From NCBI RefSeq assembly GCF_947387555.1, contig NZ_CANDNZ010000001.1:496001-560000 (forward strand): a stretch of DNA of 64,000 bases, written 5' to 3'. This document shows, piece by piece, positions 1 to 64,000 of the stretch. The translations under genes and the position numbers were made by a program. The first letter of the stretch is position 1, and each line of letters opens with the position of its first letter. The stretch is from Thalassomonas sp. RHCl1. Its GTDB lineage: Bacteria > Pseudomonadota > Gammaproteobacteria > Enterobacterales > Alteromonadaceae. Below the pieces are notes generated by a model, which had not been told where the DNA came from, searched no databases, and saw only the letters and a program-made list of their open reading frames with translations.

Positions 1-161
1 ATGTGATGTCTTGATCTTGTTCTAATAATGGTCAGACAAAATGATAATAAATGAAAACCGGTAGCTGACCAAGACAAAACTCGCTTAAATTGTCATCAGT
101 TCAAGCCTTTAGTGGTTTTTCACTTTAGGGCTTTGTTTGCTTTCCCTGTCTTGGCCGGGCA

Positions 162-776
162 TTAAAAGCGATAGGCGATACCGAACGATATGGCACTGTC
201 GAGCCATAAGGCGCCGTCAAAACTGGCGATACAGGTATCTGACTTACAAAGAATATCATCATCTTCATCGGTTAAACTGGCATAGAGACGCAATTCGGTT
301 ACCAGGGCTAAGTTTTTGGATATTTCATAACGGGTGCCGATGGCCGTAGTAATGGAAGGGTAGAGGCTGCTGCCGTTGTCGGCATCGAAATAAGCGCCGC
401 CGACGCCTAAGGAAACGCTGGTGCTGTAACTTTGCTGTTTAAACTGGGCAACGCCGCTGAAATGGGCGTAGATAATATCTATGCTGTATTTTTGCTGATC
501 GATATCACTGGTAAAGTCATGATTGACGGCATTAATGAGCACTTGCCCCTGCCCCTGGTTGCTGGCCTGCCAGGCGATGGCAAAACCCAGGTGGGGATCG
601 TCGGATACGGAAAGCTCTGTGGAGCCGTCACTGCCGTGGATATCTGTGCTGTACATCTGGCCGATATAAGGAGTGATCTCAAAACCATTAGCCATAGCGG
701 TGTTGAGCGGCAGCAAAGTACACATAAGCATGGTTATGCTATAAATCATGCCATAAAAAGAGAAGCTGGAGTTCAT
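162..776 (-). CDS. small outer-membrane beta-barrel protein
   Basis: A 204-aa protein with an N-terminal signal peptide (hydrophobic stretch up to about residue 29, ending TAMA-N) followed by alternating polar/hydrophobic strands and a C-terminal ...GIAYRF. A terminal Phe preceded by alternating aromatics is the classic BamA-recognised signal of Gram-negative outer-membrane barrels. Length fits an 8-stranded barrel of the OmpW/OprF-N type, but I recognise no specific family and assign no substrate. The ATG is preceded by an AGGGTGA-like ribosome site. It stands alone; the next minus-strand gene ends 212 bp upstream of it behind its own terminator. Confidence 0.7.
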   Translation of the reverse strand: MNSSFSFYGMIYSITMLMCTLLPLNTAMANGFEITPYIGQMYSTDIHGSDGSTELSVSDDPHLGFAIAWQASNQGQGQVLINAVNHDFTSDIDQQKYSIDIIYAHFSGVAQFKQQSYSTSVSLGVGGAYFDADNGSSLYPSITTAIGTRYEISKNLALVTELRLYASLTDEDDDILCKSDTCIASFDGALWLDSAISFGIAYRF

Positions 777-915
777 TGCCGATCACCCTGATTTATTATT
801 AGTATGGTTATTAAGATTACTACCGATATTTAACAATACAAGTGATAAAGGCGGGATAGGAAGAATTGTCTTTAAATTGTGCTTTTAATTTGCTTAACCT
901 GACTTAGTTAGCGGC

Positions 916-944
916 AAAAAAAAGCTCCCGTTTTAGAGGAGCCT
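916..944 (-). terminator. Rho-independent terminator
   Basis: Read on the minus strand: a GCTCC...GGAGC stem followed by eight T. It lies 45 bp beyond the stop of the 989-1450 gene and ends that transcript. Confidence 0.75.
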
Positions 945-988
945 TAAAGTATGAATGAAAGAGAGATTGCTATAGCTTTGTTTCTGGT

Positions 989-1450
989 TTACAGCTGACC
1001 GGCGATCAACTGCGGCTGATAAAACTTGTGTCCCAGGGTTTGTCTAAATACCCGGGTATAACGTTTTACTTGAGTGTTTTGCGCCAGGTACTGGGCCGGA
1101 ACCCGGGTGACTGTTGCGCTATAACCATAATTGCTGGCAAGACGGGTTCTTAACTGACCGGGTGTGCGTCTTTTATAGGTGTGGCCTAAGGTTCTGACAT
1201 AAGTTGACTTGCCTTCATAGGCAGGGGCGAAAGTATCTGTGGCGTTGGCCCAGCCTGGCTGTCTTCTGGGTAATGGCGTTAACTGGATCACGCCGGGAAT
1301 TCTTTCTACGCTTGGTTCAGCGGTTTTTGCTACTGCAAAAGTGATGGCATTTGCCGATGTAGTTTGTGCCCACTGAGGTGCTTTAGCATAACTTAAATGA
1401 CTCAGGCTGGTTAAGGCTATTAATAACAGCAATGAAGTTAAGTTTTTCAT
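989..1450 (-). CDS. basic secreted protein of unknown function
   Basis: A 153-aa protein with a clear Sec signal peptide (MKNL, then an L-rich core, cleavage after SYA about residue 22). The mature part is rich in Arg/Lys, Thr, Tyr and Gln, with no Cys and no motif that I know. I start it at the ATG at 1450, with AGAGAT 8 nt upstream, rather than at a TTG two codons earlier. It is monocistronic with a good terminator. Function unknown; the basic, proline-poor mature domain suggests a periplasmic or surface role, but this is only inference. Confidence 0.6.
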   Translation of the reverse strand: MKNLTSLLLLIALTSLSHLSYAKAPQWAQTTSANAITFAVAKTAEPSVERIPGVIQLTPLPRRQPGWANATDTFAPAYEGKSTYVRTLGHTYKRRTPGQLRTRLASNYGYSATVTRVPAQYLAQNTQVKRYTRVFRQTLGHKFYQPQLIAGQL

Positions 1451-1799
1451 AATCAATATCTCTTTCGTTATGCCAGCAATGAAGGCTAAAGCTTGTTAAT
1501 TTTCGGGTTGCCAAACTTTTGACTTAAACCCTGTTTGATACTGATTGTGCATAAGTGATGCCAATAGTTTTCCTGGTTGATAAGCTTAATTTAAACAATG
1601 AGTTATACAGCTGGTTTATTGGCGCTTCGGTAGTTTTTCCCTCTGGCGAAGGGGATGGAAACCGGGAGGTTTTATTAAAAAATACTTGTTTGTATGAAGC
1701 TAAAAGAGGGTTTTTTAAACTTTCATTTAATATGGTAAGCTCAAAGCAGATTTATGTAGTTAAAGGGATGTTTTTATCTGTCTGTGTCGCAATAAAGGT
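1451..1799. other. intergenic stretch, no convincing gene
   Basis: A 349-bp gap between divergent genes. An open frame of 82 codons (1555-1803) overlaps the next start as ATGA, which would allow coupling, but it has no ribosome site and no signal or motif. I treat it as the promoter region for both neighbours. Confidence 0.4.
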
Positions 1800-2564
1800 A
1801 TGAAAAAATTCATATACGGAATTAAAAAAGCAGTATTTTTTTTGTTATTGCTCCCCGGGCTGGTACAGGCAGATACCATTTATCTCGCGTCTTTGTCCTG
1901 GCCTCCCTATGCAGGAGAGCAGTTAAAGCAGCAGGGAGCATCGGTTGCTGTTGCCCGTGCCGCTTTTAAAGTCATGGGACATGAACTGGTGGTGGACTTT
2001 TACCCCTGGAGCCGGGCGGTAAAGCTCGCATCATATGCAAATTCTAAATATGCCGGTTATTTCCCTGAATATCGTTATACGACCAAGTTGTTTGAGTTTT
2101 CCGAGGCTATGGGCCAAGGGCCCTTAGGTTTAATGGAAAAAAGCCGGGCTCCTCTTAACTGGTCAACAGTAGAGGACTTGAAACAATATCAGCTCGGGGT
2201 GGTACAGGATTACGTTAATACCACAGAGGTAGACTTGTTGATAGCCAAGGGGGTTTTAGCAGTACAGCCGGCGGTCTCAGATGAACTTAATTTCAAAAAA
2301 GTTAATGCCGGTCGCGTCGACGGTGCAATTATTGACGTTAATGTATTTCATTATTTACTCAGGCAGCAAGAGCAAAGTAAAACCCTTGAACAGCGACTGC
2401 AAATGAATAAAAAACTTCTGGCACATAGAAAGTTATATGTGGCTTTTAATAAACATGGCCGCTCTCTCCGATGGTTAAGTATTTATAACCAGGGATTGGC
2501 TAAGATAGATGTGGAAAAAATCATGAATGGTTATTTTCAGTCGGTGAAAATTAAGGCTAATTAA
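1800..2564 (+). CDS. periplasmic SBP_bac_3-like binding protein
   Basis: A 254-aa protein with a signal peptide (MKKFIYGIKK, hydrophobic core, cleavage after VQA) and the layout of a family 3 solute-binding domain: an N-terminal 'LASLSWPPYAGEQLKQQGASVAVARAAF' type opening, an aromatic-rich PWSRAV segment, and a central LGVVQDY hinge region. No ABC permease or ATPase gene is next to it. In Alteromonadales such stand-alone proteins are numerous and are often sensory or of unknown ligand. Two more occur in this window (14641-15399 and 26811-27632). Its ATG overlaps the stop of a doubtful upstream frame. Confidence 0.7.
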   Translation: MKKFIYGIKKAVFFLLLLPGLVQADTIYLASLSWPPYAGEQLKQQGASVAVARAAFKVMGHELVVDFYPWSRAVKLASYANSKYAGYFPEYRYTTKLFEFSEAMGQGPLGLMEKSRAPLNWSTVEDLKQYQLGVVQDYVNTTEVDLLIAKGVLAVQPAVSDELNFKKVNAGRVDGAIIDVNVFHYLLRQQEQSKTLEQRLQMNKKLLAHRKLYVAFNKHGRSLRWLSIYNQGLAKIDVEKIMNGYFQSVKIKAN

Positions 2565-2989
2565 AGTCCGGTGATTGCTGTCAATTATCTGTTACCAGGT
2601 GTTGTTATATTCAAATTGGCGCTAATTAAACATGCTTGCTTAATTGTTGTGAGCATCATTTCTTTTTGACTGTGGCGGCAGCAGGAGCAGCACTCGTCTA
2701 AATCTACTGTCAGCTTTGTAAAAAAATTGTTTAATTAATGTGCCTGTTACGCTACTATGCGCCGTTGAAAATTGCTATGGGTTGATAACAGATTATTTTT
2801 CATCTGCTTAACAAGAAAAACTCTTAGTTCAAATCATTTATTGTAAATCGTTGTTTGTTAAATGAGCAAAACTGCTACTTAGTTTGATATAGATTTATTC
2901 ACTCCTGCATAAGGGGATAAATCGGCGTCTTTAACCCCTCGATTTGTTGTCAATCCATCACAATATTTTGTCTGTTTTAAAGGGAATCT
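2565..2989. other. AT-rich leader of the fibronectin/RHS operon
   Basis: A 425-bp gap without a gene. The last 90 bp hold two alternative short stems: AGGGG (about 2910) can pair with CCCCT (about 2935), and AAATCG (about 2919) with CGATTT (about 2939). A strong AAAGGGAA ribosome site precedes the ATG at 2990. This is the likely promoter of the accessory operon. Confidence 0.4.
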
Positions 2990-5029
2990 ATGAATTCTGG
3001 TTTTGCTTGCTTTATCAGGTTTGCTGTTAGTCTTTTACTTTTAAATAGCTTTGTTGCCCATGCCGCAGTGGGAACTCCCAGCATAAGTGCGCCAACCCGC
3101 AGTACAAGCGGCAGTTATAGCGTGAGCTGGAGTGCCGGCTCGGGCGATAAGCCAACACGTTATGAACTTATCGGTGAAGGGGTTTCCGGCACCCTTTATA
3201 GCGGTTCGGCAACTTATTCCCGTCGCGGTCCGTTAGCAGACGGCACTTATTATTATCGGGTGCGTGCCTGTAATGCTTCTGGTTGTAGTGGTTATTCTTC
3301 CGTAGATTCGACCCGGGTGATATTGCCTAAACCTCCCGGCACCCCTAGTATCAGCGCACCGACCAGCAGCAGTACCGGCAGTTACAGTGTTAGCTGGAGT
3401 GCCGGCTCTGGTGAAAAACCAACGAGTTATCAACTTATCGGTGAAGGTGTTTCCGGCACGCTTTATAGCGGCTCGTCCACCTACTCCCGCCGGGGACCTT
3501 TACCGGACGGCACTTATTATTACCGGGTGAAAGCATGTAATTCAGCGGGTTGTAGTGGTTATTCATCAGTAGATTCGACCCGGGTAACCCTGCCTAAACC
3601 TCCGGGAACCCCTACTATCAGTGCGCCTACCCTGAGTACGACCGGCAGTTATACCGTAAGCTGGCAGGCCGGAAGCGGCGCCACGCCGACACGTTATGAA
3701 GTGGCGGGAGAAAATATTTCCGGGCATTTTTATACCGGTACGGCAACTTCTTCAGCACGTGGCCCTTTGCCTATGGCAACTTATTATTATAAGGTCCGGG
3801 CCTGTAATGCTGCCGGTTGTAGCGGATATTCAGCCGTAGACTCTACCCGGGTTGCCTTTCCCAAGCCCGGAGTGCCGAGCATAGTGAACACTCCCGGCTC
3901 AACCAATAACGGCTACTTTACCCTTAACTGGCAAGCGGGCAGCGGTGAAACCCCAACCCGTTTTGAAGTGGCTGGCGAATATATCTCAGGTGATTTTTAT
4001 TCAGGTCCGGCAACATCTTCTTATCGCGGGCCATTGGCAGACGGCTCATATTATTACAAGGTCAGGGCTTGCAGTGCCGGTGGCTGTAGTGATTACTCGT
4101 CTCCCGTGCATCAGGTTGTTGTGAAAAATACTCCGAAAAAGCCTCAGCCGCCGCAGGCTGTGCTTAACGGTACCACGATTAACCTGAGCTGGCAGCAAGA
4201 GGCCCATGCCGATAATTATAAGGTGGAAGTGAAGTTTAATGATCGTGACTGGCAGGCTGCGGATATCGGCGACTCTGCCACTTTGTTGTCCCATGCATTT
4301 ACCGATATGAATCCGGGGACCCGGTTATTTCGGATTGTTGCCTGCAACGGGACTTTATGTTCAACCCCTTCGAGCGAATCAAACCGGATCAAGATATTTG
4401 AAATTCCCGGCATCCCCAGCATAGCGGATACCCCGACTATCACTCATGACGGATATTTCACCCTTAACTGGCAACCGGGCACGGGAGGCGATGCTGCTAC
4501 CCGTTATGAAGTGGCCGGGGAGTATATCTCTGGCAATTTCTATTCAGGTTTAGAGACGTCTTCTCGCCGGGGACCGTTAGCCGACGGTAGTTATTATTAT
4601 AAAGTCAGAGCCTGTAATGAAGGGGGTTGTAGCGAGTACTCATCTCCCGTTACTCAGGTAAAGGTATTGCATTCCCCCGGCGTGCCTGCAGCGCCGCTTG
4701 CTGAACTCGATGGCAGTAATCTTCGGCTTAGCTGGCAGCAGGTTGACCATGCCGATAACTATAAAGTGGAAGTGAAGTTTAATGATCGTGACTGGCAGTT
4801 GGTAGAGATAGGCAGTTCGGCTGCGGATCTTTCAAACCCTACTATGTCGCACCTATTTACTGATGTTAACCCGGGAACGCGATTGTTTAGGGTAACTGCC
4901 TGTAACGGGGCTTTGTGTTCATTGCCATCCCCTGAGTCGAACCGCACAAAAATTGATGAGCAGGGCAATAATATCGAGAAAGTGGTGACGGAATTGCTCG
5001 GTACACCTGTTGTTTCGGGGGGGAATTGA
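2990..5029 (+). CDS. secreted protein of seven fibronectin-III-like domains
   Basis: A 679-aa protein with a signal peptide (cleavage after FVAHA, about residue 26) and then almost nothing but repeats of about 85-95 aa. Five are of one type: 'SYSVSWSAGSG...TRYE..GE..SG..YSG......RGPL.DG.YYY.VRACN..GCS.YSS'. Two (from about residues 385 and 575) are of a second type containing DNYKVEVKFNDRDW. The paired Cys in each CN..GCS loop suggest intradomain disulfides, which fits export. The repeats are near-identical in DNA, so recent duplication or recombination is likely. FnIII arrays usually act as adhesive spacers or carbohydrate/protein binding modules. It heads an operon with a Fic and an RHS gene and is joined to the next ORF by a TGATG overlap. 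Confidence 0.8.
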   Translation: MNSGFACFIRFAVSLLLLNSFVAHAAVGTPSISAPTRSTSGSYSVSWSAGSGDKPTRYELIGEGVSGTLYSGSATYSRRGPLADGTYYYRVRACNASGCSGYSSVDSTRVILPKPPGTPSISAPTSSSTGSYSVSWSAGSGEKPTSYQLIGEGVSGTLYSGSSTYSRRGPLPDGTYYYRVKACNSAGCSGYSSVDSTRVTLPKPPGTPTISAPTLSTTGSYTVSWQAGSGATPTRYEVAGENISGHFYTGTATSSARGPLPMATYYYKVRACNAAGCSGYSAVDSTRVAFPKPGVPSIVNTPGSTNNGYFTLNWQAGSGETPTRFEVAGEYISGDFYSGPATSSYRGPLADGSYYYKVRACSAGGCSDYSSPVHQVVVKNTPKKPQPPQAVLNGTTINLSWQQEAHADNYKVEVKFNDRDWQAADIGDSATLLSHAFTDMNPGTRLFRIVACNGTLCSTPSSESNRIKIFEIPGIPSIADTPTITHDGYFTLNWQPGTGGDAATRYEVAGEYISGNFYSGLETSSRRGPLADGSYYYKVRACNEGGCSEYSSPVTQVKVLHSPGVPAAPLAELDGSNLRLSWQQVDHADNYKVEVKFNDRDWQLVEIGSSAADLSNPTMSHLFTDVNPGTRLFRVTACNGALCSLPSPESNRTKIDEQGNNIEKVVTELLGTPVVSGGN

Positions 5030-5172
5030 TGCCTGTTCATTTTTACGAAGTTAATGGAAAGATAATTTTAGAGAAGCCGCTACAAAACTGGCGGCAAGAT
5101 AATAAAGAATTTACAGCTAAAGCGTCGCTGGTATATAGCGGCTTCGAGGACTTTTTCAAGTATGAAAAATAA
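5029..5172 (+). CDS. 47-aa coupled small ORF
   Basis: An ATG at 5029 overlaps the stop of the upstream gene (TGATG), with a GGGGGG run 6 nt before it as ribosome site. The frame stays open for 47 codons and its stop at 5170-5172 lies 8 nt inside the next gene, whose ATG is at 5162. So three frames are chained by overlaps. The product (starting MPVHFYEVNGK, ending YSGFEDFFKYEK) has no signal peptide or Cys and looks like a small soluble protein. I know no family. The double overlap is what supports it; it could alternatively be only a coupling leader. Confidence 0.5.
   Translation: MPVHFYEVNGKIILEKPLQNWRQDNKEFTAKASLVYSGFEDFFKYEK
5073..5145 (+). repeat. 10-bp perfect inverted repeat in the leader of the next gene
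   Basis: GAAGCCGCTA at 5073-5082 and its exact complement TAGCGGCTTC at 5136-5145 enclose 53 nt. The right arm ends just before the GAGGA ribosome site (5146-5150) of the 5162 gene, so pairing could affect translation of that gene. Confidence 0.45.
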
Positions 5173-6106
5173 AATTAAAAACACCTGGTTAAGTCCGGGG
5201 ATCGGATTGTTATTAGCTGTTACTGGTGCTCCAGTATTAGCTGCGGGTAAACTTATAACATTAGAGGTGAATAACGATGTTGCCACTTTTGCTATTGATG
5301 AACCCAAAAAACAGGCACCACTGGGGTGTGTAACAGGTGATGCCGCAGCATGGGCTGTTTCTACGACTGCTAAGGATGGAATATATCCATTATTATCCAT
5401 AGCGCAGCAAATGGAACAACCTATTGAAGTAACCCAAGGTAGTGAGTGCTTATCTGGCGTAGAAAAACCGGAAATGGTTAATATCCTTTATCAAGCGGCC
5501 GGAGAAAACAAGCCGGTGGTTTCTTCAGGGCTTAAGTTTATTGCTCGTAGCCAAGTGATAGTAGCAGAAGGCGTAATGGCATCGGTTAAGTTTAGTCTTA
5601 AAGATAGTTCTGGCGGAGTTATTGTTAAAGGTGCAAGTCAGTCAGAAGGGTATTATCTTGCTGATTTTGAACAATTAACTGTCGGAGATTATAGTCTGAC
5701 CACCATTGTTACCACGGGTGATAATGGTGAAGTGGCTGAAGATACCGTTGATTTTCATGTTATCGGCTATGCCGACCGGGCTTATCAGGATAGTGATGGC
5801 AATTTATATCTCCGTTTGCCTGAAAGTTATGGCAGTAAGTTACTGAAACTGAGTTTGGTAAACGGCTCTTGGGCAATTAGTGAAATTACTCAAGACGAAT
5901 GGAGTTTATTAGCACTGTCAATAAGTGCTTTTTCTTTCGAGACGGGTGAGTTTTCTATGGATGAATTTGATGATGTTCGTTTGCTCAACACCGCCACTTC
6001 AGATGAAACCTTAATTGAATACGGGGCAACTCTTGCTTTAGGAGATGCGGAAATTATCTATATTTATGATGACTTTGGCCGCTTAAAGCAAGTGATCACC
6101 AAATAG
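5162..6106 (+). CDS. secreted protein with a single C-terminal YD motif
   Basis: A 314-aa protein with a signal peptide (MKNKIKNTW, hydrophobic core, cleavage after VLA-AG). The body is beta-rich and acidic, with Ser/Thr/Val strands resembling bacterial Ig-like folds around residues 120-205. The last 15 residues, YIYDDFGRLKQVITK, match one YD (RHS) repeat, a motif otherwise found in the RHS protein encoded 1.2 kb downstream. That hints at docking on, or descent from, the RHS shell. No family recognised. It follows the 47-aa ORF by overlap and precedes the Fic gene by 89 bp. Confidence 0.65.
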   Translation: MKNKIKNTWLSPGIGLLLAVTGAPVLAAGKLITLEVNNDVATFAIDEPKKQAPLGCVTGDAAAWAVSTTAKDGIYPLLSIAQQMEQPIEVTQGSECLSGVEKPEMVNILYQAAGENKPVVSSGLKFIARSQVIVAEGVMASVKFSLKDSSGGVIVKGASQSEGYYLADFEQLTVGDYSLTTIVTTGDNGEVAEDTVDFHVIGYADRAYQDSDGNLYLRLPESYGSKLLKLSLVNGSWAISEITQDEWSLLALSISAFSFETGEFSMDEFDDVRLLNTATSDETLIEYGATLALGDAEIIYIYDDFGRLKQVITK

Positions 6107-6195
6107 TAAAAATAAACCGGGGATAACCGCTTGCTCTACTGGCTGAGATCCCTATAAGTAATTTTTATTGTCTCGTTTGCATAGGCTAACCAACT

Positions 6196-7266
6196 ATGAG
6201 TCAAAAACTAGAAACTGACACTAATAAAGATATACCTGACAGGCAATCGCTTATTTGCCTGTCAGAGCCTTTTGTTATTCCCTGGTTAAAACCGCAACAA
6301 CAGGGTATCCAGCTTAATGCATTCAGTTTACAGCATTTTCTTTACCGCTATCTTTGTGGTGGTGAGTCTATGCGTTCATTTAGGAAGCTCTCTCGTAAAC
6401 AACTGGCGTTAGTGACTTCTGGAGCTAATTACTTTAATGCGGATGTGCTTAGCTTAAATAAGGAAATAACTCAATTTAGTAAAGCAGTTGATATTTTTTC
6501 AAAGAATTCCTTTTCTATTGAGACTCTGAAGCAAGCCCATTCTTGCTTTTCTGTTAAGAATGCCGGTTGTTTTAGAACAACAGCTGGCTGGATAGGAAAA
6601 AGTGCTGATGAATCTGATTATATGCTTCCGGTACAGCCGGATGAAATGGTCAAATATCTTGATAACTTAGCTCAGTGTTTGCAATTAGAGCATATTGAAA
6701 GTTATCAAAAAGCCGTGATTGCTTATGTGCAGCTATTAAAGATACACCCCTTTGCCGATGTTAACGGCAGGACTGCTCGGGCGTTAATGTTCAGCTTACT
6801 TAAACGTGATGCTATTCCGCCGGTGTTTTTTAGATATTTAAGCTCAAGAGACTGCTATCTCCATAGCGCCAATACGCTAGGCCTGAATGACTTGTCACAG
6901 CCTGAACATAGCTTTTGGCAGCAGGCTTACCTGTTGGGGGGGGCAATAGAAGAAGAAGTTTGCTCATTAGTGGAAAAAGTACAAAGTTCTTTGGTATCAG
7001 CCACAGCTTTGACCGGTATTAATGCCGATAGCCAGGCACTGCTTAACTACTTGTGGCAACAACCTCTTGTTACCGAAAAAGTCATCTCAGCAAAATTAAA
7101 TATGACAACTGCCTCGGCCACCAGTGCCATCAAACAATTAATCAATTGCCGGGTATTAATCCCAAGACAAATCAGCAGCATCAGTACAGAAGTTGTTTTT
7201 GAATGTCATGCCGTGATGAAACTCTATCAGGCGATTGAAAGTAAATTATTTAAGGTAAAAAAATAA
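6196..7266 (+). CDS. Fic-domain protein with C-terminal winged-helix region
   Basis: A 356-aa cytosolic protein. Fic enzymes transfer AMP or another phosphate-containing group from a nucleotide to a target hydroxyl. The motif is H184-PFADVN-G191-R192-TAR, so the catalytic His, the metal-binding Asp188 and the Arg are present, but the usual Gly/Ala after the acidic residue is Val189. I could not find the usual [ST]xxxE[GN] inhibitory helix in the N-terminal region. Residues about 275-345 look like a winged-helix domain (LSAKLNMTTASATSAIKQL). It ends 1 nt before the ATG of the RHS gene, so the two are co-translated; it may modify the RHS product, its target, or the operon. Confidence 0.8.
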   Translation: MSQKLETDTNKDIPDRQSLICLSEPFVIPWLKPQQQGIQLNAFSLQHFLYRYLCGGESMRSFRKLSRKQLALVTSGANYFNADVLSLNKEITQFSKAVDIFSKNSFSIETLKQAHSCFSVKNAGCFRTTAGWIGKSADESDYMLPVQPDEMVKYLDNLAQCLQLEHIESYQKAVIAYVQLLKIHPFADVNGRTARALMFSLLKRDAIPPVFFRYLSSRDCYLHSANTLGLNDLSQPEHSFWQQAYLLGGAIEEEVCSLVEKVQSSLVSATALTGINADSQALLNYLWQQPLVTEKVISAKLNMTTASATSAIKQLINCRVLIPRQISSISTEVVFECHAVMKLYQAIESKLFKVKK

Positions 7267-7267
7267 A

Positions 7268-10200
7268 ATGAAGTTTAGTAAATTAAAAACCGCATTGTTT
7301 TGCGGCTTAATGACAGGGCAGGTGACTTACCAGCCGGTAGATGAACCGTTTCTTGATGATGAAGAAACGTCTGCTGTATCAGCTGGTTGGGGCTGGGGGA
7401 TCGTTACTGTTTCTGCTAATTCCTTTACCTGTCCTGAAGGTGCTGATGAAAGTGCTTGCCATGCCGCAGAAGAGAGGTGGATTGCGACACAAAGGGCAGA
7501 AGAAGAAAATAGCACTGAGCTCATTACAGTTGTAGGACAGAGAATAAATGGCCCTGATTTTTCTGAATATAATGAATTCACTCGGTCAGCATTAGGGGTA
7601 CTTCTTGCTAGTTTGTCTTATGATCTATACGGTGAACCTGAAGAAAGTGACAACCATGAAAGTGATCAAAAATTATGTGGCAACCCAGTTGATTATCGCA
7701 CTGGGTTAAAGGTTGAAACATTTACCGATTATATGGCTGCCGGGTTTAACCCTTTGGGAGTAAAAAGAACTTATAGCACTGAAAATTCAAGATGGCACAC
7801 CGAGCCACAATTCGTATTCGGAAAAGATTGGAAGTCGTCATATGATTTAGCGATGAAAGTCTCCTCTCATAGTACCACGCTTGGGCAGCCTGCAATTTTC
7901 CTTTATAGAAGCGATGCAGATGATATTACGCTTGTATCTGGCGATGGAGTTAATTATTACGATACCAGGGATGATTTGAGAGAAACCGTCTTAGTTGTCC
8001 AGGGTAATAAATATATATATGAAAATGCTATAGGTAATAGAGAAACTTATTTGGAAGATGGGCGGTTAATTCAGCTCGAATATAAAGATGGCACCACCCA
8101 TACTTACCATTATCCAGATGATTCCCGACAGTTTGATAAAGTATCCCATAGCTCAGGTCGTTATCTTAGTTTTTATTGGGCTGAGGGACGTGTTTCACGG
8201 GTGCTTGATCAAGCTTTAAATGAATATAGCTATAGTTATAATGAAGATGGTCGGTTAAGTAAGGTAACTTATCCTGATGGCGATAGTGTAAGTTATCATT
8301 ACACTGTTTCAGAACCTAATGGTATTACTAATATTGTTTTATCTGGAGTTAGTTATAACGACAAGCAATATTCCTGGTTTGAATATAATCACCCTAACTA
8401 TGCAAAATATGTCACCAGCTCAAAGCATGCAAATGATATTGATAAGTATACTTTTGAATATGTAAGGTGGAATTCAGACCGGAGAATAATCCAAACGACT
8501 ATCACGAATCCTTTAGGTCATAAATCCGTACATGATTTTGATGAAGAATATGGCGGGGAAGAGTTAGTCACGAACCTGGCAAGTGCTAACTGCCCTGCGA
8601 TGACAACGACAAAAACCTTTGATCGTTATGGTTATATTAAGAAGGAAGTAGATGTTAATGGTAATATCACCCTTTTTGATTACGATAATGAAGGGACTTT
8701 AAACGGAAAAACAATTGCATCTGGTACCCCGGAAGAGTATACACTCACTTATGAATGGGATGCCGACTCAGGTCAAATCCTTAAAGAAACTGGCCCAAAT
8801 ACGGTTAAAACCTATCAGTATAACGATCGAAATATGACAACCCTCATGACCTTGGCGTCAAATGGTAATGATGGGCAGCCGATTAAAACGATCACTCAGC
8901 TGAAATATGATTATGAATTTCATGATAATGGGTTGCCTAAAAAAATAACCACTACTAATGCTAAAGGTGAAATCACCCTAAGAAACTATAACTCTTTTGG
9001 TGATTTAACCTCGCAAACCGACGGTTACGGCGGCACGGTTACTTTTGAAAATTATGATGCCCATGGCCGGGTTGGAAAGGTTACTACGGTAGAAGGTCTG
9101 GTGAAAACGTATACTTATACGTTAAGAGGCCAAGTTGCATCTATGAAGGAGCATGCTGTTGATGCTGGTATTACCCGTTCTTTTAGCTATGAATATAATG
9201 TTAAGGGACAAATAACCAAAGAAACTATGCCTGATGGTAGTTATACCACCTATACCTATGACGATGCTTATCGCCTAATCAAAAAAAGCCAGAGTAATGG
9301 CTATGGGGCCAGCTACACTTTAGATAACATGGGTAATATCTTGTCTGAAAGCTTGATAGAACCGATGACACAAGCTGAAATCGAGGCTGTTGCCGATAGC
9401 GGAGAAGCTGCTACGACAAAAGTGGTGTTAACCACTACCAATACTTATGATGAATTAGGTCGTAAATTAACGGCAGCTGTTGATAATATTAAATACGGCT
9501 ATAGCTATGATAACTTAGGCAATATTGTCAAGCAGACTACGCCAACAGGTGAGTATTCATATACTTATGATGCTTTAAGTAGGCCTCTAGAAACGACTGA
9601 TGCAGTAAATTCTGAGATGACTAAAGTTTATAACGCTTTTGGTTTGTCTAGTGTTACAGGCAGTAGCAATCAGGTAACTGACTTTTCGCTTGATGCTTTT
9701 GGTAATAAGTTATCTGAAAACAGTCCGGATAGAGGTCTTACCGAATATACCTATGATATGGATACGTTAAGTATCAGTACTGAAACCACTGCAAATGGTG
9801 CAGTCATTACTTATACCGATAGTTTATCGGCAAACACGTTAATCAGAACAAAGCAGGTAGGCAATAGAAAGCAAGAAATACACACCTCTGCGCAAGGTTT
9901 GATTAAATATTTTAGTGATGATAGCGGTGAAACGAATATTAGTTATAACTCATTGCTAATGCCGACACGACAGGTGAGTAAGATTTTATCGGAAGGCACA
10001 GAAACAAGTTATACCACTCACTGGGAATATGATTCTTTTGGCCGCATAAAAGGGCTTACTTACAGTGACGGTAGTTCATTAAGTTATAGTTACGATGCTC
10101 ATGGTCAACCTAGTGCTATTACCGCAACTATTAATGCTGTGGAAATACCTGTTCTTAGCGAGTTGAGTGTAAATGTTTGGGGTGCAGTTAATAGTTTCAA

Positions 10201-11560
10201 GTATGGCAATGGCATTAACCGTACTCTGACATATAACAGTAATGGTCTGGTGCACACCATTGACTCAACTGGGGTGCAAAGTTTAACTTACACAGATACT
10301 TATGACCTTGGGCAAATCAATAAAATCACAAATAATATTGATGGCAGGATATCAACAAGCAATATGTCATATATCAATGGGCGACTAGGCTTTTATCAAA
10401 ACGGCTCAGAAAGCAAACAAATTAGTCATGATGGTTCTGGTAACCGGAAAACGTTAAAAACGATATCGAGCGAGAACCTTCCCGAAATTACTTACAATTA
10501 TGAAACTGGCAGTAACCGTTTAATCAGTGAAGTGAGTAGTGGTGAGACCTTAACTTATAGTTATGATAATGCAGGTAATGTGGTTAAACGTGCTAGTACA
10601 AATAATCAGTCAGCGGCAAAAATGATAAAATATAATGCAAGCTATGAATATAATGCCATAGGGCAGCGGGTGATTAAGCGCGTAGGCAATGAAGATAGCA
10701 TGACAGAAACGCATTTTATTTATGATCTTCAAGGTAAGTTATTATCAGAAGGGCATAATAAACATTACATTTATAATGGTAATGATATCGTTGCTTTAAT
10801 CCAGGATGGACAGTTGTATTATGTTCATAATGACCATCTTGGCCGGCCGGAAGTAATTACTGATAGTAATAAAGAAATAGTATGGTTGGCAGATCTGGCA
10901 CCTTTTGATAGCAGGGTAGTACACAGTCAGATTGGAGAGTTTAATATTGGTTTCCCGGGGCAGTATTATGATAGTGAAAAGGATTCTTGGTATAACATGT
11001 TTCGGGATTATGATGCTAAGACGGGAAGGTATCTACAGTCGGATCCTTTGGGGTTGGGAGGTGGAATAAATACTTATGCCTATGTGGGGGGGAATCCTGT
11101 AAATGCATATGACCCGTTTGGCTTGGAAATTCAGTTTGCTATTGGTGTAGGGTACGGCAGTCACTATGCTCTCGCTGGTGTTGAACAAACATTCACGATA
11201 GGTGTTTCACTCGATTGGAATCCAGGTAACTGGCAGGTCTTTGCGCAGCAGACAAATGCTGCAGGTATTGGTCCTGGGTTTTATATTGGAGCTGATTTCA
11301 TTGGTGCTGGTAGCGTTAGTGATGGTCCTTTAACTCCCGGTTATTCAAATGATACTATGGCAACGTTTGCGCTTGATGGTGGAGAGGTACTGGCATGCGG
11401 GGTGGCAGTTGATTTTGACACAAATGGAGTTGGCGGTCTGGGAGGAATGGTAAAAGGTGGCCCGGGAGTCGGTGCTCGAGCGCTTTTTGGAGTTAGGCAA
11501 ATTAATACATGGGCATCTCCGACTTTCAAAGATTACTTACGAGAGGTTATTTTTAACTAA
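7268..11560 (+). CDS. RHS-repeat protein with RHS core and orphan C-terminal tip
   Basis: A 1430-aa polymorphic-toxin-type protein. After a short hydrophobic N-terminus comes a DUF6531-like opening (CGNPVDYRTGLKVETFTDY, residues about 137-155), then dozens of YD repeats (YDxxGRL...) to about residue 1170. The RHS-associated core follows (YYVHNDHLGRPEVITD; FPGQYYDSEKDSWYNMFRDYDAKTGRYLQSDP) and ends with the PxxxxDPxGL signature PVNAYDPFGL at residues 1277-1286. The remaining 144 residues are Gly-rich and beta-like; they carry no toxin fold that I know. RHS shells normally encapsulate the tip and release it after cleavage near this motif. The N-terminus lacks PAAR or other T6SS adaptors, so the export route is unclear. 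Confidence 0.9.
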   Translation: MKFSKLKTALFCGLMTGQVTYQPVDEPFLDDEETSAVSAGWGWGIVTVSANSFTCPEGADESACHAAEERWIATQRAEEENSTELITVVGQRINGPDFSEYNEFTRSALGVLLASLSYDLYGEPEESDNHESDQKLCGNPVDYRTGLKVETFTDYMAAGFNPLGVKRTYSTENSRWHTEPQFVFGKDWKSSYDLAMKVSSHSTTLGQPAIFLYRSDADDITLVSGDGVNYYDTRDDLRETVLVVQGNKYIYENAIGNRETYLEDGRLIQLEYKDGTTHTYHYPDDSRQFDKVSHSSGRYLSFYWAEGRVSRVLDQALNEYSYSYNEDGRLSKVTYPDGDSVSYHYTVSEPNGITNIVLSGVSYNDKQYSWFEYNHPNYAKYVTSSKHANDIDKYTFEYVRWNSDRRIIQTTITNPLGHKSVHDFDEEYGGEELVTNLASANCPAMTTTKTFDRYGYIKKEVDVNGNITLFDYDNEGTLNGKTIASGTPEEYTLTYEWDADSGQILKETGPNTVKTYQYNDRNMTTLMTLASNGNDGQPIKTITQLKYDYEFHDNGLPKKITTTNAKGEITLRNYNSFGDLTSQTDGYGGTVTFENYDAHGRVGKVTTVEGLVKTYTYTLRGQVASMKEHAVDAGITRSFSYEYNVKGQITKETMPDGSYTTYTYDDAYRLIKKSQSNGYGASYTLDNMGNILSESLIEPMTQAEIEAVADSGEAATTKVVLTTTNTYDELGRKLTAAVDNIKYGYSYDNLGNIVKQTTPTGEYSYTYDALSRPLETTDAVNSEMTKVYNAFGLSSVTGSSNQVTDFSLDAFGNKLSENSPDRGLTEYTYDMDTLSISTETTANGAVITYTDSLSANTLIRTKQVGNRKQEIHTSAQGLIKYFSDDSGETNISYNSLLMPTRQVSKILSEGTETSYTTHWEYDSFGRIKGLTYSDGSSLSYSYDAHGQPSAITATINAVEIPVLSELSVNVWGAVNSFKYGNGINRTLTYNSNGLVHTIDSTGVQSLTYTDTYDLGQINKITNNIDGRISTSNMSYINGRLGFYQNGSESKQISHDGSGNRKTLKTISSENLPEITYNYETGSNRLISEVSSGETLTYSYDNAGNVVKRASTNNQSAAKMIKYNASYEYNAIGQRVIKRVGNEDSMTETHFIYDLQGKLLSEGHNKHYIYNGNDIVALIQDGQLYYVHNDHLGRPEVITDSNKEIVWLADLAPFDSRVVHSQIGEFNIGFPGQYYDSEKDSWYNMFRDYDAKTGRYLQSDPLGLGGGINTYAYVGGNPVNAYDPFGLEIQFAIGVGYGSHYALAGVEQTFTIGVSLDWNPGNWQVFAQQTNAAGIGPGFYIGADFIGAGSVSDGPLTPGYSNDTMATFALDGGEVLACGVAVDFDTNGVGGLGGMVKGGPGVGARALFGVRQINTWASPTFKDYLREVIFN

Positions 11561-11589
11561 CTTTTTATATATTTGATAGGAATAGAGTT

Positions 11590-11916
11590 TTGAGTAATTT
11601 TTTTAATATTAAATTTATTTTATATATTACAGGGCTTGTTTGTTATTTTTTTACTTATTATAACTACATCAATGAAATGGGAGCTTATACATATACTTTA
11701 ATTGTTTTTTTCTTATCATTGCCTGTTATGTATTCAGGTCTTATTAAAGCAGAAATGAAGGTTGATGGTATTTGGGTTTTAAAAAAAGTAGGAGTTTTTT
11801 TGTTTGCTTTTTTAATTGTATTTAGTAAGCAAAGAGAAGACATTATTAGGGCAATATTAGATTCAATTTTAATTGCATTTTTCTTTTTGGCTTTTTTGAA
11901 ATTAAAAAAAATATAG
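11590..11916 (+). CDS. small multi-pass membrane protein, candidate RHS immunity protein
   Basis: A 108-aa protein with three to four hydrophobic helices (residues about 8-25, 33-52, 66-82, 88-104) and a Lys-rich end. I use the TTG at 11590 because an AGGA lies 8 nt upstream; no ATG is available near the start. It begins 30 bp after the RHS stop and its DNA is extremely AT-rich compared with the rest of the window. Position and size match an immunity gene for a membrane-acting tip. No sequence family is recognised, so the role is inference from context. Confidence 0.5.
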   Translation: MSNFFNIKFILYITGLVCYFFTYYNYINEMGAYTYTLIVFFLSLPVMYSGLIKAEMKVDGIWVLKKVGVFLFAFLIVFSKQREDIIRAILDSILIAFFFLAFLKLKKI

Positions 11917-11980
11917 GTAAAAGTAATAGTTAAAACAAAACAAAAAGGGACCCCTCTAAATTGGATTAACTGAAAATCGC

Positions 11981-12032
11981 GGTCTAGGCTTTAATTTAAG
12001 AGTTTATTTACTCGGAGGTTAAAGGCTAGACC
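11981..12032. repeat. inverted repeat in front of the RAYT pseudogene
   Basis: GGTCTAGGCTTTAA (11981-11994) and TTAAAGGCTAGACC (12019-12032) are complementary at 13 of 14 positions and enclose 24 nt containing the GGAGG ribosome site. REP-type hairpins commonly flank RAYT genes, which suggests this is a REP-like element. Confidence 0.5.
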
Positions 12033-13103
12033 CGTGCCCGTAAACATCAAGTTTGTTTAGAAGAAACGCCTTACTATCACTGCATTTGCCGCTGTGTTCG
12101 TAGGGCGTTTTTGTGTGGGGAGGATAACAGTACCGGGCAGAATTTTGACCATCGAAAGCAATGGTTGGTAGATAAAATAACCCAGTTGGCCTCAGTCTTT
12201 GCTATTGATATTTGCGCCTACGCCATCATGGGTAATCACTATTATTTGGTGCTCAGGGTAAATAAACACCAAGCTCAGCAGTGGGATAGTCGAGAAGTGG
12301 CGTTACGCTGGATGCAGCTGTTTAAAGGGCACCCGCTGGTAGACCGATATTTGTCAGATGTTAAAACTACTCAGGCGGAAAAAGATAAGGCGCTTGAGCT
12401 GATTGAAAAATGGCGTAATCGTTTATTTGAACTGGGCTGGTTTATGCGTTGTTTAAATGAACATGTCGCGGTGCAGGCGAATAAGGAAGATAACTGCAAA
12501 GGCCGCTTCTATTCGTTACCATCCCTGGAACTCCCCCTTCGGGCCAGCTAAAGCTGTTCTAATTTTTTCCTGAAAAATTAGTGGGAAGGATGTTTTAAGT
12601 CCCAGGCTCTGCTTGATGATACCGCTTTGCTGGCCTGTATGGCCTATGTTGATTTGAATCCTGTACGGGCGGCGATAGCACAGACCCCGGAGGAGTCGGA
12701 TTTCACCAGTATTCAGCAGCGGATAAAAGCGCTGGCTGGTGCAAAAAAAGCTCAACAGTTACAGCCCGCTAAAATATTACCCTTTACCGGTTATAAACCC
12801 CATGGCAAACCGGGTTCGGGTTTGCCATTTAAATTATTCGATTATTTAAATCTGGTGGAATATACCGGGCGCTGTGTCAGAGAAGATAAACGCGGTTTTA
12901 TCCCGCCAGATATCAAGCCCTTATTTACCCGTTTAAACATTAATGAACAAGACTGGCTGGACGTCGTTAAAGATTTTAACCGCCACTTCATTAGCGCCGC
13001 CGGTAGCCCTGAAAAACTAAGCCGGTGGGCGGAGAAAACCGGTAGAAAATGGTGCGCTACCCATCAATCGCTACATCTCTATAGCAACCTTTATACTGAA
13101 TAG
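12033..13103 (+). pseudogene. decayed REP-associated tyrosine transposase (RAYT, Y1/IS200-like)
   Basis: In one frame the sequence reads a full RAYT: RARKHQVCLEETPYYHCICRC, RRAFLCG, QWLVDKI, CAYAIMGNHYYLVL, the NCKGRF-WEG-FKSQALLDD block, and AYVDLNPVRAA. RAYTs nick and join single-stranded REP hairpins. Three lesions are visible. First, no start is in frame: a TAG lies at 12027 and the GTG after the GGAGG site (12034) is out of frame by one. Second, the HUH metal motif HYH is HYY. Third, 72 bp are inserted between NCKGRF and WEG (12510-12581), bringing an in-frame TAA at 12549. The parts remain readable as frames at 12111-12551 and 12627-13103. Confidence 0.8.
12510..12581. repeat. 72-bp palindrome-rich insertion inside the RAYT gene
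   Basis: The RAYT block NCKGRF/WEGCFKSQ is interrupted by exactly 72 bp (24 codons). The insert holds a perfect 9-bp stem, CTAATTTTT-TCCTG-AAAAATTAG, preceded by CTGG...CCAG and AGCTAAAGCT palindromes. I see no target duplication. Its size and hairpin content resemble a REP/BIME-type or miniature element. Confidence 0.55.
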
Positions 13104-13164
13104 CTATATAGGCTGATAACGCATCCAGTGTTGTTGATTTATCCAGCATTTTAGTCTATGAATT

Positions 13165-13292
13165 AACAGGTGATCTCTTACCAAAGGAGGTACTTAAAAG
13201 CCGTTATGAATTGAAAATCAGGCGCTATCCCCGAGTGCTGGAACACCCGGAGACAGCTAACCAAAACGAACTTATACAGGAGTCCGTCATGG
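13165..13292 (+). promoter_or_regulatory. conserved leader of the SymE-like gene, copy 1
   Basis: From AACAGGTGA to the ATGG of the toxin gene this leader aligns along its whole length with 58728-58856, including GGAGGT...TTAAA, GCGCT.CCCC.AGTGC and an exact GAGACAGCTAACCA. Conservation of an untranslated region at two distant loci suggests an RNA-level control element; SymE of E. coli is controlled by the antisense RNA SymR. Confidence 0.5.
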
Positions 13293-13573
13293 CTGAATAT
13301 AATCATACGCCAGAGCATTGTTTTGCAAAAGTAAAATATCCTGCCTATCGGCAGCTTACCGTACTGGAAACCACCTGCGAGTCGTCATTGAAAACCCGCG
13401 GTATAGGCATTAATTATGTGCCGGTTAACCTTGAGCCTTGCATTGTGCTCAGGGGAAAATGGCTGGGACAAGCCGGGTTTGCTATTGGGCAAAAGGTGAG
13501 TGTCGTGATTAATCAGGATGAAATTACCCTCTGTCCTCAACAGGCTGATATCGGCCGGTCACGCGAGAAATAA
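13289..13573 (+). CDS. SymE-like toxin
   Basis: A 94-aa protein. Residues about 25-90 read RQLTV...YVPVNLEPCIVLRGKWLGQAGFAIGQKVSVVINQDEITL, which matches the SymE (PF08845) AbrB-like fold with the hallmark L+GKWL-x-AGF-x-G signature. SymE of E. coli is an SOS-induced type I toxin, recently linked to nucleoid condensation, and is repressed by an antisense RNA. I start at the ATG at 13289, with AGGA 7 nt upstream, rather than the TTG 26 codons earlier. Directly downstream of the RAYT pseudogene, in an accessory region. No antitoxin protein is adjacent, as expected for this class. Confidence 0.7.
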   Translation: MAEYNHTPEHCFAKVKYPAYRQLTVLETTCESSLKTRGIGINYVPVNLEPCIVLRGKWLGQAGFAIGQKVSVVINQDEITLCPQQADIGRSREK

Positions 13574-13595
13574 CCTAACGTAAGGCATCAGAGCC

Positions 13596-13629
13596 AAGCC
13601 ACTGCAGTTGAGCTAAGTCGTAGTGGCTT
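13596..13629 (+). terminator. terminator of the SymE-like gene
   Basis: AAGCCACT (13596-13603) and AGTGGCTT (13622-13629) form an 8-bp perfect stem followed by TCTTTG, 22 bp after the toxin stop. The T-tract is weak. Confidence 0.5.
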
Positions 13630-13746
13630 TCTTTGCGGGGTTGAGTTCAGAAGGAATAGTTCTTCTGCTGAACCTGGGCAGATAAACGTGGCTTTGCTAA
13701 GCCTGTTTCCCTTACTGAAAGTAGCGGATTAAGCAAGGGTTATGAC

Positions 13747-13781
13747 AACCGCTATCTTAGCGCTACGTATAGATAGCGGTT
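13747..13781 (-). terminator. long hairpin after the HNH nuclease gene
   Basis: AACCGCTATCT (13747-13757) pairs perfectly with AGATAGCGGTT (13771-13781). It sits 28 bp past the minus-strand nuclease stop. There is no T-run, so it may be a processing or attenuating hairpin instead of a terminator. Confidence 0.4.
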
Positions 13782-13808
13782 GCGCTTCACTTTAATACCT
13801 GAATCGTC

Positions 13809-14153
13809 TTATTTCTTCAGCATAGATTTTAAATCGGCAAAAGGATTAAACGTTGCCGCTTCGTGGTTATTTTCTCCTGCGACCACTTCGGTTTTGTACT
13901 GGGCATGATCGGTATATTTGGCGTGTTCGTTGTCGTGACAATAAATACACAATAATTCCCAGTTACTGCCATCGTTGGGGTTATTGGTATGATCATGGTC
14001 GATATGGTGAACGGTTAACTCTTTGAGGTTGGAATATACGAATTCACGGGCACAACGGCCGCAAACCCAAGGGTACAATTTAAGTGCCCTGTCCCGGTAT
14101 CCCTGCTCTTTGCGTTTGTAATCCGGGCTGGTGCCAAACTTATCTGATGACAT
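13809..14153 (-). CDS. yajD: YajD-family HNH nuclease
   Basis: A 114-aa protein, the same size as E. coli YajD (115 aa). It opens MSSDKFGTSPDYKRKEQGYRDRALKLYPW and carries two Cys pairs (VCGRC and LCIYC) around the HNH core (VHHIDHDHTNNPNDGSNWELLCIYCHDNEH), so a structural zinc and a catalytic His-Asn-His metal site are likely. A DNA nicking or cleaving role follows from the family; the cellular role of YajD is unknown. It is monocistronic with ATG at 14153. Confidence 0.85.
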   Translation of the reverse strand: MSSDKFGTSPDYKRKEQGYRDRALKLYPWVCGRCAREFVYSNLKELTVHHIDHDHTNNPNDGSNWELLCIYCHDNEHAKYTDHAQYKTEVVAGENNHEAATFNPFADLKSMLKK

Positions 14154-14252
14154 GGTAGTTGCTTATGCTATGGTTGATTGCCCCATTGTAGAGGCAAGTG
14201 TATTTGATGGCAAATACTTGCCCCGGCCTCTGCTTTTATTGGCTTTCCTTTG

Positions 14253-14423
14253 CTAGCCTTTACCGGGATCTGTCCTGGTAAATTCTTCTATACACTCGCC
14301 GGCACTTGATTGCTGGTATTGCTCCAGTAATTGGTTAAACTCCTTCATTTCTTCTATGCTGGCATCTTGCTGATAAATCCTTTCTGACAACAGTTTGATC
14401 CGGCTAATCTCATCAGAAACCAT
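14253..14423 (-). CDS. 56-aa hypothetical protein
   Basis: An open frame of 57 codons on the minus strand, ATG at 14423 and TAG at 14253-14255. The product (MVSDEISRIKLLSERIYQQD... ending TRTDPGKG) is strongly amphipathic and predicted helical with Glu/Gln-rich coiled-coil character and one Cys. The codon pattern looks coding, with a G/C-rich third position like its neighbours. The ribosome site is weak (TTGGGT). It is 100 bp upstream of yajD on the same strand and may share its transcript. No family recognised. Confidence 0.45.
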   Translation of the reverse strand: MVSDEISRIKLLSERIYQQDASIEEMKEFNQLLEQYQQSSAGECIEEFTRTDPGKG

Positions 14424-14640
14424 AATAAATACCCAAGTTATTATTTTGATATAACTGAGTTAAGTATTGTGGAATATTTTCATAAGGCCAAAAGTTATGT
14501 GATTTTCCCGGCCTTTATCAACGCTATTTTTATTTTATATGAATCTAAGGCATGATAATGGGGTATAGTGCTGCTCTATAACAGCTGCCGGGTGCAGTTA
14601 GCCGTTGAACTTACCCGATGAGGTTAATCGTGGGAAATTT

Positions 14641-15399
14641 ATGAAAAGTTGTCTTATCTTCCCTGTAAAATCAGGCGTATTCCTGTTGTTGTTCTGCTTT
14701 TTTTCTTTACACGCACAAAATTTGCGTTTCGTCGCCGAAGAATTGCCGCCGTTTCATTTTACCAATGAGCATAACCGGCCTGATGGTGCTCTGGTTGAAC
14801 TTACCCGGGCACTGTTATCTCAGGCTGGCTTGAAAGGGGATATTGAGCTGGTGCCGTTTGCCCGCGCCTATAAGGTCACTAAAAATACAGAGAATACCTT
14901 TTTACTGTCCTTGCTGAAAACCCCGGTCAGGGAGGAAAGCTTCAAATGGGTAGGGCAAAGTTATAAAACCCGGGCTTTTCTGGTAGGACTGAAAAGCCGT
15001 GGGGATATTAAGCTCAATACCCTTGATAATGCCAAAGCCTATAATGTCGGCACCATACGGGGCTATTATTCAGAAACTTTTCTTAAACAGGCGGGGTTTA
15101 AGGAAAAGCAAAACCTGTCATTAAGTGTCAAATACGAGCATATGTGGCAGATGTTGTTTAAGGGGCGTATTGATTTGGTACTGACCAACTTTATTGCCCT
15201 GGAGCAGGAAATTGCCAGTATAGGTTTAAATGCCGGGGATATCGGTCAATATATCCAGGTAAAGGACTTCCCCGATGAACTCTATTTTGCCACCGGGCTG
15301 AAAACCCGGAATGAACTGGTGGAGCAGTTAAGGGCGGCGCTAATAACCCTTAAAAGTAATGGCCGCTACCAGAAAATCCTGGAGAAATGGCAATTGTAA
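14641..15399 (+). CDS. periplasmic SBP_bac_3-like binding protein
   Basis: A 252-aa protein with a signal peptide (MKSCLIFPVKSG, L/F-rich core, cleavage after LHA) and family 3 solute-binding features: LRFVAEELPPFHFTNEHNRPDGALVELTRALL at the start, FARAYK, the KTPVREESFKWVG segment, and a YNVGTIRGYYSE second lobe. I start at the ATG at 14641, with GGGA 7 nt upstream; the TTG 12 codons earlier has none. No transporter genes are adjacent, so ligand and partner are unknown. Followed by a terminator. Confidence 0.75.
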   Translation: MKSCLIFPVKSGVFLLLFCFFSLHAQNLRFVAEELPPFHFTNEHNRPDGALVELTRALLSQAGLKGDIELVPFARAYKVTKNTENTFLLSLLKTPVREESFKWVGQSYKTRAFLVGLKSRGDIKLNTLDNAKAYNVGTIRGYYSETFLKQAGFKEKQNLSLSVKYEHMWQMLFKGRIDLVLTNFIALEQEIASIGLNAGDIGQYIQVKDFPDELYFATGLKTRNELVEQLRAALITLKSNGRYQKILEKWQL

Positions 15400-15407
15400 G
15401 CCGTAAG

Positions 15408-15452
15408 ACTCCGGCTGCCCTGAATTGTTATCAGTCGCTCACCGGAGTTTTT
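15408..15452 (+). terminator. terminator after the SBP gene
   Basis: ACTCCGG (15408-15414) pairs with CCGGAGT (15442-15448), followed by TTTT. It also faces the stop of the convergent PEP-CTERM gene at 15478. Confidence 0.55.
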
Positions 15453-15477
15453 ATCTTAGTGTATTGTTAAACCGGGG

Positions 15478-16326
15478 TTAGCTTAAGCTGTTTTTTCTGT
15501 GGCCAAAAGAGAGCAGGCTAAGTGCTAGCCCCAGCATGCCCAAACTTGTCGGTTCAGGCACATCAACCGGGGTGCTGGCGGCAGAGGCGGCAACCAATTT
15601 GCTATCATCTTCAAAGTTTAAGCTCAGGGTATTCCAGGCGTCGGCATAGCCGTTTCTGGACTTGGCTTTCATTGAGGCTACCACAAAGAAGTTTTCTCCC
15701 GGTTGCAGATCAAAGCTCAGGCTGTCGAGGTTGTTAACATCGATGCCGCTGTTGATATATAAAGTGGTTTTGTCTTTTTCCATATCAGAGGCCAGCTCAT
15801 AATACAGGGTGGCTATATCTGTGCTCCACTCCAGCGAGTCACCGATGAAAATTGCAACATCAGCTCTTAGGCTGTTATTGCTGTAACCGTCGTTGTTATT
15901 GCTCCCGACCGAGCCGTGTAAATTTATATCCAGATCTATAGTGGTGGCTTCGGTGCCTGTGTAGGTATAGCGCTGCATGGCAAAGGCTTCTGCGTTGCCG
16001 CCTTTTTGCTCATCGGAAGAGGCCTGAACTTTGAGTGCCGGCAGGTACGAACTGCCGTCAAGTGCGGCATAGGCCTGGGAGTAGCCATAACTGATTTCGC
16101 TGGCATAAGCGCTGTCATTTGATAGTCCGCCATCATGGGTATTAATAATATCGCCGCCGTTGGCTGTGGTGCAAGCGCTGGAGCAGTTACTGGCGGTGTA
16201 GCCGCCGGCGTAGGCGCCGTAATCAGTTATCAGGCTGGCCTGGGCGGTAAATGAGATAGCACCGGATAAGATTAGGATTGCAGAGGCTTTTTTGATAAAA
16301 GGTAATGATTTGATTTGATTGGTCAT
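15478..16326 (-). CDS. PEP-CTERM sorted secreted protein
   Basis: A 282-aa protein with a signal peptide (cleavage after TAQA, about residue 30) and a canonical PEP-CTERM tail: VPEPTSLGMLGLALSLLSFGHRKNSLS, i.e. the PEP triad, a transmembrane helix and a basic end. Exosortase cleaves such tails and attaches the protein to the envelope or matrix; no exosortase gene is in the window. The mature domain has a CSSACTT pair near residue 50 and beta-rich repeats with YSNNS-type turns; no enzyme motif. An FNR-type box lies about 100 bp upstream of its start. Confidence 0.8.
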   Translation of the reverse strand: MTNQIKSLPFIKKASAILILSGAISFTAQASLITDYGAYAGGYTASNCSSACTTANGGDIINTHDGGLSNDSAYASEISYGYSQAYAALDGSSYLPALKVQASSDEQKGGNAEAFAMQRYTYTGTEATTIDLDINLHGSVGSNNNDGYSNNSLRADVAIFIGDSLEWSTDIATLYYELASDMEKDKTTLYINSGIDVNNLDSLSFDLQPGENFFVVASMKAKSRNGYADAWNTLSLNFEDDSKLVAASAASTPVDVPEPTSLGMLGLALSLLSFGHRKNSLS

Positions 16327-16426
16327 TTTTTCTAGTCCATTGTTGAAAAATTAAAATCGCCGCGTTTGAGCAATAAACGGGCCTAAAAAACAAATCAGAT
16401 ATAAAACAGGCGTTTAAATTTCTTGT

Positions 16427-16440
16427 TTGATCCAGATCAA
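16427..16440 (-). promoter_or_regulatory. FNR/ANR-type box upstream of the PEP-CTERM gene
   Basis: TTGAT-CCAG-ATCAA matches the FNR consensus TTGAT-N4-ATCAA at all ten defined bases, and the dyad extends by one more pair (T...A). It lies 101 bp upstream of the start codon at 16326, a usual distance for an activator site. Confidence 0.6.
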
Positions 16441-16489
16441 ATGGCAAAAAATGATACCTGTAAAATTAATGGACACTAAGTTGTTGATT

Positions 16490-17029
16490 TTATAAGCGAT
16501 AAAGATAAACCGGTGAGCGGTAAAAATCATTCAATTGCAGGGTTGTTGTTGGCGTCAGCGTCGGGCAGGCAAAATTATTGCTGATGATATAGTGTAAATG
16601 GTGTTGCTCGGCTGCCAGTTTGCCGGCTATCGCCTTCATCGCGCCGGGATATAAATAACACACCAGTACCGAGGCCGAGTTCAGCTTTGCCGTTAAAAAG
16701 TCCGCCCGCTTCAGGGTTAAGTTGTCCAGTCTGAAGATAAGTTTCAGCGCATATGCCGTCAGGTACGGGACCCAAGATAATTCATAGCCGGTAATTTTCC
16801 GGTCGGGAAAGGTTTTTGCGGCGGCAACCACAAAATGCCCCCAGCCACTGCCAAAGTCGACAATTTCACCTTTGCCGGTGTCTTTGCACAGTTCAAGCAT
16901 CGCTTCTCGGGCTTTCCCTGAGCTGGGCATGGGAGAGATCCCTACGGCAAGCGTGCTGTAGATAATGGACAAGGCCATCAGGATAAAAAAGCTCAGCAGT
17001 AAAATTTCAAACAGCGACATAACAGGCAT
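16490..17029 (-). CDS. membrane-anchored class I SAM methyltransferase
   Basis: A 179-aa protein. An N-terminal hydrophobic helix (residues about 5-28, MSLFEILLLSFFILMALSIIY) anchors it, followed by a Rossmann methyltransferase core: motif I IVDFGSGWGHFVVAAA (about residue 57), the acidic end of strand 2 in ITGYELS, and VLVCYLYPG as motif IV. It is shorter than typical small-molecule methyltransferases. The family of anchored 'SAM-dependent methyltransferase' in gammaproteobacteria has unknown substrate. ATG at 17029 with AAGGA upstream. Confidence 0.7.
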   Translation of the reverse strand: MPVMSLFEILLLSFFILMALSIIYSTLAVGISPMPSSGKAREAMLELCKDTGKGEIVDFGSGWGHFVVAAAKTFPDRKITGYELSWVPYLTAYALKLIFRLDNLTLKRADFLTAKLNSASVLVCYLYPGAMKAIAGKLAAEQHHLHYIISNNFACPTLTPTTTLQLNDFYRSPVYLYRL

Positions 17030-17159
17030 TAAAACGTTTTTCCTTAGGATATCAGATGCTCGGGGGATTTAATAATGTGTATAATATCCGCCAACAAACG
17101 GGCCTGTTGATTTTTGTTTAACCATCAAGCCAAACCAGATCAGGAAAAGGAAAAAAGCC

Positions 17160-17483
17160 ATGGCTCCAAAAGCCTCTGCCGAAGTGCAACAGGAAGCGAT
17201 GCGTATCGCCAAAGCGACACAGAAACCCGGGCAAACCAAAGAGCAGACCAAACTTATCAGCCAGGGGATCGAGAAAGGCATTGCCGAGTATAAAAAGCAG
17301 CAAAAAGCCAAAGGCAGGGCCCGGGATAAACAAAAAAAGCAGGAAATAAAGGCGAAGCACAAAGCGGCGGCCGATCAGGCGGCGCAGGTGACTGTTGAAG
17401 ATAAAGCGGTAACTCCGGTATTGCCCTGGCTGTTATTGGGGCTTAGCTGGGCCGGTTTTGCCGGTTATTTATTGCTTGGTTAA
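17160..17483 (+). CDS. DUF2956 family protein
   Basis: A 107-aa protein: an N-terminal charged, Ala/Lys/Gln-rich helical region (EVQQEAMRIAKATQKPGQTKEQTKLISQGIEKGIAEYKKQQK) then one C-terminal transmembrane helix (residues about 87-106, LPWLLLGLSWAGFAGYLLLG). This is the DUF2956 signature seen in Shewanella and Vibrio. It is probably a tail-anchored inner-membrane protein with a cytosolic basic head. Function unknown. Confidence 0.8.
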   Translation: MAPKASAEVQQEAMRIAKATQKPGQTKEQTKLISQGIEKGIAEYKKQQKAKGRARDKQKKQEIKAKHKAAADQAAQVTVEDKAVTPVLPWLLLGLSWAGFAGYLLLG

Positions 17484-17649
17484 ATCCCGGCCGGCTATGG
17501 TTTTAAGCCAAAGTGCCGAGCTTTAATGATATTACTGGCAATATCTTACGAAAAATAGCGATTTTTTCTTGCTTATCCTGGACTAAGGCATATAAATGCC
17601 GGGATATGGTCTAGACTGGGTTATAGGCACTCAGGCAAGGACGCATGAA

Positions 17650-17829
17650 ATGAAGAAAATTTCCGAGGCACTGGTTAAAACCTGGTTATTCCTGCTCAAA
17701 ACCGACGACCCCGAATTAAAAAAATCCAAATATTACGCCAATAAACGCATACTGAGAACCTTTGGTAGCGTTGAGGTGGCTGAGATCTACCTGGAACAAT
17801 TACGCGAAGAAGAAATCGACATTGTTTAG
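17650..17829 (+). CDS. 59-aa conserved-looking hypothetical protein
   Basis: I start at the ATG at 17650, with AAGGA 8 nt upstream, which trims the open frame by 18 codons. The product begins MKKISEALVKTWLFLLKTDDPELKKSKYYANKRIL and ends in acidic REEEIDIV. It is predicted all-helical, soluble, with no Cys or motif. It is followed by a hairpin that separates it from the convergent hydrolase gene. Function unknown. Confidence 0.6.
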   Translation: MKKISEALVKTWLFLLKTDDPELKKSKYYANKRILRTFGSVEVAEIYLEQLREEEIDIV

Positions 17830-17888
17830 CTGAGCCGGTGCCGCGCCCAGGTTTTCCCGGGCGAGAGCTGGCTCGGGCTTGCTGTTAC

Positions 17889-17908
17889 CCGGGAGTGCTT
17901 GCTCCCGG
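17889..17908. terminator. bidirectional hairpin between convergent genes
   Basis: CCGGGAG and CTCCCGG form a perfect 7-bp stem with a 6-nt loop between the stops at 17829 and 17945. T-runs are poor on both sides. Confidence 0.45.
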
Positions 17909-17944
17909 TTATTGCTGTCAAGAGGATAAGGCGGCCGTTATGGC

Positions 17945-18661
17945 TTAGCCTATATCTGCGGCTTGTTGCTGTATTAGTTTAGCGGCCTGTTGTCCCCACC
18001 AGGCATAATACTTCTCTCCCGGGTGAAAGCCGTCTTCGGCAATCAACTCCGGGTTTATCTCCACCCGGGCTTTTAATAAAAAGCAATCTTTTTGCCTGGC
18101 CAGCCATTGGCTGAGTTTATCGTTAAGGCGTTTGGCCCGGGCGCCGAGATACCAGCGCAGCGGTTGCGGCAGGGCCGGAAACAGGTGCATAGGGGGCACG
18201 GCGGAAAAAATTATCGATTTTGCCGAAAACTTTTCTTTGAGCAGCGCCACTAATGTTCTGTGGGCCTGCTGGCAACGTCTCATTGAGGTATTGGCGGTGA
18301 CATCATTGACCCCGAGAGAAATCATAACGACATCGAATTCTTTTGCCGGCAGCTCGGTTAAGGTGGAGATGGTAGAGTCGGTTGAAGCGCCGCTGGTGGC
18401 GATTAACTGCCAGTGGGTATTAAATTCCGGGGTCAGGTGCTGTAATATTTGCCCGGTTAATGCCTGAGACTGGGTGGCCACCCCGACACCGGCGGCAGCA
18501 GAATCTCCTAAGATCATCAAGCGTAATTTTTTCTTGCCATCACCGACAGTGCCGGTGCGTTCACCTTCTGCTTCCGGCAGCTCCAGGGTGTTCTTTCTGA
18601 CAAAGTAGCCCTGGGTAAAAAGCAGCGGCGCCATGGCAAAAGAGATGATTTTATATGCCAT
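17945..18661 (-). CDS. SGNH/GDSL hydrolase
   Basis: A 238-aa protein with all four SGNH blocks: GDSAAAGVG with Ser54 (block I), TSGAST with Gly91 (II), GVND with Asn119 (III) and DGFHPG with Asp210 and His213 (V). Family members are esterases, thioesterases or lysophospholipases. A hydrophobic N-terminus (residues 1-20, MAYKIISFAMAPLLFTQGYF) suggests membrane attachment or export. Substrate unknown. It is monocistronic. Confidence 0.8.
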   Translation of the reverse strand: MAYKIISFAMAPLLFTQGYFVRKNTLELPEAEGERTGTVGDGKKKLRLMILGDSAAAGVGVATQSQALTGQILQHLTPEFNTHWQLIATSGASTDSTISTLTELPAKEFDVVMISLGVNDVTANTSMRRCQQAHRTLVALLKEKFSAKSIIFSAVPPMHLFPALPQPLRWYLGARAKRLNDKLSQWLARQKDCFLLKARVEINPELIAEDGFHPGEKYYAWWGQQAAKLIQQQAADIG

Positions 18662-18785
18662 GTATACACTCCCTGTTGTTATTCTTTAAAGATGTTTATT
18701 GATTATAGAGCCCAATGATCAGAGTTGTTAAAGCGATAGCGATTAAAGGCAGTGACTTAGTCCATCTATCTTTCTTAATCTTGTA

Positions 18786-18840
18786 TATAGAGAGTTAACT
18801 ATCCTTATCTGCAGCGTTTTAGTATATCTAACTCTCTATA
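18786..18840. repeat. 12-bp perfect inverted repeat
   Basis: TATAGAGAGTTA (18786-18797) and TAACTCTCTATA (18829-18840) enclose 31 nt in the gap between the hydrolase start and the stop of the next minus-strand gene. It lacks a T-run, so it is not an obvious terminator. Confidence 0.45.
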
Positions 18841-18899
18841 AAACAAAATAAAAATTTATAGATTAACTCAATTAACCGGAAAAGCTTTCTCCGGGGAGC

Positions 18900-19364
18900 T
18901 TATGACCAGTGCTGAATACGTTGCAGCGCCAGCTGCTGGCGTTTGCTGACATCTCCCGAGCACCAGTCAAAGTTAATTTCGGCCCAGTTTGGATCCCGGC
19001 TATCCAACCCCAGCAGCTCAAGGTAGTGATGTTCCACGACCAGATACTGGTTTTTATAGGGTAAGATAAAACCACCCTGTGCTTTTTGCTGTAAACCGGC
19101 TTCTTTATAGCTGGCGCACCAGAGGTTTAACAAGGTGGAGCACTGGGGTTTATACCAGAAGGTGCCATAATCCCGGCAAGATGAACCTTCGAGAACTTCA
19201 CGGGCATGGTCCCAGTGGCGAAAACCGTATTTGCGGGCGATCACTAACTGGCTGTCTTTGAGGCGGGGAGGGCGACCATTGCTCAGGGCAGCATCAGCCT
19301 TGCCGGCGTGCGCTTTATGGTATTTTTTCGCCTGGATTTTCAGTTCTTCAATGGGTGATAACAT
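18900..19364 (-). CDS. hypothetical protein with an SxLVIARKYGF-type motif
   Basis: A 154-aa soluble protein. Residues 1-60 (MLSPIEELKIQAKKYHKAHAGK...LKDSQLVIARKYGFRHWDHAREVLEG) resemble the short helical module often found before ankyrin repeats or glyoxalase domains. The second half is rich in Trp, Cys and Tyr (WYKPQCSTLLNLWCASYKE, FDWCSGDVSKRQQ), with no family that I recognise. AGGA lies ahead of the ATG at 19364. Function unknown. Confidence 0.6.
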   Translation of the reverse strand: MLSPIEELKIQAKKYHKAHAGKADAALSNGRPPRLKDSQLVIARKYGFRHWDHAREVLEGSSCRDYGTFWYKPQCSTLLNLWCASYKEAGLQQKAQGGFILPYKNQYLVVEHHYLELLGLDSRDPNWAEINFDWCSGDVSKRQQLALQRIQHWS

Positions 19365-19629
19365 ATATCTTTCCTAAAGTATTTATTGTTTCCCGCCGAA
19401 CAAATATTCAGGTTTGATTATGTCTTTATCTTATTGCTTAAGCGATATCAGGGTGAGATCCTCTTGGCGGGTCAGGCGTCCCTACAGCCTGTAGCGTGAT
19501 TATGGCGCATGACCGGCTTGAATACAATAGTGTTTTTTGTTTCCCTCTGCCTGGCATCGCGGGCTTATTCTCAACAGCATAAGAAAAGACGTATAAGCAC
19601 TGGTATAAACACTAAGATAAGAACTAAGG

Positions 19630-19835
19630 GTAAGAAAAGGTTAACCTTTTGTTCATGGTTACGTCATCCGCTGTTCATTTATTAACGGGTAAAATCTCTT
19701 CTCTGATTCACTTCAACAGCAAAGTTAAGGCACATAACTTTATGAGCTAAGAATTCGTGAGCTATCGGCGATACTTCGCCGTAAGAAAAAGTTAATGTAT
19801 CCTTCATGGGCAAGTCATCCCTTGTTCATTTATTC
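19630..19835 (+). repeat. imperfect direct repeat upstream of the TonB operon
   Basis: Two copies 151 bp apart (19630-19683 and 19781-19835) share GTAAGAAAA.GTTAA, TTCATGG...GTCATCC and TGTTCATTTATT. Spacing between the blocks is preserved, so this is a real duplication, possibly of regulator sites. Confidence 0.5.
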
Positions 19836-19845
19836 CTTTATTTCA

Positions 19846-19872
19846 TTAAGTTGCAATATTAGTGCAACTTAA
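19846..19872 (+). promoter_or_regulatory. 10-bp perfect dyad before the TonB operon
   Basis: TTAAGTTGCA-N7-TGCAACTTAA is a perfect inverted repeat with spacing typical of a dimeric repressor or activator site, 84 bp upstream of the first start codon. It does not match the Fur consensus, so the regulator is unknown. Confidence 0.5.
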
Positions 19873-19955
19873 GTGTCACAATTGCTGTTTACCATAGCTG
19901 GCAATTTCATAACCGAATATCAATTTTTTAGTATTAACTTTTATAAGGTTTTTAT

Positions 19956-20729
19956 ATGAACTTGTCCAAACTGGCGAAGGCTTGCGTATGCACCACACTT
20001 GCAACGCTGGCGTTGTCTACTCAGGCGCAGTCGGAAAATAACCAGCTTGATAATGTGGTTGCCCAGGGGCAGAAAATTAATCAATCCGCGAGTAAGTCCC
20101 AGCTGCGTGTTGATGCCCTTAACGACAAAACTCAGTCAAAATTACAACAATTTAAAACCGTTAATAAAGAAATCGATGGTTTGCAGGTTTATAACCAGCA
20201 AATGCAAACCCAGCTGGATAACCAGCTGGCGGAACTGGCGCAAATCAAAGAGTCGATGACCCAGGTCAGCATTATCGAGCGCCAGGTTTCTCCTTTGATG
20301 TCACGCATGATCACTACCCTGGAAAGTTTTGTTGAACTTGATGTGCCTTTTTTGCCCCAGGAGCGGGCACAAAGGCTTGCCGGTTTGAAGAAGATGATGG
20401 AGCGTGCCGATATCGCGGTAGCAGAAAAGTTTCGCCGGGTACTGGAAGCCTATCAGGTCGAGGTGGACTATGGCCGAACTATTGAAACCTACAGCGGTTT
20501 ACTTGAGGTGGCGGGCAGCGAGCGTGATGTCGACTTTTTACGTATCGGCCGGGTGAGTTTTGTCTATCAAACCCGTGACGGCAATCACCTTGGCCTTTGG
20601 GATCAACAAAGCAAAAGCTGGCAGGAGTTGCCGGCAAAATACCGCACCGATATCAATAAAGCACTGCGTATTGCCCGTAAACAGCTGGCCCCTGATTTAA
20701 TCATGGTGCCGCTGGATCTGGCTGAATAA
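19956..20729 (+). CDS. DUF3450 periplasmic coiled-coil protein of the TonB2-type system
   Basis: A 257-aa protein with a signal peptide (MNLSKLAKACVCTTLATLALSTQA) and a long coiled coil (residues about 35-110), then a globular part ending WDQQSKSWQELPAKYRTDINKALRIARKQLAPDLIMVPLDLAE, the DUF3450 signature. In Vibrio and Shewanella this gene opens the ttpC-exbB-exbD-tonB-TPR operon and is thought to help energy transduction to TonB receptors across the periplasm. It is followed by TtpC after 21 bp. RBS TAAGG. Confidence 0.85.
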   Translation: MNLSKLAKACVCTTLATLALSTQAQSENNQLDNVVAQGQKINQSASKSQLRVDALNDKTQSKLQQFKTVNKEIDGLQVYNQQMQTQLDNQLAELAQIKESMTQVSIIERQVSPLMSRMITTLESFVELDVPFLPQERAQRLAGLKKMMERADIAVAEKFRRVLEAYQVEVDYGRTIETYSGLLEVAGSERDVDFLRIGRVSFVYQTRDGNHLGLWDQQSKSWQELPAKYRTDINKALRIARKQLAPDLIMVPLDLAE

Positions 20730-20750
20730 GGGTAAACGGGAGTATCAACG

Positions 20751-22115
20751 ATGAAAAAAATAATCAACACAGTATCCGGTTTATTACTGACCGTAACAAC
20801 AAGCCTGAGTTATGCCCAGCAGGCGGCCAATTTAGACGAGCTGCTTAATCAGCTGGAACAGGGCAAGATTGCCCAGAGCGAACAAAATCAGCGAAGGGAA
20901 GCAGAGTTTAAAGCCAAACTCTCCCAACAGGATCAATTGTTAACCTCGGCGAAAAATACCCGGGATCAGCAAATCGCCCTGAGTAGCCGCCTGGAGCAGG
21001 ATTTCCAGAACAATGAAATCAAACTGGCCAACCAAAGCGATGCCTTGAATAAACGCATGGGGGAGCTTAAGGAGCTGTTTGGTGTACTGCAGCAGGTCGC
21101 CGGTGATACCAAGAGCAAATTTCAAACTTCGGTAGTTTCTGCGCAAATTCCCGGACGTGATGTGTTTATGGATGAGTTGGCGAAAAGCATGGGCTCAAGC
21201 TCCAAGCTGGCGTCTATCGAAGAAATTGAACGTTTATGGTTTGAATTACAACGTGAAATGACCGAAAGCGGCAAAGTCGCCAAGTTTACCACCGAGATTG
21301 TATTGGCCAACGGCGAGCGCAAGCAAAGCGAAGTGACCCGGGTCGGCGGCTTTAACCTGCTAAGCCAGGGAAAATACCTGGAATATATCAATGAAACCGG
21401 CTCTATTGCCGAGCTTATCCGCCAACCTTCCGACCGTTACCTGGCTACTGCCGAGCAGGTCACTTTAGCGCCTGCTGCTATCACGCCTTTTGCCCTGGAC
21501 CCTACCGGCGGCTCTATTCTAGGTCTGTTGGTACAGGCACCCGATACTCAGGAGCGCGTTGAGCAGGGCGGCCCGGTCGGTTATGTGATTTTAGCTATCG
21601 GCCTGGTGGGTTTGCTGATTGCGCTTGAACGTTTTATTACCTTGTTTATTGTCGGCTCTAAAGTCAGTCGCCAGTTAAAAGAAAAAACCGCATCCGACAA
21701 CAATCCGCTTGGCCGGGTGATGTTGGTGAAAACGCAAAACCCGGACATAGACACGGAAACCCTGGAGTTAAAACTGTCTGAGTCAATCTTAAGAGAAGTA
21801 CCGAAACTCTCCAGCCGGTTGACCCTGATTAAGATCATCTCGGTAGTGGCGCCGCTGATCGGTTTATTAGGTACGGTTACCGGTATGATCAATACCTTCC
21901 AGGCCATTACCCTGTTCGGCACCGGCGACCCTAAGCTGATGGCGGGCGGTATTTCCCAGGCGCTGGTCACTACGGTATTGGGTCTGGTGGTGGCCATTCC
22001 TATGGTGTTCCTATTTACCCTGCTACATACCCGCAGCCGTAACATCATCAATATCTTGCAGCAACAAAGCGCCGGCATTATTGCCGAGCGGGCAGAAGCG
22101 GAAAAAGGAGCATAA
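20751..22115 (+). CDS. ttpC: TtpC-like MotA/TolQ/ExbB proton channel protein
   Basis: A 454-aa protein, much longer than ExbB because of an added periplasmic domain. It has a signal peptide (MKKIINTVSGLLLTVTTSLSYA), a coiled coil (about 25-110), a globular periplasmic domain (about 115-265), then three transmembrane helices of the MotA_ExbB domain (VGYVILAIGLVGLLIALERF at about 277; LIKIISVVAPLIGLLGTVTGMINTF at about 358; ALVTTVLGLVVAIPMVFLF at about 400). In Vibrio, TtpC is needed for TonB2-dependent uptake. GGGAG precedes the ATG. Confidence 0.88.
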   Translation: MKKIINTVSGLLLTVTTSLSYAQQAANLDELLNQLEQGKIAQSEQNQRREAEFKAKLSQQDQLLTSAKNTRDQQIALSSRLEQDFQNNEIKLANQSDALNKRMGELKELFGVLQQVAGDTKSKFQTSVVSAQIPGRDVFMDELAKSMGSSSKLASIEEIERLWFELQREMTESGKVAKFTTEIVLANGERKQSEVTRVGGFNLLSQGKYLEYINETGSIAELIRQPSDRYLATAEQVTLAPAAITPFALDPTGGSILGLLVQAPDTQERVEQGGPVGYVILAIGLVGLLIALERFITLFIVGSKVSRQLKEKTASDNNPLGRVMLVKTQNPDIDTETLELKLSESILREVPKLSSRLTLIKIISVVAPLIGLLGTVTGMINTFQAITLFGTGDPKLMAGGISQALVTTVLGLVVAIPMVFLFTLLHTRSRNIINILQQQSAGIIAERAEAEKGA

Positions 22116-22118
22116 ACC

Positions 22119-22646
22119 ATGATCATGTTCATCGACATGATGAATGCCATCCGTGAGTTTATGGATACCGGCGGTCAGGTACTGACAGTGATCGCCATGG
22201 TTATTTTTGTGATGTGGTTGTTGATTTTTGAACGCCTGATGTTTGTGTTTTACGGCTACCGCAAGGTGAAAAAACAGCTGCAGCAAACCTGGTTTTCACG
22301 CAGTGAGCAGCATTCCTGGTATGCCGAGCAAATACGCACCGCCCTGGTGGCCCGGGGCAGTGCCAAGCTTAATCAAAACCTGCCGCTGATCCAGACCCTG
22401 GTGGTGTTGTGTCCCTTACTGGGATTGATGGGCACGGTAACCGGCATGATTGAAGTCTTTGATGTGATGGCGATTTCCGGTAGCGGTAATGCCCGTTCCA
22501 TGGCGTCCGGGGTTTCCCGGGCGACGATCCCGACGATGGCAGGCATGGTGGCGTCATTATCCGGTGTATTTGCTTCAACCTGGTTACAGCGCACGGCAAA
22601 GCGGGAAACAGAACTGTTAGAGGATAGTATGCCGGTGGCTCACTAA
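22119..22646 (+). CDS. exbB: ExbB proton channel subunit
   Basis: A 175-aa protein with the standard ExbB plan: one N-terminal helix (about 19-40, VLTVIAMVIFVMWLLIFERLMF), a cytoplasmic loop, and two helices in the C-terminal half (LIQTLVVLCPLLGLMGTVTGMIEVF and MAGMVASLSGVFASTWL). The GTVTGMI and Thr-rich third helix line the proton path with ExbD. It starts 3 bp after ttpC with AAGGAG before the ATG, so the two are co-translated. Confidence 0.9.
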   Translation: MIMFIDMMNAIREFMDTGGQVLTVIAMVIFVMWLLIFERLMFVFYGYRKVKKQLQQTWFSRSEQHSWYAEQIRTALVARGSAKLNQNLPLIQTLVVLCPLLGLMGTVTGMIEVFDVMAISGSGNARSMASGVSRATIPTMAGMVASLSGVFASTWLQRTAKRETELLEDSMPVAH

Positions 22647-22700
22647 GCCCTTAAGGGGGTGAGTAAGCACAGGTGATAAGTGAGATAAGGTGTAAAGATT

Positions 22701-23114
22701 ATGCGTTCACAATTAAATAAAATGCTGCAGGAGCAGGAAGAAAACGAAGAAATCAACATGACCCCTATGTTGGATGTTGTATTTATCTTATTGATTTTCT
22801 TTATTGTTACCGCTTCTTTTGTCAAAGAAGCCGGTATTGAGGTGAATCGTCCGGAAGCGGCGACCGCAGTGAAAAAAGAGCGGGCCAATATCCTGGTGGC
22901 CATCAGTGATAAAGGCGAGATTTGGATCAACAAGCGCCGCATCGATATCCGTGCGGTCCAGGCCAATATCGAGCGCTTAAAGGCAGAAAACCCCCAGGGT
23001 ACGGTTGTCATTCAGGCGGATAAAAAAGCCACCACAGATGTGTTGATCAAAGTAATGGACTCGGCCCGGGCTGCCGGGGTGTTTGATGTTTCCATTGCAG
23101 CGCAAGAGGCTTAA
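22701..23114 (+). CDS. exbD: ExbD/TolR energy-transducing protein
   Basis: A 137-aa protein with one helix (residues about 22-42) containing Asp25 in MTPMLDVVFILLIFFIVTASF, the proton-carrying Asp conserved in ExbD and TolR, then a periplasmic domain ending VDSARAAGVFDVSIAAQEA. It pairs with the ExbB encoded just upstream. The ORF is 54 bp downstream of exbB and 3 bp upstream of tonB. Confidence 0.9.
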   Translation: MRSQLNKMLQEQEENEEINMTPMLDVVFILLIFFIVTASFVKEAGIEVNRPEAATAVKKERANILVAISDKGEIWINKRRIDIRAVQANIERLKAENPQGTVVIQADKKATTDVLIKVMDSARAAGVFDVSIAAQEA

Positions 23115-23117
23115 TTC

Positions 23118-23723
23118 ATGCGTTATATCACGGCAATCCTGCTGGCTTTAGGGGTAACTTTTTTGTTGCTGTGGGGAATGCAAACCCTGATCACCGGCGG
23201 CAATAACGCCCTGACCGAGCCGCCAAAAGGTAATGTGCTTGACTTTATCCGCCTGAAAAAAGAGCCCGATATCGTCAAGAAAGAGCGTAAACCGCAAAAG
23301 CCGCCCAAGCCGAAAGAGCCACCACCACCGATGGCACCGCCGCAGATGCAGCAGGCCAACCCTAATGCCTCGGCGGTAAGCAACAGCTTTAGCGCCGATA
23401 TCCAGGCGGATATGAGCCTGGCGAAAGGGCTGAGTCTTGAAAGCGGCGACGGCGATTACCTGCCGATAGTCAAAGTCGCGCCGGTTTATCCGCGCCGTGC
23501 CCAGGCACGGGGGATCGAAGGTTTTGTGATTGTCGAGTTTACCGTCAGTAAAAACGGCTCGGTGATCAATCCTGTGGTGGTCCAGGCCCAGCCTGAGCAT
23601 ATTTTTGACCGGGCGGCGCTGGATGCGGCGGCTAAATTCAAATACAAACCCCGGGTAGTCGACGGAGTGGCGATGGAAGTTGCCGGGGTACAAAATAAAA
23701 TCACGTTCCAGATAGACGGGTAG
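23118..23723 (+). CDS. tonB: TonB energy transducer
   Basis: A 201-aa protein: an N-terminal helix (about 4-24), a Lys/Pro-rich spacer (residues about 50-80, KKERKPQKPPKPKEPPPPMAPP) and the TonB C-terminal domain (about 115-200, APVYPRRAQARGIEGFVIVEFTVSKNGSV...AALDAAAKFKYKPRVVDG). The spacer is short, as in TonB2-type proteins. It transmits proton-motive force to TonB-dependent receptors; two such receptors are encoded at 49.6 and 55.9 kb. Confidence 0.92.
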   Translation: MRYITAILLALGVTFLLLWGMQTLITGGNNALTEPPKGNVLDFIRLKKEPDIVKKERKPQKPPKPKEPPPPMAPPQMQQANPNASAVSNSFSADIQADMSLAKGLSLESGDGDYLPIVKVAPVYPRRAQARGIEGFVIVEFTVSKNGSVINPVVVQAQPEHIFDRAALDAAAKFKYKPRVVDGVAMEVAGVQNKITFQIDG

Positions 23724-23726
23724 GAG

Positions 23727-25046
23727 ATGGTAATGAACGTAAAAAATCATTTATTGATGCTGTTAACCGCCGGGGTTATGTTTACCGCGCCTGCGATCTC
23801 CGGTATTGCCGGGCAGGTACAGGCCGCTGAGCCGGTAGCTGCCAAGCAGAAAAAATCGGTGAAGGTGCCGGCGATGCGCGATAGGGTATACAGTCAACTG
23901 GCCCGGGCGCAAAAACTGGCGGATGAAGGCGACCGCGTATCGGGTTTTGCCGTGCTGGACAAGGTTAAAGATCGCCTCGACAGTTTAAACAGTTATGAAA
24001 AGGCGATGCTGTTTAATTTTTACGGTTTTATGCATTACGCCGGTGATGATATCCAGGCTGCCATTGCCAGTTTTGAGCAGGTGGTAAAAGAGCAGCAGAT
24101 CCCCGAGTCTTTATTGCTCTCCACCAGTTACTCCCTGGCACAGCTCAATATGCAGCAAGAGAACTATGCCGGAGCCCTGGCCTGGCTGGAAAAATGGCAG
24201 GCAGCCAACAGCAAGCCGCTAACGGCAAACCAGCAAATTTTGCTGGCCCAGGTACATTTCCAGCTTAAGCAGTATCAAGGCGCCCTTGGTTATATCGAGC
24301 TGGCTATTGCCGGGACGGAAAATGCAGGCGATATTCCGAAAGAAAACTGGCTGGTATTACAAAGGGCGGCTTATTATGAGCTGGGCCAAAGCGATAAAGT
24401 CACCTTAGTCATGGAAGCCCTGGTGCGCTATTACGATAAGGCCGAATACTGGCTGCAACTTGGCGGCATGTACGGTGAAACCGGGCAGGAAAAGAAACAA
24501 CTGGCGGTGATGGAAGCCGCCTGGCAAGCCGGTTACGTGGCTAAATCCAGCGATATTATCTCCCTGGCACAACTTTACCTTTATCATGGCGTGCCTTATA
24601 AAGCAGCGAAATTGCTTGATGAGGCAATTGAAAAAGGCGATGTCATTGCCCAAACCCAATACCTGGATTTGTTGGCACAAGCCTATATGCAGGCTAAAGA
24701 AGATAAAAAAGCCATTCCTGTGCTGAAAAAAGCGGCGGAGATTGCCGATAACGGCAAGTTTGATGAAAAGCTGGCCCAGACTTATTTGAACCTGGAGTTA
24801 TGGCCACAAGCGATAACCAGTGCGGAAAAAGCCCTTGAACGGGGCCAGTTAAGCCAGGAAAGTAATATGTACCTGGTATTGGGCATGGCGCAGTTTAATC
24901 AGCAAAATTATGACCAGGCGATCCTGGCACTGCAAAGTGCGCAGAATGTTGCTGAAAAATCCGGGCAAAGCCAGAAAATGGCGAAACAATGGCTGGCCTA
25001 TGTTAAGCGGGAAAAAGGCCAGCAAATGAAGCTGGCAAAACTTTAA
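23727..25046 (+). CDS. TPR protein ending the TonB operon
   Basis: A 439-aa protein with a signal peptide (MNVKNHLLMLLTAGVMFTAPAISGIAGQVQA) and multiple tetratricopeptide repeats from about residue 50 to the end (for example YEKAMLFNFYGFMHYAGDDIQAAIASFEQVV and ESNMYLVLGMAQFNQQNYDQAILALQSA). TPR proteins of this position (TtpB-like) are part of TonB2 clusters. The second in-frame ATG (23733) fits the TAGGAG site better than the first (23727). It is the last gene of the operon. Confidence 0.85.
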   Translation: MVMNVKNHLLMLLTAGVMFTAPAISGIAGQVQAAEPVAAKQKKSVKVPAMRDRVYSQLARAQKLADEGDRVSGFAVLDKVKDRLDSLNSYEKAMLFNFYGFMHYAGDDIQAAIASFEQVVKEQQIPESLLLSTSYSLAQLNMQQENYAGALAWLEKWQAANSKPLTANQQILLAQVHFQLKQYQGALGYIELAIAGTENAGDIPKENWLVLQRAAYYELGQSDKVTLVMEALVRYYDKAEYWLQLGGMYGETGQEKKQLAVMEAAWQAGYVAKSSDIISLAQLYLYHGVPYKAAKLLDEAIEKGDVIAQTQYLDLLAQAYMQAKEDKKAIPVLKKAAEIADNGKFDEKLAQTYLNLELWPQAITSAEKALERGQLSQESNMYLVLGMAQFNQQNYDQAILALQSAQNVAEKSGQSQKMAKQWLAYVKREKGQQMKLAKL

Positions 25047-25065
25047 TCCTGTCTGCCGGGCTGTG

Positions 25066-26700
25066 TTAATCAAGCTTAAAGCGGGTTACCGAATCGCTTA
25101 AGGTGGTGGCGAGCTGCATAGTGCTGCTCGCCATTTCGCCGTTTTCCTGGGCGCATTCATGGTTGCCCCGGGTATGATCCGATAAAATGGTCAGGTTTTT
25201 ACTGACATCTTCGGTAACCTGGCTTTGCTGCTCGGTTGCCGAGGCGGTTTGCGCGGCGACATCGGCCACCCGCATGGCAGCGGCACTGATGTCGTCTAAA
25301 GCGGTTAACGTTTTTTGTGACAGCTCCACGGTCGACTGGGTGGCGGCATTGCCGGTATTAATGGACTGGACGGCTTCATTGACCCCGTTTTGTAAGGCTT
25401 CTATCATTTTTTGAATATCTTCGGTACTTTGCTGGGTTTTACTGGCAAGATTGCGTACTTCGTCCGCTACCACGGCAAAACCCCGGCCCTGCTCTCCGGC
25501 ACGGGCTGCTTCAATGGCGGCATTTAAGGCTAATAAATTGGTTTGCTCTGCGATGCCGCGGATCACCCCAAGCACAGAAGCAATATCGGTGGAATTTTCC
25601 GAGAGTTTTAATATTACCTGGGTGGCATTGGCGACGGTCTCAGATAAAGCGGTGATCTCTGCTACTGTGGTTTGTGTGACCTGTTTGCCTTCATGGGTCA
25701 GATCATTGACTTGTTGGATTTCCCCGGCGGTTTTCTGGGCATTTTCGGCAACCTCCTTGATGGCGTATGACATCTGGTTAACGGCGGTGACTATCATTTC
25801 CACCGACTCTAGCTGGTGCAAACTTGTTTCTTTGATATTGCCGGCGCCCTTATCCAGCTGATCGACTCCCGTGATCACCTGGGAAGACTGTCCGACGATA
25901 GACTTTATCAGCTGTGCCAGGCCATTGATTAGTTCGTCAAAGTCATCGGCCACCAGGCCTATTTCATCTTTTCGGTCGCTGTTGATGCGTTTGGTCAGGT
26001 CGCCGTCCCCCTGATTCAGTCCCTTAAGCTCAGAGGACAAATGCTCCAGGGCGTCTGCCATGGCTTTGGGGGCAATAATACCGGCGGTTAAAGTAAAGAT
26101 AATGACGATCGAGCTGATGATCAGCAGGGCATTTTGCTGGCTGTCTACGGATGTGATGGTGTCTTCACTTAAGGTCAGGCTTTTCTCATCGGCAAGTTCC
26201 CCGGCAATGTTGTAAAAGTCCCTGAGGCTATCAAAGGCCTGCTTCGAGCCAGTTTCACTTTGTTTTCTTGCCGCATCGCTCTGGCCCTGGTTGACTAAAG
26301 TGAATACCTTGCCCGACTCCTGCTTCCATTGGCGGTAAGTGGCATCAAAGCGGCTGAGTTTAGCCAGTATATCCGGATACATAGATAGCAGCTGCTTGTA
26401 TTTTGCCATGCGGTCACCGGCTTGTTTGGCATTTTCCTGATAGGATTCGAACTGCTTGCCTGCCAAGTCACTGCCGGGTGTTGTCACCAGTATTTGCAGC
26501 TCGGCGACACGGGCCTGATAAAGGTCCCGGTCGGCGTTGATAACGGCAGAAATGGCGGGATTAAAATTCTGCCCCAACAACACCATGACTTTTTCGGTTT
26601 TTGCCACCAGTAAAAAATTCATGGTGACCAGGATGATAAAAAATGCGGCGATACTGCAGAAAGTGGCGGTATAACGTACCCGGATACTACTAAAATTCAT
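25066..26700 (-). CDS. methyl-accepting chemotaxis protein
   Basis: A 544-aa chemoreceptor: an N-terminal helix (about 10-32), a periplasmic four-helix-bundle-like region (about 35-190), a second helix ([23 protein letters not shown], about 193-215), HAMP (to about 265) and a coiled-coil signalling domain with the hairpin tip [37 protein letters not shown] (about 388-424), which contacts CheA and CheW. The ligand domain is short and its ligand unknown. Convergent with the TonB operon; stops are 20 bp apart. Confidence 0.92.
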
Positions 26701-26810
26701 GTGACAACCTAAAATGCGGCCGTTGATTGATCAACTATAGCTCAGGAGCCGTGTTTTCGAAAATCTGGGCCGGGTACTGTCAAATTTTTGCAAGGGAGAA
26801 ACCGGAACGT

Positions 26811-27632
26811 CTAAAACACTAAGATGTTATTGATCACTTCACTGGGGATATTTTGTTTGCTGCGCAGGCGGGTTTGCCACTTTAGGGCGATTGCTTTGAG
26901 TTCGCCGCTTTGCTGCAGCCGTGAAAATGCCTGTTGCCACCTGTGCAGCAAATCAGGGGAAGTTCCCGTTTTTGACATCAGAATATAAACATCCGATTGA
27001 TTGGCGACGTATACCGACTCAAATACTTGCCGGTCCAGTTTGAGGCTGGTGGTTAAATGCAACAATCCCTGCAGTTCATATAATATCGAACTAACCCTGC
27101 CGGTTAATAACCGCCTGATATTTTGTTCATGGCTTGCAACTGCCGAGAGATTGTTAAATCCCTGCTCGGCCAGCCATTCTTCCCTGACATCGCCGCGCAC
27201 GACGCCAATGGAAGGCAAGGCTTTAAGCTGATCCAGGCTCTCTATTTTCAGCTGATTTTTCTTTAAAGAAATGACATGCCACTTTTTGGTTTGCACTTGC
27301 CCAATCCAGTGAAATAAGTGCTCTCTTTTCGGGGTTCTTGAAAAACTAAACAATAAAATGTTGGCTTTTTGCCTGGCAAGGCGTAAGGCACGCACTTCGG
27401 GGATAAACTCTATTTGGGTGCTGTCATCGAGTTTCTTTTGCATGGCTTGGATGATGTTTGTGGCAAATCCGTCGGGCTCGTCCCAGGGGGTGAGATAATT
27501 AGCCGGTGGTTCGATCACTGATATGATCCTGAGGTTTTCGGCAGTTATTTTGCCTGAAAAAAATAGCATTAAAAGGACAAGTACCAGTTTCATCTTTACT
27601 GACGGGATGTTATTAGGCTCTTTATCTAGCAT
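26811..27632 (-). CDS. periplasmic SBP_bac_3-like binding protein
   Basis: A 273-aa protein. The signal peptide is preceded by 13 residues (MLDKEPNNIPSVK), so the true start may be the internal ATG at 27593; neither has a strong ribosome site. The mature part has LRIISVIEPPANYLTPWDEPDGFATNIIQAM, a FSFSRTPKREHLFHWIGQV segment and IGVVRGDVREEWL at the second lobe, as in the 14641-15399 protein, which shares the TPxRE..F.W.GQ pattern. They are likely paralogues. No transporter genes are near. Confidence 0.72.
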   Translation of the reverse strand: MLDKEPNNIPSVKMKLVLVLLMLFFSGKITAENLRIISVIEPPANYLTPWDEPDGFATNIIQAMQKKLDDSTQIEFIPEVRALRLARQKANILLFSFSRTPKREHLFHWIGQVQTKKWHVISLKKNQLKIESLDQLKALPSIGVVRGDVREEWLAEQGFNNLSAVASHEQNIRRLLTGRVSSILYELQGLLHLTTSLKLDRQVFESVYVANQSDVYILMSKTGTSPDLLHRWQQAFSRLQQSGELKAIALKWQTRLRSKQNIPSEVINNILVF

Positions 27633-27697
27633 AGCAGGGAAGCAGTTGCTTCACCCGCTGTGCAGAGGATGCCCGGAGCCTTCCTGACTGAGTTAAG

Positions 27698-28720
27698 CTA
27701 ATCTGTTGCCGGCCAGATTTGTTCGACTAAACTTGTCGGCGGCTGCCAGTCGCCTGAGGCAATCCAGCTGGCCAGGGCCTTGGCAACATCGGGTAAATGG
27801 CGGGGCTGGCAAGGTTTCAGCCGGGTTAACCAGTGCTCGATAGTGTCACCGTCCAAAGTGTGCATGACTCGGGCATACCCGAGTTTTTCCAGGCTCATGG
27901 CATTGGATAATTGCTCCATCTGTCCCTGGATGGGTTTTGTCAGTATCGGTAAGCCCAGGTGCAGGCATTCGCTGATCAGTTCAAAACCTGAGTTGCAGAT
28001 CACGCCGCGGGCCTTGGTGAGATCATGTTTGAAACCGGCATAGCAGGTTTTCCTTTGTTTGACATTGGCCAGGGTTTTATCCTCAAGCTCGGGGGAGTAG
28101 AGGATAAATTCCTGGCCGCTAAATTGGCTCAGTAACCGGGTGACATCTTGCTGATCTTCAAAGGGCAGGTAAACCAGGATGCTGCCGTCTTGCTCGCCCG
28201 GGAGCAGTGTGGTGTCTATGATGGGGGGAAAAATGGTGTCATCAAAGGGATACCAGTGCAGGCCGGCGCTGATGCTGGCGGGGGCAAAGTATTTCATGAC
28301 CATTTTGGCGATCGGGTTGGCTCCGGCCACCGGGGTCTTGTCGCCAAAGGCATACTGGTGGCCTATGCCGATCACGGTTTTATTCCTGAGTTTGCCGGCC
28401 CAGGCGGTGACAGGTTCGAAATCCGTGATAATGACATCATAAGGTTCCAGATCTAAGGCATAGATATCCCGGATAAAACGCGCCAGGTTATTATTCACCG
28501 CGGTTGCGGCATAATTTACCTTGCCGCGGTTGGTGACAAAGGTTAAGCCCTGACGGTGCTGAAAATCGCCGAACACTTCCATATCGAACAAATCTTCTTT
28601 TGCCCTGCCGGAAACCAAATAGGTGACATCAATATTTTGTTGTTTCAGGTATTTTGCCATGATGCGGCAGCGGGAAATATGTCCGTTGCCGGTTGCCTGT
28701 ATGCCATAAAGTACTTTCAT
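27698..28720 (-). CDS. MJ1255/VC2487-family glycosyltransferase
   Basis: A 340-aa protein opening MKVLYGIQATGNGHISRCRIMAKYL, the GxGHxSR signature of GT28-like/MJ1255 family transferases, with a second-lobe donor-binding region GVICNSGFELISECLHLGLPILTKPIQGQMEQLSNA (about 265-300), which holds the conserved Glu and Gln-rich loop. It transfers a sugar from an NDP-sugar; acceptor unknown. It is 32 bp from the PAP2 phosphatase gene on the same strand, and the pair could handle lipid-linked sugars. Confidence 0.88.
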   Translation of the reverse strand: MKVLYGIQATGNGHISRCRIMAKYLKQQNIDVTYLVSGRAKEDLFDMEVFGDFQHRQGLTFVTNRGKVNYAATAVNNNLARFIRDIYALDLEPYDVIITDFEPVTAWAGKLRNKTVIGIGHQYAFGDKTPVAGANPIAKMVMKYFAPASISAGLHWYPFDDTIFPPIIDTTLLPGEQDGSILVYLPFEDQQDVTRLLSQFSGQEFILYSPELEDKTLANVKQRKTCYAGFKHDLTKARGVICNSGFELISECLHLGLPILTKPIQGQMEQLSNAMSLEKLGYARVMHTLDGDTIEHWLTRLKPCQPRHLPDVAKALASWIASGDWQPPTSLVEQIWPATD

Positions 28721-28752
28721 GCTTTGCCTTGGCTAATGGTTAAAGTTAAGGA

Positions 28753-29268
28753 TCAGAATAACTGGCTTACCCCAAGCGCCAGAGTGCTGCCTAAGCAGGC
28801 GCCGGCGAGTATATCCGAAGGAAAATGCACCCCTAAGATCACACGTGAGCAGCCGACGGCAAAAGCCCACAGATATAGGGGCAGGGCGATCATCCCCAGG
28901 TAACCCAGGGCAATGCCGGCCAGTAAAAAAGCTGCCATGGTATGGCCGGACGGAAAGCTGAACTGGTCGGCCGGGGCGACAACACTGGTGAAATGGGCCA
29001 CCACCTGTGGCGGGCGCCGGCGTTTCAGGGTGTTTTTTAGTATCAGGTATAACGGTCTTTCGATGCTAAAAGCAATTAAAATCAGGGACATAAATTGCCA
29101 GCCATCGTCGGGATATAACAGAGAGTAAACCAGGGGCAGGCTTAATTGCAAATAGCCGTCGCCGCTGCGGGAGACACCGCGGACGAAAGTGATGAATTGC
29201 GGATAAAACCGGGATTTCTGACACCATAATAACATGCGTAAATCATATTGATACAAGTCACTTAACAT
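28753..29268 (-). CDS. PAP2-family membrane phosphatase
   Basis: A 171-aa protein with the three PAP2 motifs: KNTLKRRRP (about 75), FSFPSGH (about 103) and SRVILGVHFPSDIL (about 140), giving the catalytic His pair and the Arg. Several hydrophobic helices put it in the inner membrane. Family members dephosphorylate undecaprenyl-PP or phosphatidic acid. Upstream neighbour of the glycosyltransferase and probably co-transcribed. Confidence 0.88.
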   Translation of the reverse strand: MLSDLYQYDLRMLLWCQKSRFYPQFITFVRGVSRSGDGYLQLSLPLVYSLLYPDDGWQFMSLILIAFSIERPLYLILKNTLKRRRPPQVVAHFTSVVAPADQFSFPSGHTMAAFLLAGIALGYLGMIALPLYLWAFAVGCSRVILGVHFPSDILAGACLGSTLALGVSQLF

Positions 29269-29379
29269 AGCCCTGCCTCCAATGCAGTCTCATTATTGAC
29301 GAGCATAGAAGCAGCAGTTGACAGTTAAGTGACAGTGAGGTGTCTCTTTAATGACAATTAAGGATAAGTGCCGGTGCCA

Positions 29380-29616
29380 TTATCGGCCGGGGAGGGAGCA
29401 CTGTGGATATTTTACTGCAAAGGCTTGCGGATCGTCTTGATAGGCGCGAATACAGCTAGGGCAGATACAGCTCTTATCAGTTTGCTGCGGCAACAATCGC
29501 AGTAAGCCTTCAGGGATTTCGGCGCTGAAACACCAGCAATGATGGTCTGTCTGTGCCTGGCAAAAATTGTTGTTAAGGCAAAAGGGGCACTGCCTGGTAT
29601 TTGCTGTTTGCATCAT
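29380..29616 (-). CDS. cysteine-rich CWC-type protein
   Basis: A 78-aa protein with three Cys pairs: CPFCLNNNFC, HCWCF and CICPSCI, plus PQQTDKS in the linker. This is the Cys_rich_CWC (PF14375) pattern, a small probable zinc-binding protein of unknown function. No signal peptide. Divergent from mscS. Confidence 0.85.
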   Translation of the reverse strand: MMQTANTRQCPFCLNNNFCQAQTDHHCWCFSAEIPEGLLRLLPQQTDKSCICPSCIRAYQDDPQAFAVKYPQCSLPGR

Positions 29617-29928
29617 AGAATAAATTTTGTAGTTGCCTGTTTGATGTTATAAAATTCAACGCTATATTTTATATTGTAAATCAAGTGGCTATAAAGTTCT
29701 CTTTAGTGAAAATTTCAAATCAGGGCTATTGCTGATCTGCGGTTGCTATCCTGGGTAAGATATGTTGAGCGCAGCGTAAATGAAAGTTCCATTTACGCTG
29801 TCAGGATATGAGCAGGGAAAAATAACTCAGGTTGTTCTGAAATGGAGCTGCTGTTAAGGGGCCTGGCGGCGTAAGTGCCACTTTTTTAACGTTAATTCTT
29901 AATAATCATTATATTGTGAGTAATAAAT
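29617..29928. other. gap between divergent genes with a long hairpin
   Basis: 312 bp without a gene. The 11-bp perfect stem CAGCGTAAATG (29772-29782) / CATTTACGCTG (29790-29800) with a 7-nt loop is its only clear structure. Confidence 0.45.
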
Positions 29929-30747
29929 ATGTTTGAGTTACCTGAAATGGATACCCTGATGGACAGTTATGTCTTGCCCTGGGGTATCAATATTGTGATG
30001 GCCCTGGTGATTTTTATTCTTGGTCGTCTGCTGGTGAAATTTATCGTCAGTCTGACCGGTAAGGTTTTTGCCCGGTCGAAAATGGATGACATGCTGAGTA
30101 ATTTTCTGCTGGTGATCCTCAACACCGTGTTATTGCTCTTTGTGGTGGTGGCCGCCCTGGATCAGTTAGGAGTAGATACCACTTCTCTGGTAGCCCTGGT
30201 GGGTGCCGCAGGTCTTGCCATCGGCTTGTCTTTGCAGGGCTCGCTGCAAAATTTTGCTGCCGGGGTCATGTTGCTGGTGTTTAAACCTTTCAGGGCCGGG
30301 GATTTTGTTGAAACCGCAGGTATCTCAGGCATAGTGGAAGAAATTCATATCTTTACCACGACCATTTGCACCACGGACAATAAAGAAGTGATAGTGCCTA
30401 ACGGCGATATCTACGGCGGCAATATTGTGAACTACTCCGCCAAAGAAACCCGCAGGGTGGATATGGTCTTTGGCATAGGTTACGGCGATGATTTGAAAAA
30501 AGCCAAAGCGGTCCTTAACGATATTGTTAACAGCCACCCCCTGGTTTTGGCAGAGCCCGCGCCGACGGTTGCCCTGTCTGAGTTAGCCGACAGCAGCGTA
30601 AACTTTGTGGTGCGTCCCTGGGTGAAAACCGCAGATTACTGGACCGTGATGTTTGAAATCACGGAAACGGTGAAATTGCGCTTTGATCAGGAAGCCATTT
30701 CTATTCCTTTCCCGCAAATGGATCTCCATATGCCGAAAAGTGCTTAA
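29929..30747 (+). CDS. mscS: small-conductance mechanosensitive channel MscS
   Basis: A 272-aa protein of MscS (YggB) length. Three N-terminal helices, the pore-lining third one rich in Gly/Ala (LVALVGAAGLAIGLSLQGSLQNFAAGVMLL, about 88-118), then the cytoplasmic cage with the FKPFRAGDFVE segment and VPNGDIYGGNIVNYSAKETRR. It opens on membrane tension and releases solutes on hypo-osmotic shock. Its stop faces the LysR gene stop. Confidence 0.92.
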   Translation: MFELPEMDTLMDSYVLPWGINIVMALVIFILGRLLVKFIVSLTGKVFARSKMDDMLSNFLLVILNTVLLLFVVVAALDQLGVDTTSLVALVGAAGLAIGLSLQGSLQNFAAGVMLLVFKPFRAGDFVETAGISGIVEEIHIFTTTICTTDNKEVIVPNGDIYGGNIVNYSAKETRRVDMVFGIGYGDDLKKAKAVLNDIVNSHPLVLAEPAPTVALSELADSSVNFVVRPWVKTADYWTVMFEITETVKLRFDQEAISIPFPQMDLHMPKSA

Positions 30748-30761
30748 TACCTGTGCTAAGC

Positions 30762-31667
30762 TCAGCTGGCCAGACGGCCGGGCAGATGCTCGACAATAAA
30801 ATCAATCAACAATCTCAGCAGCGGATTCGGATATTTACTGCCCTTATACAGGGCATAGATATCCCCGCAGTGCTGGTCATCAACAACCGTTTGCCACTCT
30901 GGCAGGCAGAGCTGCAATTGTTGTTCGGCCAGGACGTCAAACAACATCCAGTTTGCCAGCTGCACTATGCCTAAACCTTGCAGGGCCGCCTGTAATAAAG
31001 GGCTGCCGCCTTTAGTGCTGAAATTGCCGTTAACAGCAACCTTAGTGAGCTGTTTGTCCTTACAAAACTGCCAGTAGTTTTTTTGCCTGTGTCTGTCCAG
31101 CAGCAGGCAGTTGTGGCGGCTTAAGTCCTCGGGTACTTGCGGCTGGCCATATTGTTTAAGATATTGAGGGGCAGCGCATAGCTGCATCTTAGTTTTCAGC
31201 AATAATCTGCCTTTGAGGCCGGAGTCGACTGGATTGCCTATCCTGATGGCCAAATCAACATTTTCGCTTAGCAGGTCCACCGGTTTGTTGTCCAGATCCA
31301 GGATGATGTTTACTTTAGGATAAGTTTTCAGGAAGTCCGCCAATATCGGGGTCAAGTGCAGGCGGCCAAAACTCTCGAATACCGAAATTTTCAGCTCCCC
31401 CTTGGCTTCAACAAGTTCCGGTTTTAAAGCCGCCGTCAGGGCATCGGCATCCTGAATTAATTTTTCGGCTCCTTCAATAAACTGCAGACCTTCGGCCGTG
31501 AGGCTCAGTTGCCGGGTACTGCGGTTAAGCAAGTTGACCCCGAGCAGCAATTCCAGCTTATCTATCTTGCGGCTGATGGAGGAAGGGGCCATATTCAGCA
31601 GCAAACTGGCTTTGGAAAAGCTGCCAGCTTCGATCACTTTAATAAAAATTCGGCTTAACTCCAGCAT
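30762..31667 (-). CDS. LysR-family transcriptional regulator
   Basis: A 301-aa protein with an N-terminal winged helix (ELSRIFIKVIEAGSFSKASLLLNMAPSSISRKIDKLELLLGVNLLNRSTRQLSLT) and a periplasmic-binding-like effector domain (about 90-295). I choose the ATG at 31667, which has GCGAGG 6 nt upstream; another ATG lies two codons earlier. It is divergent from the AhpD-like gene at 31852, which it probably controls across the 184-bp gap. Sub-family looks like the CrgA/AaeR-type group. Confidence 0.88.
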   Translation of the reverse strand: MLELSRIFIKVIEAGSFSKASLLLNMAPSSISRKIDKLELLLGVNLLNRSTRQLSLTAEGLQFIEGAEKLIQDADALTAALKPELVEAKGELKISVFESFGRLHLTPILADFLKTYPKVNIILDLDNKPVDLLSENVDLAIRIGNPVDSGLKGRLLLKTKMQLCAAPQYLKQYGQPQVPEDLSRHNCLLLDRHRQKNYWQFCKDKQLTKVAVNGNFSTKGGSPLLQAALQGLGIVQLANWMLFDVLAEQQLQLCLPEWQTVVDDQHCGDIYALYKGSKYPNPLLRLLIDFIVEHLPGRLAS

Positions 31668-31851
31668 AAGCATCCTCGCCTTTGTGATGAAATAGTTGCC
31701 GCCGGAGGCGGTTGAGTGCTTTCTTGTGTTTGTTTTAAATTATTTTTGCAAAATATGCAAAGCTGTTTTGGTTTTGAAGGGGATTCTAGCGAATGTCGCA
31801 ATGGGTAACAATGCGCTTGATTGTTATCGCTTGTCAGTAAAAGGAAATAAA

Positions 31852-32325
31852 ATGGAAGAAAGAATCTCTTATCAGCAAGTGCCCGGTGAGCTTATCGGCG
31901 CTATGATGCAAATTGAAAGCTATTTAAAGCAAAGCGGCCTTGATGAAAAGTTGCTGAATTTAATGCGTTATTACGTTTCGCAATTAAACGGCTGCGCCTA
32001 TTGTCTTGATATGCACTTTAAAGAAGCCTTTGCCGGGGGAGAAGAGGATGTGCGCCTGCATTCGGTGGCCGCCTGGCGCGAGACCGACTATTACAGTGAC
32101 CGGGAGCAGGCAGTGCTGGCCTGGGCGGAAACCGTGACCAAACTCGATAAAAATCCCGGGCAGCAAACGCTGGAGTTTGATGAGCTCAGGCAATATTTTT
32201 CACTCGAGCAAATTGCCCAGCTGACTTTGGCCATCACCCAGATAAATTCCTGGAACCGTTTGGTGAAAGCGTTTCACTTCAGGCCCGGGCGGTATCAGGC
32301 GGCTCGGGACAAGCTAGAGCATTGA
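31852..32325 (+). CDS. AhpD-like carboxymuconolactone decarboxylase family protein
   Basis: A 157-aa protein with the AhpD core QLNGCAYCLDMHFKEA: the CxxC...H redox motif of alkylhydroperoxidase D-like proteins. The helix-rich fold and the Trp-rich tail FHFRPGRYQ match this family. I choose the ATG at 31852, with AAGGAA 6 nt upstream; an open frame reaches 156 bp further back but has no ribosome site. Likely a peroxidatic or redox role. Divergent from LysR. Confidence 0.85.
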   Translation: MEERISYQQVPGELIGAMMQIESYLKQSGLDEKLLNLMRYYVSQLNGCAYCLDMHFKEAFAGGEEDVRLHSVAAWRETDYYSDREQAVLAWAETVTKLDKNPGQQTLEFDELRQYFSLEQIAQLTLAITQINSWNRLVKAFHFRPGRYQAARDKLEH

Positions 32326-32384
32326 GCATCCCTGGCGGGCTGTTTCACAGCCTGGAGTTGCCGGCGGGTATAGGGGCTTGCCGG

Positions 32385-32768
32385 CTACCTTTGGTATAAC
32401 TCCAGCGGCAGGTCATCCGGATCGCTGAAAAAAGTGTATTTTTTGCCGGTATACTCATCCACCCTGACCGGCTCGGTTTCGATGCCGTATTTTGCCAGAT
32501 GCTGAATAAAGGCCTGGATATCATCCAGGGCAAAGGCTAAGTGCCTTAATCCCCGGGCTTCCGGGTAGCTGGGCCTTACCGGTGCATTTTTAAAAGAGAA
32601 CAATTCTATCTGGCTGCCGTCGGGTAATTGCAGGTCCAGCTTATAGGAATCCCGCTGCTGGCGGTAATTTTCGGCGAGAACTTTTAACCCTAAAATCTCA
32701 GTATAAAAATGTTTGGATTTTTCATAATCGCTGCAGATGATGGCAACATGATGCAGGCCGGTCAGCAT
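32385..32768 (-). CDS. GloA2/YaeR-type VOC protein
   Basis: A 127-aa protein of two beta-alpha-beta-beta-beta units: LTGLHHVAIICSDYEKSKHFYTEILGL, SQIELFSF, LRHLAFALDD, LPLELYQ. The His, Glu, His and Glu in these segments are the four metal ligands of glyoxalase-I-like proteins, as in E. coli YaeR/GloA2. I use the ATG at 32768, with AGGAG 7 nt upstream; the TTG two codons earlier has no such support. It likely handles a glyoxal-type substrate, unproven. Confidence 0.87.
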   Translation of the reverse strand: MLTGLHHVAIICSDYEKSKHFYTEILGLKVLAENYRQQRDSYKLDLQLPDGSQIELFSFKNAPVRPSYPEARGLRHLAFALDDIQAFIQHLAKYGIETEPVRVDEYTGKKYTFFSDPDDLPLELYQR

Positions 32769-33263
32769 AGGCAAGCTCCTGGGTTTTTCGGGTAAAAGTG
32801 TAAGTGAAAATACAGTGGAGGTACGTGTGTTTTTTCATTTTTATCATAGGCTTTTTTTGTCCGGCAGAAAACCGGTTTTTGGTTTTTATGACGGCGTTTT
32901 ATGATGTTTTTATGAATTGAGGGTTTATTGTTTTTTTCCTGTTGACTCGACTCAAGCTTAAGGGCAAGATGTTGGGGTAAAATAAACAAGATTATTAATT
33001 AAAATACTGCGCCAACTAGTTACCATGAACTTTATGCTCTTATCGTCACAACCGAACCAGGTCTGCCTGAATATTACCAATAATGGTAATGTCCAATGGC
33101 AGAATTGCTCTGTGGCGGGAAGAAAGTGCTAATCTAGTTAGCCAACCCCAAGCCGCAGCAAGTAAAACTGCGGTGTTTGTCCTTTCTCTTTAAATTCCGC
33201 AACTTTTCTTACTGCACCTTTACCGTGTCTTAATGTGTTCAACTAAGGAAAAGGAAAAATAAC
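32769..33263. other. 495-bp divergent promoter gap
   Basis: The gap between the VOC and DMT genes. A perfect dyad ATTACCA-ATAA-TGGTAAT lies at 33073-33090. A 35-codon open frame (33025-33132) covers it but has no ribosome site, so I do not call it a gene. Confidence 0.45.
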
Positions 33264-34166
33264 ATGTCAGTACCAGCCGCATATTTTGCCGTTGTATTAA
33301 TCTGGTCTACAACACCTTTGGGAATCGTCTGGAGCAGCGAAACTGTCAGTCCCACCATAGCGGTACTGATGCGCATGGTGATTGCCGCGGTTTTAGGACT
33401 CGCCTTGCTCAAATTTAAAGGGATGTCGGTACCGGGTAATAAGCAGGCGATGAAGGTTTATTGGTTTTCGGCGCTCGGTATTTTTGGCGGTATGCTGTTT
33501 TCTTATATGGCGGCGGCTTATATCAGCTCGGGTATGATGTCGCTTATTTTTGGCTTATCACCGGTTTTTTCCGGTTTGCTGGCGCAAAAAATCCTTAACG
33601 AAGCAAAGTTCAGCCGTACGCGTAAATTGGCTATGCTGGTTTCTTTATCCGGCCTGGCCCTGGTGTGCTCGGATAACCTGTCGATGACGGAGCAAAATCC
33701 GTTGGGATTGATCTTTATCTTGTTGGCGGTATTTTTCTTTAGCCTGAGTGCGGTGCTGGTAAAAAGCGTGAAAGTGGCGATTCACCCGATGGCGACTACC
33801 GTGGGGGCTTTGCTGGTTTCGATTCCTTTGTTTTTGCTTGCCTGGCTGGTGCTGGACGGTACTATGCCGGTGCACGAATGGCAGGCGAGATCTTTGTGGG
33901 CGATCCTTTATCTGGGCGTGTTTGGCTCCCTGATAGGTTTTGTCGCTTATTATTATGTGTTGCAAAAATTAAGCGCCAGTACCGTTACCTTGATTACCAT
34001 GATAACGCCGGTGATCGCTTTATCCATAGGGGCTTATCTCAATAATGAAACCGTGAGTACCAACCTGATCATCGGGGCGGTATTTGTGATGTCGGGTTTG
34101 GCAATATATAACTGGGGAGAAAAGCTGCTTCCGGGTAAGCGCCTGCCCGGCACGGCGCAAGAATAA
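33264..34166 (+). CDS. DMT-superfamily exporter (EamA type)
   Basis: A 300-aa inner-membrane protein of ten hydrophobic helices in two EamA halves (about 5-140 and 150-285). Short charged loops and an AVFFFSLSAVLVKS repeat of the fold support this. Such exporters move amino acids or other metabolites by an antiport mechanism; substrate unknown. A strong AAGGA ribosome site lies 8 nt before the ATG. It stands alone. Confidence 0.87.
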   Translation: MSVPAAYFAVVLIWSTTPLGIVWSSETVSPTIAVLMRMVIAAVLGLALLKFKGMSVPGNKQAMKVYWFSALGIFGGMLFSYMAAAYISSGMMSLIFGLSPVFSGLLAQKILNEAKFSRTRKLAMLVSLSGLALVCSDNLSMTEQNPLGLIFILLAVFFFSLSAVLVKSVKVAIHPMATTVGALLVSIPLFLLAWLVLDGTMPVHEWQARSLWAILYLGVFGSLIGFVAYYYVLQKLSASTVTLITMITPVIALSIGAYLNNETVSTNLIIGAVFVMSGLAIYNWGEKLLPGKRLPGTAQE

Positions 34167-34267
34167 AAAGTTCGGAGAAAAACAAACTTTTTTCCCCGGC
34201 TTACGACTTAGTAGTTATCAGTTAATTTATTAGCGGATAAAACTAGCAACCAAGTCGGGGAAGAGAC

Positions 34268-34834
34268 ATGAAACGATTAAATAAAAAAGTACCGGTGATC
34301 TTGTTATTAACGTTAGGGCTCACTGCGGCCTTAACCGGTTATAGCCAGGCGGGGCAGGAAACAGATACGGGTTATAGCCTTAATTTATTAAAAGATTGCC
34401 AGCTGGTAAAAACCTTGCCGATGACTCCTGAGTTGATAACGCTTCATCAGGAGTTACAGCAGCAAGAAACCCTGATGACTTCCCTGGAATTACCGATAAA
34501 TGCTATTTCAGCAAAAATTGATGATTATTCTCAACAAATTGAACAGCTGAGCGTGCTGGCGGTACAAGAGGATGAAAATAACCTGCATATAGATAAGAGT
34601 TATCTAGCGCAGCAGCAAGTTGCTGTTGATGCCTTAAATCAATTAATTGCCGAGCATCAGCAGGATTTTGATGCCCTGGAACAGCAAGGCCATCAAATCA
34701 GCAAAATTGCCCATGATTTTGAAAGGGAAATGAAAACCGTCACTCAAGGTTTTGATTATGATCATATCCGGATCAGCTCTCCAGGCAATGATCATAGTGC
34801 AACCGGCTGTGAGCAAAGCGCTAATTTTTTATAA
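34268..34834 (+). CDS. secreted coiled-coil protein of unknown function
   Basis: A 188-aa protein with a signal peptide (MKRLNKKVPVILLLTLGLTAALTGYSQA) and a mature domain made of Gln/Leu/Glu heptads (about 55-155) with the pattern of a helical hairpin, ending in a short Asp/His-rich tail. Two Cys (about 43 and 181) could pair. No family recognised. A strong GGGGAAGAG ribosome site precedes it and a terminator follows 18 bp later. Confidence 0.65.
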   Translation: MKRLNKKVPVILLLTLGLTAALTGYSQAGQETDTGYSLNLLKDCQLVKTLPMTPELITLHQELQQQETLMTSLELPINAISAKIDDYSQQIEQLSVLAVQEDENNLHIDKSYLAQQQVAVDALNQLIAEHQQDFDALEQQGHQISKIAHDFEREMKTVTQGFDYDHIRISSPGNDHSATGCEQSANFL

Positions 34835-34851
34835 ACGAATACTTTTCTTGC

Positions 34852-34883
34852 CGGAGTAAGCAAAATCTCGCTTGCTCCGTTTT
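34852..34883 (+). terminator. Rho-independent terminator
   Basis: CGGAGTAAGC / GCTTGCTCCG pair at nine of ten positions over an 8-nt loop, followed by TTTT, 18 bp after the stop of the coiled-coil gene. Confidence 0.7.
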
Positions 34884-34990
34884 CAACACCGGGGATCTTT
34901 TCGCGGATCCTTTCATTATTTTTCTTCGCTGTTTTTCTTTTTTGTAAGCCTTTGAAAATTAATTTTTTATTACCGGAAGGTTTCATTACG

Positions 34991-35004
34991 TCGTATTAAT
35001 ACGA
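34991..35004 (+). promoter_or_regulatory. perfect 14-bp palindrome before the collagenase gene
   Basis: TCGTATTAATACGA is a perfect palindrome 223 bp upstream of the collagenase start. The regulator is unknown. Confidence 0.4.
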
Positions 35005-35226
35005 AAAAATGTCGCCATTCTATTAGCTAAATATACAATATACATTATTCTTTATGTCGTGATTGCGTTCATACTTGGCTGCTGTTTATATACCTGTTCA
35101 GGGTTATTGCTATGCTTGCTCAGGTTTAAATGCCCGTCTGTCGCTGATATCACATTAAATAGAAGGAAGTTAACAACTAAAACTAAAACAGCTGCCGCCA
35201 AACGGCAGCAATAAAGGAAAATAACA

Positions 35227-37833
35227 ATGAAAATGAAAAGGACGGTTACCCTGATTTCGATGGCGATGCTATCGGCGAGTTATTCGGTTTCGGCAAATGC
35301 TGCACATAACGAACATGCGGCGGTTGAGGCACACATCAAAGGCGGACATTCAAGCCATATTCACCATGGGAAAATCCCCCAACATTTACTTGAGCAGGCT
35401 CCCGGAACCGGGTTGAGTGCTGAGACTAAGGTTTCAAGATCTGATTTGCGACAAAGGAAAAGGCCGGTATTGTCAAAGCAAAGCAGCATCAGCAATAAAT
35501 CACTTAACAGCGTTAGTCTGCAAGCGGATGAGCCGGCCATTGCCGCTTGTGATGTCACCGCACAAGGCTTGGCTGCGGTATCGGGTAAAGCCAGGAATGA
35601 TCTGTTAAAAAGCAGCACCGACTTTGACTGTCTGGAAGACGAGTTATGGGGCGTGCAGCAAGACGTTTTACATTCCCTGTTTAATGAAGCGGCGATGATC
35701 GAAATTGCCCGGGAAGCGCAGGCGTTGACGGCGAGCTATCAGGGAGATAACAGCAATAAAATTGCCAACTTTGTGCTTTTCCTGCGGGTCGGTACCTGGG
35801 CGCAATGGGGCAATGCCGATGTCATCGGTGAATACACCAGTGCCTTTAACAATGCCGCCTTCGGCTTTTTAGATGCTTTTGCTGCCAACAGCCATTTTTA
35901 TCAAACCAGTGAAGCCCATGGCGAGATTTTACGGGAAGTGATCACCCTGATGGGAGGCACGGACTTTAGTATCCGTTATCTGCCCCAGGCGATCAGCTGG
36001 TTAGGCCGTTACAGCAAAGACTGGGGTTATTATATGCAGGGCAGTTTCACCAGCGTGCTGACCTTGATTTATCGCGGTAATTTTGATGTCAATTTCAGGG
36101 ATGCGGTTGAAGCAGATCCTACTGTGGTTAATGAGTTGGATGATTTCCTGAAAACGCATACCGACCTTATCGGTCATGACAAGGAATACCAGTTTAATGA
36201 TGCCGCCATGGAGTTATCGCGCTTTTTAACTTATGGCGGGCAAACCTATGAGTCTGTCAAGGTATTGGTTAAGGCTTTTCTTGATAAGTACAGCGTAACC
36301 GGCACTGGTTCGGCTGCCTGGTTAAGAATGGCAAACATGGTAGATTATGCCGATGCGGATAACTGCAACTATTACGGCATTTGTAATTTTAAAGAAGATC
36401 TGATGGCTCAGGTATTACCTATTACCCATAATTGCAGCAGCAGTTTACGTGTCAGGGCGCAGGACTTGACCAATGGCCAGTTGCAGGAAATTTGTAGCGA
36501 CCTGAGTGCCCAGGAAACTTATTTCCACCAGAAGTTAAAGACCAACAATACCCCGGTACCCGATGATAACAACAGCACCTTGGAACTGGTGATTTACGAC
36601 AGCAGCAGTGACTATAAGCAGTATTCCGGTGTCTTGTTCGGCCACAGTACCGATAACGGCGGGATTTACCTGGAAGGGGATCCGTCCCAGGTCGGTAATA
36701 TTCCGCGCTTTTTTGCCTATGAAGCGGAATGGATGCTGCCGGAATTTTCCGTGTGGAACCTGACCCATGAATATGTCCATTACCTGGACGGGCGCTTTGA
36801 TCTTTACGGCGATTTCGCCACCGGCAATGCCCACGATACCGTATGGTGGTCGGAAGGTCTGGCGGAATATATTTCGAAAAAAGACCGCAATGACGATGCC
36901 GTGGCCCAGGCCCGGGATAAAACCCACAGCCTAAGCCAGCTATTGCGCACGGATTATAATGACAGCTCAAGTCAAATATATGACTGGGGTTACCTGGCGG
37001 TACGCTTTATGTTCGAGGAGAAAGCTGCGGATGTCGATACTATGCTCACTCATGTCAGAAGCGGTGACTATGCCAGCTATGATACCTGGTTAGACAATAT
37101 CAACAGCCGTTACGACAGCCAATTCTCCAGCTGGCTGGAAACGGTACAAAGCACAGACGGTGAAGAGCCTCCTACGGGAGGGGATGTGCTCAATAACGGT
37201 GACCGCCGCACCATCAGTTCAGATGGCAGTGAGCAGCCGGCGTTTAGTTTTGAGCTGGACTCTGGCGCCAGCAATGTTGAAATCAGCATCAGCGGCGGCA
37301 CCGGCGATGCGGATTTATATGTCAGACACGGTAGTGCGCCGACTCTTGACGATTATGACTATCGTCCGTGGGAAAACGGCAACAATGAAACCGTTAATAT
37401 TGCCACTCCTGCGTCCGGCCAGTGGTTTATTATGGTGAATCCGTACAACCCTTTCAGTGGTGTTGAGTTGAGTGTCAACTGGCAGCAAAGTGCCCCCGGT
37501 GTTCCGGATGCCTGTTTAAGCCAGTCGCCGGTAAGTAGCGGTGAATTGTTTGATGCCACCCCTGTGTGTCTGGAGCAGGGTACCCGGTATGTCTATTTCT
37601 GGGCCGACGGCAGTGAAAGTTCGGTGACCATCGGCTCGGCCCATGGTGCAGGCGATATCAGCCTCTATCACAGCAGCGGTAACTGGCCAAGTGAACAGGA
37701 TCACCACAATGCTTCTGCCACTGCCGGCAGCAATGAAGAGCAAATTGTTGTCAACGCTCCCGCGCGTGGCTGGCACTATATCAAGGCCACAGGGCAAGGC
37801 AGTGGTGTTAGCTTACAGCTCAGTATGAACTAG
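35227..37833 (+). CDS. M9-family microbial collagenase
   Basis: An 868-aa secreted metalloprotease. Signal peptide (cleavage about residue 25, ANA-AH), a prodomain-like region, the M9 activator domain (about 100-330), and the peptidase domain with zinc motif HEYVHYLDGRFDLYG (His514-Glu515...His518) and the downstream Glu in WWSEGLAEY (Glu543 or Glu547) as third ligand. Two C-terminal PPC-type jelly-roll domains follow (about 650-750 and 760-868; for example ISGGTGDADLYVRHGSAPTLDDYDYRPWENGNNETV). It degrades collagen or gelatin outside the cell and is a likely substrate of type II secretion (gspA and gspB are at 61-64 kb). Confidence 0.92.
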   Translation: MKMKRTVTLISMAMLSASYSVSANAAHNEHAAVEAHIKGGHSSHIHHGKIPQHLLEQAPGTGLSAETKVSRSDLRQRKRPVLSKQSSISNKSLNSVSLQADEPAIAACDVTAQGLAAVSGKARNDLLKSSTDFDCLEDELWGVQQDVLHSLFNEAAMIEIAREAQALTASYQGDNSNKIANFVLFLRVGTWAQWGNADVIGEYTSAFNNAAFGFLDAFAANSHFYQTSEAHGEILREVITLMGGTDFSIRYLPQAISWLGRYSKDWGYYMQGSFTSVLTLIYRGNFDVNFRDAVEADPTVVNELDDFLKTHTDLIGHDKEYQFNDAAMELSRFLTYGGQTYESVKVLVKAFLDKYSVTGTGSAAWLRMANMVDYADADNCNYYGICNFKEDLMAQVLPITHNCSSSLRVRAQDLTNGQLQEICSDLSAQETYFHQKLKTNNTPVPDDNNSTLELVIYDSSSDYKQYSGVLFGHSTDNGGIYLEGDPSQVGNIPRFFAYEAEWMLPEFSVWNLTHEYVHYLDGRFDLYGDFATGNAHDTVWWSEGLAEYISKKDRNDDAVAQARDKTHSLSQLLRTDYNDSSSQIYDWGYLAVRFMFEEKAADVDTMLTHVRSGDYASYDTWLDNINSRYDSQFSSWLETVQSTDGEEPPTGGDVLNNGDRRTISSDGSEQPAFSFELDSGASNVEISISGGTGDADLYVRHGSAPTLDDYDYRPWENGNNETVNIATPASGQWFIMVNPYNPFSGVELSVNWQQSAPGVPDACLSQSPVSSGELFDATPVCLEQGTRYVYFWADGSESSVTIGSAHGAGDISLYHSSGNWPSEQDHHNASATAGSNEEQIVVNAPARGWHYIKATGQGSGVSLQLSMN

Positions 37834-37861
37834 TTATCTTAAGTGTTAACTTGTGCTAATC

Positions 37862-37902
37862 AACTCAGCCTGCCGCCGTTATGGGGCAGGCTGAGTTTTA
37901 TT
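37862..37902. terminator. strong bidirectional terminator
   Basis: AACTCAGCCTGCC (37862-37874) pairs perfectly with GGCAGGCTGAGTT (37885-37897), followed by TTATTTT. It serves the collagenase and the convergent gene ending at 37934. Confidence 0.85.
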
Positions 37903-37933
37903 TTATTGCTTGTTGTTAATTGTGCTAAGCAGA

Positions 37934-39016
37934 TCAGGCCGCCGTCAGGGTAAATTCTCCCGCGGCTAATTCCTGGCCGTTGATAATGACCGCCATACCA
38001 TGTACCCCGGGGTAATGTTTCCTGGTGGATATCGCTTTAAAGGACTGCTCCCGGGTGATGTCTTTTTGCCGGGCATTGTAATCGGCTTCGGCAATTTTAA
38101 AGATCTTTCTCGCCTGTTTGCCGTTGCTTTTCATATAATCTATCGCATATTCGATGCGTAACTTGCCCAGGGCCTGCGCCTTTGTCGCCAGGGTAAAGGA
38201 AAAGCTTAGCCGCTCTCCCATGGCCACCTGCTTTTGTACCTTAAGGGAGGTGACTTGTATTGCTTTGGGTGGTGCAAAACCAAACAAGGTTAAAATCTCC
38301 GGCTCGGCCTTTTTCAGCAGGGTGCGGCAGGCATGTTTGACTAAGCGGTCGGTATTTTCCGTTTGCCCGAACCAGTTTTTGGCTATTCCGGTTACCAGCT
38401 TTGGGTGATCTTTGGCAACATCATTGAGGTTATTGGCAACACTGCGCCTGACATATTCACTGGGATCGTCTTTCAGCACTTCCAGTATCGGCAACAGCGG
38501 CGAGGGATCTTGTTTAAAGTCCGGCAAGGCCATGGCCCAGGGCAGGCGCGGGCGACAGCCTTCGCTGGCCAGGCGCCTGAGGTGTTCATTGTCCATTCTC
38601 GCCCACAGCGCCATTTGCGCCATCATCTGGCGCGGATATTTGATGATAAAAGGTCGCACCGCAAACTCGCTGCTGGCAAATTCGGTAAAATGCGCCAGTG
38701 CCGGAATCGAAGCGACATAATCTTCCTGGCCGTACAGCTCAACATAAGCCGGTAAAAACATATACTCAAAGCCGCTGCGCTCGACCTTGATTTGCTTGAG
38801 CAATACCAGGTTATGATGATAAGGCCCGGGCAACAGCTGATGCAGGCTGTGGGCAATATGGTTCATGCGCGCTTTTAATTCTTTTTGCTGCCAGGCGGCA
38901 TCAAAAATCAGCTGCTGGAATTTTTCGCTATCAAAGTCCGGGTAGATTGCCGTCAGTTGCTGTGTTAAAGCAGCGATAAATTCCTGTGTATATACGTTTT
39001 TCAGTAGTTCGGCCAT
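37934..39016 (-). CDS. DNA alkylation repair (AlkD-like HEAT) protein
   Basis: A 360-aa all-helical protein of HEAT-like repeats, as in AlkC/AlkD DNA glycosylases: LALWARMDNEHLRRLASEGCRPRLPWAMALPDFKQDPSPLLPILEVLKDDPSEYVRRSVANNLNDVAKDHPKLV is the conserved core. The Trp and Arg-rich stretch recognises alkylated bases. The family excises bulky or methylated purines from DNA. Its start is at 39016 and it is monocistronic. Confidence 0.85.
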   Translation of the reverse strand: MAELLKNVYTQEFIAALTQQLTAIYPDFDSEKFQQLIFDAAWQQKELKARMNHIAHSLHQLLPGPYHHNLVLLKQIKVERSGFEYMFLPAYVELYGQEDYVASIPALAHFTEFASSEFAVRPFIIKYPRQMMAQMALWARMDNEHLRRLASEGCRPRLPWAMALPDFKQDPSPLLPILEVLKDDPSEYVRRSVANNLNDVAKDHPKLVTGIAKNWFGQTENTDRLVKHACRTLLKKAEPEILTLFGFAPPKAIQVTSLKVQKQVAMGERLSFSFTLATKAQALGKLRIEYAIDYMKSNGKQARKIFKIAEADYNARQKDITREQSFKAISTRKHYPGVHGMAVIINGQELAAGEFTLTAA

Positions 39017-39052
39017 AGTGATGATAAGTTTGCTGCAAAGAGAAGGGGCATG

Positions 39053-39095
39053 TTAGCAAAGGCTACTGACAGCATGTGTCAGTAGCCTTTGCTAA
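39053..39095. terminator. 19-bp perfect hairpin after the lipase operon
   Basis: TTAGCAAAGGCTACTGACA (39053-39071) and its exact complement (39077-39095) with loop GCATG lie between the foldase stop (39135) and the start of the upstream neighbour (39016). A weak A/T tract follows on the plus strand. It ends the lipase-foldase transcript and may also shield it. Confidence 0.7.
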
Positions 39096-39134
39096 AAATG
39101 CTTTTTGTTTTCGCTTTTGTGCTTTACCCCGGAA

Positions 39135-40094
39135 TCAGGGCGTTGTTAACAACTCAGGATGTTTTAAAAATACCTTAAGCCGTTTCAACTCGTTGTCGCT
39201 AAAATGCTGCAAGCGGTAGCTTTCAAGCTCTAGGTTATAGCTTTCCTTATCGAGATGGCCGATGGCGGCGATTTTTTGCTGGTAGCTCCTGACTTTTTGC
39301 TGCCATAAGCGGTTTTTTTCCCGGGCCACGCGGATCTTTGCTGAGACTTCGGGAGCTAAGGTTAGATTCTGCTCTTTTTCCCCGGTTAACAGCCGGGTAA
39401 TTTTTCTGGCCGTCAGGGTTGGCTGCAGTGGCGCCAGCTCTTCGGGGTCAAGCTGGCTGAGTTGGTGCTCAATCAGCATTTGCCGCTGCTCTTTATCCAA
39501 ACTGGTATCCTGGCGGATAGCAACACGCTCCAGGGTTTGCCGGTTATAGTTTTTTTCATGGGCGAAAAATGCCCTGATCTCCGGTTCAGAAAAATACTGG
39601 CTTTGCAGATCGTAGACTTGCTGTAAAAACATCCTGCTTTCAATGAGATCTATTTCCCTGTCCACCGCAGGTACATTTTCTTTTAGGGCAAACATGGCGC
39701 TAAGGTATTGGCGGTAGCGGTGAAACAGGGCCTGCAGGTTTTCACCGGCATCCGGGGTTAAGTTAAGCCTGTTGGTTAATGCTTGTAGCAAGCTCTCCAG
39801 GTTTTTTCCCGACATCTGATGCTGGTGGATAATATCGTCAAATTGGTAACGTAAGGCTAAGTTTAAGGTTAACTGTGCCTTGAGGAAGGTATCCGGCTCG
39901 CTGGTTTCACTTGGCAATACATTATTTTCCGGTTTATCTTTGAAGGTTTTTTCCTCCTCTGCCGGAGGCAAAAGCGTTTCTGCGTCCTGCTCTGATGTTA
40001 AAGCAGGGAAGTTGCTTACCTGCTGCAGCTTGAGCAAGCTCAGGCCAAACAGCAGCAGGGAAATCGCGGCCAAAGCCGCGAGTATTTTTTTCAT
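39135..40094 (-). CDS. lipase-specific foldase (Lif)
   Basis: A 319-aa protein with an N-terminal membrane anchor (ILAALAAISLLLFGLSLLKL, residues 3-22), a Pro/Glu-rich linker, then the helical foldase domain with the lipase-chaperone signature FLKAQLTLNLALRYQFDDIIHQHQM and RMFLQQVYDLQSQYFSEPEIRAFF. The family wraps the lipase with two mini-domains and folds it in the periplasm. It starts 3 bp after the lipase stop, in one operon, and this proximity confirms the pair. Confidence 0.88.
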   Translation of the reverse strand: MKKILAALAAISLLLFGLSLLKLQQVSNFPALTSEQDAETLLPPAEEEKTFKDKPENNVLPSETSEPDTFLKAQLTLNLALRYQFDDIIHQHQMSGKNLESLLQALTNRLNLTPDAGENLQALFHRYRQYLSAMFALKENVPAVDREIDLIESRMFLQQVYDLQSQYFSEPEIRAFFAHEKNYNRQTLERVAIRQDTSLDKEQRQMLIEHQLSQLDPEELAPLQPTLTARKITRLLTGEKEQNLTLAPEVSAKIRVAREKNRLWQQKVRSYQQKIAAIGHLDKESYNLELESYRLQHFSDNELKRLKVFLKHPELLTTP

Positions 40095-40096
40095 GC

Positions 40097-41017
40097 TTAT
40101 AAACCCGCTTGTTTTAAACGGTTAGCATGCTGGCGGTATAAGGTTACCGGGTCGGTTTCAAACCAGCTGGTTAAGCCAAAGGCCTGGTTCACTTCATCCA
40201 GGTGATTCATATAATAATCATCCTTGATCACTTTCCCCAGGTGAGAGCTGCATGAAGACACCAGGCCGTCATTTTTCTCATCAAAAACCAGGCTGGTAAG
40301 TTGCAGGGCGTAATCCAGCGGATCCACCAGGTGAGTGAAAGGCTGGGCGCCTGACCAGGAATAGTAATGAACGCCGTTGCCGGCAACTTTCTCTCCGTCT
40401 CCGCAATAGCTGCTTGGCATGCCTTCGGGATACTGGCTGTTAAACGCGATTGAGCCCGGAGTGGTTAACGATTCTGTCATTGCCAGGCTGTCTTCCGGTA
40501 ATACTTCCCCTTCGCTCAGGCCGGTGATCACATGGGCGAGGGCGTTAAGTCCCTGGCGAATCAGATCTTCGGTAACAGAGTCTTCCTCAACCAGACCCCG
40601 CATGACATCGGCGAAGCGGCTGCCCCAGTTGACGCCGCCCACTGAAGTTACCGAAGCGACCAGTTCAGGGCTGACACTGGCGACATATCTTGCGGTAGGA
40701 CCGCCATGGCTATGGCCTATGATATTGACTTTTTCCGCGCCGCTGTCGAGCAATACCGCCTGGATATAAGTGCGTAATTGCTCTCCCCTGAACTCGGTAG
40801 AGTTGGCGGGGGAAACCTGCGCCAGGTAAACCCGGCCTCCTTCTTCCCTTAAGGCCTGGGGGATGCCGTAGAAATAATCTATGCCCCAGATATCATCAAA
40901 GCCAAAAATACCGTGAACAAAAACAAATGGATACTTAGTGGCAGCGCTATTGCCCGCCTGAGCGTTTCCTATAACAGACAGCAAAGACATCATAAGAATT
41001 ATTATACTTTTTTTCAT
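40097..41017 (-). CDS. family I triacylglycerol lipase
   Basis: A 306-aa secreted lipase. Signal peptide (cleavage after GNAQA), the oxyanion loop YPFVFVHGIFGFDD (29-42), the nucleophile elbow GHSHGG with Ser103, Asp250 in KNDGLV and His272 in NHLDEVN make the catalytic triad. Cys205 and Cys256 fit the conserved disulfide. It hydrolyses long-chain triglycerides outside the cell after folding by the adjacent foldase and export, probably by type II secretion. A 7-bp dyad (TCGAATT...AATTCGA, 41053-41072) lies 36 bp upstream of the start. Confidence 0.92.
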   Translation of the reverse strand: MKKSIIILMMSLLSVIGNAQAGNSAATKYPFVFVHGIFGFDDIWGIDYFYGIPQALREEGGRVYLAQVSPANSTEFRGEQLRTYIQAVLLDSGAEKVNIIGHSHGGPTARYVASVSPELVASVTSVGGVNWGSRFADVMRGLVEEDSVTEDLIRQGLNALAHVITGLSEGEVLPEDSLAMTESLTTPGSIAFNSQYPEGMPSSYCGDGEKVAGNGVHYYSWSGAQPFTHLVDPLDYALQLTSLVFDEKNDGLVSSCSSHLGKVIKDDYYMNHLDEVNQAFGLTSWFETDPVTLYRQHANRLKQAGL

Positions 41018-41052
41018 ATCTTCTCCCTGGATACCGGTTGATTGTTTTATGG

Positions 41053-41072
41053 TCGAATTGTTTAAAATTCGA
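41053..41072 (-). promoter_or_regulatory. dyad in the lipase promoter
   Basis: TCGAATT-GTTTAA-AATTCGA is a perfect 7-bp inverted repeat, 36 bp upstream of the lipase start codon. Regulator unknown. Confidence 0.35.
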
Positions 41073-41192
41073 TCTATTAGTAATCTGGTCTAACCATTTA
41101 GGCAAGAAGTTTTTGCTTTTTTGTCTTGTATTTAGCTTTTTTCGTGAATTTTAACGACAGATGTGACCAGCTGTCATCAAAGGAGAGTTGTA

Positions 41193-41399
41193 TTATTTTG
41201 TGTCTTTGGGGGCGCCGATAAGGCACTTTTTACAGTGCAAAGCGTAACCTAACATTTTTTTCCGTCCCTGTTCGGTGGTGACCCAAGGACGGCTCTGCCA
41301 GGGGGGCTGGTGGCGCACATGCTGGAAGTGGCCGCAGCTTAACTGCGCCACCCAGTGCTGTTCGTTATCGAGATGGTAACCGGTAATTTCCTGTTCCAT
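41193..41399 (-). CDS. DUF3565 protein
   Basis: A 68-aa protein with the DUF3565 pattern ITGYHLDNEQHWVAQLSCGHFQHVRHQPPWQSRPWV...GRKKMLGYALHCKKCL. His/Cys pairs (SCGHFQH, CKKC) suggest zinc binding. Function unknown. It is 26 bp upstream of the response regulator stop on the same strand. Confidence 0.85.
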   Translation of the reverse strand: MEQEITGYHLDNEQHWVAQLSCGHFQHVRHQPPWQSRPWVTTEQGRKKMLGYALHCKKCLIGAPKDTK

Positions 41400-41425
41400 A
41401 AATTACCGCTTGTAAGGTTTTATGA

Positions 41426-42124
41426 TCACAGCGCCAATAAATAACCGACATTGCGCACGGTTTTGATAATTTTCGGCTCTTTGGGGTCGTCGTTGAGTTT
41501 TTTACGGATACGGGAAATACGCAAATCTATCGATCTGTCTATGCCGTCATAGGGCAAGCGGAAGATTTGCTGGTGTAATTCTTCCCGTTTGATGATAGTG
41601 CCGACGTTTTTTGCCAGCAGCCACAACAGATCGAATTCGGCGCTGGATAACAGTACCTGTTCGTTATTGTTGGTTACCGTGCGTTTGGTGGCGTCAAGTT
41701 TGATTTGCTGGCCATAGCAAAAGATGCCGTTTTCCTGGGATGTTTGCTGGATCGTACTCTGGCGGCGTAATTGCGAGCGGATATGGGCAAGCAATACCCT
41801 GGGTTTTACCGGCTTGGCCAGGTAATCATCGGCGCCGACTTCAAGTCCGGTGACTTCATCGATATCATCCCCCAGGGCGGTCAACATAATGATGGCGCCG
41901 TTAAAATCAGGACGGATATTTTTGCATATGGTCAGGCCGTCTATGCCCGGCAGCATCAGATCCAGGATAATGACATCGGGACGAAATTCTTCAATGGCTT
42001 CAAGGACATTTTCGCCATGATGTAAACATTTGACGGTAAAACCATTGGAGCTGAGGTAGGCGCTGATCAGCTCGGTTAATTCAATATCGTCGTCGATTAA
42101 AAGTACGTTGTAATTGCCTGCCAT
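41426..42124 (-). CDS. OmpR/RstA-type response regulator
   Basis: A 232-aa protein: a receiver (VLLIDDDIELTELISAYL..., phosphoacceptor Asp in VIILDLMLPGIDG, conserved Lys in LAKPVKP) and a C-terminal winged helix with the RstA-like wing DGIDRSIDLRISRIRKKLNDDPKEPKIIKTVRNVGYLLAL. I start at the ATG at 42124; an upstream ATG (42175) would add 17 residues of poor fit. A histidine kinase of matching class is encoded at the far end of the same run (44785-46377), so this is probably its partner though three genes lie between. Confidence 0.85.
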   Translation of the reverse strand: MAGNYNVLLIDDDIELTELISAYLSSNGFTVKCLHHGENVLEAIEEFRPDVIILDLMLPGIDGLTICKNIRPDFNGAIIMLTALGDDIDEVTGLEVGADDYLAKPVKPRVLLAHIRSQLRRQSTIQQTSQENGIFCYGQQIKLDATKRTVTNNNEQVLLSSAEFDLLWLLAKNVGTIIKREELHQQIFRLPYDGIDRSIDLRISRIRKKLNDDPKEPKIIKTVRNVGYLLAL

Positions 42125-42204
42125 GGTAAAGCTTATATTCCTTAAAAATTGCAAAGGTGGAGTAAAAGGGGGCATTTAAGTGGCAATATTAGCAAATAAT
42201 GCCC

Positions 42205-42594
42205 CTAAGATGCGAGTTTATTAATTACGGTAACGGAGGAAAATGCCTGTGGCAGATCAAAATCCAGCCATTTTTTATGGGGGCGGCGTCGGCAGAAATC
42301 TTCTTTGATGCGCTCCAGTTTCAGTTGGTTGTTGTACCAAACCTGTTTGAAATATTTTTCTGTGGTGCAGCCATTGGACATCAGCTGGATACTCAGGGTA
42401 TTTCCCTGGTAATTAATGCCGTAAATAGTTTCTTGTTTTGTCAGCGCTTTTTTCTGTGGTTCGTTGTCAGTATTTTGGTCCTGAATAACCGCTTGCTGCT
42501 CGTTAGCACTGTTTTTAGTGCCGGCGTTGCCGGTTAGGCTACAGCTCAGCAGGGCTGTGGAAAGAAAAAACAGGGCAAAGATATTTTTTTTCAT
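42205..42594 (-). CDS. small lipoprotein between kinase and regulator
   Basis: A 129-aa protein with a lipoprotein-type signal (MKKNIFALFFLSTALLSC; Cys17 follows an LLS lipobox) and a charged mature region with Gln/Asn-rich start and Cys59 and Cys83 (NGCTTEK, EDFCRRRPH). No known domain. It ends 30 bp before the upstream ATG of the response regulator frame (81 bp before the start used here). AGGTGA precedes its ATG. Confidence 0.65.
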   Translation of the reverse strand: MKKNIFALFFLSTALLSCSLTGNAGTKNSANEQQAVIQDQNTDNEPQKKALTKQETIYGINYQGNTLSIQLMSNGCTTEKYFKQVWYNNQLKLERIKEDFCRRRPHKKWLDFDLPQAFSSVTVINKLAS

Positions 42595-42752
42595 GATGAT
42601 TTCACCTGATAACTATATATTCATATTTAACTGCGATAACGGCATTTTTGCCAGCGATGCTTTGTGTGAATTATGTAGCGCTATGTATCGGCTTGTAGCC
42701 TGTTGTCCCCGGCCGTTTTTACGCTTTGTTTCAGTTTCTGCTCCGGGTTTGC

Positions 42753-44252
42753 TTAAAACTGGTAGCTGAGAAACGCTTCTATCCGCTGCCAGTCATCCTT
42801 GCCTGACTGCCGGTTTTTATTGTTGCGGCTTATATGGCCGTTAATACCCAGGGCCAGGTTTTCTGTTAACGGGTATTGCAGGGTAGCGGCAATAGATTGT
42901 TTATATTCACGGCCCCAGTTAACCAGGGAAGGATCGTCGATCTCGTACATTAATCTATGGTAATTCACCGTGATAAAGCCGGTTAAGCCAAAAAGTGGTC
43001 CCGGGGGCAAGGCATAATTTAAACGGGCGTAAAAAGTTTGTTCATCATAGTTGTTATAAACATCCCGGGCATTATTTTGCAGATAGCGGCTGCCAAGATG
43101 AAGTTTCAGCATAGGGTTGAAGTTCAGAGAATATTCCAGGGCGACACTTGCCAGTTGGCTATCGTGAAAATCATATAAACCTTGGTAGCTTTTTTTCCCT
43201 TTTGTTACCGCCAGGGTCAGGCGGTTTTTATTTATCGGCATAGAGGCGGATAACATCAGCTTATCTTCATCAAGCAGCTGTTTGTTATCATAATAATGGC
43301 CGCGATGGCTGAAGTTGAAGTTAAATAACCATAAGCTGTCACTGAGCAAATTGAAGCCGGTATCGAGCTTTAGCTGGCGGTAACTAAGCTTTTTGTTTTG
43401 ATCTATCACTTGATTATCCAGGCCTTTTTTTTGCCCTTGTTTTTGGTAATAAGAAAACTGATTACGCCAGCTAAATAATAATGGCGTGGCAAACAGCCGT
43501 AGCTTTTTGTCATGGCGGTAATAGTGTTTAAATTTTACTTTTTGGGCGTGATATCTGCTTTGCTTTTTCTCCCGGGCGGTGCTCGTTTCGATAATGTAAT
43601 TGCTGTCTTCTACCGGGAAGGATTTTTCAGGGTAAACAGCATCATAATAGCTGCTGCTGTCGTAAGCTGTGTTTAGTTCGGGTTGATTACCCGGACTAAA
43701 CCCTGAAGGGTCAACAACCTCTATGTAATAATCTACCGGGAAACGGGAGCTAAAGGCTTCAATACCGGCATAAGTGCTGAGCTGGGTAGTAAAAAGATGT
43801 GAAGCCCTTTGTTTTTTCTCTTTTTTCTTAATAAGTTGTTTTAACGCTGCTAATGTTTTTCTCTCGTTTGTGCTTAAATTCAGTGTTGCTATATGGGCGG
43901 CGATATCGCTTGCCAGGTGAAAGTCATTTAAGTTTATGTAATTAAAGGCTAATTCTATATTGATGCGCTTATGGTTTCCGTGCTGTTTTTTAAGCGGGGT
44001 CAGCAGCTCAAGCGCCTGGTGATATTGATTGTTTTTCCGCAAAGAAATTGCCTGTTTAAGTAACTCTGCGCTGGAGTTTTCCTTTGCCAGAAGCTGGGGA
44101 GGTGTCAGTAAAAACACGGTTAAAGGCAATAGTAATGCCGGGGTTTGCTTTTTCGGCTGGCAAAAGACCGGAAATATATCAGTAATAGTTGTCAGTATCG
44201 CTTGCTTGATCTTCAACAAGGTCGTCACTCCACACATCAAGGTTATCTTCAA
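42753..44252 (-). CDS. TPR-plus-beta-barrel outer-membrane protein, Slam/DUF560-like
   Basis: Up to 499 aa. After a signal peptide-like segment (about residues 37-56, QTPALLLPLTVFLLTPPQLLAKE) come two TPR-like helices (SAELLKQAISLRKNNQYHQALELLTPL, KRINIELAFNYINLNDFHLASDIAAHI) and a C-terminal barrel of about 300 aa ending QRIEAFLSYQF. That architecture is typical of Slam (surface lipoprotein assembly modifier) proteins, which export lipoproteins or hemophores to the surface. A more likely start than the ATG at 44252 is a TTG at 44219, which has GGAG 8 nt upstream. It overlaps the stop of the acidic gene, so they are coupled. Confidence 0.55.
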   Translation of the reverse strand: MKITLMCGVTTLLKIKQAILTTITDIFPVFCQPKKQTPALLLPLTVFLLTPPQLLAKENSSAELLKQAISLRKNNQYHQALELLTPLKKQHGNHKRINIELAFNYINLNDFHLASDIAAHIATLNLSTNERKTLAALKQLIKKKEKKQRASHLFTTQLSTYAGIEAFSSRFPVDYYIEVVDPSGFSPGNQPELNTAYDSSSYYDAVYPEKSFPVEDSNYIIETSTAREKKQSRYHAQKVKFKHYYRHDKKLRLFATPLLFSWRNQFSYYQKQGQKKGLDNQVIDQNKKLSYRQLKLDTGFNLLSDSLWLFNFNFSHRGHYYDNKQLLDEDKLMLSASMPINKNRLTLAVTKGKKSYQGLYDFHDSQLASVALEYSLNFNPMLKLHLGSRYLQNNARDVYNNYDEQTFYARLNYALPPGPLFGLTGFITVNYHRLMYEIDDPSLVNWGREYKQSIAATLQYPLTENLALGINGHISRNNKNRQSGKDDWQRIEAFLSYQF

Positions 44253-44727
44253 AATCCATTAAGTCGCTGTTATCTAAGCTGTTAATTAAATTCTCCTGTT
44301 CACCGGCGATACCTGCACCAAATGCTTCGGCTGACTTGCCCTGTACTTCTGCGGGCTCTGCTGCCTCCAGCCATTCACCTGTCGGCTCTTCTGTCATTAA
44401 AGGGGGGAATTGCACTTGCTCAAAATTGTCCAGGGCAGACATTTGTTCGAGATCGGAAAGTTCCTGCTCCCAGTCATCGATTGGCTCAGGAGCTAAGGCT
44501 TCATTGTTTGTCCCCTGTTCGACTTCAAATAATTCGTTTTCCAGATCCAGGGCTAAGTTATCCAGGCTGGTTAATATTTCACTGTCTGTTTTTTCATCGC
44601 CTTGCTGGTATGAGTGTGGGGCGCTAATATCATCACTTGCCTGATGTTCAGCTGTTTCCCGGCCGGCCAGGGTAAAACTGGCCAGGAGTAACAAGCATGA
44701 AAATGTCGCAAGTGTTTTATATATCAT
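44179..44727 (-). CDS. very acidic secreted protein
   Basis: A 182-aa protein with a signal peptide (MIYKTLATFSCLLLLASFTLA) and no lipobox Cys at the cleavage site. The mature region is almost without basic residues, with repeated Glu/Asp-Leu and Asn-Leu blocks (ILTSLDNLALDLENELFEVEQ, NLINSLDNSDLMDFEDNLDVWSDDLVEDQASD). Nothing in it matches a known domain. Its stop lies inside the next gene. It could be a cargo of the barrel protein downstream. Confidence 0.6.
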   Translation of the reverse strand: MIYKTLATFSCLLLLASFTLAGRETAEHQASDDISAPHSYQQGDEKTDSEILTSLDNLALDLENELFEVEQGTNNEALAPEPIDDWEQELSDLEQMSALDNFEQVQFPPLMTEEPTGEWLEAAEPAEVQGKSAEAFGAGIAGEQENLINSLDNSDLMDFEDNLDVWSDDLVEDQASDTDNYY

Positions 44728-44784
44728 GGCTAATACGGTTATCCGCTACAGGTCGGTAAAAATAATGGCACGGGCCATTGGCGG

Positions 44785-46377
44785 CTATTCATTGGCGCTG
44801 AGCTTTCTGGGCCAGCTAAAGAGCAACTTGGCGCCGCCGCTGCTGCTGTTGGCTACACTGATTTCGCCGGTATGCCAATGGGCGATTTGTTTTACGATTG
44901 CCAGGCCTAAACCATAACCGCCGGATTGCCGGTCGCGACTGGCGTCGAGCCGTTTAAAAGGTTCAAATACCGAGTTACGGTCTTTTTCCGGAATGCCGGG
45001 GCCGTTATCCGCTACCCAGATTTTTTGTTGCTGATCGCAAAAGTCATAGCCGATTTCTACTTTGTCGGTGGCATATTTAAGGGCATTGATGATCAGGTTT
45101 TCTATCGCCCGGTGCAGGTATCGCCGGTCAGCAAAAAAGGTTTCGCAGCTATTGGCCGGGTAGGTAATAGTGACGGCTGGGTTATTTATTTTCAGTTTAT
45201 GGTTGAGCTGGCTGAAGAACTCACCCACCGAAATCGGTTCCAGATCCAGGGCCGGCAGATCCTGCTTTAATTTTGAAAAGGTCAGTACTTCATCGATCAG
45301 GCTTTCAAGTTCGTCGAGATCTTTTTCAATGCCGGAGGCCTGTTTGCTTAGCAGCGGATTTTGATAATCTTCGATTGCCGCAGTGCGAAAACGGATGCGG
45401 GTGACCGGGCTCCTGAGTTCATGGGAGATGGCGCCGATCATTTCGGTTTGGGCATCGATAAGTTTATGTATGCGTTGCGCCATGGTATTGACCGTGTTGG
45501 ATAATTTCCCGATAGCATCTGAGCCCAAAGGGGCCGGCATGGATAAGTCTTTGTCATGGCCGATAAGTTCTATCTGTTTATCTATACTGGCCAGGCGTTT
45601 TTCCAGCGGGCTGACCAAGAGATAACTGGAGATGGCCATTAACACTAAAATGGCCAATACACCCAGTAGAATAAGGGATGCCGGGAACCATTCGAAAAAA
45701 GGAATATCCCCCAGGACCAGTACATAAGGGCTGTTACCCAGGGGAGCATAGGCCTGCAGTGCCGGTACGCTGGTGGTGGAGTTTTTTAATACCACGGAAA
45801 TATCCCGTTTTTCTATGGTGCGGATATTGGTTGTCGGCAAATGCAATTTTTTTAAGGTTTTTAATTGAATAGGGTAGTTGAACATAGATCTGATATTGTC
45901 CAGTGCCTGCAGCCTTTGCTCGTTTTTATGGCGCCCGAGCTCATTAAGTATCAGAAACGCGCTGGTGCGTACCAGGGAGCTGCCAAAGTCTGCCAGCTTA
46001 ACCTCTAAATACTGTTCTTTATCGGCGAGTTTGATCAGTACCTGCCCGCCGGATAACAGCGGATTGATATTAAAAACATATGTATCCCGTTGCAGTTGTT
46101 GATAGCGCTTAGTTGTCAGTGCTTTGCTGCTGATGTGCCTTTGTTCAAAAGTCAGATCACTGATTTTCTCAATTGCCGATAACCATAACCTTTGCTTTTC
46201 ACCCTGGTGACGGGCTGCACCTTCGCTGATCAATCGAAAAGTACCGCCATAATTTTCCTGTACATGGGTAGAAATCCGGTGTTTGCTGACGTAATAACTG
46301 CACACGGCAATTACCAGCATTATGGCTATCATGGCCAGGAACATTCCCATGTAAATTCTTACAAAAATACTGCGCAT
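44785..46377 (-). CDS. RstB-like sensor histidine kinase
   Basis: A 530-aa kinase: helix 1 (about 9-30), a periplasmic sensor of about 200 aa (31-232), helix 2 (LILLGVLAILVLMAISSYLLV, about 236-256), HAMP, HisKA with phosphoacceptor His319 in ISHELRSPVTRIRFR, and an HATPase with NALKYA (N-box) and DNGPGIPEKDR (G1). The LRSPVTRIRFR stretch resembles RstB. The sensor domain is not a known PAS or dCACHE type. First gene of the run ending in the response regulator 2.7 kb downstream. Confidence 0.88.
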   Translation of the reverse strand: MRSIFVRIYMGMFLAMIAIMLVIAVCSYYVSKHRISTHVQENYGGTFRLISEGAARHQGEKQRLWLSAIEKISDLTFEQRHISSKALTTKRYQQLQRDTYVFNINPLLSGGQVLIKLADKEQYLEVKLADFGSSLVRTSAFLILNELGRHKNEQRLQALDNIRSMFNYPIQLKTLKKLHLPTTNIRTIEKRDISVVLKNSTTSVPALQAYAPLGNSPYVLVLGDIPFFEWFPASLILLGVLAILVLMAISSYLLVSPLEKRLASIDKQIELIGHDKDLSMPAPLGSDAIGKLSNTVNTMAQRIHKLIDAQTEMIGAISHELRSPVTRIRFRTAAIEDYQNPLLSKQASGIEKDLDELESLIDEVLTFSKLKQDLPALDLEPISVGEFFSQLNHKLKINNPAVTITYPANSCETFFADRRYLHRAIENLIINALKYATDKVEIGYDFCDQQQKIWVADNGPGIPEKDRNSVFEPFKRLDASRDRQSGGYGLGLAIVKQIAHWHTGEISVANSSSGGAKLLFSWPRKLSANE

Positions 46378-46895
46378 TAACTGCTCACCCGGTTGTACTT
46401 GGTTCTTTTTATCTGCTTAGGTTTGCCGGGGGAATAAATAAGGTTAGTAAGTTTGCTAACAGGGCCGGTCAAAACTGAGATAGTGATTATGTAGAGTTAG
46501 TAAACCGTATTGGCTTGGGGATTAGTAGCAAGCCATTGTAGGCTTTTGTATCGGTTTGTACGGCCTGATTGTACATGCTGGCCTGTTGCCTGGTTTTCGC
46601 TGCTAAGCCATAGATTTTCTGGGTTCAGTGCCACTCCCCCTGTCTTGATAATCTCCGGATAATAATCTTTGAAAATATATTTAACTCTTAAAAATCATGT
46701 GGTTGATGGTTTTGTATGCGAGTAAGGGAGTTTTGGGCCTTGTTGATACATTTGGATACATTCCGCTAATTTTTGTCACTACAGCGGCGGTGGCCTTGGG
46801 GCAATAATCAACTGGCGACATCGGCAATAGCTAGTTGAATTTAATACAGCGGGTGTCGGTTAAGGAATACAACTAAAACTTCAGAGGTTAGAACT
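46378..46895. other. 518-bp divergent gap between kinase and protease
   Basis: No gene. It contains a GTTAG/CTAAC mini-dyad near 46442 and two GATACATT copies spaced 10 bp (46745-46752 and 46755-46762). An AGAGG ribosome site precedes the protease ATG. Confidence 0.45.
46745..46762 (+). promoter_or_regulatory. tandem GATACATT repeat
   Basis: Two identical octamers one helical turn apart upstream of the trypsin-like gene. Direct repeats with this spacing are how OmpR-type regulators bind; a member is encoded 4 kb away. Confidence 0.35.
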
Positions 46896-48455
46896 ATGTT
46901 GAAAAAATCGTTAATAGCTTTAGCAGTATTAGCCAGTACATCGGCTTTTGCCGGAACCACCATTAAATCTAATAGTGGCTTGCCTTCTATCCGCATTGTC
47001 GGCGGGGAAGAATCAGTTCCTCATTCCCGTCCTTATCAGGTGTCTTTACAATCAACTGACGGCAGCCATTTTTGTGGCGGTTCGCTTATTGGTGACGACC
47101 TGGTATTAACGGCTGCCCATTGTATGGAAGGGGTTGATGGTAATAATCCTGAACTTCAGGTACGTGTCGGTGCTCACAGTTTAACTGACGGCTCAGGCCA
47201 GGTTATCCAGGTGGCAACTACCTATACCAATCAGGAATATCCGGATTTGTCAAAAGATGTCGCGGTACTGAAATTGGCTGAAAAGGTCACCGACAGCAAT
47301 GCCGCAGCGCTAACTTTAGCTGATGATGCTTTCTTTACTGCCAACATGGCTGCCGGTAAAGACATGCTGGTTTCCGGCTGGGGGACGTTAAGCTCAGGCG
47401 GTGAAATGCCTGATAAACTGATGGAAGTCACCGTACCTTATGTCACCAATGAAATTTGTAACCAGGCATCGGCTTATGACGGTGAGGTTCAGGATACAGA
47501 AATGTGTGCCGGTTTAGCCGAAGGCGGTAAAGACTCGTGCCAGGGCGACAGTGGCGGACCTTTGGTGGTAGATACCGGCAATGGCATGGTACAAGTGGGT
47601 GTTGTCAGCTGGGGTGAAGGTTGTGCGGCCGAAGGTAAATATGGCGTATATGCCAATGTTGCCAGCCTTAAAACCTGGATAGACAGCGCCGCTGCCGGTA
47701 ACGAAGAGCCGTCAGGCCTTGTTGGCGGTGATGATGACTGGGAAGGCGATGACTGGGAAGGAGATGATTATGAAGAAACCAGCTATATGGCCTTCCAGGA
47801 AAGCTTCAGCTACAGCCCGGATGAAGAAGCGTTAGAGTTTGTTTTAGATGTGCCTGAAGGTATCAATGTACTCTACATTGCCACTGCCGGCGGTGAAGGT
47901 GAACTTGATATCGTTGCCGAGAGAATTGGTGACAGCACAGGTGAAGGCGACTGGGGCGACGACGACTTCGGTGATGACGACTTTGGCGATGATGACTTTG
48001 GTGATGACGACTGGGGCGATGACGACCAGGGCGATGACGACTTTGGCGATGATGACTTTGGCGATGATGACTGGGGTGATGATGACTGGGGCGATGATGA
48101 CTGGGGCGATGACGACCAGGGCGATGACGACTGGGGCGACGATGACTGGGGCGACGATGACTGGGGCGATGACGACCAGGGTGATGACTCTGGTGATGAC
48201 GAATCCGGTGACGACGGCCGTGACTGGTTCTGGAAAAAAGACGGCAATAAAAAAGCCCTGAAAACAGCTAAAGCCACCAGAGAAGGTGATGACGAAGCTG
48301 CTGAAGAAGAAACTGAAAGCATTATCGTGGAAGCCGTTGGTGAAGGTACTAATAAAGTACTGTTACTTGAGCGTCCGGTATCGGGTGAGTGGAAGATCAC
48401 TTTCTCTTCAGCCTCTGAGCTTGAAGATGTTGAATTGACAGTGTTCTCTCACTAA
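46896..48455 (+). CDS. trypsin-like serine protease with Asp-rich repeat and split PPC-like domain
   Basis: A 519-aa secreted protease. Signal peptide (cleavage after SAFA), activation site RIVGG (about 33), catalytic His75 (LTAAHC), Asp121 (KDVAVL) and Ser219 (CQGDSGGPL), with Asp213 six residues before Ser marking trypsin-like Lys/Arg specificity. Residues about 351-441 are tandem GDDDWGDD/DFGDD/DQGDD units, a near-poly-Asp stretch. It interrupts a jelly-roll: strands before it (about 290-345) and after it (about 460-519, VEAVGEGTNKVLLLERPVSGEWKITF) read as the two halves of a PPC-type domain. Substrate unknown; calcium binding by the Asp repeats is likely. Confidence 0.88.
   Translation: MLKKSLIALAVLASTSAFAGTTIKSNSGLPSIRIVGGEESVPHSRPYQVSLQSTDGSHFCGGSLIGDDLVLTAAHCMEGVDGNNPELQVRVGAHSLTDGSGQVIQVATTYTNQEYPDLSKDVAVLKLAEKVTDSNAAALTLADDAFFTANMAAGKDMLVSGWGTLSSGGEMPDKLMEVTVPYVTNEICNQASAYDGEVQDTEMCAGLAEGGKDSCQGDSGGPLVVDTGNGMVQVGVVSWGEGCAAEGKYGVYANVASLKTWIDSAAAGNEEPSGLVGGDDDWEGDDWEGDDYEETSYMAFQESFSYSPDEEALEFVLDVPEGINVLYIATAGGEGELDIVAERIGDSTGEGDWGDDDFGDDDFGDDDFGDDDWGDDDQGDDDFGDDDFGDDDWGDDDWGDDDWGDDDQGDDDWGDDDWGDDDWGDDDQGDDSGDDESGDDGRDWFWKKDGNKKALKTAKATREGDDEAAEEETESIIVEAVGEGTNKVLLLERPVSGEWKITFSSASELEDVELTVFSH
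47946..48220 (+). repeat. tandem repeat encoding the Asp-rich linker
   Basis: Repeating units of GGCGATGACGACTGGGG and close variants (Trp, Phe or Gln at the variable codon) run through the coding sequence; units stay in frame. Such low-complexity DNA is prone to copy-number change by slippage. Confidence 0.85.
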
Positions 48456-48572
48456 AGCGATAGATACTTTTGTGAATTTTAGTGGAGAAATTCTCTTGAA
48501 CAGCTTGGTTGATGGACGCATTGATTAACTTGGTTTTTAGAGGAGAAAAGCAGACCTTAAAAGGTTGATGGC

Positions 48573-48606
48573 AAAAAGCTTCGTGGTAAAACACGAAGCT
48601 TTTTTA
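48573..48606 (+). terminator. Rho-independent terminator of the protease gene
   Basis: AAAAGCTTCGTG and CACGAAGCTTTT form a 12-bp perfect stem with 6-nt loop, followed by T's. It lies 118 bp after the stop. Confidence 0.8.
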
Positions 48607-48681
48607 TTTATTACCGGTTTTTAGCTGTGGTTATTTGCAGCTGAAAAGGTAATATCGAGATTTATTTGTAACTTTTAGCAA

Positions 48682-49113
48682 ATGGTTGTCATGGACGAAA
48701 AAATTAAATCAGGATACAGCTTTGAAGAGAAAAGGATATTCTCTGAAAGTGACTTGCAAAAATTGGCTTTAGCATGCGGTGATATGAATTTTATTCATCA
48801 TGATATCAACAAAGCCAAAGACAGCCGCTTTGGTGAGATTATTGCCAGTGGCAGTGCAATTTCAGCGCATTTTTCTGCGATGATTCCCACCCATATATCC
48901 AAAATGAGTCCTATGTTAGGTTTGGAAATGTCATTTAAGTTTCCGGCACCCATACGGGCAAATACCGAGATTACGATGAAGTGGCAGGTGAGTGAGACCC
49001 AGGAAAAACCAGATGCAGGCACTATAGTTAGACTAACAGGAAAAATCTTTGATGAGGAGAATACTGTTTTAGTCATAGGGACTGCCGCAATAATGTTATT
49101 GCCAAACTTATAA
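48682..49113 (+). CDS. MaoC-family hydratase-like protein
   Basis: A 143-aa hot-dog-fold protein with the MaoC motif around FSESDLQKLALACGDMNFIHHDINKAKDSRFGEIIASGSAISAHFSA, giving the catalytic Asp/His pair of (R)-hydratases. The family acts on enoyl-CoA-like substrates. Two ATGs three codons apart both fit; I see no strong ribosome site. Single gene. Confidence 0.82.
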   Translation: MVVMDEKIKSGYSFEEKRIFSESDLQKLALACGDMNFIHHDINKAKDSRFGEIIASGSAISAHFSAMIPTHISKMSPMLGLEMSFKFPAPIRANTEITMKWQVSETQEKPDAGTIVRLTGKIFDEENTVLVIGTAAIMLLPNL

Positions 49114-49298
49114 GGTCTTTCAGGTTTTTACTTGTCCTGATCCGGCGCCGGTGTTTTTTGGCAAATGGATAAAATACCTGATACCGGCAGTAACCGGCAC
49201 AAGTTATGGTTCGTGATGTTCCTTTATATTAAGGCTCGAAACAAAAGCCTTTGAAATGCCAGCCCTCAAGTGTCTTTAGTTAAGCCTCTAATCACCGG

Positions 49299-49393
49299 AA
49301 GATATCTCAGCATGCCGGTTCCGGCGAAACCGGGAGATCTTAATGTCAGTTAGCAAGGGGATGCTTCAAAGCCGCAACCTTGCTGCTTTGAAG
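49299..49393 (+). ncRNA. candidate structured RNA or attenuator
   Basis: Three good stems in 95 nt upstream of a TonB receptor, with two mutually exclusive pairings, as in riboswitch-like or antisense-regulated leaders. It does not fit the cobalamin riboswitch box, so ligand and class are unknown. Confidence 0.3.
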
Positions 49394-49502
49394 TACATTT
49401 TCTTCATTTTTTCTTCACGCTTATTTAACGAAAAATTCAATGAGTTGAAAAAATAACCTGCAAAAGGTGATTAATTCCTCTATACTCAAAATCCAGCAAA
49501 TC

Positions 49503-49514
49503 ATTGTATACAAT
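49503..49514 (+). promoter_or_regulatory. FadR-subfamily GntR-type palindrome
   Basis: ATTGTATACAAT is a perfect 12-bp palindrome; its TTGTATACAA core matches the T.GT..AC.A consensus of the FadR subgroup of GntR regulators. It sits 114 bp upstream of the receptor ATG. Confidence 0.5.
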
Positions 49515-49627
49515 ATAATGTATATGTGTTGCTGGTATAACTTATTCCCGAAAATAATAAAAACTCTGATAAAAACAATGCCTTCAGCTGTAACTGGTAT
49601 GTGGGCGCATAAGCTAAGAGAGGAAAT

Positions 49628-52363
49628 ATGAAAACTAAAGGCTTTGAATCTAATTTTAAAAAATCTCTGGTTGCCCTTGCTCTGGGGTCGTTATTGTCAA
49701 CCGCACCGGGCGTGGTACTTGCTGAAGAAGTCGTGGTCGATGCGGCTGCGCAGCAGGTTGAACGTATTGAAATTACCGGTTCCCGTATTAAGCGGGTGGA
49801 TACCGTCGGGGCTTCGCCGGTCACGGTTTTTGATTCGGTACATATTGAAAAGCTTGGCTTTTCTACCGTGGCGGAAGTGTTGCAGTTCAGTACTTTTAAT
49901 GCCGAAGGCAGCGGCGGTAACCGCGCCAATAATACCTGGTCGTCACAGCAAACTATAGAGTTACGAGGCCAGAGCCTGTTTCATACCCTGGTATTATTAG
50001 ACGGCCAGCCCATGGCTAAATCGCCGATTCTTGATGGCGGTGCGTCCAGTATCAATGACTTGCCCCTGGCGGCGGTTGAGCGTATTGAAGTGCTCACCGA
50101 TGGTGCCTCGGCTGTTTATGGCTCAGATGCTATTGCCGGTGTGGTAAATATTATCCTGAAGAAAGACTTTGACGGTATTCAGGTAAAAGGCACCACAGAG
50201 CGGGCAGAAATCAGCGGCGGTGATCGCAATACCTTTAGCCTGGTTACCGGCACCCGGGGTGAGAGAAGTTCATCCATTTTTGTTTACGAGCATGACGAAC
50301 GCAGCGCTATCGGCCTTGCGGATATTGATTATGCCAAAGCCCGGGTGGTAGATGGCGATCCCGGCGATATTAACAGCTGGTTTGGTTTGTCGACCTCGTC
50401 CCGTGTCATTGTAGACGGCAGTAATTATGACTGGAAATCCCCGCAACGGGATGGTCAGTGTGATAGTTTCGGCAAGCAATATGTCGGCCCTTTAGGTGAT
50501 TCCGCCTACCCCAATGATGTGATTTGTGCCTATGACTACACCCAGGATGCCGAATATCGCCCTCATACGGTGCGCGATAACATTATGGCCAGCTTCCAGT
50601 ATGAACTGACCGATGAACTTGAATTTTATGTGCGTGGTTACTGGGCCCATATGAACTCCACCGATGTCTCGGCTGCCGCCAGTGTTCGTGGTGTGACCTT
50701 TGAAAATGACCTGCCTGAAACCGATACTCTGATCGCTGTTAATGCTGGAGACAGCCTGCGCTACCGTTTTACCGAGTTTGGCCCGCGCACCGCAGAATAT
50801 AATAATGATGTCCAGGATTTAAGCTTAAGTTTGACCGGCGACTATGAAGATTTTGACTGGGATTTCAACTATAACTTTAACCGTTATACCATGCGCTCGT
50901 TTGGCAGCAACTATGTCCAGGAAGGTTTGGTTGCCGGGGCTATCGGGGTTTATAACGAAGAGTTGGATCAAATTATCGACCCTAACTTATCTAATGTCAG
51001 CCAGGGAGAAATTGTTGCCGGTTGGGATCCACGCGATGCCAACTCTGCTGCGCCGGATTATATCAAGGCCAACTTTGACCGCGACCTGGAAATGAAACAG
51101 GAGAGTATCAGCGGCGGGGTCGGTTTTGAAACCTTTGAGTTACCAGGCGGCTCTATCGGGGTTTATCTTGGCGCTTCATATCGGGAAGTGCGACTGAAAA
51201 ATCTGGTAGATGCCCAGTCGGATGCCGGTAATGTTGTTGGTGGCTCCGGTGGTTCTGCCGGCATTTCCGAGCGTGATATCGTTGCCGCCTTTGCTGAAGT
51301 TGGCATGCCGATCACCGATGAACTCGAGCTTAATATTGCTGCCCGCTATGATGACTACAGTGACTTTGGCGATACCTTTAACCCTCAGTTATCTGCCCGC
51401 TACCAGGTGATGGATGATTTGGTGGTACGCGCTTCCTGGGGTACGGGGTTCAGGGCGCCAACCCTGGTTGATATCAACCAGTTGTCGGCGGTAGGTTATG
51501 TTGACGTTAAAGATTATGTCGCCTGTTATAATGATGGCCTGGACTTGCTTGGCGGTGACGAATGTAACATTAGCCGTAATGTCGCCGTGGACACCTCAGG
51601 CAACAAAGAATTGACCCCGGAAGAGTCCACCACCTGGAATGTCGGTTTTGCCTATAACATTACCGATGATGCCTATATTAAAGCGGATTACTGGAGTATC
51701 GAACTTGAAGAGCTGATCACTGAATTTGATGAGCATGATGTCATGTGGCACTCCGCCCGTTTACTGGCCCAGGGCAGCAGTTCAACCGTAGCGGATGCCT
51801 TTCCCGGCACAGGTTTTGAGCGCGATGCCCAGGGTCGCCTGATCGGGGTTAACAGTACTAAGGTTAACCTCGGGGACTCTAAACGCCGCGGGATGGACAT
51901 CGAGCTGGGCTGGAAGGCTACAACTGAACTCGGTGATTTTTCGGCCGTGGTTAACTGGGCCCATACCTTTGAAACGGTTTTTTCTGAAATCAACGATCAG
52001 GGGGTGTTAGAAGAGGGCACGGATGAAGCCGGTGATATTGGTTCGCCGGATGATATCGTCAACTTAAGCCTGAGCTGGAACATGGGGGATCATACCCTAA
52101 GTTCTTACACGGTTTTTTACGATAAGCAGGTTGATGCTTTTGATTCCGGGGATAACCCCAACAGCCTGCCTTCCTGGGCTATGACTAACTTTACCTACAG
52201 GTTAGATCTTGCCTGGAATGCCGATATTTCCGTCAAAGTGCTTAATGCCTTTGACCGTGAAGTGCCGTTGCAAAAATGGGAAGGTGATGTTACCGACTCT
52301 GATTACCGCCTGTACCCGGTGCGTGGTCGGGCATTATCGTTAAGTTACAGCCAAAGCTTTTAA
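49628..52363 (+). CDS. TonB-dependent outer-membrane receptor
   Basis: A 911-aa receptor. Signal peptide (cleavage about residue 33), TonB box region (VERIEITGSRIKR), plug domain (about 55-180, with ASAVYGSDAIAGVVNIILKKDF) and a 22-strand barrel ending LSLSYSQSF. Ligand unknown. It lies next to a GH13 glucosidase and 3.5 kb from a second receptor, so a carbohydrate ligand is plausible. An unusual acidic insertion-rich extracellular part (TDEAGDIGSPDD, EEGTDEAG) is present. Followed by a double terminator. Confidence 0.93.
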   Translation: MKTKGFESNFKKSLVALALGSLLSTAPGVVLAEEVVVDAAAQQVERIEITGSRIKRVDTVGASPVTVFDSVHIEKLGFSTVAEVLQFSTFNAEGSGGNRANNTWSSQQTIELRGQSLFHTLVLLDGQPMAKSPILDGGASSINDLPLAAVERIEVLTDGASAVYGSDAIAGVVNIILKKDFDGIQVKGTTERAEISGGDRNTFSLVTGTRGERSSSIFVYEHDERSAIGLADIDYAKARVVDGDPGDINSWFGLSTSSRVIVDGSNYDWKSPQRDGQCDSFGKQYVGPLGDSAYPNDVICAYDYTQDAEYRPHTVRDNIMASFQYELTDELEFYVRGYWAHMNSTDVSAAASVRGVTFENDLPETDTLIAVNAGDSLRYRFTEFGPRTAEYNNDVQDLSLSLTGDYEDFDWDFNYNFNRYTMRSFGSNYVQEGLVAGAIGVYNEELDQIIDPNLSNVSQGEIVAGWDPRDANSAAPDYIKANFDRDLEMKQESISGGVGFETFELPGGSIGVYLGASYREVRLKNLVDAQSDAGNVVGGSGGSAGISERDIVAAFAEVGMPITDELELNIAARYDDYSDFGDTFNPQLSARYQVMDDLVVRASWGTGFRAPTLVDINQLSAVGYVDVKDYVACYNDGLDLLGGDECNISRNVAVDTSGNKELTPEESTTWNVGFAYNITDDAYIKADYWSIELEELITEFDEHDVMWHSARLLAQGSSSTVADAFPGTGFERDAQGRLIGVNSTKVNLGDSKRRGMDIELGWKATTELGDFSAVVNWAHTFETVFSEINDQGVLEEGTDEAGDIGSPDDIVNLSLSWNMGDHTLSSYTVFYDKQVDAFDSGDNPNSLPSWAMTNFTYRLDLAWNADISVKVLNAFDREVPLQKWEGDVTDSDYRLYPVRGRALSLSYSQSF

Positions 52364-52378
52364 GCTTATCAAATGATA

Positions 52379-52457
52379 GCTTCCGGGGGCGACCCGGTAG
52401 CTTTTAAATAAACGGCTCCGGATGTGAGCCGTTTTTTATACACGGATGTATTTATCC
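52379..52457 (+). terminator. double terminator and copy 1 of a 26-bp dispersed repeat
   Basis: Two stems follow the receptor: AGCTTCCGGG/CCCGGTAGCT (52379-52403) and AACGGCTC/GAGCCGTT with a T-run (52411-52437). From 52432 to 52457 the sequence is identical to 58530-58555, starting in the T-run and running through ATACACGGATGTAT. Confidence 0.7.
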
Positions 52458-52547
52458 AGCGGATTCATGGACGAGCTGCTATCAGCAATTATGCTGTGAA
52501 CTCATGTTTTTATAGGGCTCTGAACGACGGCCGTGATTGGCAGGGCA

Positions 52548-52964
52548 TTAAACCTCATTGCCCTGTTTGTTTTGCTTTAAAACAGTCTCTCCTTCTTTGG
52601 CGTTAATGCGTGACGGCCTGCTCCAAATATAAGCCAGGGCAATGATCACGGTGAGCACTACCAAGAGCTTGGTCCACCAGGCAAGGCCAAGAAAAAATAT
52701 CGGGTAGGAAATCATAACCAGCATCATAGTTGTAGACAGGCATTTTACTTTAAACGGAATAATACCGTAGCTTTCCCAGTCGCGCAGCATGCCGCCGAAT
52801 AGGCGATGATTAAGCAGGTAAAGGTGAAATTTTTTCGAGCTTTTGGAAAAACAATAGGCGGCCAGGATAATAAAAGGGGTGGTGGGTAACAGCGGTAATA
52901 TGACTCCGATGGCGCCGATCAATAAAAAGGTAAAACCCAGAAAAAGGTGAATAAGTCGGTACAT
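52548..52964 (-). CDS. ybaN: YbaN-family (DUF454) membrane protein
   Basis: A 138-aa protein of three to four hydrophobic helices with the DUF454 pattern LGFTFLLIGAIGVILPLLPTTPFIILAAYCFSKSSKKFHLYLLNHRLFGGMLRDWES. Function unknown, inner membrane. AGGA lies 8 nt before the ATG at 52964. Confidence 0.88.
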   Translation of the reverse strand: MYRLIHLFLGFTFLLIGAIGVILPLLPTTPFIILAAYCFSKSSKKFHLYLLNHRLFGGMLRDWESYGIIPFKVKCLSTTMMLVMISYPIFFLGLAWWTKLLVVLTVIIALAYIWSRPSRINAKEGETVLKQNKQGNEV

Positions 52965-53098
52965 GGAGATTATCCTGTGCTGTAATTAGCGCTATTATAC
53001 CTGAAAATAAACAGGTCAAAAACCGCCTTAAAGTGAAGTATTTAGATCTCTTTAAGATGTTTGTAGTGCGCTAAAGGCACAGGAAAAGGAGAATATCA

Positions 53099-53296
53099 GT
53101 GAAGCTGATAATGAAAACTGAATTTGATAACCTGAGATTAAACGACGATCACGGTTATGAAACCGACAGTAACGGCGATAAGCAGGTGGTTAAAATCTAC
53201 TGCGGAGAGCAATTGATAGCCAAAAAAATCAAGCATAAAAAGTCGCTGCGTTATTTTGCTATCGACGGCTATGAAAAATTTTTGACTGCGGAGTAA
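53099..53296 (+). CDS. 65-aa hypothetical protein
   Basis: Starts at GTG 53099 with GGAG 7 nt upstream; the ATG at 53111 is possible but lacks such a site. The product is charged, mostly beta-like (NLRLNDDHGYETDSNGDKQVVKIYCGEQLIAKKIKHKK). No family or signal peptide. It is close to the glucosidase promoter, but probably independent. Confidence 0.55.
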   Translation: MKLIMKTEFDNLRLNDDHGYETDSNGDKQVVKIYCGEQLIAKKIKHKKSLRYFAIDGYEKFLTAE

Positions 53297-53405
53297 TTTG
53301 CCTGCCGTTGCCGGAAAAAGGCAATGGAATTTTCTCCTATATCCGGCTGCGGCACGGGGAAGTTTATCAGGCGGTATTTATCGGTGACATTTTGGCTCCG
53401 CCATA

Positions 53406-53457
53406 CATACGTATGCATAGCCGCTAAGCCCCCGGGAATGGCTGCATACGTATGCAG
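53406..53457 (+). promoter_or_regulatory. paired LacI-type palindromes before the glucosidase
   Basis: CATACGTATG occurs at 53406-53415 and 53445-53454, 39 bp apart centre to centre. The second is part of CTGCATACGTATGCAG (53442-53457), a perfect 16-bp palindrome with a central CG as in LacI-family operators. The two arms (53406-53417 and 53443-53454) are also complementary to each other. The downstream glucosidase starts at 53569, so repression by looping is plausible. Confidence 0.6.
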
Positions 53458-53568
53458 ACTTATTGCACAAGGCCTGCCGGGTATTTATGCTGAATCCTCT
53501 TTCTCCTTCGTTGTGATCTTATTCACCAAAATGAAAAATAATCACCGTAATGACAATTTGGATTGCCA

Positions 53569-55194
53569 ATGAAACAACAACCCTGGTGGCGTGGCGCCGT
53601 TATTTATCAAATTTATCCCCGCAGCTTTATGGATGCGAATCAGGACGGAATAGGAGATCTGGCCGGTATTGTTGATAAATTCCCGTATATCAAAAGCTTG
53701 GGCGTGGATGCGATTTGGGTGTCGCCCTTTTTTAAATCGCCGATGAAAGATTTTGGCTATGATATCAGTGACTATCGTGAAATTGACCCCATGTTCGGCT
53801 CTATGGCAGATTTTGACCGCTTGATTACCGTGGCCAAAGAGGCTGGGGTGAAAGTGATCATCGACCAGGTGCTCAGCCATACTTCAGATCAGCATGCCTG
53901 GTTCCAGCAAAGCCGCCAGGATAAAAGCAATGACAAGGCCGACTGGTACGTCTGGGCAGACGCCAAGCCCGACGGTACGCCGCCAAATAACTGGTTATCT
54001 ATTTTCGGCGGCAGTGCCTGGCAGTGGGAACCGCGCAGAGAGCAGTATTACCTGCATAACTTTTTAACCGAACAGCCGGATTTGAATTTCCATAACCCTG
54101 AGGTACGTCGTCATGTGCTCGATAATGTCGAGTTTTGGCTTAAGCGCGGGGTAGACGGTTTCCGTCTTGATGCCATCAACTTCTGTTTCCATGATCAGCA
54201 ATTACGGGATAACCCGGCCAAGGCCAGTGAAGACAGAAAAGGGCGGGGCTTTAGCGAAGATAATCCTTACGCCTATCAATATCACCATTATGATAATACC
54301 CGGCCGGAAAACCTTGGTTTTATGGAAGACATCCGTGCGTTAATGGATAAATATCCCGGGGTGGTATCGCTCGGGGAAATCTCCTGTGAAGACTCCCTCA
54401 AAGCCATGTCCGACTATACCCTGGGCAATAAACGCTTGCATATGGCCTACAGCTTTGAGCTGTTAACCAAAGATTTCAGTCCGGCCTATATCCGGAGCAC
54501 AGTAGAAACCCTGGAAGCAAACTTAACCGACGGCTGGCCTTGCTGGGCGATAGGCAACCATGACGTTACCCGGGTGCTTAGCCGCTGGGGTAAAGGCAAT
54601 ACCAGCCCTCAATTGGCGAAAATGCTTAATGCCATGTTGTTATCCCTGCGCGGCAGTGTCTGCACCTACCAGGGGGAAGAGCTGGGCCTGACGGAAGCGG
54701 AAATTGCCTTTGAGCAGTTACAGGATCCTTACGGCATTACCTTCTGGCCAAACTTTAAAGGGCGTGACGGTTGCCGTACCCCTATGCCCTGGTTTGAACA
54801 CCAGGTAAATGGCGGCTTTTCGTCGGGGGAGCAAACCTGGTTGCCTGTACCACAAGAGCACAGGGCCAGCGCCGTTGATCGTCAGCAGCAAGCGCAAGAC
54901 TCGTTATTATCGGCTTACCGGCAATTTGTCCGCTGGCGTAAATCGTATCCTGAGCTGTTATACGGCGATATTGAATTTATTGATACGCCGGATGATATCT
55001 TAGCTTTTATCCGTCGCGATCAGGACAGGGCCCTGCTTTGCTGTTTTAACTTTGCTGATAGCACCAGCTTGATGCCATTAATGTCCGGGATGAAGTTGTC
55101 TGCGCTTGAAGGGCATGGATTTCAGTCGCTGAGCCAGGATAATGATGCTCTGGTGTTAGCCCCGCATCAGGCGGTATTTGCCCGGCTGGTCTAA
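53569..55194 (+). CDS. GH13 (subfamily 23-like) alpha-glucosidase
   Basis: A 541-aa protein without a signal peptide, so cytosolic. It has the GH13 sites: nucleophile Asp201 in DGFRLDAINF, general acid/base Glu270 in SLGEISCED, and Asp332 in GNHDVTR, with QVLSHTSDQHAWF before them. The NFxFHD pattern after the nucleophile resembles alpha-glucosidases of marine bacteria such as HaG. It hydrolyses terminal alpha-1,4 glucose from short malto-oligosaccharides. I start at the ATG at 53569 rather than the TTG two codons earlier. The upstream operator pair supports sugar control. Confidence 0.9.
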   Translation: MKQQPWWRGAVIYQIYPRSFMDANQDGIGDLAGIVDKFPYIKSLGVDAIWVSPFFKSPMKDFGYDISDYREIDPMFGSMADFDRLITVAKEAGVKVIIDQVLSHTSDQHAWFQQSRQDKSNDKADWYVWADAKPDGTPPNNWLSIFGGSAWQWEPRREQYYLHNFLTEQPDLNFHNPEVRRHVLDNVEFWLKRGVDGFRLDAINFCFHDQQLRDNPAKASEDRKGRGFSEDNPYAYQYHHYDNTRPENLGFMEDIRALMDKYPGVVSLGEISCEDSLKAMSDYTLGNKRLHMAYSFELLTKDFSPAYIRSTVETLEANLTDGWPCWAIGNHDVTRVLSRWGKGNTSPQLAKMLNAMLLSLRGSVCTYQGEELGLTEAEIAFEQLQDPYGITFWPNFKGRDGCRTPMPWFEHQVNGGFSSGEQTWLPVPQEHRASAVDRQQQAQDSLLSAYRQFVRWRKSYPELLYGDIEFIDTPDDILAFIRRDQDRALLCCFNFADSTSLMPLMSGMKLSALEGHGFQSLSQDNDALVLAPHQAVFARLV

Positions 55195-55231
55195 CCGGGC
55201 TTAGCCTGTTATAGATTTGTTTTTCCATCAG

Positions 55232-55271
55232 GCCGGCGGTAATTATTGCTTAATTACCGCCGGCTTTTTTT
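55232..55271 (+). terminator. strong Rho-independent terminator
   Basis: GCCGGCGGTAATTA and TAATTACCGCCGGC make a 14-bp perfect stem with 5-nt loop, then a run of seven T. It ends the glucosidase transcript. Confidence 0.9.
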
Positions 55272-55883
55272 ATTCTTCATTGTTTTCCCCGGGTATGCCT
55301 TGGCCGGATCTTTTAAGTTAACAGTCGTCTGTTAATGGCCGCCATTATCTGGTGTGTCAGGAATAGTTATTTAAAATTTTTAGCTAATTATTTGTTCTGG
55401 TTTGGCCTGGAATTGACGGATTAAGCAACAGCAGTTACCCGGGCGGTGACCGTCAATAAAAGTTGGCTGATTTTTGCTGTTGTATTCTTGTAAATTTATT
55501 GTACTTTATTTGTTTGATTTTTTTACGGATAAAAAAAATTTTTATTTTTATTTATTTTTTTTTGAACTTTTTCATTTTCGATGAAATACGAATAATTTCG
55601 CAGGTGTGTTTTTTTTGAAATGGCTATAAGTATCGCCAATTATGGGGCTGCGGGCTTTGATCATAATCAAGGTGTTTAAGGTTAAAGGTTAACTTACCTT
55701 GAATAATTGATGGTTATTTAACCGAATAAAGTTCGGTTTGAGTTCCAAGCCTCTTGTAATGCGGTTTTAGCTGTTTTATAAATAATTGCAGCTAGTGAAT
55801 TTTTGAGCAATAACAAAAATCACTCAGTGAATAAAAATAGATAATTATAAAAACTTAATTACCATTATTGGGAAGGAAATAAC
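55272..55883. other. 612-bp leader of the second TonB receptor
   Basis: Very AT-rich, no gene seen. It holds a TTTCAT-TTTCG-ATGAAA stem (about 55569) and an FNR-type box at 55657-55670. A strong AAGGA ribosome site precedes the ATG. Confidence 0.5.
55657..55670 (+). promoter_or_regulatory. FNR/ANR-type box before the second receptor
   Basis: TTGAT-CATA-ATCAA matches the FNR consensus at all ten defined bases, 214 bp upstream of the start codon. The second exact box in this window. Confidence 0.5.
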
Positions 55884-58481
55884 ATGTCTACTAAATTTCG
55901 TACCGCTACGTTAGCCCTAGCCGTGGGCTTTGCGTTAGGTACAGTGCCAGCCTACGCTGCCGAATCTGATGCCGCAGCAAAAGAAAAAGACGTTGAGAAA
56001 ATAGTGGTTGTTGGTTCTAGGGCCGCGCCACGTTCTGTTGCCGATTCTCCGGTTCCTGTTGATCTGATCGGCGGTGACGAATTGGCTAAATCCGGCTCTA
56101 CCGATATGCTCGATATGCTGGTGGGAGCGATTCCTTCTTTTAACGTTCGCGCTCAGCCTATCAGTGATGCTGCTACCTTGATTCGTCCGGTAAACCTGCG
56201 CGGTTTATCTTCAGACAGTACCTTAATTTTATTAAACGGCAAACGCCGTCACCGTGCCTCGGTTATTGCTTTCCAGGGAGGCGGGGTTAACGATGGTGCC
56301 CAGGGTCCTGATATTTCCGTTATTCCAAGTGTTGCATTAAAACAGGTGGAAGTATTACGTGACGGTGCTGCGGCCCAGTACGGTTCAGATGCCATTGCCG
56401 GTGTCATGAACTTTGTCTTAAAAGATGATGCCGACGGCGGTTCTATCTCGGTAAAACGTGGTGAATATTACGAAGGCGACGGCGCCGCAACAATTGTTGA
56501 CGGTAACCTGGGTTTGCCTTTCACCGATGATGGTTTTGTCAATTTAAGTTTTCAGTTGAAAAACGCCGATGCGACCAGCCGCAGCGTACAAAGACCTGAT
56601 GCCCAGGGATTGAGCGACTCAGGTAACACTTCGATAAATGATCCGGCGCAAGTCTGGGGTAACCCGGAAATTGAAGATGATATTACCCTTTTTGCTAATG
56701 TCGGCCTGGATTTAGGCAATGATAATGAGTTTTACATGTTTGGTAACTACTCCGAACGTGATGCTACCGGTGGTTTCTACTACCGTAACCCGCATAACCG
56801 CGGTAACGTTTACTCGGTTGATGACGGTGAAACCTTATTGGTGGGAGATTTGGACGGGGTAGGCACGGGTATTGAGTGTGAAACTATTCCTATTTTGGTT
56901 GACCCTGATACCGGTAACAGTAACGTCCTGGGGCAGGATGACTATGCCTTAATTGCCGATAACAGCACCGCATATGGACAGAACTGTTTTGCTGTGAATG
57001 AGATGTATCCGGGCGGTTATACCCCTTCATTTGCCGGTAATATTGTTGATACTGCGTTAACAATTGGAACTAAAGGGGAAATCAGTGGTGGTTTCCTTGA
57101 TGAAGCCTACTATGATTTGAGCGGCTCGGTTGGCCGAAATGCTTCTACCTTCTTCCTGAACAATACCATTAACCCGTCATTAGGGCCGGAAAGTCCGATG
57201 TCATTTGAAACGGGTAAATATATCCAGTTAGAGAAAACCTTTAACTTTGATATTTCTAAAGGGGTTGAAGTTGGTCTGGAAGAGCCGATGAATGTTGCTG
57301 CCGGTCTGGAATGGCGTGAAGAAAGCTTTGAAATCGTGGCCGGTGAAGAAGCCTCCTGGAAAGCGGGTGACTTGGCGGATCAGGGCTTTAGCATAGGTTC
57401 ACATGGTTTTAAAGGTTTTGGTCCTGAATCAGCCGGTGAAAATGTTCGCCGCAATGTTGCCGCTTATGTGGATGTAGAAACCTACTTTACCGATGCCTTT
57501 ATGATGGGGGCCGCGGTACGTTATGAGGACTTCACCTCTTTCGGCGATACCCTTAACTATAAGCTAACGGGGCAATTCTCTGTTAACGATGAATTCTCTT
57601 TACGTGCTTCACACAGTACCGGTTTCAGGGCGCCGACCGTAGGTCAGGCCAATGTGGTTAACACCCAAACCTCTATTGTTGAAGGTGATTTAATTCAGAC
57701 CTTCCTGGCGCCACCGACTGATCCGTTATCTTCTTTCTATGGCGGTAAAGAGCTGGATCCGGAAGAGTCAGTCAGCTACGCCTTTGGTGGGGTTTATTCT
57801 GACGGTGCTCTATTTGTAACTTTGGATTATTACAACATTGAAGTAACCGACCGTATTGCCCAGTCGAGCCAGATAGACGTAGATCCTAATGATTACGATG
57901 CTCTTAGGGCGGCAGGTGTACAAAATCCTGAATTGATTTCAGCGGTAACTTACTTTGCCAATGATTTTGATACCACTACTCAAGGTGTTGATTTAGTTGC
58001 TAACTATGGTATGGAGTTATTTAACGGTGATACTCAGCTTAGCCTGGCGTATAACTGGAATAAAACCGACGTAGATAAATTTAACCCTGAAACCACAAAC
58101 GAAGGTAAAGTACGTCGCCTGGAAGAAGGTATGCCAGAGCACAGAGCCACCTTTACCATAGCCCAGAGCTGGGATTCGGTCAGTATGTTTGTACGTACCA
58201 ACTATTTTGGTGAGTATTATGCTACCCATGCCGATGATACTTCTGAATGGGGTTCTGAAACTGCATCATCGGCTGTAACCGTTGATGCCGAAGTCAGCTA
58301 CTTCTACAGCGACAGCATTACCTTATCAGCAGGTGCCAATAACCTGTTCGACCAGGAAGCTGAAGAATTAAAACGTGGTGATGACCCTGCTTACGGTGTT
58401 TTAGGCGCTAAGTTTTACGAAAGTGGTCCGTTTGATTACAACGGCGGTTACTACTACGTGAAAGCTACTTATAACTTTTAA
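55884..58481 (+). CDS. TonB-dependent outer-membrane receptor
   Basis: An 865-aa receptor. Signal peptide (cleavage after AYA), TonB box region (VEKIVVVGSRAAPRS), plug domain with the conserved AAAQYGSDAIAGVMNFVLKDD, and a barrel ending YYYVKATYNF. It has an internal pair of Cys (about residues 331 and 372) in an extracellular loop. Ligand unknown; it is monocistronic and FNR-type regulated if the box is real. Terminator at 58505-58535. Confidence 0.93.
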   Translation: MSTKFRTATLALAVGFALGTVPAYAAESDAAAKEKDVEKIVVVGSRAAPRSVADSPVPVDLIGGDELAKSGSTDMLDMLVGAIPSFNVRAQPISDAATLIRPVNLRGLSSDSTLILLNGKRRHRASVIAFQGGGVNDGAQGPDISVIPSVALKQVEVLRDGAAAQYGSDAIAGVMNFVLKDDADGGSISVKRGEYYEGDGAATIVDGNLGLPFTDDGFVNLSFQLKNADATSRSVQRPDAQGLSDSGNTSINDPAQVWGNPEIEDDITLFANVGLDLGNDNEFYMFGNYSERDATGGFYYRNPHNRGNVYSVDDGETLLVGDLDGVGTGIECETIPILVDPDTGNSNVLGQDDYALIADNSTAYGQNCFAVNEMYPGGYTPSFAGNIVDTALTIGTKGEISGGFLDEAYYDLSGSVGRNASTFFLNNTINPSLGPESPMSFETGKYIQLEKTFNFDISKGVEVGLEEPMNVAAGLEWREESFEIVAGEEASWKAGDLADQGFSIGSHGFKGFGPESAGENVRRNVAAYVDVETYFTDAFMMGAAVRYEDFTSFGDTLNYKLTGQFSVNDEFSLRASHSTGFRAPTVGQANVVNTQTSIVEGDLIQTFLAPPTDPLSSFYGGKELDPEESVSYAFGGVYSDGALFVTLDYYNIEVTDRIAQSSQIDVDPNDYDALRAAGVQNPELISAVTYFANDFDTTTQGVDLVANYGMELFNGDTQLSLAYNWNKTDVDKFNPETTNEGKVRRLEEGMPEHRATFTIAQSWDSVSMFVRTNYFGEYYATHADDTSEWGSETASSAVTVDAEVSYFYSDSITLSAGANNLFDQEAEELKRGDDPAYGVLGAKFYESGPFDYNGGYYYVKATYNF

Positions 58482-58504
58482 TCTTTTGAGGTTAATAAGT
58501 TAAT

Positions 58505-58555
58505 AAAAAGCCACATCGACGGATGTGGCTTTTTTATACACGGATGTATTTATCC
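58505..58555 (+). terminator. terminator of the second receptor and copy 2 of a 26-bp repeat
   Basis: AAGCCACATC/GATGTGGCTT with a GACG loop and a T-run, then from 58530 to 58555 the sequence repeats 52432-52457 exactly. Confidence 0.8.
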
Positions 58556-58727
58556 GGCTGTGTTTTCGTTGACTGTTGCAGCCCTGTAACAAGTCATCAA
58601 CCCCTGTTTTTATTCATATTTTTCATGTGGTTGATGTTTTCGTACTGCTATCAATACAGTGCAGGCAATTAACATAAATATTAAATGCCAACCCAGCCTG
58701 ATTTTTCCGGTATTTTGTACTATCACT

Positions 58728-58856
58728 AACAGGTGAATTCCCCGTCAACGGAGGTGTTTAAAGAAGAGAACCAGCAGATAAACCAAGCGCTGCCCCCAAG
58801 TGCGACCACACTCAGAGACAGCTAACCACAACAGATAAAGTGAGTATCCATCATGG
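58728..58856 (+). promoter_or_regulatory. conserved SymE-type leader, copy 2
   Basis: This leader aligns with 13165-13292 along its length (see the SymE leader there) up to and including the start codon. Both copies have the GGAGGT, GCGCT.CCCC, GAGACAGCTAACCA and TCATGGCT blocks in the same order and spacing. Confidence 0.5.
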
Positions 58857-59002
58857 CTAAACCTAATGATATGCCAGAGTTTCACTCGGTTAAAGTTTCT
58901 TTAACAGAAAATATACCAGCCCCCATCGCCAGGCAGCCGCCGGCAGGTTATACCAACAGCTATATGCCGTTAACCTGCAAGGGAGGCAGAACTCATGTCT
59001 GA
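58853..59002 (+). CDS. 49-aa SymE-like remnant
   Basis: An open frame of 50 codons that starts at the ATG at the end of the conserved SymE leader and gives MAKPNDMPEFHSVKVSLTE...PAGYTNSYMPLTCKGGRTHV. The N-terminus and GYTNSYMPLTCKGG part align loosely with SymE (YVPVNLEPCIVLRGKWL in the copy at 13289), but the GKWLxxAGF core is missing, so it cannot be a working SymE. It overlaps the next ATG by 8 nt. It may be a truncated relic or a leader peptide for the following gene. Confidence 0.45.
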   Translation: MAKPNDMPEFHSVKVSLTENIPAPIARQPPAGYTNSYMPLTCKGGRTHV

Positions 59003-59276
59003 ATCAAACTTACCGCTTACAGAAGATGAAATCAGAAGAGAGCAGCTGTCGAGCGATTTTGTCAATCTTAGTGATGACTTTAGTAAATTCAGTGAAGAAT
59101 GTGCCTTTTTGTTTGATGCTTTTGCTGCGGTTGGCCGCGAGCCTGAATGCATCACCCCACATACCAGCGAAGGTATCAGGCACCTATGTTATTGGCTCAA
59201 ATATCAGGTTATCGGTTACCGGGAGAAAATAGATGGGATGCAAGATAGCTGGAGAGTGCTTAGCCGCAAGAAGTAA
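58995..59276 (+). CDS. 93-aa hypothetical protein
   Basis: A 93-aa acidic, helical, soluble protein (MSESNLPLTEDEIRREQLSSDFVNLSDDFSKFSEEC... YWLKYQVIGYREKIDGMQDSWRVLSRKK) with a GGGAGG ribosome site 9 nt upstream. Its start overlaps the 49-aa frame, so translation is coupled. Not recognised. In this position it could have replaced the missing SymE domain or be an antitoxin-like partner; no evidence decides. Confidence 0.6.
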   Translation: MSESNLPLTEDEIRREQLSSDFVNLSDDFSKFSEECAFLFDAFAAVGREPECITPHTSEGIRHLCYWLKYQVIGYREKIDGMQDSWRVLSRKK

Positions 59277-59690
59277 TGTTAACTACATAAGATTGACTAT
59301 GGCGTAAACGGAGCAAAAGCCGGGCGAGTTAACGATAATAAGAGTTTCAGCTATGTCAGTGACCCGCCCGGTACTAAATGCAATCCAGGCCCCCTGAGGG
59401 GAATCGCCTTCCTGTTAGCGCATTTTAACTTAAGCGTTCGTGTTTACCTGTCTGTCTCTAGCAATTTATACCTTTTATCGCTATTGGCTACTAATCCTTA
59501 TGTCGTGATAATCCCCCGTATAACTGAACTTTTCATACCGCAGTCTATACCGTGGTAAATAATTAACAGCAACACTAAATGTAAACAAAGCCATTTATCC
59601 AGTGCTTTACTTGTATAAAAAAGGATGAATAGGAGCTGGTTTTATATATGGCTCTGTCCCGTCCTGAGCTGGCTTGAGTAAATGCTTTAT
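59277..59690. other. 414-bp gap with a long-range stem
   Basis: No gene. CCGGGCG (about 59321) and CGCCCGG (about 59365) pair over a 37-nt loop, and CCCC-CTGA-GGGG follows near 59390. No T-run, so not a clear terminator. Confidence 0.4.
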
Positions 59691-60989
59691 TTAGGGATGA
59701 GCAGGTGCTGTATGCGCGAGTTTTACTTTTACTTCGCCGATTGCCGCCAACCTGGCTGCATCTATCGCTTTTTTAATTTCCAAGCCCTTAAGCCCCTGCT
59801 CAACAAAGGCTTTGGCATTGATGGCGCTGGCTGCTTTTGCCGCAGCTCTTAAGTAGGCGGCCTGGGGGTAGGTTTTGTCTTCAAAACCTAAACGTCCTTT
59901 ATAGTCGGCTTCACAACTCAGGAGAAAGTCTTCAAATTCTTCTGCTTTGCGCCAGGCATCTAACTGGTTAAACAGTTTTAATATCCTATGCTCATCAAGC
60001 TGAAAAGCCTTGTGGCACATCAGGTGAAATTCGCACACTTTCAATGCCAGGCGTTTGCAGTCGTTGGGAATTTTAAAGCGTTGGCATACCGCCTCCACCA
60101 GGGGCAAGCCGCTGGTTTCATGGCCGGGGTGGCTGGGTAAGGTTTCTTCTTCCGTCAGCCCTTTGCCTAAATCATGGCACAGGGAGGCAAAGCGGACACT
60201 GGTTTTATTTGACAGCTTAACCGACTGGGCCAACACCATCATGGTATGTAGCCCGCTGCATATTTCCGGGTGCCAGCGCTCAGGGTTGGGAATACCCCAG
60301 AGAATATCCAGTTCGGGAAAGAGCTCTTTAAGGGCACCGCACTGGCGTAGTACCAAAAAGAAAACTTCGGGGTTTTCTTCATCCAGACTACGCTGCATTT
60401 CTTTCCAGACTCTTTCTGCCGTTAATTGCTGCAATTCGCCGCTGGCGGAAATTTCTGCCATTAACGCGAGTGTCTCCGGGGCGACACTAAAGCCATATTG
60501 GTAATAACGGGCGGCAAAGCGGGCAACCCGCAAGACCCGCAACGGATCTTCAACAAAGGCATCAGACACATGTCGTAACACTTTGTTATTAAGATCTTGC
60601 TGGCCGTTATAGGGGTCTATGATCTCGCCGCTGTCTGACATTGCCATGGCATTAACCGTTAGATCCCGGCGCTTAAGATCTTCTTCTATGGTAACGTCGC
60701 TATCGGCGTAACAGACAAAGCCGGTGTAGCCCTGTCCCTGTTTACGCTCGGTTCTGGCCAGGGCATATTCTTCCTTGGTTTTTGGATGCAGAAATACCGG
60801 AAAGTCTTTGCCTACGGGCATAAAGCCGAGATCAAGCATTTGTTCCGGCGTTGCCCCGACCACTAAATAATCCCGCTCGGTGACCTCCCGGCCCAGTAGC
60901 TGATCCCTGACGGCGCCCCCCACCAGATAGGTATCAAGCGTGGAAGAGATATTATTGTCAGCAGGTTTATCGGCAACAGACACAGACAT
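59691..60989 (-). CDS. cca: CCA-adding tRNA nucleotidyltransferase
   Basis: A 432-aa bacterial class II enzyme close to E. coli Cca (412 aa): GGAVRDQLLG and ERDYLVVGATPEQML for nucleotide binding, EYALARTERKQGQGYTGF, EEDLKRRDLTVNAMA, EDPLRVLRVARFAARY, and an HD domain (SVRFASLCHDLGKG). It adds or repairs CCA at tRNA 3' ends and in gammaproteobacteria also has phosphohydrolase activity. I use the ATG at 60989; the TTG four codons earlier is less likely. Divergent from gspA. Confidence 0.93.
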   Translation of the reverse strand: MSVSVADKPADNNISSTLDTYLVGGAVRDQLLGREVTERDYLVVGATPEQMLDLGFMPVGKDFPVFLHPKTKEEYALARTERKQGQGYTGFVCYADSDVTIEEDLKRRDLTVNAMAMSDSGEIIDPYNGQQDLNNKVLRHVSDAFVEDPLRVLRVARFAARYYQYGFSVAPETLALMAEISASGELQQLTAERVWKEMQRSLDEENPEVFFLVLRQCGALKELFPELDILWGIPNPERWHPEICSGLHTMMVLAQSVKLSNKTSVRFASLCHDLGKGLTEEETLPSHPGHETSGLPLVEAVCQRFKIPNDCKRLALKVCEFHLMCHKAFQLDEHRILKLFNQLDAWRKAEEFEDFLLSCEADYKGRLGFEDKTYPQAAYLRAAAKAASAINAKAFVEQGLKGLEIKKAIDAARLAAIGEVKVKLAHTAPAHP

Positions 60990-61164
60990 AAAAAAGACCA
61001 AAAGTTAACGCACAAAAGAAGCAGTTTACCATAAATCTGCCTTTATCTGGGTGACAAATTGATGATAGCCGTCGATGTTAATGGCCAACTGGCCTTTCGG
61101 CCTTTGACTTATCACAGGCAAAGGGGTAGTTTTACACGGTAATTTTATTCACCGTTTTCAGCTT

Positions 61165-62817
61165 ATGTACACAGGATATTTTGGTTTAAAGGAAATCCCC
61201 TTTTCAATAGCGCCCAACCCTCATTATTTATTTATGAGTGTCCGTCACCGTGAAGCCCTGGCCCATTTAACTTACGGTTTAGGTGAAACCGGCGGTTTTG
61301 TGCTGCTCACCGGGGAAGTGGGCACAGGGAAAACCACCGTCAGCCGTTGTTTGCTGGATCAGTTGCCGGAAAATACCCAGGCAGCCTTTATTTTAAACCC
61401 GACCTTATCAAGCCAGGAGTTGCTGGCTACCATCTGTGATGAGCTGAAAATTCGCTACCGAAAAACCGGGGCGACCCTGAAAACCCTGACCGATAAAATT
61501 CAGGAAAAATTGCTGAAAAATCATCAGGCGGGGTTAAATACCATTTTGATCATAGATGAAGCCCAGCACCTGCAGGCGGAAGTCTTAGAGCAGTTAAGGC
61601 TGTTAACCAACCTGGAAACCCACACCAAAAAGCTGTTGCAGGTGATCCTCATCGGCCAGCCGGAATTGCAGCAATTATTACAAAGGCGTGATTTAAGACA
61701 GCTGGCACAGCGCATCACCGCACGATACCATTTGCTGCCCCTTAACCGGGAAGAAGTGGCGCAATATATCCAGCACCGCCTGGCAATTGCTGAATGTCAG
61801 CAGCCCTTGTTTAACCGCCGGGCGATCACCACCATACACCAGCTGTCCAAGGGTATTCCCAGGCTGATTAACCTGTTATGTGACCGTGCGTTGCTCGGCG
61901 CCTACGGCGAAAACAAACAGGTTGTGGATAAAAAGCTGGTGTTGGGGGCTTCGGTTGAAGCACTCGGGGCTGAGCTTAGCAGGCAGCCCTGGTGGCAAAA
62001 AAGCGGCGGTAAATTAGCCCTGGCAGCGGGGCTGTTGGCACTGACCCTGACATTGGGCTTTGTTGCCGGAAATTATCAAGACAATGCTCTGGCTCAGCAA
62101 CAAGAATCGTCCCTGCTGGCCGATGAAGCCAATAAGGCGCTGCAAACGACAGAAGCTGCTGAGCAAACACGGACTTCTCCTGAAACAAACTGGCCTTTAG
62201 TGATAGATTCCAGCCGCAGTTTACCCCTTGCTGTTAGGCATTTGTTTAGCCTGTGGCGTCTGCAGGTGGAAGATGAACTGAGTGAGCCGTGTCAGGTGGC
62301 AAGCAGTTATGAGTTAAGCTGTTATTGGTTTAAAGGTACTTTGCCGGCATTATTGAAGCTGAATTATCCGGCGGTCTTTAAGTTTATCGACACTAACGGC
62401 GTTGCCTTTTATGGTACCTTACTCGGGATCTCCCAATCAGGGGCATCAACCGATGGGGAAAGAGAGAGTTACCGTTTCCAGTTTAATCACCAGCAGCTGG
62501 AGATTGATAAAGCCTGGTTAGATCGCTATTGGCAGGGCGGGGCGGTGATATTCTGGCAGCCGCCTAAAAATGCCTTTTTTGAGGCCGTGACCAGCATAGG
62601 CGAGCAAAGCCCGGTTGAACTAATTCAGTGGCTGGAAAACAAGTTAAGCGAAAAGCAGCAACGACCGGCAAGAGAGGTTCAGGCCCTGGATGCGATGTTG
62701 AAAAACCAGCTGCGCCAGTTCCAGCGACAATACGGCATCGACAGCAGCGAAGCCAGGGAGCAAACCCTGATGTTATTGACCAATACCGTGGACCTGGGCC
62801 AGCCCATTTTTAAATAA
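61165..62817 (+). CDS. gspA: GspA/ExeA-like AAA ATPase of the type II secretion system
   Basis: A 550-aa protein opening MYTGYFGLKEIPFSIAPNPHYLFMSVRHREALAHL with the Walker A GEVGTGKTT (50-58) and Walker B TILIIDEAQ. A helix near residue 285 (LALAAGLLALTLTLGFVAGNY) places the C-terminal part in the periplasm, where a peptidoglycan-binding-like region ends the protein. In Aeromonas, ExeA with ExeB (GspB) opens peptidoglycan for secretin assembly. gspB follows 11 bp later. Confidence 0.88.
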   Translation: MYTGYFGLKEIPFSIAPNPHYLFMSVRHREALAHLTYGLGETGGFVLLTGEVGTGKTTVSRCLLDQLPENTQAAFILNPTLSSQELLATICDELKIRYRKTGATLKTLTDKIQEKLLKNHQAGLNTILIIDEAQHLQAEVLEQLRLLTNLETHTKKLLQVILIGQPELQQLLQRRDLRQLAQRITARYHLLPLNREEVAQYIQHRLAIAECQQPLFNRRAITTIHQLSKGIPRLINLLCDRALLGAYGENKQVVDKKLVLGASVEALGAELSRQPWWQKSGGKLALAAGLLALTLTLGFVAGNYQDNALAQQQESSLLADEANKALQTTEAAEQTRTSPETNWPLVIDSSRSLPLAVRHLFSLWRLQVEDELSEPCQVASSYELSCYWFKGTLPALLKLNYPAVFKFIDTNGVAFYGTLLGISQSGASTDGERESYRFQFNHQQLEIDKAWLDRYWQGGAVIFWQPPKNAFFEAVTSIGEQSPVELIQWLENKLSEKQQRPAREVQALDAMLKNQLRQFQRQYGIDSSEAREQTLMLLTNTVDLGQPIFK

Positions 62818-62828
62818 TTGAAGATTTT

Positions 62829-63710
62829 ATGTCATATATATTAGAAGCACTTAAAAAAGAACAAACCAGTCAGGGACAGACGCCGACCTTACAGTCCGCT
62901 CCTGTGCCTGTGGCCATCGAAACCCGCTCAGCCTCAATAGGTTGGGGCGTATTGCTGACCCTGGCTATTTTTGCCGCTTTGCTGGCCGGTTACTGGTTGG
63001 GACAAAACAATCAGCAAGCGCAGGTTTTACCCGCTAATCACCAGCCGTTAAGTCAGGCTCCCGGGCAAGTTGATATTATTAGTGACAATAAGGGGCAAAC
63101 GGCTCAGGCCTTAACACCCGTACCAAGTGAGCCTGTGGCTGAAGCTGCGACAGTTCCGGCAATAAATTCAGCGCCGCCTGTTAACAACAGCAATGAAAAA
63201 ATTGCCGCCGAAAGCTACTTTGAACATCCCCCCGTTAAGCAGAAAGTGGAAAAACCTAGCGAGCCACAAATGGTGGTCAGTGCAGAAAAACCAAAGCAGC
63301 TGCCCCTTGATTTTAAAGTGGCACCACAAGCGGGAGTTTCCGATGATATGCTGGCCAGGTTCCAGTCTGCCATTGATGAAACCGGCAATAACGGTTTTGA
63401 CGAAAACAGTGATGCTCAAGAGGGTGATGCTGATGATATGTCAAGTGCCGCCGCCTCAGGGGTAACGCCTTTAGGCAATATGCCGCTTTGGGTACAGCAA
63501 GGGATCCCGGATTTGCAATTTGAATTGCATATATTTGCCACTGATGGTGAAGGCTGGATCCGGGTCAACGGTGAAGATAAGTATCAGGGAGATCGTATTG
63601 CTGAAGACTTGACCCTGACGCAAATCTTGCCGCAGCAGGTGATTTTAAATTATCGCGGTGAAGACTTCAGTTTACCTGCCTTATCCAATTGGTCTTCGGC
63701 CGGAAATTAA
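62829..63710 (+). CDS. gspB: GspB/PulB-like type II secretion accessory protein
   Basis: A 293-aa protein with the typical MSYILEALKKEQ start, one helix (about 37-55, GWGVLLTLAIFAALLAGYWLG), a long Pro/Ala/Gln-rich linker and the C-terminal GspB domain (about 217-288, PLWVQQGIPDLQFELHIFATDGEGWIRVNGEDKYQGDRIAEDLTLTQILPQQVILNYRGEDFSLP). It works with GspA in secretin placement. Ends 110 bp before the convergent leuD. Confidence 0.88.
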   Translation: MSYILEALKKEQTSQGQTPTLQSAPVPVAIETRSASIGWGVLLTLAIFAALLAGYWLGQNNQQAQVLPANHQPLSQAPGQVDIISDNKGQTAQALTPVPSEPVAEAATVPAINSAPPVNNSNEKIAAESYFEHPPVKQKVEKPSEPQMVVSAEKPKQLPLDFKVAPQAGVSDDMLARFQSAIDETGNNGFDENSDAQEGDADDMSSAAASGVTPLGNMPLWVQQGIPDLQFELHIFATDGEGWIRVNGEDKYQGDRIAEDLTLTQILPQQVILNYRGEDFSLPALSNWSSAGN

Positions 63711-63756
63711 TTTTTCTTTTCTCACTCTTTCACATCCGTGTGATCGGGACAGTACA

Positions 63757-63790
63757 TAAAAAAGGGCCGGATTTTATACCGGCCCCTTAT
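63757..63790. terminator. bidirectional terminator
   Basis: GGGCCGG (63764-63770) and CCGGCCC (63779-63785) with T-rich flanks on each strand, between the stops of gspB and leuD. Confidence 0.75.
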
Positions 63791-63820
63791 TCTTAGTTCT
63801 TAGATATCAGCTATGCCGAC

Positions 63821-64000
63821 CTATTGCCAGGCGGGCATTTTATCTTCGAATGCTTCAATTTTTTCCAGCTTGTTTAAGGTCCAGCCGACACTGTCGATGC
63901 CCTGCTCCAGGCAGTATTGCTGGAAGCTGTCCAGAGTAAAATCAAAGCGGCTGTCGCCAAAGCTGATATGATTGTTTGCCAGGTCGACATTTAACTCAAT
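63821..64000 (-). CDS. leuD: 3-isopropylmalate dehydratase small subunit, C-terminal end (partial)
   Basis: The window cuts the gene. The visible 59 C-terminal residues match LeuD's tail: ISFGDSRFDFTLDSFQQYCLEQGIDSVGWTLNKLEKIEAFEDKMPAWQ corresponds to E. coli's [40 protein letters not shown]. LeuCD isomerises 2-isopropylmalate to 3-isopropylmalate in leucine synthesis. The rest lies past the right edge. Confidence 0.9.
   Translation of the reverse strand: MELNVDLANNHISFGDSRFDFTLDSFQQYCLEQGIDSVGWTLNKLEKIEAFEDKMPAWQ

Follow-up and report, generated by a model that had tools for sequence, protein, structure and literature searches.

What is the function of a locus in which an FnIII array protein, a protein with a single YD motif, a Fic protein, an RHS protein and a small membrane protein follow one another on one strand, and does the Fic protein belong to it? 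The preliminary description had proposed, from gene layout, that they form one polymorphic-toxin system. The window is the whole 64,000-nt stretch of DNA analysed; coordinates are positions within it, G-numbers denote genomes and L-numbers fetched loci. The open reading frames noted earlier for the cassette were all recovered in place. The genes had also been described as chained by overlaps or short gaps, which holds for the TGATG at whose ATG (5029) a 47-codon ORF starts, for the 11-nt overlap of this ORF with the YD start and for the 1-nt gap between Fic and RHS, but not for YD and Fic, a loose link since 89 nt separate them. The features are as follows.

2608..11938, no strand assigned: whole inserted cassette, about 9.33 kb; the congener G061 is colinear on both sides, to 2607 and from 11939, and has no cassette in between
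2990..5029, + strand: FnIII array protein, 679 aa (Pfam fn3, E 2.4e-20), signal-peptide-like start
5029..5172, + strand: 47-aa ORF, probably not a gene
5162..6106, + strand: YD protein, 314 aa; signal-peptide-like start by eye, then ydN, an Ig-like middle, ydC and the tail IIYIYDDFGRLKQVITK
6196..7266, + strand: Fic-domain protein (Pfam Fic, E 8.4e-13), winged-helix-like towards its C-terminus, without a visible signal peptide
7268..7543, + strand: RHS leader, residues 1-92, common to non-RHS proteins near this Fic family
7679..11125, + strand: RHS cocoon and core, from DUF6531 to DPFGL (Pfam and NCBIfam matches, PDB relatives)
11126..11560, + strand: variable tip, 144 aa, residues 1287-1430, candidate toxin; differs from the L014 tip
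11590..11916, + strand: 108-aa membrane-protein ORF, candidate immunity gene by position and by analogy to the 93-aa ORF of L014
12111..13103, + strand: remnant of a REP-associated tyrosine transposase at the right edge, a site marker and not a weapon part

The RHS protein (7268-11560, 1430 aa) matches Pfam RHS_repeat (E 1e-39), DUF6531 and RHS as well as NCBIfam Rhs_assc_core (E 2.5e-19), and the PDB relatives of its cocoon and core are Tse5, T6SS Rhs proteins and TcdB2-TccC3. Its RHS/YD repeats and its Rhs-associated core ending in DPxGL are those of the Rhs polymorphic toxins with C-terminal displacement, as the accessible parts of two papers describe them (PMC2935791, PMC3482391), and so are the different tips behind a near-identical core and the short ORF after the tip.

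These differences became visible in a second full cassette of the same genome (L014), which keeps the YD protein, the Fic protein and the RHS backbone at 71-74% identity (71% for YD) and differs in the FnIII body and the RHS tip. The end of the core is 92% identical between the two copies, and the tip 24% over 76 aligned codons. YD, Fic and RHS recur there in the same order, with the same 1-nt gap between Fic and RHS and with 86 nt between YD and Fic. Since this spacing recurs and dN/dS between the copies is 0.14-0.18 for all three genes (for Fic, dN 0.16 and dS 0.88), the layout is more than chance. Judged from these comparisons, the middle of the cassette (YD, Fic, RHS backbone) is constant and its ends are replaceable, namely the FnIII body on one side and the RHS tip with its short membrane ORF on the other. 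In a third copy, Fic has lost motif residues while the RHS frame is still open, and Fic may therefore be dispensable.

The tip, described earlier as unrecognised, indeed matches no family. It had no accepted relative in the 394 genomes of the order or in the plasmid collection, and its AlphaFold model, computed without an alignment, has a mean pLDDT of 34. Two matches among the 394 genomes (E 4.5e-4 and 7.1e-4) lay in frames that by eye resemble an oxidoreductase and a decarboxylase, and were judged spurious. The 108-aa ORF, with a TTG start, agrees with its earlier description as an AT-rich membrane protein (22.6% G+C; a simple hydropathy count gives three hydrophobic segments); no homologue was found in the fetched loci. 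On the other hand, the tip of L014 and its 93-aa ORF recur together in G138 (54.5% and 62.6% identity), where the RHS backbone is 31% identical to that of the window. With no accepted relative of the window tip, and none of the 108-aa ORF in the fetched loci, we regard this pair as putative toxin and immunity protein by analogy.

Because L014 keeps the backbone and differs in FnIII body and tip, and because its tip/ORF pair recurs on so distant a backbone, we read the locus as a polymorphic RHS toxin cassette. Our full reading is a secreted cassette of this kind in a chromosomal toxin hot spot, with Fic as partner of the RHS leader (probability about 0.6). The toxin proposal of the preliminary description is thus strengthened by tip replacement, by tip/ORF linkage in the paralogue and by an insertion site common to other toxin cassettes. 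One might instead see an adhesin or surface-structure locus, in which FnIII, YD and RHS build a scaffold on the cell surface, with the variable tip as a binding end. Adhesion proteins, too, can have RHS-like cages, as in the teneurins, where an FN-plug and NHL share one chain with the YD shell; the tip is Gly-rich as well as matching no family, and FnIII arrays and ydN proteins stand in many clusters without RHS. However, the swapping of tip and ORF and the recurrence of the L014/G138 pair speak against a scaffold, as do the tips of Ntox43 and CdiA type found at this site, and we consider it improbable.

At this site, the congener G061 lacks the cassette and G095 carries another toxin cassette, whose tip is Ntox43; in G013 there is an orphan CdiA-like tip, accompanied by a partner ORF. 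By such comparison, the site is a chromosomal toxin hot spot, occupied in related species by other toxins or left empty. The transposase remnant at its right edge is an uninterrupted 330-aa frame in G061, and remnants also lie directly behind the L014 cassette (NCBIfam REP_Tyr_transpos, E 5.7e-10, below the curated cut-off) and, in the third copy, about 5.6 kb upstream of Fic. These remnants, the decayed Fic of the third copy and the resemblance of YD to the truncated N-terminal part of a larger RHS protein would fit a decaying island, a non-functional leftover of recombination around REP-transposase copies. Against this, the frames of FnIII, YD, Fic and RHS are open in both cassettes, and the dN/dS values of the latter three genes are low as given above. 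Furthermore, the FnIII proteins, 29% identical overall, have kept the C-terminal tail TELLGTPV. Decay is thus very unlikely in our view. The FnIII tail motif, picked after viewing the tails, was found in 20/24 cases, as against 23/174 other ORFs of at least 300 aa.

The seven FnIII domains announced earlier were also seen here: Pfam fn3 matches six stretches (at a setting of E<=1) and seven repeats can be counted by eye. The YD protein has one YD motif at its very end, within a terminal RHS-strand-like tail; its middle is Ig-like by eye and in a low-confidence model (AlphaFold without alignment, mean pLDDT 41 for the protein). Profiles built for its N- and C-terminal domains, ydN and ydC, were used to look for it elsewhere. 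Neither ydN nor the YD domains gave a consistent match in Pfam, NCBIfam or PDB, no YD was found in plasmids and viral contigs, and neither the Fic pair nor any of four YD sequences led to a confirmed relative when genome contigs were scanned. An RHS match was present in 11/25 loci holding ydN or ydC. The gene order FnIII-YD-RHS occurs in L014, L080, L084 and L090; RHS is fused with both ydN and ydC in L072 and L073 and with ydC alone in L076 and L083. Since the other 14/25 loci had no RHS match, and ydN and ydC were absent from 24/24 other short RHS loci (mostly with 1.5-kb flanks), these distributions indicate that FnIII and YD are not reserved for toxins and that most RHS proteins do without them. 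As to the co-occurrence with RHS expected from the preliminary description, FnIII and YD recur, as neighbours or fusions, in other genera, but Fic was seen beside RHS only in this genome.

The 47-aa ORF had been counted as part of the system. It is not conserved in the L014 spacer, and the loci fetched up to that comparison contain no homologue; for these reasons it probably represents an open frame that arose by chance in a spacer, to be dropped from the system. As a candidate Fic antitoxin it was rejected on the same grounds, together with the lack, by eye, of an [ST]xxxE[GN] motif.

What, then, is Fic doing here? Class II self-inhibited Fic proteins are defined by [ST]xxxE[GN] before the Fic core. 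Neither P0004 nor P0008, the Fic proteins inspected, has this motif there, whereas the control Fic in L156 has SSAIEN. The window Fic motif, HPFADVNGRTAR, keeps the His, Phe, Asp, Asn and Arg of the AMP-transferase motif HPFx[D/E]GN[G/K]R, as given in the available text of PMC2686095. Its glycine is Val or Leu in the window and L014 copies, so that Fic activity is uncertain. The protein matches the PADLOC SoFic model (E 1.5e-24), and its HTH matches are weak and below cut-off. It is like the Shewanella SoFic type in having a Fic domain with flap and a C-terminal wHTH-like region, and unlike that type, as far as PMC2686095 could be consulted, in the replaced glycine, the missing [ST]xxxE[GN] and a genetic pairing with a leader-bearing protein.

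Fic was beside RHS only in the three copies of this genome (one Fic decayed) among the genomes examined. In other genomes the same Fic family lies near non-RHS proteins that carry the RHS-type N-terminal leader, and the earlier idea of Fic as a partner of RHS is thus not supported in that form. This leader of about 60-90 aa is a hydrophobic segment followed roughly by YYEDxxxFxxVS...SGWGWG; some leaders continue with a TonB-box-like I-x-V-x-G and a Gly/Pro linker, and the window RHS leader ends in the TonB-box-like ITVVGQR. In 55 partly overlapping loci (941,820 bases), among which the Fic-leader loci had been collected through Fic, the leader was present in 13/15 loci with this Fic family and in 0/40 others. 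Ten of the 13 are without RHS, and several other genera are represented. The leader lies within 115 bp of Fic in 9/13, and its gene 1.8-4.3 kb away on the other strand in 4/13. A Salinimonas plasmid locus held out of the leader profile (L144) matches at E 3.3e-9. The two remaining Fic-family loci, L150 and L154, show no leader in view, the L154 contig starting 307 bp before the Fic frame. Among the 394 genomes of the order, an RHS N-terminus (1-169) with leader was found only in the three copies of this genome (G000). The leader had no consistent match in Pfam, NCBIfam or PDB; DUF1459, matched by 1/12 leaders at 2e-4, was put down to composition. As a general rule, AMPylation of a leader tyrosine was discarded, the window and L014 having PF and the other ten YY, FY, YL or YF.

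In the loci examined, Fic thus appears to pair with the RHS N-terminal leader rather than with RHS. Fic could still be an independent passenger or a second toxin or defence module that landed by chance between YD and RHS: it matches the SoFic model, the YD-RHS loci of other genomes have no Fic, and, according to the accessible part of PMC3482391, polymorphic and toxin-antitoxin systems are known to use Fic/Doc domains as toxins. However, Fic, YD and RHS diverged comparably between the two cassettes (dS 0.88, 1.29 and 1.09) under the same low dN/dS, and the pairing with the leader argues against a passenger as well, making it unlikely. More tentatively, Fic and leader may be an undescribed two-part module, in which a cytosolic Fic-fold enzyme, dedicated to exported leader-carrying proteins, would mark the leader, or license it, for export or uptake; one cargo that captured the leader would be the RHS toxins, and the cassette would add exchangeable FnIII arms. 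For many Fic proteins of bacteria no substrate is known, and the leader, as genetic partner of a Fic family, offers a candidate substrate or ligand that can be tested directly. Such a pairing would connect the chemistry of Fic with the export of proteins or the delivery of toxins.

For the toxin cassette that we favour, we propose that the RHS cage would enclose the 144-aa tip and cleave itself at the DPxGL junction, and that the producer would be protected by the 108-aa membrane protein. The FnIII protein may be exported as an exchangeable target-binding arm and the YD protein as a detached base of the cage, both perhaps docking by their RHS-strand-like C-terminal tails. The cytosolic Fic, as cognate partner of the leader, would license, modify or regulate the leader-tagged export product, and would rather not be a second toxin. 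This would be a toxin system with a constant middle, in which both the putative binding arm at one end and the putative warhead at the other vary.

Known systems share parts of this arrangement. Compared with the Rhs polymorphic toxins, within what the accessible parts of PMC2935791 and PMC3482391 describe, the window RHS is without PAAR and has exported FnIII and YD partners, a Fic and a leader; no VgrG was found among the six cassette proteins scanned for T6SS Rhs effector features. TcdB/TcaC-type secreted toxins consist of SpvB, a beta-propeller and RHS (PMC3482391, available part). The G095 product at the same site, a 2510-aa SpvB/RHS/Ntox43 protein, comprises the YD module, as its N-terminal module, then SpvB, FG-GAP, RHS and Ntox43. 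Unlike these, the window RHS (P0005) has no SpvB or propeller match, and the YD module is encoded by a gene of its own. On conjugative plasmids such as pAQU1 there are Rhs proteins with a backbone about 28% identical over most of its length; in the two records inspected, of 914, no Fic, FnIII or YD gene is annotated beside them.

As to transcription signals, the cassette has 24 internal promoter matches against 24.2 expected. Terminator-like sites numbered 14 against 7.8 expected (sd 2.6), an observation that we left out of the evidence.

A frame check recovered every reading frame at the coordinates that the preliminary description had proposed for this window (G000:C1:496001-560000, in a genome of 7.56 Mb). 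Pfam and NCBIfam confirmed the FnIII, Fic and RHS assignments; the YD protein, the 47-aa ORF and the 108-aa ORF matched no family at the curated cut-offs of either. Tse5, T6SS Rhs proteins and TcdB2-TccC3 are among the relatives of the window RHS whose structures are known, and the window Fic likewise has sequence relatives among Fic proteins of solved structure (best E 1.7e-11). An inverted repeat of 11-12 pairs with an 8-nt loop lies just inside the fic start (6235-6266).

Among secreted Rhs polymorphic toxins (PMC2935791, PMC3482391), the toxin cassette counts as a variant. Fic/Doc is a known toxin domain of such systems (PMC3482391), and in PMC2686095 RhsA is one of the domains that the legend to Figure 3 lists alongside fido domains. 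Papers found on Rhs/RHS with Fic, fibronectin type III, RAYT or tips, on RHS repeats in Thalassomonas, on IncC rhs1 and on Fic with a leader peptide described, as judged by title and abstract start, neither this arrangement nor the Fic-leader pair discussed below.

The searches drew on three further genomes from the genus, 147 from the family (the window genome among them) and 394 from the order. The window genome itself carries a second cassette, L014, on the same contig and about 366 kb off.

Genes of the second cassette (coordinates in L014)
7103-8968, FnIII-like protein
9078-10028, YD protein
10115-11191, Fic protein
11193-15488, RHS protein
15489-15770, 93-aa ORF

Codon comparison of the two cassettes gave 71% amino acid identity for YD (dN 0.177, dS 1.29), 74% for Fic (dN 0.160, dS 0.884) and 73% for RHS residues 1-1286 (dN 0.189, dS 1.09), with RHS identity climbing from 47-57% over the first 286 codons to 92% ahead of the tip. 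The FnIII proteins share 29%, and the RHS tips 24% across 76 aligned codons. The swap pattern is that of a constant middle with different ends. In a third, more distant copy, L020, Fic is decayed (HRFSDGNGHVFR) and RHS has 37% identity.

The L014-type tip and its 93-aa ORF occur together in another genome, G138 (54.5% and 62.6%), where the RHS backbone ahead of the tip has 31% identity to the window RHS. Across the 394 genomes of the order and the collection of plasmids, the window tip had no accepted relative, nor had the 108-aa ORF one among the loci compared; their candidate toxin and immunity roles therefore rest on position and analogy. On contig G017:C20 (L110, L114), a row of RHS C-terminal fragments with differing ends, at ~62-68% identity to the window core end, resembles arrays of dissociated tips.

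The congener G061 is an empty site: it is colinear with the window to 2607 and again from 11939, and a REP-associated transposase with an unbroken frame comes immediately after the junction. Behind the same left-hand genes, G095 carries a 2510-aa protein (YD module, SpvB, FG-GAP, RHS repeats, Ntox43 tip), a 150-aa ORF and then transposase pieces; within 15 kb of this site, the window genes that lie past the transposase did not appear. In G013 the two flanks are present and enclose an 83-aa frame that is 47% identical to the very C-terminal end of a CdiA-like protein on a Cronobacter plasmid, annotated as hemagglutinin repeat-containing. The adjacent G013 ORF is related to the one behind that protein (22%, E 3e-9), and neither G013 frame has a Pfam match. 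Across four congeners, then, the one site is empty, has an orphan tip or carries either of two different cassettes.

Transposase copies sit immediately behind the window and L014 cassettes, ~5.6 kb upstream of the L020 Fic and in L016; ten other loci of the genome had none at the blastn cut-off, though a protein comparison picks up a distant one in L135. In the window, the transposase frame is split by ~71 nt (12511-12581) that are absent from G061, G095 and L014 and common to G013; here, a REP-like element may have inserted into the gene for its own transposase.

Profiles of the YD N-terminal (ydN, ~85 aa) and C-terminal (ydC, ~73 aa) domains were run on the ORFs of 52 loci, 28 fetched and 24 RHS loci (L092-L115). 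Matches fell on 53 ORFs and 20 proteins, from 25 of the 28 loci; the 24 RHS loci gave none. A match to the window RHS is also present in 11 of the 25: as a neighbouring gene (L014, L021, L074, L080, L084, L090), in one chain with ydN and ydC (L072, L073) or with ydC (L076, L083), or nearby (L086). No RHS match was detected in the other 14, one of which (L077) has SpvB. By search, YD homologues occur in 13/147 family genomes, own included.

The C-terminal piece of the FnIII and YD proteins in these loci often resembles the start of Pfam RHS (PF03527), e.g. IHTDLLGTPVAETD, and for L084 this piece is a sub-threshold Pfam hit in its own right (E 0.0017, profile 1-22). The FnIII proteins end in TELLGTPVVSGGN in the window and TELLGTPVIDGSN in L014; four FnIII proteins elsewhere in the genome lack such a tail. 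In L079, L084, L090 and L091 the FnIII/YD C-termini stop inside RHS-core-like sequence (IHTDxLGTPVAETDxNG), in most of them near the same point. Small secreted-looking proteins with the undescribed ~85-aa ydN domain, often in tandem, adjoin FnIII-array proteins in L015-L018, L079 and L085-L089, mostly without RHS; the domain has no consistent relative in Pfam, NCBIfam or PDB.

The window Fic has matches in 8/147 family genomes (E 1e-30) and 3/394 order genomes (E 1e-25), own included in both, and none outside the window genome has an adjoining RHS gene in the DNA examined. In G095, a 236-aa protein next to Fic matches, at its N-terminus, residues 8-92 of the window RHS (E 6e-7, small query set), within the leader (residues 1-92). 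Larger regions around ten Fic genes held leaders in eight. The single plasmid Fic match, in Salinimonas iocasae (L144), has an upstream neighbour, 67 bp away, that begins with a leader; left out of profile building, this leader still scored E 3.3e-9 and is the only held-out case, since the profile included the other 12 of the 13. Across 55 partly overlapping fetched loci (941,820 bases), the leader is found in 13/15 with this Fic family and 0/40 without it. The other leaders were first found by BLAST with those of the window RHS, its L014 and L020 paralogues and the L071 protein; those of L146 and L147 are matches to the window RHS leader. Eight of the 13 lie on the same strand as Fic at 1-115 bp, one is divergent (97 bp) and four are on the other strand, 1.8-4.3 kb off. 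L156, a G061 Fic locus with the motif SSAIEN, has no leader across its 20 kb. Various cargoes follow the leader: RHS cages, proteins of 731-747 aa that have an FnIII-like stretch, and small proteins, with Gly- or Pro-rich linkers in several.

Three further loci (L019 3746-9810, L148, L149) bear on the more distant leader genes: in the window genome, leader gene and Fic flank one asparagine-synthase-like and one class-V aminotransferase gene, and the leader-Fic spacing is similar in G061 and G013. In G057 (L154 308-2641), a gspC gene for type II secretion comes next after Fic (Pfam T2SSC E 4.6e-42).

Most likely, FnIII, YD and RHS are exported via their signal-peptide-like N-termini; RHS would fold into a cage and cleave off its own tip, which would act on competitors, while the 11590-11916 product would protect the producer. 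FnIII may set the target, and Fic would remain inside and act on, bind or control the leader-tagged product. The sequences themselves establish the gene content, the swap pattern, the site and, within the fetched loci, the linkage of Fic to the leader; what is said of activity, docking, the route of export and the chemistry of Fic is inferred.

The leader is followed by a TonB-box-like motif in the window (LITVVGQR, 7520-7543, RHS residues 85-92), L014, L020 and L146. One regular expression found it in 3/3 leader-RHS proteins, versus 1/26 other RHS proteins and 4/169 other ORFs. The motif is no more than a lead; similar strings occur in the window proteins at 49628-52363 and 55884-58481, both TonB-dependent-receptor-like by eye.
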